From NCBI GenBank assembly GCA_021162305.1, contig JAGGYX010000152.1:1-18735 (forward strand): a stretch of DNA of 18,735 bases, in the 5' to 3' direction. Numbering within the stretch: the stretch's first letter is position 1; the number at the start of each line of letters is the position of its first letter. Below, piece by piece: positions 1 through 18,735 of this stretch. The translations under genes were made by a program, and so were the position numbers. The notes beneath the pieces are model-generated. The model had not been told where the DNA came from and searched no databases. It was given only the letters and a program-made list of their open reading frames with translations. The DNA is from Thermoplasmata archaeon (GTDB lineage Archaea; Thermoplasmatota; E2; UBA202; JdFR-43).

Positions 1-1
1 A

Positions 2-115
2 AGAATATATGAAATGGTGAAGAAAAATGAGCACAAGAGAAGACTTGCAATAGTTCCAAAAATTGGATTTAAAACAGTTGGATTAGACTGGCGATTTCCA
101 TTGCAGATGAAATGA
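2..115 (+). CDS. C-terminal fragment of an unidentified protein
   Basis: An open frame enters from the left edge and stops at TGA (113-115), giving about 37 residues that end in TVGLDWRFPLQMK. The fragment is basic in its first half (KKNEHKRR) and then contains a hydrophobic stretch (LAIVPKIGF). I do not recognise the family. Being in frame from the edge with no internal stop is weak evidence in so short a piece, though the composition looks protein-like. An internal ATG at 14-16 could start a short peptide, but a larger gene cut by the window edge is more likely. Confidence 0.4.
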   Translation, partial: RIYEMVKKNEHKRRLAIVPKIGFKTVGLDWRFPLQMK

Positions 116-410
116 TTTTATGGTGAGTCATTGATTAAATCATATAGATTGAAGTAATGCACGGGATTATAATAGGCAGATATGCTATTTCTTGCAAATG
201 ATACAAGATATTAAACGAAGTGCGGAGGGACATTTGGTATGAGGTGTTAATTCATCCTCCAATTCAAGAATATCCTTGTTTTCCAAATTCTTTCTTAACT
301 GTAACCACAATTCAACTGCCCAAATGCGACATTTTCCTTTATCTCATAAAAAGCCCCGTAGATGCGACAGAACCCGAAAGCGAAAGCGGTGCCGGGAATT
401 TGGAAATAAA
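116..410. other. Gene-free stretch with one GC-rich segment
   Basis: I see no convincing protein gene here on either strand. Short open frames at 220-464 have no ribosome binding site, no recognisable sequence and poor composition. Most of the stretch is AT-rich. Bases 353-396 are the exception, with 29 of 44 positions G or C. I found no tRNA (no T-loop consensus) and no repeat array. Confidence 0.6.
348..396 (-). terminator. Possible intrinsic terminator or structured RNA
   Basis: Read on the minus strand, CCCG (396-393) can pair with CGGG (358-355), followed by GC and then five T (352-348). This lies 15 bases past the stop of the FG-GAP gene and resembles a hairpin plus U-tract. Read on the plus strand, the same segment folds with 355-358 on 393-396, 372-374 on 388-390, and an inner GC-GAAA-GC tetraloop hairpin at 380-387. 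The outer stem is only four base pairs, so either reading is tentative. Confidence 0.3.
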
Positions 411-1655
411 TCAGCCTACATATTTAAATACCCATTCTCTGTAATCTTCGTTATCACTATCTAACCATACATTGGCAGCATTTATTTCATTCTTGCCATC
501 GTTATCAAAATCACCTATGCATGTTACAGCAAGGCAGCCATGGGTAGCGTTTATTAAATACTCTTCTTCATAACTGCTGCCGTTCCATTGCAATATATGG
601 ATGTAATTTGTTCCCACAGCCACTTCTGGCATTGCATCATTATCAACATTTCCAACATCTATGGCTTCTATTGTAGAATCCTCGCCATTCCATATTTTGT
701 CATATATTTTTTCATAGCCGCTTCCATTATTCCATCTATATATGCATAAACGAGGATAATCGAATGTAACATGTATTTCTTTTATGCCATCATTATTGCT
801 ATCTTTTGCAACACACCCAAATATCTGATGCCTAGAAAATTCATCTATAAGAATATCATTGAATTTGTCTCCATTCCATTTCAATATTCTCAAGTTATCG
901 CCATCTCCAACAATAACTTCATTCTTGCCATCATTATCGGCATCGCCAATCCATGGAAAATATATGTCTCCATGTCCTTCCCATCTTCCTTTTTCAACGA
1001 ATTTGCTTCCATCCCATGAAAGCATCAATAGCGAAGGGGCATTCCTGTAGCCGCCAGTAACAATAACTTCATTCTCGCCATCATTATCAGCATCGCCAAT
1101 TATGCAATCTAAGGTTGTTCCTCTTGCATCTTTACCAGTTATTACATATCTTGCCATGAGTTTGTAATGCTTTCCATTCCATTTAAATGCAGAAAAATGC
1201 CCTCCCCAAGCAACACCAATCTCATTTTTTCCATCGTTGTCAACATCGCCGATGGCAAAACCTGTTGCTGAGCCAAATGGCTCCCGTATGCTAATCCATT
1301 TATCTTTTATTCTAAAATCAAAAGTATAGCCTGCTTCAAAGCATGGGTCAATTATTTTTGCCTGCTCATAATAGCCATTGCCATTCCATTTCATTACCCT
1401 AAGAAATGGATCTCGCCCCCCAACAAGCAGCTCGTTCATGCCGTCATTGTCAGCATCTCCCCATGGCTGCGGACCTTCATATCTGGCAGACCACCACCAT
1501 AGCTTTCCATAGCCCTTCTCCCATTGAATTTCAAAATGCCCCATAGAAGAAATTTTTTCGCTTTCATTGCTTTCTCTTCCCGTGCTAAATGTTTGAATAG
1601 ATGTGGAAGATGTCAGAGCTATTAAGACAGCCAAAATAACAATTATTTTTTTCAT
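411..1655 (-). CDS. Secreted seven-repeat FG-GAP/VCBS beta-propeller protein
   Basis: This 414-residue exported protein begins with a signal peptide (about residues 1-22, lysines then a long hydrophobic run). The rest is a chain of repeats of about 50 residues, each centred on an acidic calcium-binding-like motif of the form GDxDNDGxNE. The motifs start near residues 66, 136, 187, 237, 284, 335 and 381. Most repeats also carry a W-N/D-G strand such as ILKWNGDKF. Seven motifs fit a single seven-bladed FG-GAP/VCBS propeller, a fold used for calcium-dependent adhesion or ligand binding at the cell surface. The fifth (KDSNNDG) and sixth (GNVDNDAMPE) motifs are degenerate. There is no membrane anchor, so the protein is probably secreted. 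It lies downstream of rpoD but has its own TATA-like box. The ligand is unknown. Confidence 0.85.
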   Translation of the reverse strand: MKKIIVILAVLIALTSSTSIQTFSTGRESNESEKISSMGHFEIQWEKGYGKLWWWSARYEGPQPWGDADNDGMNELLVGGRDPFLRVMKWNGNGYYEQAKIIDPCFEAGYTFDFRIKDKWISIREPFGSATGFAIGDVDNDGKNEIGVAWGGHFSAFKWNGKHYKLMARYVITGKDARGTTLDCIIGDADNDGENEVIVTGGYRNAPSLLMLSWDGSKFVEKGRWEGHGDIYFPWIGDADNDGKNEVIVGDGDNLRILKWNGDKFNDILIDEFSRHQIFGCVAKDSNNDGIKEIHVTFDYPRLCIYRWNNGSGYEKIYDKIWNGEDSTIEAIDVGNVDNDAMPEVAVGTNYIHILQWNGSSYEEEYLINATHGCLAVTCIGDFDNDGKNEINAANVWLDSDNEDYREWVFKYVG

Positions 1656-1671
1656 AGTGGTTAATGCAAAA

Positions 1672-1685
1672 GAAATATTTAAAAT
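1672..1685 (-). promoter_or_regulatory. TATA-like box for the FG-GAP gene
   Basis: The minus strand reads TTTTAAATATTTC, centred about 24 bases before the ATG at 1655. That spacing places transcription start at or next to the start codon. No GGAGG motif precedes the ATG. The box lies between the rpoD stop and this gene, which suggests separate transcription from the ribosomal operon. Confidence 0.5.
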
Positions 1686-1690
1686 TTAAT

Positions 1691-2449
1691 TCATAGGCTC
1701 AATGCCTTTTCAAGCTCTTCATATTTTTTGTGGAGTATTTCTATGGCTTCTTTTAAAACTTCTTTTGCTGTCAGAGAACCATCTGTTTCATACTGCATTA
1801 TTATTTTATTCTCATTGCCTTTCACAACAATAGCATTTTTTGTGCAAACTTCTTGACATGCATTACACAAAGAACAATCTTCAATGTTGCTAACAACAAG
1901 TTTATTCCTTTTTATAGAAAGAATATTCTTTGGACATTGCCTTATGCATTCCTGGCACAAATCGCATTTTTCCATATTAATTTCTATTTCTGGATAATAT
2001 TTGTAACCTATGCCAACAACGCTCTGCCATTTTGCATGTTCCTTGCCAGTCCCAAGAACAGCCTCAGCTTCCAGAATGAGACGCTGATTTTTTAGAAGCC
2101 TTACGATAGGGATATTCTTATCCTTAACATTCCATATCGGGTCTTCTGCCTTCAGGTCTCCAGAATAAACAGTGCATTCTCCTTCCTTGCTCAATGTATA
2201 ATGAATTTTGCAGTCATCGCATCCTTTCAAAAGGTCTAAATGTGTGGGCAATGGAATCAATCCAAGGCGATGAGCAATTATTTCATCAAAAAGAGCAGAG
2301 GTATTATCATATATGGTCACATTATCTATTGCAAGCTTTGGAACATCTGAAATCATGGTTCGACGTATAGCATTAACAAAATATGGTTTAACATCTTCAA
2401 ACAAAATTCTGGCATAATCTTCTTTCAGTTCAAGGAATTTAAACTTCAT
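1691..2449 (-). CDS. rpoD: DNA-directed RNA polymerase subunit D (Rpo3) with two 4Fe-4S motifs
   Basis: RpoD is the archaeal counterpart of bacterial alpha and eukaryotic Rpb3. It forms the assembly platform of RNA polymerase with subunit L. The conserved N-terminal part includes [18 protein letters not shown] and [12 protein letters not shown] ferredoxin-like insert (about residues 160-205) carries two complete CxxCxxCxxxC motifs, at C162/165/168/172 and C192/195/198/202. Archaeal RpoD proteins are known to carry zero, one or two such clusters, and this one looks intact for two. I start at the ATG 2447-2449, giving 252 residues beginning MKFKFLEL. It overlaps the rps11 stop (ATGA) and follows a GGAAGGAG ribosome binding site. 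A start at 2485 would add 12 basic residues encoded within rps11 and is unlikely. It is the last gene of the operon here. Confidence 0.96.
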
Positions 2450-2829
2450 ACTCTCCTTCCGCGCCTTCCGCCTTTTTCCCTGCATCCGTCATGGGGCAAT
2501 GGCGTTACATCTTCGATTCTTCCAATTTTAAGCCCAGCTCTTGCTAAAGCTCTGATGGCAGCCTGTGCGCCTGGTCCGGGACTTTTGCTCCTTCCTCTTC
2601 CTATGCCCCTCACCTTTATATGAATGGAATCTATACCCTTTTCCTTTAACTCTTCTGCCACTCTCTGAGCGGAGATCATAGCTGCATAAGGAGATGGCTC
2701 ATCTTTATCTGCTTTTACAACCATTCCACCAGAGCATTTTGCGAGGGTTTCTGCTCCAGTTATATCTGTTACAGTAATTATTGTATTGTTATGAGAAGCA
2801 AATATATGTGCTATCGCCCACTTTCCCAT
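2446..2829 (-). CDS. rps11: 30S ribosomal protein S11 (uS11)
   Basis: This 127-residue small-subunit protein belongs to the platform of the 30S subunit, where it contacts 16S rRNA near the E site. Diagnostic segments are [15 protein letters not shown] near the N-terminus and the C-terminal [19 protein letters not shown] and [13 protein letters not shown]. The length is normal for an archaeal S11. The ATG lies one base after the rps4 stop, with a GGAGGGAG ribosome binding site inside the end of rps4. Its stop overlaps the rpoD start by four bases. The tight packing indicates translational coupling. Confidence 0.97.
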
Positions 2830-2830
2830 T

Positions 2831-3379
2831 TTATTCTCCCTCCTTTATAATCTCAACTTTTTCCGCCTTTGGACGCATTGGATGCAACTCATCCTGCAAA
2901 GGCGAGTATGGCGAATATGTTATAAAATCTTCTTCCTCCCTCTTAACCATATATGAGGGAATATTAACAATCCTGCCATTTATGGCAATATGCTTATGAA
3001 CAATAAACTGGCGAGCCTGTTTCATTGTGGAGGCAAGCCCCTTGAGATACACAATTGTTTGAAGGCGGCGGGAAAGAATATTTTCTATATTTAATGATAG
3101 AACATCATCAAGCGTCGCCTCCTGAGGAAGCAGCCCGAGGCGGAAAAGGCGTTTTAATAAAAGCTCTTTCTCTCTCTCACTCTGTTTCTGTCCCTCTGTA
3201 GCTCTGAGATTTCGAGCCTGTTCCCTTATCCTCCTTAAAAATGTTTCTGCCCTCCATATTTCTCTTTTGTTTTTCAAGCCATATTTCTGGATTAATTCTG
3301 CTTCTCTCTCTATTCTGACTTTTTCCCATGGATGAGAAGGCGTTTCATATTTTTTTCTGGCAAATTTGGGGTCGCCCAT
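2831..3379 (-). CDS. rps4: 30S ribosomal protein S4 (uS4)
   Basis: This 182-residue protein binds the 5' domain of 16S rRNA early in 30S assembly. The N-terminus ([18 protein letters not shown]) is typical of archaeal S4. The S4 RNA-binding motif spans about residues 103-150 ([35 protein letters not shown]). The gene sits between rps13 and rps11, separated from each by a single base. The ATG is preceded by GAGGAGGAAAG, a strong ribosome binding site inside the 3' end of rps13. Confidence 0.97.
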
Positions 3380-3380
3380 T

Positions 3381-3848
3381 TTACTTTCCTCCTCTCAGCT
3401 TTTTCCTTATTACACCAACAGTCAAGCCACTTCTTTTATTGCTCCTTGTTCTCTGTCCCCTTACTGGCAATCCACGCTCGTGTCTTATGCCACGATAAGA
3501 CCTTATTTTTTTAAGCAAATTGATATCTTCGCGTTTTGTTAAATCTATCTCACTACCAATTAAATGCTTGTCTTCGCCTGTAAACAAATCTTTCTTCCTA
3601 TTACGCAACCAAGGAGGAAGCCATTCATTAATGCTTGCAATGGCATTGCTCAATTTTTCTATATCCTCATCGCTTAACTTCCCTATTCTTTCTCTTCCAT
3701 TCACGCCAGTATGATTTACTATGGCATTGGCTACCATATACCCAATGCCCTTTATCTGCATCAACGCATATTTAGTTGGTTTATTACCATCTATATCCGT
3801 CGCTGCAATACGCACTATATATTTGAATTCTTCATTTTCTTCTGTCAT
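3381..3848 (-). CDS. rps13: 30S ribosomal protein S13 (uS13)
   Basis: This 155-residue protein sits in the head of the 30S subunit and contacts the large subunit and P-site tRNA. It has the family's helix-hairpin-helix ([13 protein letters not shown], near residue 32) and the basic C-terminal signature [18 protein letters not shown]. It is the first gene of the rps13-rps4-rps11-rpoD operon. It has no ribosome binding site, but a TATA-like box lies about 28 bases upstream, so the mRNA probably begins at or within a few bases of the ATG. Confidence 0.97.
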
Positions 3849-3870
3849 AGGCTGGATAAAATAGAGTTAT

Positions 3871-3881
3871 GATATTTAAAC
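3871..3881 (-). promoter_or_regulatory. TATA-like box for the rps13-rpoD operon
   Basis: The minus strand reads GTTTAAATATC, centred about 28 bases before the rps13 ATG at 3848. It occupies the 43-base gap after the stop of the upstream membrane-protein gene. The ribosomal operon can therefore be transcribed independently of that gene. Confidence 0.6.
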
Positions 3882-3891
3882 ATTACTGGAA

Positions 3892-6498
3892 TCAATTTTT
3901 ATCTTTAAAATCATTGGTCCGAGTAATTGCACAATCTTTTATAATTATTTCTTTTGTAACCTCGCTTTTTAATCCTTTCTCATTCCACACAGTCAGGGTA
4001 ACGTTGTATGTTCCTGCTTTTTTATAGACATGAACTGCATGATGTATCCACTTGCAACCATGTATTGTTCCATTATGATTTCCAATGGAATCATAGGCGA
4101 TGCTCCCATATCCTTCATTGAATTTCCACCATGCTATCAATCCATTCATTGTAACATTGCCAATATAATTTTGTTTTACTTCATCAATTTTCAGGTATCT
4201 ATCATATATTCTCACTTCCCTGATATATCCATCAAAACTACCTCCTATTCTCAATCTTTTTTTAACTGAAGGCAATATATTGCCTCCAGCAGATGACTTA
4301 ACCGATTTTCCATCCCAGTATAAATGAAAATTGCCATTGTTATAAGAAGCAAGAAAATGATGCCATGTGTTTTTCTCATATTTTATGGTTGAATAAGCTG
4401 CACGCCATTTCGTTACCTTAACAACAAAATAAATTCTTCCATTTTTGTATTTAAAACATGAAACATATCCGTCTTTATCCCCCCAGAAAAACCATCTGTG
4501 CGTAATACCATCATCGTATGAAAAAGAGGGATTTAACCACATTTCTATTGCAAAGCTTTTATTCATTTTTATTTCTGTTTCAACATAATCATTTTCTCCA
4601 AATTCAAGAGCATATGTTTCTCCTGTGCTTGTATTTCCATCTCCAAAATTCCATAATATTTTTGTAATTGGAGAATATGGTGACGAGGAATTGCTTATAA
4701 AATCTATTTTTTGATTTTTGCATGGGGTCGTTGAATTCATGTAAAAATCTGCTGTAGGTGGCACTCCATAGAATAGATATGTCATATCATGTATTTTTTC
4801 TGCATAAGGATTTTCGCAAAAACCATATATCACACCTATTCCATTTTTTTCCAAGAATTCAGAATCTTTGCATCTCTTCTCCATGAATTCTGACATCTTG
4901 TCCACCATATTTCTTCCATAAATTGGCCAGCCCGAAGAAGCTATGGTATAGATGCCTGTAACAGCGGAGAATATGCTTGCTTTCTGTGGATAAATTGCGG
5001 CTTTATCAAATGAATAATTTTCTTCTTTATATTTATCAATATTTTCTCTTATCCATTCAAAATTTTCAAAATCTCTTTCTCCTATCATCCTGTAAAAAGA
5101 AATATCTTTATGAACAGGTATGGCATATAGGGAAACCAAAACCAAAATAGCAGTTACAATTCCTGCTTTAAACAATTTTTCTGCATCTCGATATGGAATT
5201 TTTCTAATAAATTTTTCTAATAAATTTTTAAGATGTTCACCAATGGCAACAATTCCATATCCAGCAAGCAAAGTTACCATTAAATATGCAAATAGAAGGA
5301 AACGGTCACTCAATATCTGGATGCCATATTTATATTTTTGATATACAAAGAATATTGAAAAGAATAAAAAGAAAGATAACAAAATGCTTCTTTCCATCTT
5401 TTTTCCTTTTAAAACAGAGAGGAAGGCAGAAAATAAGAATAGAGCCCATACTATTTTTGTCAATTCATCAAATGAGAATCTTATTAATGGAAGCGATTGC
5501 TTGGATTCCTCAAACATGGCATCCAGACCAAGTTGCAGATAGGACATAAAAGGAGGAAATAGTAAATACAGCAACAGAAATGGAAAAAGACACATTCCTA
5601 TTAAAACCAGACCTTCTCTAAATTTCTTCTCGGTTATCTCTAAAATTCCATAAACTATTGCCACTATGGCGATGGCGCCCGCCGTCGGCAGGTGCATGAA
5701 AATTGAAAAAATGAAAAGGATTGGGAAGAAAGCATATTTTATCTTTGGCTCTGTATTCAAAAGCCATATTGAAAAAGCTGTTAAAAGAAGTCCTGTCGAG
5801 ACAGGAACAAGAAAGGATGGGCCAAGGTAACGAATTGTTGTTGGAATAAATGAAATGAGGAAGGCTGAAGCGAGCCCAAACTTTATGTTGCTTTTTTCTC
5901 CTATGCAGAATGCAGCAATTGCAACAAATACTGAAATTATGGAAGGCATTAAAACGAATATGCTTCTCAGGTCGGCGCCAGAAAGCCATTTAAATGATGA
6001 AAGAAAAACATGAAAGCCAAGCTCAACATCAAAAACTTTTCCATTTCCTGTAAATGGGTTTATGAAGGAAGTTCTGCCATTTTCCATGAAAGCCCGAGTT
6101 AAACCCCAGTGAACCCATTCATCTGCATGAAATGGAAGATAATAATTGTATTTTAAATGGGGAAAGAAAGTCATATAAAAAACAAATATAAGTATTGGAA
6201 CCAAAATCATGAGTTTCATGATGAGATTTTTTGATATTTTGAATTCAAATTTTACTCTCCTAAATAAAAATATTAAAACTATAATGAGATATATGAAATA
6301 CATGGCATAGAAGAAAAGAGAGCTAACTCTCATGAAAGATGCAAAAAGAAGTAAAAGAGCTGAGAAAATAAATATTCCAGATACAAAGCCAAATAAAACT
6401 CTTTCTACAAAATTTATTTTTTTGAAAATCAAAAGGCTTAGAAGATAACCGGGCAAAATGAATAAAAATAGACCCAATAGGATTCTTATTTCAAGCAT
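3892..6498 (-). CDS. GT-C-like membrane protein with LamG domain inserted in a PKD domain
   Basis: This 868-residue protein has two parts. Residues 1 to about 465 form a polytopic membrane region of roughly ten or more helices. A motif after the early helices, HADEWVHW (124-131), resembles the acidic catalytic loop of GT-C membrane glycosyltransferases. That suggests transfer of sugars from a lipid-linked donor, but this is inference. Residues about 466-868 should lie outside the cell. Within them a PKD domain starts near 581, reaches WNFGDGNTSTGE (616-627), and is interrupted by a LamG/concanavalin-like domain (628-817: [36 protein letters not shown]). It then resumes with HAVHVYKKAGTYNVTLTVW (820-838). 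The ATG overlaps the stop of the upstream DUF1616 gene by one base (TAATG), so the two form an operon. Likely role: glycosylation or glycan binding at the cell surface. Confidence 0.7.
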   Translation of the reverse strand: MLEIRILLGLFLFILPGYLLSLLIFKKINFVERVLFGFVSGIFIFSALLLLFASFMRVSSLFFYAMYFIYLIIVLIFLFRRVKFEFKISKNLIMKLMILVPILIFVFYMTFFPHLKYNYYLPFHADEWVHWGLTRAFMENGRTSFINPFTGNGKVFDVELGFHVFLSSFKWLSGADLRSIFVLMPSIISVFVAIAAFCIGEKSNIKFGLASAFLISFIPTTIRYLGPSFLVPVSTGLLLTAFSIWLLNTEPKIKYAFFPILFIFSIFMHLPTAGAIAIVAIVYGILEITEKKFREGLVLIGMCLFPFLLLYLLFPPFMSYLQLGLDAMFEESKQSLPLIRFSFDELTKIVWALFLFSAFLSVLKGKKMERSILLSFFLFFSIFFVYQKYKYGIQILSDRFLLFAYLMVTLLAGYGIVAIGEHLKNLLEKFIRKIPYRDAEKLFKAGIVTAILVLVSLYAIPVHKDISFYRMIGERDFENFEWIRENIDKYKEENYSFDKAAIYPQKASIFSAVTGIYTIASSGWPIYGRNMVDKMSEFMEKRCKDSEFLEKNGIGVIYGFCENPYAEKIHDMTYLFYGVPPTADFYMNSTTPCKNQKIDFISNSSSPYSPITKILWNFGDGNTSTGETYALEFGENDYVETEIKMNKSFAIEMWLNPSFSYDDGITHRWFFWGDKDGYVSCFKYKNGRIYFVVKVTKWRAAYSTIKYEKNTWHHFLASYNNGNFHLYWDGKSVKSSAGGNILPSVKKRLRIGGSFDGYIREVRIYDRYLKIDEVKQNYIGNVTMNGLIAWWKFNEGYGSIAYDSIGNHNGTIHGCKWIHHAVHVYKKAGTYNVTLTVWNEKGLKSEVTKEIIIKDCAITRTNDFKDKN
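4052..4182 (-). repeat. 131-base repeat, copy 1 (3' part of LamG in the GT-C-like gene)
   Basis: This block matches 6766-6896 at 128 of 131 positions. The differences are ATA/ATG (Ile/Met), ATC/ATT (silent) and CAT/TAT (His/Tyr). It encodes the end of the LamG module, from [10 protein letters not shown] through GNHNGTIHGC. Identity stops abruptly on both sides, and the C-terminal edge coincides with the return to PKD sequence. Confidence 0.93.
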
Positions 6499-8408
6499 TA
6501 TCTCACCTTAATCCATAAATGACACTCCCTATATGCATTTTCAATCCTTTCCACATCCATATATTCATGCCATTTTTCAAAATTCTGTGTTCTTCCTTTA
6601 AATAATAGAAAGGCGAGCTTGAATAGTCCTCTCCTGTCTATCTGGAAGGAATAATTGTATTCCCATTGCGGCTTCCATTCTTTCTCAATATTTACTTTTG
6701 TAGAATTGAGTCTAACTTCTATTTTATCCAAAAACCACATACGAGTTATATCTCCATAGTTCCAATTGCAACCATATATTGTTCCATTATGATTTCCAAT
6801 GGAATCATAGGCAATGCTCCCATATCCTTCATTGAATTTCCACCATGCCATCAATCCATTCATTGTAACATTGCCAATATAATTTTGTTTTACTTCTTGC
6901 TGTGATAAGACCCTATTATATATGCGAACATCTTTTATATATCCGAAAAAGAAACGGTATGCATTGCCTATGATGAATTTACTCTCATTTTTGCACATCT
7001 CTCCTTCCACCTTAATTGAATCTTTTAACTCTCCATCCACATAACATTTCTTTGTTTTATTATCAAATGTTATCGCTACATAATGAAATTCTCCATCTTT
7101 TGGAATAGAAGAATTAAACCATGTGTAAGACTGGCTTCCATTTTCCATTTTTGTTAAGTATCCAATCTGCAAACCATTTTTCAAGCCATTAAAAGCCATT
7201 AATGTTTCATTGGGCCAGCTTTTTCCAATTCCCCCTCTTCTTGCCAAAATGCTTATTTTGTCTACATAAAAATCAAGGTTTCCATACCAGTATAGCCTGA
7301 TTTTATATGATTTTGAGCCATCAAAAAACCATGTTGGGCTCTCTTTCCATTGATATGTGTTTGCTTCCCTGTATTCATTTGCTTTCATTTCATATTTCCA
7401 CTTCAATTTTTTTTCTTCATATATCTCTGCTCTCCATAGAGTTTGGTTGGAAACATTGTTGCTCACTTTGCTATACACTGTAACTGAAAAAGGACCGTTG
7501 AATCCCTTTGGAACTTTTATATTATTGCAGAGATAACCTGCTTTATCTCTTCCTTTGATTGCTCTTATAACAATTTTACCACTATCATTGTATATGTCTC
7601 CCGTCTCTTTATAATTTTCAGCCTCATATGTTTTGCCATATACAGTATCATCTTTCGAAGGCTTTACCCATGCTTCTATTGTTTTTAGGGGAGCAGAAAC
7701 ATTTGCTTTTACAAAATCATTGATTCCATCAAATTGAAGACATGCATCATATTTTATCAACCATGTTTCAACAGTATAATTAATGGGCTTTCCTTCATGA
7801 TTTGCTATGCCTATTATTACCTTTGCCGTCTCGTTGGTAGATATATTTGTTGGATAACCTTCTGCCTTTCCACCTGGTCCAAGAATATAAAATTCTGTGA
7901 ATTTCTCACCCTCATGCGGTGTTGCTATTATATAAATGAGCAAGAATATGGAGATGGCTATGGCAAAAAGAAGAGAGATGGTAAGAACTCTATCAACTTT
8001 GTCTCTGGGCAACTCCATTTCGAAAGAAATGCAAAATCTTTTTTCTGGCTCAATTTTATACCATCTGATGGTAGCTATAGAGGCTAAAACAAAAACAAGC
8101 AGGGAAAGAGATGTGGCTATGCTTGCAAGGCGGATGCCCCAGGGCGTGTAGTTTAAAATCAGTCCAACTAAAGGAACAATTGCTATGGAAAGACCAAAGC
8201 TTAGAGCAACTCTTTCTATTATATCTATTTCATCCTTAGTGGGAAAAAGAATAAGAATAAGTATGTAGCCCGGAATGAATATTACAAATGGTAATCCAAA
8301 AATTACTCTTATCGCTCCTTTTACATCAAATGCAATAAGGACTAAGAGAATTACTGTCCATGCAATCGATGTTATGACATCGATGGGCTTCCTGAAATAT
8401 ATACGCAT
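6498..8408 (-). CDS. DUF1616 membrane protein with nested LamG and CBM-like inserts
   Basis: This 636-residue membrane protein has four N-terminal helices in the first 120 residues and a fifth at about 141-162. Segments such as [43 protein letters not shown] and [15 protein letters not shown] are typical of DUF1616, an archaeal family of unknown function. The extracellular DUF1616 part runs to YTVETWLIK (211-219), is interrupted, and resumes at [15 protein letters not shown] (555-569) and [15 protein letters not shown]. The interruption (222-550) is a LamG-like domain ([38 protein letters not shown]). The LamG domain is itself split at 259-391 by a module beginning [10 protein letters not shown] that resembles carbohydrate-binding modules. 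It is the first gene of a two-gene operon with the GT-C-like gene. A TATA-like box 26 bases upstream suggests a leaderless mRNA. The domain names are family-level judgements made by eye. Confidence 0.75.
6766..6896 (-). repeat. 131-base repeat, copy 2 (3' part of LamG in the DUF1616 gene)
   Basis: This is the partner of 4052-4182, with 3 mismatches in 131 bases. The flanking LamG sequence is only distantly similar at the DNA level. The block ends where the encoded protein leaves the LamG module and returns to the DUF1616 domain. Confidence 0.93.
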
Positions 8409-8426
8409 TAGCTATGTAAATCCATT

Positions 8427-8440
8427 GATAAATTTAATAT
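8427..8440 (-). promoter_or_regulatory. TATA-like box for the DUF1616/GT-C-like operon
   Basis: The minus strand reads ATATTAAATTTATC, centred about 26 bases before the ATG at 8408. No ribosome binding site precedes that ATG, consistent with a leaderless transcript. It shares the 82-base divergent intergenic region with the ahcY promoter. Confidence 0.5.
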
Positions 8441-8464
8441 TTGTGCAGTTTTTGCTACAAAACA

Positions 8465-8472
8465 TTTTATAT
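8465..8472 (+). promoter_or_regulatory. TATA-like box for ahcY-sir2
   Basis: TTTTATAT lies about 22 bases before the ahcY ATG at 8491, with no GGAGG motif between them. A leaderless or nearly leaderless mRNA is likely. Confidence 0.4.
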
Positions 8473-8490
8473 TGCTATATTTTTCATTTC

Positions 8491-9741
8491 ATGGATTATA
8501 AAGTTAAAGATATCTCTCTTGCAAAAGAAGGTAAAGCATTGGTCAGATGGGCTGAGCAACATATGCCTGTTTTGATGGATATAAGAAAAGAATTTGAAAA
8601 AGAAAAGCCATTGAAGGGTATAAAAATTGCAGCATGTCTTCATGTTACAAAAGAGACAGCTGTTTTAATTAAAACATTGAAAGCTGGAGGGGCTGCAGTA
8701 ACGTTAACAGGTTCAAATCCGCTTTCAACAAATGATGGCGTCGCCGCCTATCTTGCCAAGGAAGGCATACATGTATATGCATGGCGTGGCAACCATGATA
8801 AATATTACTGGTGCATTGAGCAGGCATTGAAAATAAAGCCGAATATCACAATGGATGATGGCGGCGACTTGGTTACGAGTTTGCATATAGAAAGGCAGGA
8901 ATTGATAAGGAATGTTATAGGAGGCACAGAAGAGACAACTACAGGCGTTAATCGGCAAAGAGCAATGGAAAAAAATGGAGTGTTGCGTTATCCAATAATA
9001 GCTGTAAATGATGCAATGACAAAATTTTTGTTCGATAACAGATATGGCACGGGACAGAGCAGCATAGATGGCATTCTAAGGGCTACTTCCATACTTATCG
9101 CTGGAAAAAAATTTGTTGTGGCTGGCTATGGCTGGTGTGGAAAAGGCTTGGCAAATCGTGCTCGTGGTTTGGGAGCACACGTTATAGTAACGGAAGTTGA
9201 TGAAATTCGTGCTTTAGAAGCGATAATGGATGGATTTGAGGTTATGCCAATGGAAAAAGCATCTCGCATAGGCGATATATTTGTTACTGTTACAGGAAAT
9301 AAGCATGTCATAGATGGAAAGCATATGAGAAAAATGAGGGATGGAGCCATTGTGGCAAATTCTGGACATTTTGACAATGAAATAAATGTTAAATGGCTTG
9401 AAGAAAATGCAGTAAAAAAGGAGGAAATAAGAAAAAATGTTACTGAATACACCCTTAAAGATGGCAGAAAAATTTATTTATTGGCGGAGGGAAGGCTGGT
9501 TAATCTTGCTGCTGCCGAAGGTCACCCTTCAGAAGTCATGGATATGTCCTTTTCAAATCAGGCACTGGCTGTAAAATGGCTTGTTGAAAACAAAGGCAAA
9601 CTCGAGAATAAAGTTTATAAGGTGCCCTCTGAAATTGATAGAGAGGTAGCGAGACGGAAACTAAAAGCAATGGGTATAAAAATAGATAAGCTTACAAAGG
9701 AGCAAATAAAATATATGAGAGGATGGAAAGAAGGAACTTGA
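8491..9741 (+). CDS. ahcY: Adenosylhomocysteinase (S-adenosylhomocysteine hydrolase)
   Basis: AhcY is a cytoplasmic NAD-dependent enzyme. It reversibly cleaves S-adenosylhomocysteine to adenosine and homocysteine, which removes the product inhibition of methyltransferases. The 416 residues match the archaeal form. Visible motifs are [22 protein letters not shown] (72-82), DDGGDLV, and the NAD-binding glycine motif GYGWCGKG (212-219) followed by [10 protein letters not shown]. The C-terminal region has [21 protein letters not shown]. The start is the ATG at 8491 ([14 protein letters not shown]). An in-frame ATG at 8275 would add 72 residues that read antisense through the DUF1616 gene and its promoter, and it is rejected. 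The gene overlaps the following sir2 gene by 19 bases, so the pair is probably co-transcribed. Confidence 0.96.
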
Positions 9742-10457
9742 ATGAAGTTGCGAAAGCAATTAAAAATGCCAAGCTTGTGGTAGCTTTAACTGGAGCAGGT
9801 ATTTCCACAGAATCAGGAATACCTGACTTCAGAAGCAAAAATGGACTATGGAGCAAATTTGATATAAACGAATATGGATACATCGATAATATAATAAAAA
9901 ATCCTGAAAAAGTATGGGAAATGCTTCGCATTCTCATAGGCAATTTGAAAGATGCCAGACCAAATCCTGCTCATATTGCACTTGCAGAAATGGAAAAACT
10001 TGGCTATTTGCATGCAATAATAACCCAAAATGTTGACAGCCTGCATCAGAAGGCAGGAAGCAAAAATGTTATAGAACTTCATGGAAATTTTAGAGAAGCT
10101 GTATGCTTAAAATGCAGAAGAATATATCCAATAGAATATGCATTGAAGCAGAGCATTCCAAGATGCGAGTGCGGCGGGCTACTAAAACCAAATGCAATAT
10201 TTTTTGGAGAACCCATTTCAAAAGATACGCTCATCAAATCGCTTGGATATACGGAGAATTGTGATGTAATGCTTGTTATTGGCACATCTGCCATGGTTTA
10301 TCCCGCCGCCGAGTTGCCAGCAATGGCAAAGCAGAATAGAGCAATAATTGTGGAAATAAATAAGGAGCCAAGTATGATAGCAGGCATAGCAGACCATTCA
10401 TTTTATGGAAAAGCTGGCGAGATATTGCCAGAATTGGTAGAAGAAATTAAGGTGTAA
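9723..10457 (+). CDS. Sir2-family NAD-dependent protein deacylase
   Basis: Sirtuins remove acyl groups from lysine using NAD, producing nicotinamide and O-acyl-ADP-ribose. In archaea known targets include chromatin proteins and metabolic enzymes. The 244 residues carry the full core: GAGIS (24-28) and IPDFRS for NAD binding, [12 protein letters not shown] (101-112), and catalytic H120 in ELHGN. A zinc site is formed by C128/C131 and C148/C150, where the second pair is the tight C-x-C-G-G form. [13 protein letters not shown] (187-199) follows. The ATG at 9723 overlaps the end of ahcY and is preceded by GAGAGG. A TTG at 9738 is an alternative. Coupling with ahcY suggests joint control, but no shared pathway is proven. 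Its stop lies three bases from the convergent gins51 stop. Confidence 0.94.
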
Positions 10458-10460
10458 ATT

Positions 10461-11003
10461 TCATATCCATGCTGGCTTTATTTCTTCTGCAGCCTCCCTC
10501 TCAATCAATATTTTTGCAACGTCGAGAGGCAATGAAATAACATCTTCTTTACGCAAGCTATATTTTTTCATGTCATTTCCAACAAACTGGGGCAAGTCTT
10601 TCAATATTCTTATGGTGAGAAACTCCTTTCTTTTTAATTCAAATATTTTTCTTCTATTTTCTTTAAGCAACTCCACAAGGTTTTCATAAAAAATTTTTTC
10701 CTCTCTGGTCATATTCTCCGGCGGCTTTCTTGCTGCTCTTGCTGCCAGCAAAGCAGCCATTATTATCTTTTTCTCCCTTCTTTCAAATATGTTGTTTAAT
10801 ATCCGCTTGGTATTGCGAAGCTCATCAGAGAGCAACAAAAATTTACGGGATGCTGGGTCTTTACGTCGTTCTTCTTCTATTTTTTCTTCCAACTCACTTA
10901 TATATGATAAAGCCTCCTGATAAAAATCTATGCCAATGCTGGTTAAAGAAGAGACCATTTTTTCATTCTGCTCTATATTGCGGAGCTTTGAATATGTTAG
11001 CAT
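10461..11003 (-). CDS. gins51: GINS replication complex subunit Gins51
   Basis: GINS joins MCM and GAN/Cdc45 in the archaeal replicative helicase and connects it to primase and polymerase. The 180 residues have the A-then-B order of Gins51. A helical A domain (about 1-125) is rich in Glu, Lys and Arg and includes an AALLAARAARKPPENMTREE stretch. A small beta-rich B domain (about 129-176) follows: ILKDLPQFVGNDMKKYSL, ISLPLDVAKILIEREAAEEI. Length is normal for the family. The ATG at 11003 has no ribosome binding site, but a TATA-like element is centred 23 bases upstream. In many euryarchaea gins51 lies near primase genes. Here priS/priL are 4 kb away, separated by two surface-protein genes. Confidence 0.88.
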   Translation of the reverse strand: MLTYSKLRNIEQNEKMVSSLTSIGIDFYQEALSYISELEEKIEEERRKDPASRKFLLLSDELRNTKRILNNIFERREKKIIMAALLAARAARKPPENMTREEKIFYENLVELLKENRRKIFELKRKEFLTIRILKDLPQFVGNDMKKYSLRKEDVISLPLDVAKILIEREAAEEIKPAWI

Positions 11004-11019
11004 AGTAATACATGAAATA

Positions 11020-11031
11020 CTTAAATATTAA
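11020..11031. promoter_or_regulatory. Shared bidirectional TATA-like element
   Basis: CTTAAATATTAA contains the palindromic hexamer AATATT (11024-11029). Its centre is about 23 bases from the gins51 ATG (leftward, 11003) and about 22 bases from the ATG at 11048 of the large surface protein (rightward). No second TATA-like sequence with suitable spacing is visible for the + strand gene. One element may therefore serve both divergent leaderless genes. Confidence 0.45.
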
Positions 11032-11047
11032 TTTTACATTTATCAAT

Positions 11048-14000
11048 ATGCTAAAGAAAATGCTTCCTGTAGCAATTGCCATTCTTCTGATTGTTCCAAT
11101 AGGAATAGCTCAAAAAGATATACCATCGGGATATGAAGGTGTATCATGGACAAAGGTAGTGCCTCTGAAAAAAGCATGCCTCGTTAAATTTGATGAAAAT
11201 AGCCTCATTGATGATTTTGCTTATATGGCTGCCATCCCAGCAAGCACATTCTATGATACAGAAACAGACAGGATATATTCATATCCTGTATTGTTTTACA
11301 ATGATTATATTAAGGGAAATGAAACCACGCTTTCATTGAATGATAGGCAGGGATTAGATTATTTCATGGAGGATTGGATTTCATATAATAAAGGGCTGAA
11401 TGAAATTGAATATATAAATGTGGATGGGAAGCCCTGGAAAGCAAGTAATTACACATACATTAAAAGCAACGACATATATGATATTGCATCAAAGATAGCA
11501 TTGCATGACTGGAGTTACAGCAATAATGCTGTTGTTGCAGTTGTGGGAGATGTAAAATATGGAAGCTATGATAAACAAAATTATAGTGTTGGTGGGAAAT
11601 TGAATGCAAAGGCTATAAAACATATAACTCTAAAAGGAATAAAGCAGGATAGTCTGGCGCCGCAATATGATGATTTTTATGTTGATGAAAACTATAAATT
11701 CATTATAGCAGATTTATGGTGGCCATCTATAAGCTGGCTGCCGAATTTTATATATCTCGCCACTCTCGGCATGCTTACAGGCGGAGTAACACTTCCTTCT
11801 GCTGACCCAGATTTGCAGTTATATTGTAATTATGATGGCAAGCTTATGGAAGTCGCAGCTTCTCAAAACTGGAATATTATGGTTGGACCATCTGAACATG
11901 TTGAAACATATGTTTATAGCCCCGGACAATGGAAGACTGCAATAACAGATATACCAACAAAAGGATTGCTTGGAGAGAGACACGGAACAATATTGCAGAT
12001 TCTTGCAGATAAACTGATGAGGAAGGTAACATATTATATAGATTTGAATCTCTATCCTGGCGAAGAAATAGAATTAAAAGAAATGCCTCCATTTATGGCA
12101 AGAAACGCTGATTTCGAGCTAACATGGCAGGGAAATGCAAAACTTGGATTGATTGTTATAGACGAGGATGGCTCTGCAGTTGGAATGGCTACAAAAACAA
12201 ACGGGAGCAAACAGAAATTGCATCTCGACCAGCTTGGACAGGGAAAATATAGAGTTGCTGTTGTTCAACTCACACCTGCTAATGGAACAATAAGCTACAA
12301 ACTGACATATTCATGGGAAAGCAAGTTGAAAAAAGAACAGGCTAACTACATAATGAATGCCGCTGAAGGAGCCATCATTGCGTCATTAAAAAATGCTCCT
12401 CTGCTTTATACAAAGCCCGATAAGCTCAGCAAAGAAATAAAAAATGTGGTTAAAAAGCTTGGAATAAAAAATGTATATGTTGTGGACTTAAACGGAAATT
12501 CTTCTGCAATTGATGAGCTTTCAGGTATATGCAACATTAAAATGAATTTTAACAATTTGGTTGACATATATCATTATATCAGAAATGAAACAAAAAGAGA
12601 TGACATTGTTTTCACCACCATAGACCCATGGACATACTGGCTTGTTGAAAGGCTCAAACCAGAAGGGGAGAAAGACAACGCCTTATATATTGGTCCAGCT
12701 GCCTATATTGCTGCCCACCACGGCTGCCCGCTCATTGCCGTTGACATGCATCCTCGCCTTTCTACTGCTGTAGTATGGTATAATGAATGGTGGAAGAAGC
12801 ATGCCATTCGTGACATCGTGCCTTCAGTAGCTGACATGTATTTAAATGGGAGGGAAGTGTATAAGTTTTTGGATGATATAGGGCTTGATGAGCCCGGTAA
12901 GGAAGAAACTTTGATAACTGTTGCAGGACAATTTGATATTGGCATACCATGGGACAGAACATTCATTGGAGTTGCATATCCTGGTCGCATACTTGGCACA
13001 CCAGTCGATACAAGCTACTGGGTGGCAAGAAGCATATTCTATCCTGCAATAATATTTGTCAATCCTGCTTTAAGTCCAAATGGCATCATGCTTATAAATG
13101 GAAGTAAAAGCATTAGAATGCCAAGCGGGCGGCTAAAAATAATAAAACCAAGCCAGGATGAGAAATTTTATTATCCTGTCCTCAATTCATGGATTACATA
13201 TAGCCATCGTTTTAATGAAAGAGCAAGTAAATACTGGGGTTTCAATTATACATGTGCTGATGGAATAACTCCATATTATGGTCCTTCAACAAATCCAATA
13301 GACAATAATGTTCTCGCTGCCCGTGGAAAATATGGAGCTTACTGGCCCGATATGAGTGAAAGCGAGACAAATCCATTTTATTTCAGGAAAGCCGGATATG
13401 ATGTTGCATTCACAACCAATTTTTCTGCAACGATGGAAGATTTAAATCGTGGTGTAATAATGTGGGAGGAAACAACTCATGGATGGCATCTGCATTCTGG
13501 AGTGCTTGCATTCTGGGATCCATATGGCGTTCCAGGCTTCGTTGGAATCAATATAAGTCTGCCAACAGTAGAACCAAATCCTTGGAGAGGATATGAATTG
13601 TATCTCCCCGGCTACTTAGATGGTTCAACTGAAGAGCCAGATGTTTTGAGTCAGAGTAAATTACTTGGTTTAGATGTTGTTCCAGCAAAACTGCATGACA
13701 TTCCCATAATTAAAAATACGCCATTGGGCAAAAGAGCGGGATATGATGGAATCGTTATAACAGTTTTATTTGGAAGATTGAGAACAAAAGATTACAATGG
13801 GCTTCAAATGGATAAGGCATTGAAGAATCTGCATTCAGCCGGATTTGCAGCAGGCTCATGCTTTATTTCCAATACATATCTTCATCTTACATTAATAAGA
13901 CATGGAACAGTTTTTCAGATAATTGACCCATGGGAAACATCATGGTATTCTGCCTTCGCTTTTGAAATATTTGCAAGAAATCTGGCATTAGGTTATCCAG

Positions 14001-14311
14001 TTGGTAAGGCTTTTGCAGATGGAATAAGACATACAAGCATTGGTTACCTAACGCAACAATGGTGGTGGGATATAAAGGAAAATGTATGCTATTTCGGCGA
14101 CCCAGATTTGCATATGTACTCTCCAAAATATTCGTGGGAAAAACCTGAGCCGATAGAAGAAAATGAAGTTATAGGAGGACATGCATTGTATGGAGCAACT
14201 TCATATCCTCACGAAATGAAGCATAAAGGTTATACACTTTATTTCGTTGCCACACTCCTTGCAATTGTTGCCATTGGAGCAGTATATGTGAAAAAGAAAG
14301 GGATGTTCTAA
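11048..14311 (+). CDS. Large secreted membrane-anchored protein, possible C25-like peptidase
   Basis: This 1087-residue protein has a signal peptide (MLKKMLPVAIAILLIVPIGIA) and one C-terminal membrane helix (about 1061-1080, YFVATLLAIVAIGAVYV) followed by KKK. It should be anchored with nearly all its mass outside the cell. A beta-rich segment near 352-430 (DFELTWQGNAKLGLIVIDED, GKYRVAVVQLTPANGTISY) resembles PPC-type pre-peptidase domains. The C-terminal third has features of gingipain-like family C25: a His motif THGWHLHSG (H811), a Cys motif AGSCFISN (C938), and a late LGYPVGKAFADGI plus FGDPDLHMYSP (D1018). These are candidate catalytic residues by analogy only. I start at 11048 because the upstream ATG at 11012 would put 12 residues before the signal peptide and lies before the expected transcription start. 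The protein could be a non-peptidase surface protein. It is convergent with the pseudo-caspase gene, overlapping by four bases. Confidence 0.6.
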   Translation: MLKKMLPVAIAILLIVPIGIAQKDIPSGYEGVSWTKVVPLKKACLVKFDENSLIDDFAYMAAIPASTFYDTETDRIYSYPVLFYNDYIKGNETTLSLNDRQGLDYFMEDWISYNKGLNEIEYINVDGKPWKASNYTYIKSNDIYDIASKIALHDWSYSNNAVVAVVGDVKYGSYDKQNYSVGGKLNAKAIKHITLKGIKQDSLAPQYDDFYVDENYKFIIADLWWPSISWLPNFIYLATLGMLTGGVTLPSADPDLQLYCNYDGKLMEVAASQNWNIMVGPSEHVETYVYSPGQWKTAITDIPTKGLLGERHGTILQILADKLMRKVTYYIDLNLYPGEEIELKEMPPFMARNADFELTWQGNAKLGLIVIDEDGSAVGMATKTNGSKQKLHLDQLGQGKYRVAVVQLTPANGTISYKLTYSWESKLKKEQANYIMNAAEGAIIASLKNAPLLYTKPDKLSKEIKNVVKKLGIKNVYVVDLNGNSSAIDELSGICNIKMNFNNLVDIYHYIRNETKRDDIVFTTIDPWTYWLVERLKPEGEKDNALYIGPAAYIAAHHGCPLIAVDMHPRLSTAVVWYNEWWKKHAIRDIVPSVADMYLNGREVYKFLDDIGLDEPGKEETLITVAGQFDIGIPWDRTFIGVAYPGRILGTPVDTSYWVARSIFYPAIIFVNPALSPNGIMLINGSKSIRMPSGRLKIIKPSQDEKFYYPVLNSWITYSHRFNERASKYWGFNYTCADGITPYYGPSTNPIDNNVLAARGKYGAYWPDMSESETNPFYFRKAGYDVAFTTNFSATMEDLNRGVIMWEETTHGWHLHSGVLAFWDPYGVPGFVGINISLPTVEPNPWRGYELYLPGYLDGSTEEPDVLSQSKLLGLDVVPAKLHDIPIIKNTPLGKRAGYDGIVITVLFGRLRTKDYNGLQMDKALKNLHSAGFAAGSCFISNTYLHLTLIRHGTVFQIIDPWETSWYSAFAFEIFARNLALGYPVGKAFADGIRHTSIGYLTQQWWWDIKENVCYFGDPDLHMYSPKYSWEKPEPIEENEVIGGHALYGATSYPHEMKHKGYTLYFVATLLAIVAIGAVYVKKKGMF

Positions 14312-15255
14312 TCCTTCAGAAAAGGAATATCGCCATTGCATCCATCATACACATTACAAAATGGAAAGATAAAACCGCCTTTTCTAATGAATGCATATAA
14401 TTCCATGAATGAAATTGTATTCGCCACAATCACGCCATTTAATGCAACGAAAACCGGCAAATATATTTTCAGGGTAATGAGAAAGAATATAAAATACATC
14501 AGGGGGGCGACGCCGCCGACGATGCCGTCGATGGCAAACTGGACAATGCTTCTTACCATATTCAAAAGGAAGTTAGAGACGATAACAGGAACAATCGTGA
14601 GAAAAGTTGAAAAAATTGTGGCTACAATGGGTAAGGAAAGCCAGAGAACATTGTTCGCAGTCTTTATTGCCCTATAAACTTTTTCAAATGAAGCATTCCT
14701 GCCATTTTTTATGGAATATATCAGAAATTTTGTTGGAATATGAAAAGGCATTATACCATAGCGAGAGAAAATTATTCTTTTGTTGCCTTTCAGATCTTCT
14801 GCAATTCCATTTCCAAAGTCGCAGTCCATGAAAATTGAAATGGCATTTGCCTTAATTTTTCCAATCTTTTCTCTGAGCCAATCATCGGTTATATTTCCAT
14901 TTTGTATCATCCATGCTTCATCATATCCATCTTTTTCATCTCCATCATCATCTTTTGACTTTATTCCACGTCCACTATAGAATATGAAAATATAATCATT
15001 TTCATCTGCAATAGATGAGATGTTATCAAAAGCTTTTGAGATGTTGTCATAGGTGGCATTTTTATTGGCAAGCAATATTATGTTATCTTCTTTCCAGTTA
15101 TGATGCTGCAGTAAAGCATGATATAACTCCATGCCATTTTTTCCCATTTCAACCAAAATTGCATAGTATTCAGTTGCATCTTTGCTTGCAAGCACAGGAT
15201 GAAATAAATTAGAAAGTAGAAGGATGGAAATAAATGCTGCAATCTGCCTCCGCAT
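14308..15255 (-). CDS. Membrane-bound caspase-fold protein, probably inactive
   Basis: This 315-residue protein starts with a signal peptide (1-23). A caspase-like (clan CD, C14-type) domain spans about 27-190: YYAILVEMGK, HHNWKEDNIILLANKNATYDN, DYIFIFYSGRG, DGDEKDGYDEAW, NITDDWLREKIGKIKANAIS, IFMDCDFGNG. Active relatives have SGHG and D-S-C-x-S-G. Here the catalytic His is R96 (SGRG), and the position of the catalytic Cys is D146 (DCDFGN). C145 is one place off, so the domain probably does not cleave peptides. Residues 203-300 contain three or four membrane helices (LWLSLPIVATIFSTFLTIVP, PLMYFIFFLITLKIYLPVFV), and the tail has two Cys (NVYDGCNG). A TATA-like TTTTTTAAAC about 23 bases upstream overlaps the priS stop. 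It may act as a binding partner or regulator of the neighbouring peptidase-like protein, but that is speculation. Confidence 0.75.
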   Translation of the reverse strand: MRRQIAAFISILLLSNLFHPVLASKDATEYYAILVEMGKNGMELYHALLQHHNWKEDNIILLANKNATYDNISKAFDNISSIADENDYIFIFYSGRGIKSKDDDGDEKDGYDEAWMIQNGNITDDWLREKIGKIKANAISIFMDCDFGNGIAEDLKGNKRIIFSRYGIMPFHIPTKFLIYSIKNGRNASFEKVYRAIKTANNVLWLSLPIVATIFSTFLTIVPVIVSNFLLNMVRSIVQFAIDGIVGGVAPLMYFIFFLITLKIYLPVFVALNGVIVANTISFMELYAFIRKGGFIFPFCNVYDGCNGDIPFLKD

Positions 15256-15273
15256 AAAATAAAATAATTCAGG

Positions 15274-15283
15274 GTTTAAAAAA
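15274..15283 (-). promoter_or_regulatory. TATA-like box for the caspase-fold gene
   Basis: The minus strand reads TTTTTTAAAC across the priS stop codon, centred about 23 bases before the ATG at 15255. No GGAGG motif lies between. Independent leaderless transcription is plausible despite the same orientation as priS. Confidence 0.35.
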
Positions 15284-16412
15284 TATTTGCCATATTCCTC
15301 GCCAACGCAAAAACTGCAACATATTCTGGCACTTTTACAACACCTTCTTTTAATGCGAAATCATTTCCCTTCAATTTTATTTTAAATGGTTTTTTTACAT
15401 CTATTTTTACCATTTCCTCACCGAACACTACAGCTTCTTCAAGTGGATTGAAATCTTCCAGATTATTTAGATTGACTCTCGTTACCCTGAATCCAGTTTT
15501 TCCATGCAGGCTACCAGGCAATCTTATAAGGCGTTTAATGTCTGCTGTTACAGGCTCATCTGTAGAGCTATGTAATTTTACAGCAAGCTCTTTTATCAAT
15601 GGTTTAAGCAATCTTTTTATCGCTGCCATCTGATCAATTTTCCCTTCTCGAATTAACTCCATCCTTCTATCATCAAGCCCATCATATATATCCTGAGCTA
15701 TTGTATCTCCAATGCCATCAAAGCTCTTCAACAATTGAATTGCCTCCTCTCTTTCCATACTTTTTACCTCTTCCAGAAAAGAAATTATGCCACGGGCAAT
15801 GCGGCCGCGCCAGCCCGGCGATGATGGCGTAATTTCGATGGTTTTTGTGTATGTTTTGCTGTATATGCTCCTCTCCACTATCACATGGCTGTAATCCAAA
15901 CCTCTTGCCATTATATAATCCACAATCTCCCTTCTTTCCTGATTGCCCAGATTCAGAATTTTTTTATCATGAACATGGCAATGATATCCACGCCCTCCAG
16001 AAAAATATATTGAAATGCTTTTTTCATCGAATCCGAAGTCATCAATGAGAAATGAAAGCAATTTTTTTAATTCTTCTTTTATCCTTTCAAGGCTCTCCTC
16101 ATACCTTAATTTGTTTGCATTTGGTAAATGGTCTGCATCCAAATCAAATATTAAATCGGCTCCCATCCATTTTTTCTCCCTCATTGTGCCAGCAGATGGG
16201 TTGTTATAATAGGCGGAAGAATAATAAACATGGGCGGGAATGCTTGTTTTTAAATAGCGAAGCAACCATTCTTTATTTTTAAAGGATATGTGGCGCTTCA
16301 TTGTGCTTTCATTGAAGAAAAGGAATGCAAATTCACGCCTCTCTATTCTGTATGGCGCTTCTATATCCGCCTTCAAATAATATTCATAAAATTTTTTCCT
16401 TAGATAATTCAT
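15276..16412 (-). CDS. priS: DNA primase small (catalytic) subunit
   Basis: PriS is the catalytic subunit of archaeal/eukaryotic-type primase, which makes primers for DNA replication with PriL. The 378 residues contain the catalytic pair in LIFDLDADHL (D90, D92), the SGGRGYHCH motif (138-145), and the third acidic residue D291 in TADIKRLIRLPGSLHGKTG. Pyrococcus-type PriS has a Cys/His zinc knuckle between the first two motifs. Here that stretch (HLPNANKLRYEESLERIKEE) has no Cys, and the only Cys in the protein is in YHCH. The ATG at 16412 lies inside the end of priL, a 29-base overlap, after an AGGAGG ribosome binding site that also encodes the Arg-Arg of priL. Translation is therefore coupled. 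Confidence 0.95.
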   Translation of the reverse strand: MNYLRKKFYEYYLKADIEAPYRIERREFAFLFFNESTMKRHISFKNKEWLLRYLKTSIPAHVYYSSAYYNNPSAGTMREKKWMGADLIFDLDADHLPNANKLRYEESLERIKEELKKLLSFLIDDFGFDEKSISIYFSGGRGYHCHVHDKKILNLGNQERREIVDYIMARGLDYSHVIVERSIYSKTYTKTIEITPSSPGWRGRIARGIISFLEEVKSMEREEAIQLLKSFDGIGDTIAQDIYDGLDDRRMELIREGKIDQMAAIKRLLKPLIKELAVKLHSSTDEPVTADIKRLIRLPGSLHGKTGFRVTRVNLNNLEDFNPLEEAVVFGEEMVKIDVKKPFKIKLKGNDFALKEGVVKVPEYVAVFALARNMANIF

Positions 16413-17394
16413 TTTTCCTCCTTTTTAAACGATAATAAAGCAATGGATGATTTGCTTTTTTGCAAAGCTCATCAGGAAAGCAAAGCCCCCATGTTCTTAT
16501 GGTGGCACATTTTGGAGGGGCATATACTGTACCTGATATCTTGCCAGTTATATGCTCAATCTGGTATCTTGTCTTCTCTTCATTGAAATCTGGCGAGGAA
16601 GAGAAAATTTTTAGAATATCTTCAGTAGAAGCTCCTATTGCGTTTAAAAATGTGACCAATGTAAAACGACCAACATGTGGAACATTCATGCCAGATTTTA
16701 TTGCCGCTATCAGATTTTTTATGCAGGGTGGGTAATCCTTCTCGCTTATTCCTTCTACCTTTTTTATTTCCTTCGCAAGCAACTTATTTTTCAGTTTTGA
16801 TATCAATTCACCAAATATTTTATTTATATCTGGAGGAGCAAACATGTAAAATAGCTCATTCTGAATCTTGTTTCTTATTGCTTCCTGAATCAAACGGCAT
16901 ATTTCATCATTGCTGAGCTCTACATATCCTTTATCCATTACTCTATTCACCAGTTTCCATTTTATATCCCACGTTGGAGCAAACTTCAAATAATCGGAAA
17001 AATGAACCATTCCATCTTTTGCTTCAATGCCAAACTCTCTTGCAATTTTTTGAATGATTGCCGTTTCTTCTTTTTTCAAGCTTTCATATGCTTTCTTTGC
17101 TTCCGCCAACGCATATCTTCTCACAAGATATTCGCTTTCTACAGCTGCAACAATTAGGCGGGCGAGAGGATATGAAAAAATTTCCATCATGCATTCTATT
17201 TCATCGAGCAGTGCTTTCTCTTTTATTACTCCATATTTCAAAGCCTGTTCTACCCTTTCAACAGCTCGTGCTCTTGCCCTTTCATATATTGGCTCATAAA
17301 GCACTTCCTGAATATCTATCTTCTCCTTCTTCACCCAATTCTTGGCATCTTCTATGAATGGATATCTTGCAATCTGGCATATTTCAAATTCCAC
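16384..17394 (-). CDS. priL: DNA primase large subunit, 4Fe-4S
   Basis: PriL regulates primer initiation and length and carries the iron-sulfur domain of primase. The 336 residues have a helical N-terminal half (ARARAVERVEQALKYG, FSYPLARLIVAAVESEYLVRR). The C-terminal domain holds four conserved cysteines: C224 (YPPCIKNL), C296 (PPKCATIRTWG), C305 (GLCF) and C311 (DELCKKANHPLLYY). Other conserved parts are HVGRFTLVTFLNAIG and YQIEHITG. The start appears to be GTG at 17392-17394. The nearby ATG is out of frame, and a TATA-like TTATATATCC centred about 22 bases upstream fits a leaderless GTG start. It forms an operon with priS. Confidence 0.94.
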   Translation of the reverse strand: MEFEICQIARYPFIEDAKNWVKKEKIDIQEVLYEPIYERARARAVERVEQALKYGVIKEKALLDEIECMMEIFSYPLARLIVAAVESEYLVRRYALAEAKKAYESLKKEETAIIQKIAREFGIEAKDGMVHFSDYLKFAPTWDIKWKLVNRVMDKGYVELSNDEICRLIQEAIRNKIQNELFYMFAPPDINKIFGELISKLKNKLLAKEIKKVEGISEKDYPPCIKNLIAAIKSGMNVPHVGRFTLVTFLNAIGASTEDILKIFSSSPDFNEEKTRYQIEHITGKISGTVYAPPKCATIRTWGLCFPDELCKKANHPLLYYRLKRRKNELSKEKIL

Positions 17395-17410
17395 ATAAAA
17401 ATAGGCAGAA

Positions 17411-17421
17411 GGATATATAAA
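17411..17421 (-). promoter_or_regulatory. TATA-like box for priL-priS
   Basis: The minus strand reads TTTATATATCC, centred about 22 bases before the GTG start at 17394. A second AT-rich element (TATTTTAAAC, 17441-17450) lies further upstream and could give a short leader instead. Confidence 0.5.
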
Positions 17422-17503
17422 TGTGGAGGGGTGAAAGGCCGTTTAAAATATTTTTCATGTATTGTCTCCCATCATATGAATTACAGATAATTTTAACAGA
17501 AAG

Positions 17504-17510
17504 CTATAAG
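17504..17510 (+). promoter_or_regulatory. TATA-like box for the small zinc-finger-like gene
   Basis: CTATAAG is centred about 26 bases before the GTG at 17534, consistent with transcription starting at the GTG. A stronger-looking GTTTAAAATA at 17441-17450 is an alternative that would give a leader of about 60 bases. Confidence 0.4.
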
Positions 17511-17533
17511 TATGCGAGTTATTTAATACACTC

Positions 17534-17878
17534 GTGCATCAACATAAGAGCTGTGGAAAGGAACAACGAGCTTGGCTTCCTTTGCCCAATGGTAGTGTAG
17601 CTCCGCATCCATGGTGCGTGAAGTGCGGGGTTGTGAAGAATTTAACAGATGATAGGGCAAAAAAACTGGGCTATTGGATGAATATGATGGCAGAAATAGC
17701 CAACTCATATAAGATATCAAAAGCACAGCGCAGACTGGCAGCCATGGAACTGCAATCACATGATGGATTTGATGATGCTTATTCAATGACTGGCGAAGCT
17801 CAAAAGCGCATATTTGCCAGCATCATTAAAAAATATTTTGGAATAAACGAAAGCATTACATATTCATTCATCCGCTAG
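17534..17878 (+). CDS. Small conserved-looking zinc-finger-like protein
   Basis: This 114-residue protein has an N-terminal cluster of potential metal ligands (H2, H4, C7, then H25, C28, C31 in HPWCVKCG) and a helical remainder (KLGYWMNMMAEIANSYK, KAQRRLAAMELQSH, GEAQKRIFASIIKKYFGI). One CxxC plus the upstream His/Cys suggests a single zinc site. The pattern looks like a small archaeal family, but I cannot name its function. The basic helical half would allow nucleic acid or protein binding. GTG at 17534 is the first usable start after an in-frame stop upstream, and its TATA-like spacing supports it. Its last bases, including the stop codon, form the left arm of an inverted repeat that precedes mntA. 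Confidence 0.75.
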   Translation: MHQHKSCGKEQRAWLPLPNGSVAPHPWCVKCGVVKNLTDDRAKKLGYWMNMMAEIANSYKISKAQRRLAAMELQSHDGFDDAYSMTGEAQKRIFASIIKKYFGINESITYSFIR

Positions 17879-17917
17879 ACTGAATTGAGCATTGCGATGA
17901 TAGGAGGCTGGCGGATG
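17869..17917 (+). promoter_or_regulatory. Inverted repeat ahead of mntA
   Basis: CATCCGCTAG (17869-17878) can pair with CTGGCGGATG (17908-17917): nine Watson-Crick pairs plus one T-G pair, around a 29-base loop. The left arm contains the TAG stop of the upstream gene. The loop ends in GGAGG (17903-17907), and the right arm ends 18 bases before the mntA ATG. It could be an operator for toxin-antitoxin autoregulation or an RNA hairpin affecting translation. No T-run follows, so a simple terminator is unlikely. Confidence 0.45.
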
Positions 17918-17935
17918 CTTAGTGGGGAGTAGAAA

Positions 17936-18361
17936 ATGAATAAGATTGAGGAAAGAATAATGGAAAAATTCAATATTAGCACAATAAAAGGTATTTTAGA
18001 AAAGGAAAATAATATTTTATTTGCTTATTTATATGGCTCATTTTCCAAGTCAGTGGAAAGAAAGGATAGCGATATTGATATAGGGATTTTCGTAAAAGAT
18101 TTATCTGATATGGAGAAATACTATCCTGAAAAATTAGCTTTAAAAATAGAAAGAATGATTGGGGGCGAGATAGATATCAGGATTTTAAATGATAGAGATA
18201 TTATATTTCTCCATCAAGTATTGAAATATGGAAAACTTTTATTTTCAAAAAATGAGAAGAAAAGAATTAAATTTGAAACAGATGTATACAAAAAATACAT
18301 AGATTTCGTTTATTACATGGAAGAATATGATAGAATAAGGCGAAGGAGGATTTTGGCATGA
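17936..18361 (+). CDS. mntA: MntA-type nucleotidyltransferase antitoxin
   Basis: This 141-residue minimal nucleotidyltransferase has the signature GS-x10-DxD complete: G34-S35, then D46-x-D48 (KDSDIDIGIF). A third acidic residue is likely at D80 (GGEIDIRILND). In studied MntA-HepT pairs this protein uses ATP to attach AMP units to the HEPN toxin's tyrosine and so blocks it. The C-terminus is basic and helical (EEYDRIRRRRILA). The ATG at 17936 follows GGGGAG with a six-base spacer. Its TGA overlaps the next gene's ATG (ATGA), so toxin translation is coupled to antitoxin translation. All visible catalytic residues are intact. Confidence 0.92.
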   Translation: MNKIEERIMEKFNISTIKGILEKENNILFAYLYGSFSKSVERKDSDIDIGIFVKDLSDMEKYYPEKLALKIERMIGGEIDIRILNDRDIIFLHQVLKYGKLLFSKNEKKRIKFETDVYKKYIDFVYYMEEYDRIRRRRILA

Positions 18362-18735
18362 TTGATAAATCTCTTATTGAAAGGAAAATTGACATAATTT
18401 TGGAGAATCTGAAATATCTTCAGGATGTTAAAGAAATTCAAAAAGATTCTTTTCTTGCATCTTTTGAAAAAATACAGGCAACAAAACATTCTCTCCAAGA
18501 ATCCATAGAAGCATGCATTGATATTGCCAATCATGTAATTGCTTCGATGGGATTTGAAAGAGCGGAAACATATGCAGATATGTTCGAAAGGCTTGCAGAA
18601 AACGGAATTATCGACAAGAAATTAAGAGATAAACTTATGAATATGGCTAAATTTAGAAATCTATTGGTGCATGCATATGGAAAGATAGATATTGAGAGAT
18701 TATGGGAAATATTGCAGGAAGATTTAGAAGATATC
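18358..18735 (+). CDS. hepT: HEPN-domain toxin HepT (DUF86), cut by the window end
   Basis: The frame starts at ATG 18358, four bases into the mntA stop, behind a good GGAGG site (18347-18351). It continues to the last base with no stop: 126 residues are visible, and most of the domain appears present. It is an all-helical HEPN protein with the RNase motif RNLLVHAY (R100, H105, Y107), which fits R-x4-H-x-Y. The Arg and His are the RNase residues of this family, and the Tyr is the target of AMP modification by MntA. The family usually has about 130-145 residues, so only a few are missing. With mntA it forms a complete-looking toxin-antitoxin pair. Confidence 0.92.
   Translation, partial: MIDKSLIERKIDIILENLKYLQDVKEIQKDSFLASFEKIQATKHSLQESIEACIDIANHVIASMGFERAETYADMFERLAENGIIDKKLRDKLMNMAKFRNLLVHAYGKIDIERLWEILQEDLEDI

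Follow-up and report, generated by a model that had tools for sequence, protein, structure and literature searches.

A DUF1616 protein from a Thermoplasmata archaeon interrupted by a LamG domain that itself carries an inserted domain

Nested domain insertions have been catalogued from ECOD, with an A1-B1-C-B2-A2 arrangement described for ndhH and six levels for cyanobacterial RNA polymerase in the accessible part of PMC13114784. There the inserts are smaller than their hosts, with medians of 115 and 199 residues respectively, and the main text contains none of the words lectin, laminin or carbohydrate. Two described families lie closest to the protein presented here, LamG_3 with its pentraxin-like fold (PF13385) and DUF1616 (PF07760). 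To the latter belongs Haloferax HVO_2173, which has been catalogued among N-glycosylated membrane proteins (PMC8241124, available portion). Surface proteins with LamG and PKD domains have been discussed in nanohaloarchaea as mediators of cell contact (PMC10266531, available portion).

The window, i.e. the whole stretch of 18,735 nucleotides that was analysed (Thermoplasmata archaeon, assembly GCA_021162305.1, contig JAGGYX010000152.1, positions 1-18,735, forward strand), contains a gene whose product has the organisation DUF1616[LamG[inner segment]] (Table 1). Its topology is not new, since nests up to six levels deep are documented in the accessible part of PMC13114784: the same arrangement, in which the guest is itself a host, is seen there in other families. 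What do appear to be new are the compound LamG module, the uncatalogued inner domain and the size of the guest, which exceeds that of the host beta domain. Unlike the inserts described in the accessible part of that catalogue, the LamG outgrows its host: with its own insert discounted it counts about 201 residues, against about 138 for the beta domain around it; in the neighbouring gene the host is a PKD domain of about 85. The middle level is like the LamG_3/pentraxin fold in both sequence and predicted structure, but a further domain of 133 residues follows soon after its IEAWVKP strand, and it is itself enclosed in another domain. The outer level is likened to HVO_2173 by family. Among literature titles and the beginnings of abstracts, a scope outside which most subscription papers fell, no description of this nest was found.

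Table 1. Coordinates of the nested gene, its parts and the adjacent gene within the window
Feature	Position	Strand	Basis or remark
Three-level gene, 636 residues	6498-8408	minus	stop at 6498-6500
DUF1616 part 1, residues 1-219	7752..8408	minus	PF07760 profile 2-235 on residues 13-219
LamG part 1, residues 220-259	7632..7751	minus	joined profile and model fold
Innermost inserted domain, residues 260-392 (133 residues)	7233..7631	minus	profile of relatives
LamG part 2, residues 393-553	6750..7232	minus	
DUF1616 part 2, residues 554-636, last beta-domain strands	6501..6749	minus	PF07760
LamG tail patch, repeat D1	6761..6896	minus	97% identical to 4047-4182 in neighbouring gene
Adjacent membrane-protein gene, C-terminal PKD split by LamG (second nest)	3892..6498	minus	PKD_4, LamG_3 and PKD matches

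The nesting is real. Homologues P0001-P0004 have the same three-part layout (98, 69, 55 and 55% identity, respectively, over residues 165-636) and comparison of two species shows purifying selection on the inner segment (dN 0.26, dS 0.88), so that neither a frameshift nor a chance reading explains the interruption. In the intact protein PF07760 scores 263.3 bits in two stretches (cut-off 31.6), with positions 247-307 of the 307-position profile falling on residues 564-634 (window positions 6507-6719): 344 residues intervene at the break, while just 11 profile positions are absent. When the flanks are joined in silico a single stretch results, spanning profile positions 2-307 with 283.5 bits. 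PF13385, similarly, finds only its positions 55-151 in the intact protein, on residues 414-507, with 73.2 bits for the intact piece and 70.6 bits for the whole protein; once residues 260-393 are cut out it covers positions 20-151 with 78.1 bits (cut-off 27.6). The joined LamG profile starts at residue 243 (position 20) and the model fold match at residue 220. By these joined-flank scores, both hosts become continuous domains when the guest is removed. The same operation raises the LamG score of P0008 from 54.2 to 61.6 bits (profile coverage 1-151) and that of P0089 from 33.6 to 44.3 bits (2-150). With a LamG profile made from 17 plain LamGs, excision improves the score of each of the 11 nested LamGs, the gain being 6.2 to 41.6 bits. 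The limits of the insert are not sharply defined: between 2 and 37 of the 143-189 slid excisions per sequence equal or beat the true one (13 of 174 for the window protein, 37 of 180 for P0008).

In the structural model, strands at residues 209-227 and 548-567 lead into and out of the LamG, and the inner domain is beta-rich, with pLDDT values of 93-96 across residues 261-390. The first DUF1616 part has about five predicted membrane helices in the model (residues 9-26, 32-54, 63-85, 94-118 and 137-162) and also holds the first strands of the presumed extracytoplasmic beta domain. Three nested levels had been proposed in a preliminary description of the stretch, and these are borne out by both the joined-flank matches and the model; structure prediction, which it had put forward as a check, returned a complete LamG/pentraxin jelly-roll fold spanning the inner segment (mean pLDDT 81.7). 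The limits it gave for that segment, 7236-7634, lie within one codon of those located here using a profile of relatives, of which the window sequence is one row.

Of the three levels in this protein, Pfam annotation puts a name to just two, DUF1616 and LamG, and the inner domain goes unnamed. Across 11 members searched, no Pfam family matched the inner domain above cut-off; eight families appeared below it in any member, none of them a CBM, under HMMER filters that drop most matches above E 0.1. The best of these was DUF7173 (E 0.013), while Bac_rhamnosid_N (E 0.089) and Endotoxin_C (E 0.099) were each seen in one member. There was no NCBIfam match, and PDB sequence searches, whether started from the whole protein or from the profile of the inner domain, yielded no match better than E 0.18; those seen were taken as noise. 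Foldseek comparisons with the PDB and with viral models placed LamG-type folds on top, with low TM-scores. The preliminary description had spoken of sugar-binding modules, one of them CBM-like, a designation not established by these results: the profile comparison with carbohydrate-binding families that it proposed yields no CBM among the Pfam matches, and neither these nor the PDB sequence searches link the domain to the galactose-binding-like jelly rolls of CBM6, CBM35 and CBM61. Resemblance to a CBM is seen only in a low-confidence model, a single-sequence fold of the whole protein (mean pLDDT 38), among unrelated beta-sandwiches. A CBM6 profile gave one sub-cut-off match among 116 genomes of the phylum and none in the genome of locus L039; a CBM35 profile gave none in the 116 and none in the control genomes either, making it uninformative. 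A sugar-binding inner domain is a guess at the level of fold.

As the preliminary description had supposed, DUF1616 normally runs without interruption through this point. The family is matched in 27 of 80 genomes of the class, in 17 of which it is continuous, in contrast to three where it is interrupted, and in seven the matches are partial or weak only. Two of the interrupted cases (G000 and G004) are nested and the third (G013) has a plain LamG. Both DUF1616 flanks could be placed in 46 of 100 collected proteins, a set gathered mainly with the window protein and biased towards inserted forms; nine proteins with one flank only were left out of the count. A gap of up to 34 residues separates the flanks in 29 of the 46 (four of these having a C-terminal flank below 20 bits), 15 carry a LamG (11 plain and four nested, including P0001, near-identical to the window protein) and two have a PKD array in the same loop. 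In P0021 and P0025 the PKD array at this loop starts and ends in mid-domain, as if circularly permuted.

The inner domain is rare in the phylum, being found in three of 389 genomes with a five-row profile and in the same three with an 11-row profile. Twelve distinct copies were seen in all; the protein searches take candidates within a certain length range, and carriers outside it could have escaped them. DUF1616 hosts contribute the window protein, P0002, P0003 and P0004; copies in other hosts are P0008 (labelled Heimdallarchaeota, with an Ig-like domain), P0086, P0087 (Methanomethyliaceae), P0088 (with a pilin-type N-methylation motif), P0089 (Bathyarchaeia) and P0090. Two more copies occur in another Thermoplasmatota genome, G065: on its contig 2 (L045) the arrangement is PKD[LamG[inner domain]], an independent three-level nest with a different outer host, and on contig 12 (L046) one LamG of a tandem array has the inner domain. 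Hosts other than DUF1616 in which a LamG holds this insert at the identical position include a pilin-like protein, one with an Ig domain, an array of LamGs and a PKD domain. None of 24 candidate stretches from viral contigs encodes a relative of the inner domain, and plasmids gave no match to P0088. The Croceivirga locus L039, which came from the same contig scan as L038, was rejected as a candidate: its match (27% across 70 residues) runs antisense to the long ORFs of that locus.

A tree of the LamG cores (36 rows, 158 columns, insert excluded and tail cut where its marker was found) has some long branches, short cores and a tail incompletely trimmed in a few rows. A clade with 98/98 support brings together nine nested LamGs, some hosted by DUF1616 and some by other proteins. 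Both nested LamGs of G065 lie outside it, and none of 200 bootstrap trees unites all 11, although the AU test does not reject their union in a single clade (p 0.14). Adjoining the nine, with weak support (83/89), is a pair comprising P0006, a plain LamG in a DUF1616 host, and a LamG of P0090. The LamGs in the DUF1616 loop belong to several lineages: an AU test made with the tree already in view rejects the grouping of all 14 in a single clade (p 3.5e-5), which indicates that this loop received LamGs more than once or had its LamG replaced. Identities of insert and LamG core correlate, with r 0.88 (0.82 without G065; 0 of 5000 permutations in each case). Co-divergence, together with the nine-member clade across hosts, suggests that LamG and insert travel as a compound module.

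A history in which a plain LamG first entered a DUF1616 gene and received its inner domain later, as the preliminary description implied, is, on this evidence, quite improbable. In its favour, plain LamGs are found in the same loop, in G013 and in the 11 surveyed proteins, and one of the latter, P0006, is the weakly supported neighbour of the nested clade; yet the nested LamGs of DUF1616 proteins share their clade with nested LamGs of other hosts, the post hoc rejection of a common DUF1616-hosted clade counts against it and the LamG of G013, for which the near-identical P0007 stands in the tree, sits apart on a long branch. The repeated insertion of modules into each other that the preliminary description envisaged finds support only in part: from the LamG-plus-insert units in other hosts, the shared clade and the co-divergence, the inner nesting looks independent of the insertion into DUF1616. 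We also consider it unlikely that the inner segment is a large lobe grown out of LamG as opposed to an independent domain. In favour of a lobe, the segment was found only in the company of LamG, 11 of the 12 copies having LamG on both sides and the twelfth on its readable side; no free-standing copy was found, a search with the segment alone returning, within the candidate lengths it covers, four matches, all already among these LamG-associated copies, and the segment diverges in step with its LamG. Against this are its size, 133 residues with a strand run of their own and the high pLDDT given above, the completeness of the LamG fold without it, the L046 array in which neighbouring LamGs lack it and the position of the segment-bearing G065 LamGs outside the main clade.

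The LamG modules might, alternatively, have no specific role in recognition, being passengers that surface loops tolerate and recombination homogenises. Tail patches homogenised within two genomes (see below) and the 17 class genomes with a continuous DUF1616 are compatible with this, but insert and LamG are under purifying selection (dN/dS about 0.13-0.32 by segment, with dS partly saturated) and are retained in divergent hosts, and we regard mere passengers as doubtful. Our favoured explanation, which we think likely, is of a membrane-anchored surface protein whose DUF1616 loop displays LamG and inner domain as a compound module. Somewhat more speculatively, and at less than even odds, LamG and inner domain could constitute a pre-assembled nested cassette spreading as one unit among archaeal surface proteins (source labels Thermoplasmata, Bathyarchaeia, Methanomethyliaceae and Heimdallarchaeota), possibly including a bacterial-type pilin. 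Such a cassette would dock into loops of differing beta-sandwich hosts (DUF1616, PKD), recombination of LamG tails would swap the displayed head and the host loops would be exchange sites for adhesin heads.

The head of the protein probably lies outside the cell, given the model helices, the 16 sequons from residue 165 onward and the N-glycosylation of HVO_2173 (PMC8241124, available portion). From this, the LamG and PKD proteins of nanohaloarchaea, the pilin-type motif of P0088 and the Ig-like domain of P0008, we infer that the protein acts as a surface recognition head. The DUF1616 beta domain would present the compound module from one loop. The ends of LamG would lie near each other, allowing it to enter a loop and leave the host domain intact, and the stacked beta-sandwiches may hold one or two recognition surfaces clear of the membrane. 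Predicted targets are glycans, or a glycosylated surface, be it that of the cell itself or of a different one. What sits in the loop appears exchangeable, plain LamG, LamG with insert or a PKD array being found in different proteins. These observations suggest that domains already nested in one another can move together, in which case a protein with three levels does not require a separate local step for each; they also add an uncatalogued, probably extracellular domain and an example in which the inserted domain exceeds the beta domain that houses it.

The adjacent gene has a nest of its own at residues 579-848, where joining the PKD flanks raises the PKD_4 score from 50.9 to 64.2 bits. Residues 1-579 gave neither a Pfam match nor a convincing PDB match; this part looks multi-helical, and its HADEWVHWG motif is reminiscent of GT-C glycosyltransferases. 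The same gene pair is present in L038, G013 and G019. Repeat D1, a direct repeat of 136 bases, covers the LamG tails of both genes. Between the adjacent genes the 126-base tails are 96.8% identical in this genome and 93.7% in L038, against 74.6 and 76.2% for orthologous tails of the two; in the LamG cores the relation is reversed (orthologues 73%, paralogues 59-60%). In both homogenised genomes the tract stops at the domain end. G013 and G019 show no such homogenisation, the two tails in each being 56.9 and 62.7% identical, respectively. As L038 is homogenised likewise but with a different sequence, gene conversion is indicated: judged by these identities, the shared tail evolves in concert in two species, this one and that of L038, the LamG tails of two neighbouring surface genes apparently having been copied over each other.

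Elsewhere in the window, positions 411-1655 (minus strand) encode a secreted-looking protein with repeated D-x-D-N-D-G-x-N-E motifs, which we take to be FG-GAP/VCBS-like; it has no NCBIfam match, and the genes beside it are presumably those of RNA polymerase and of ribosomal proteins.
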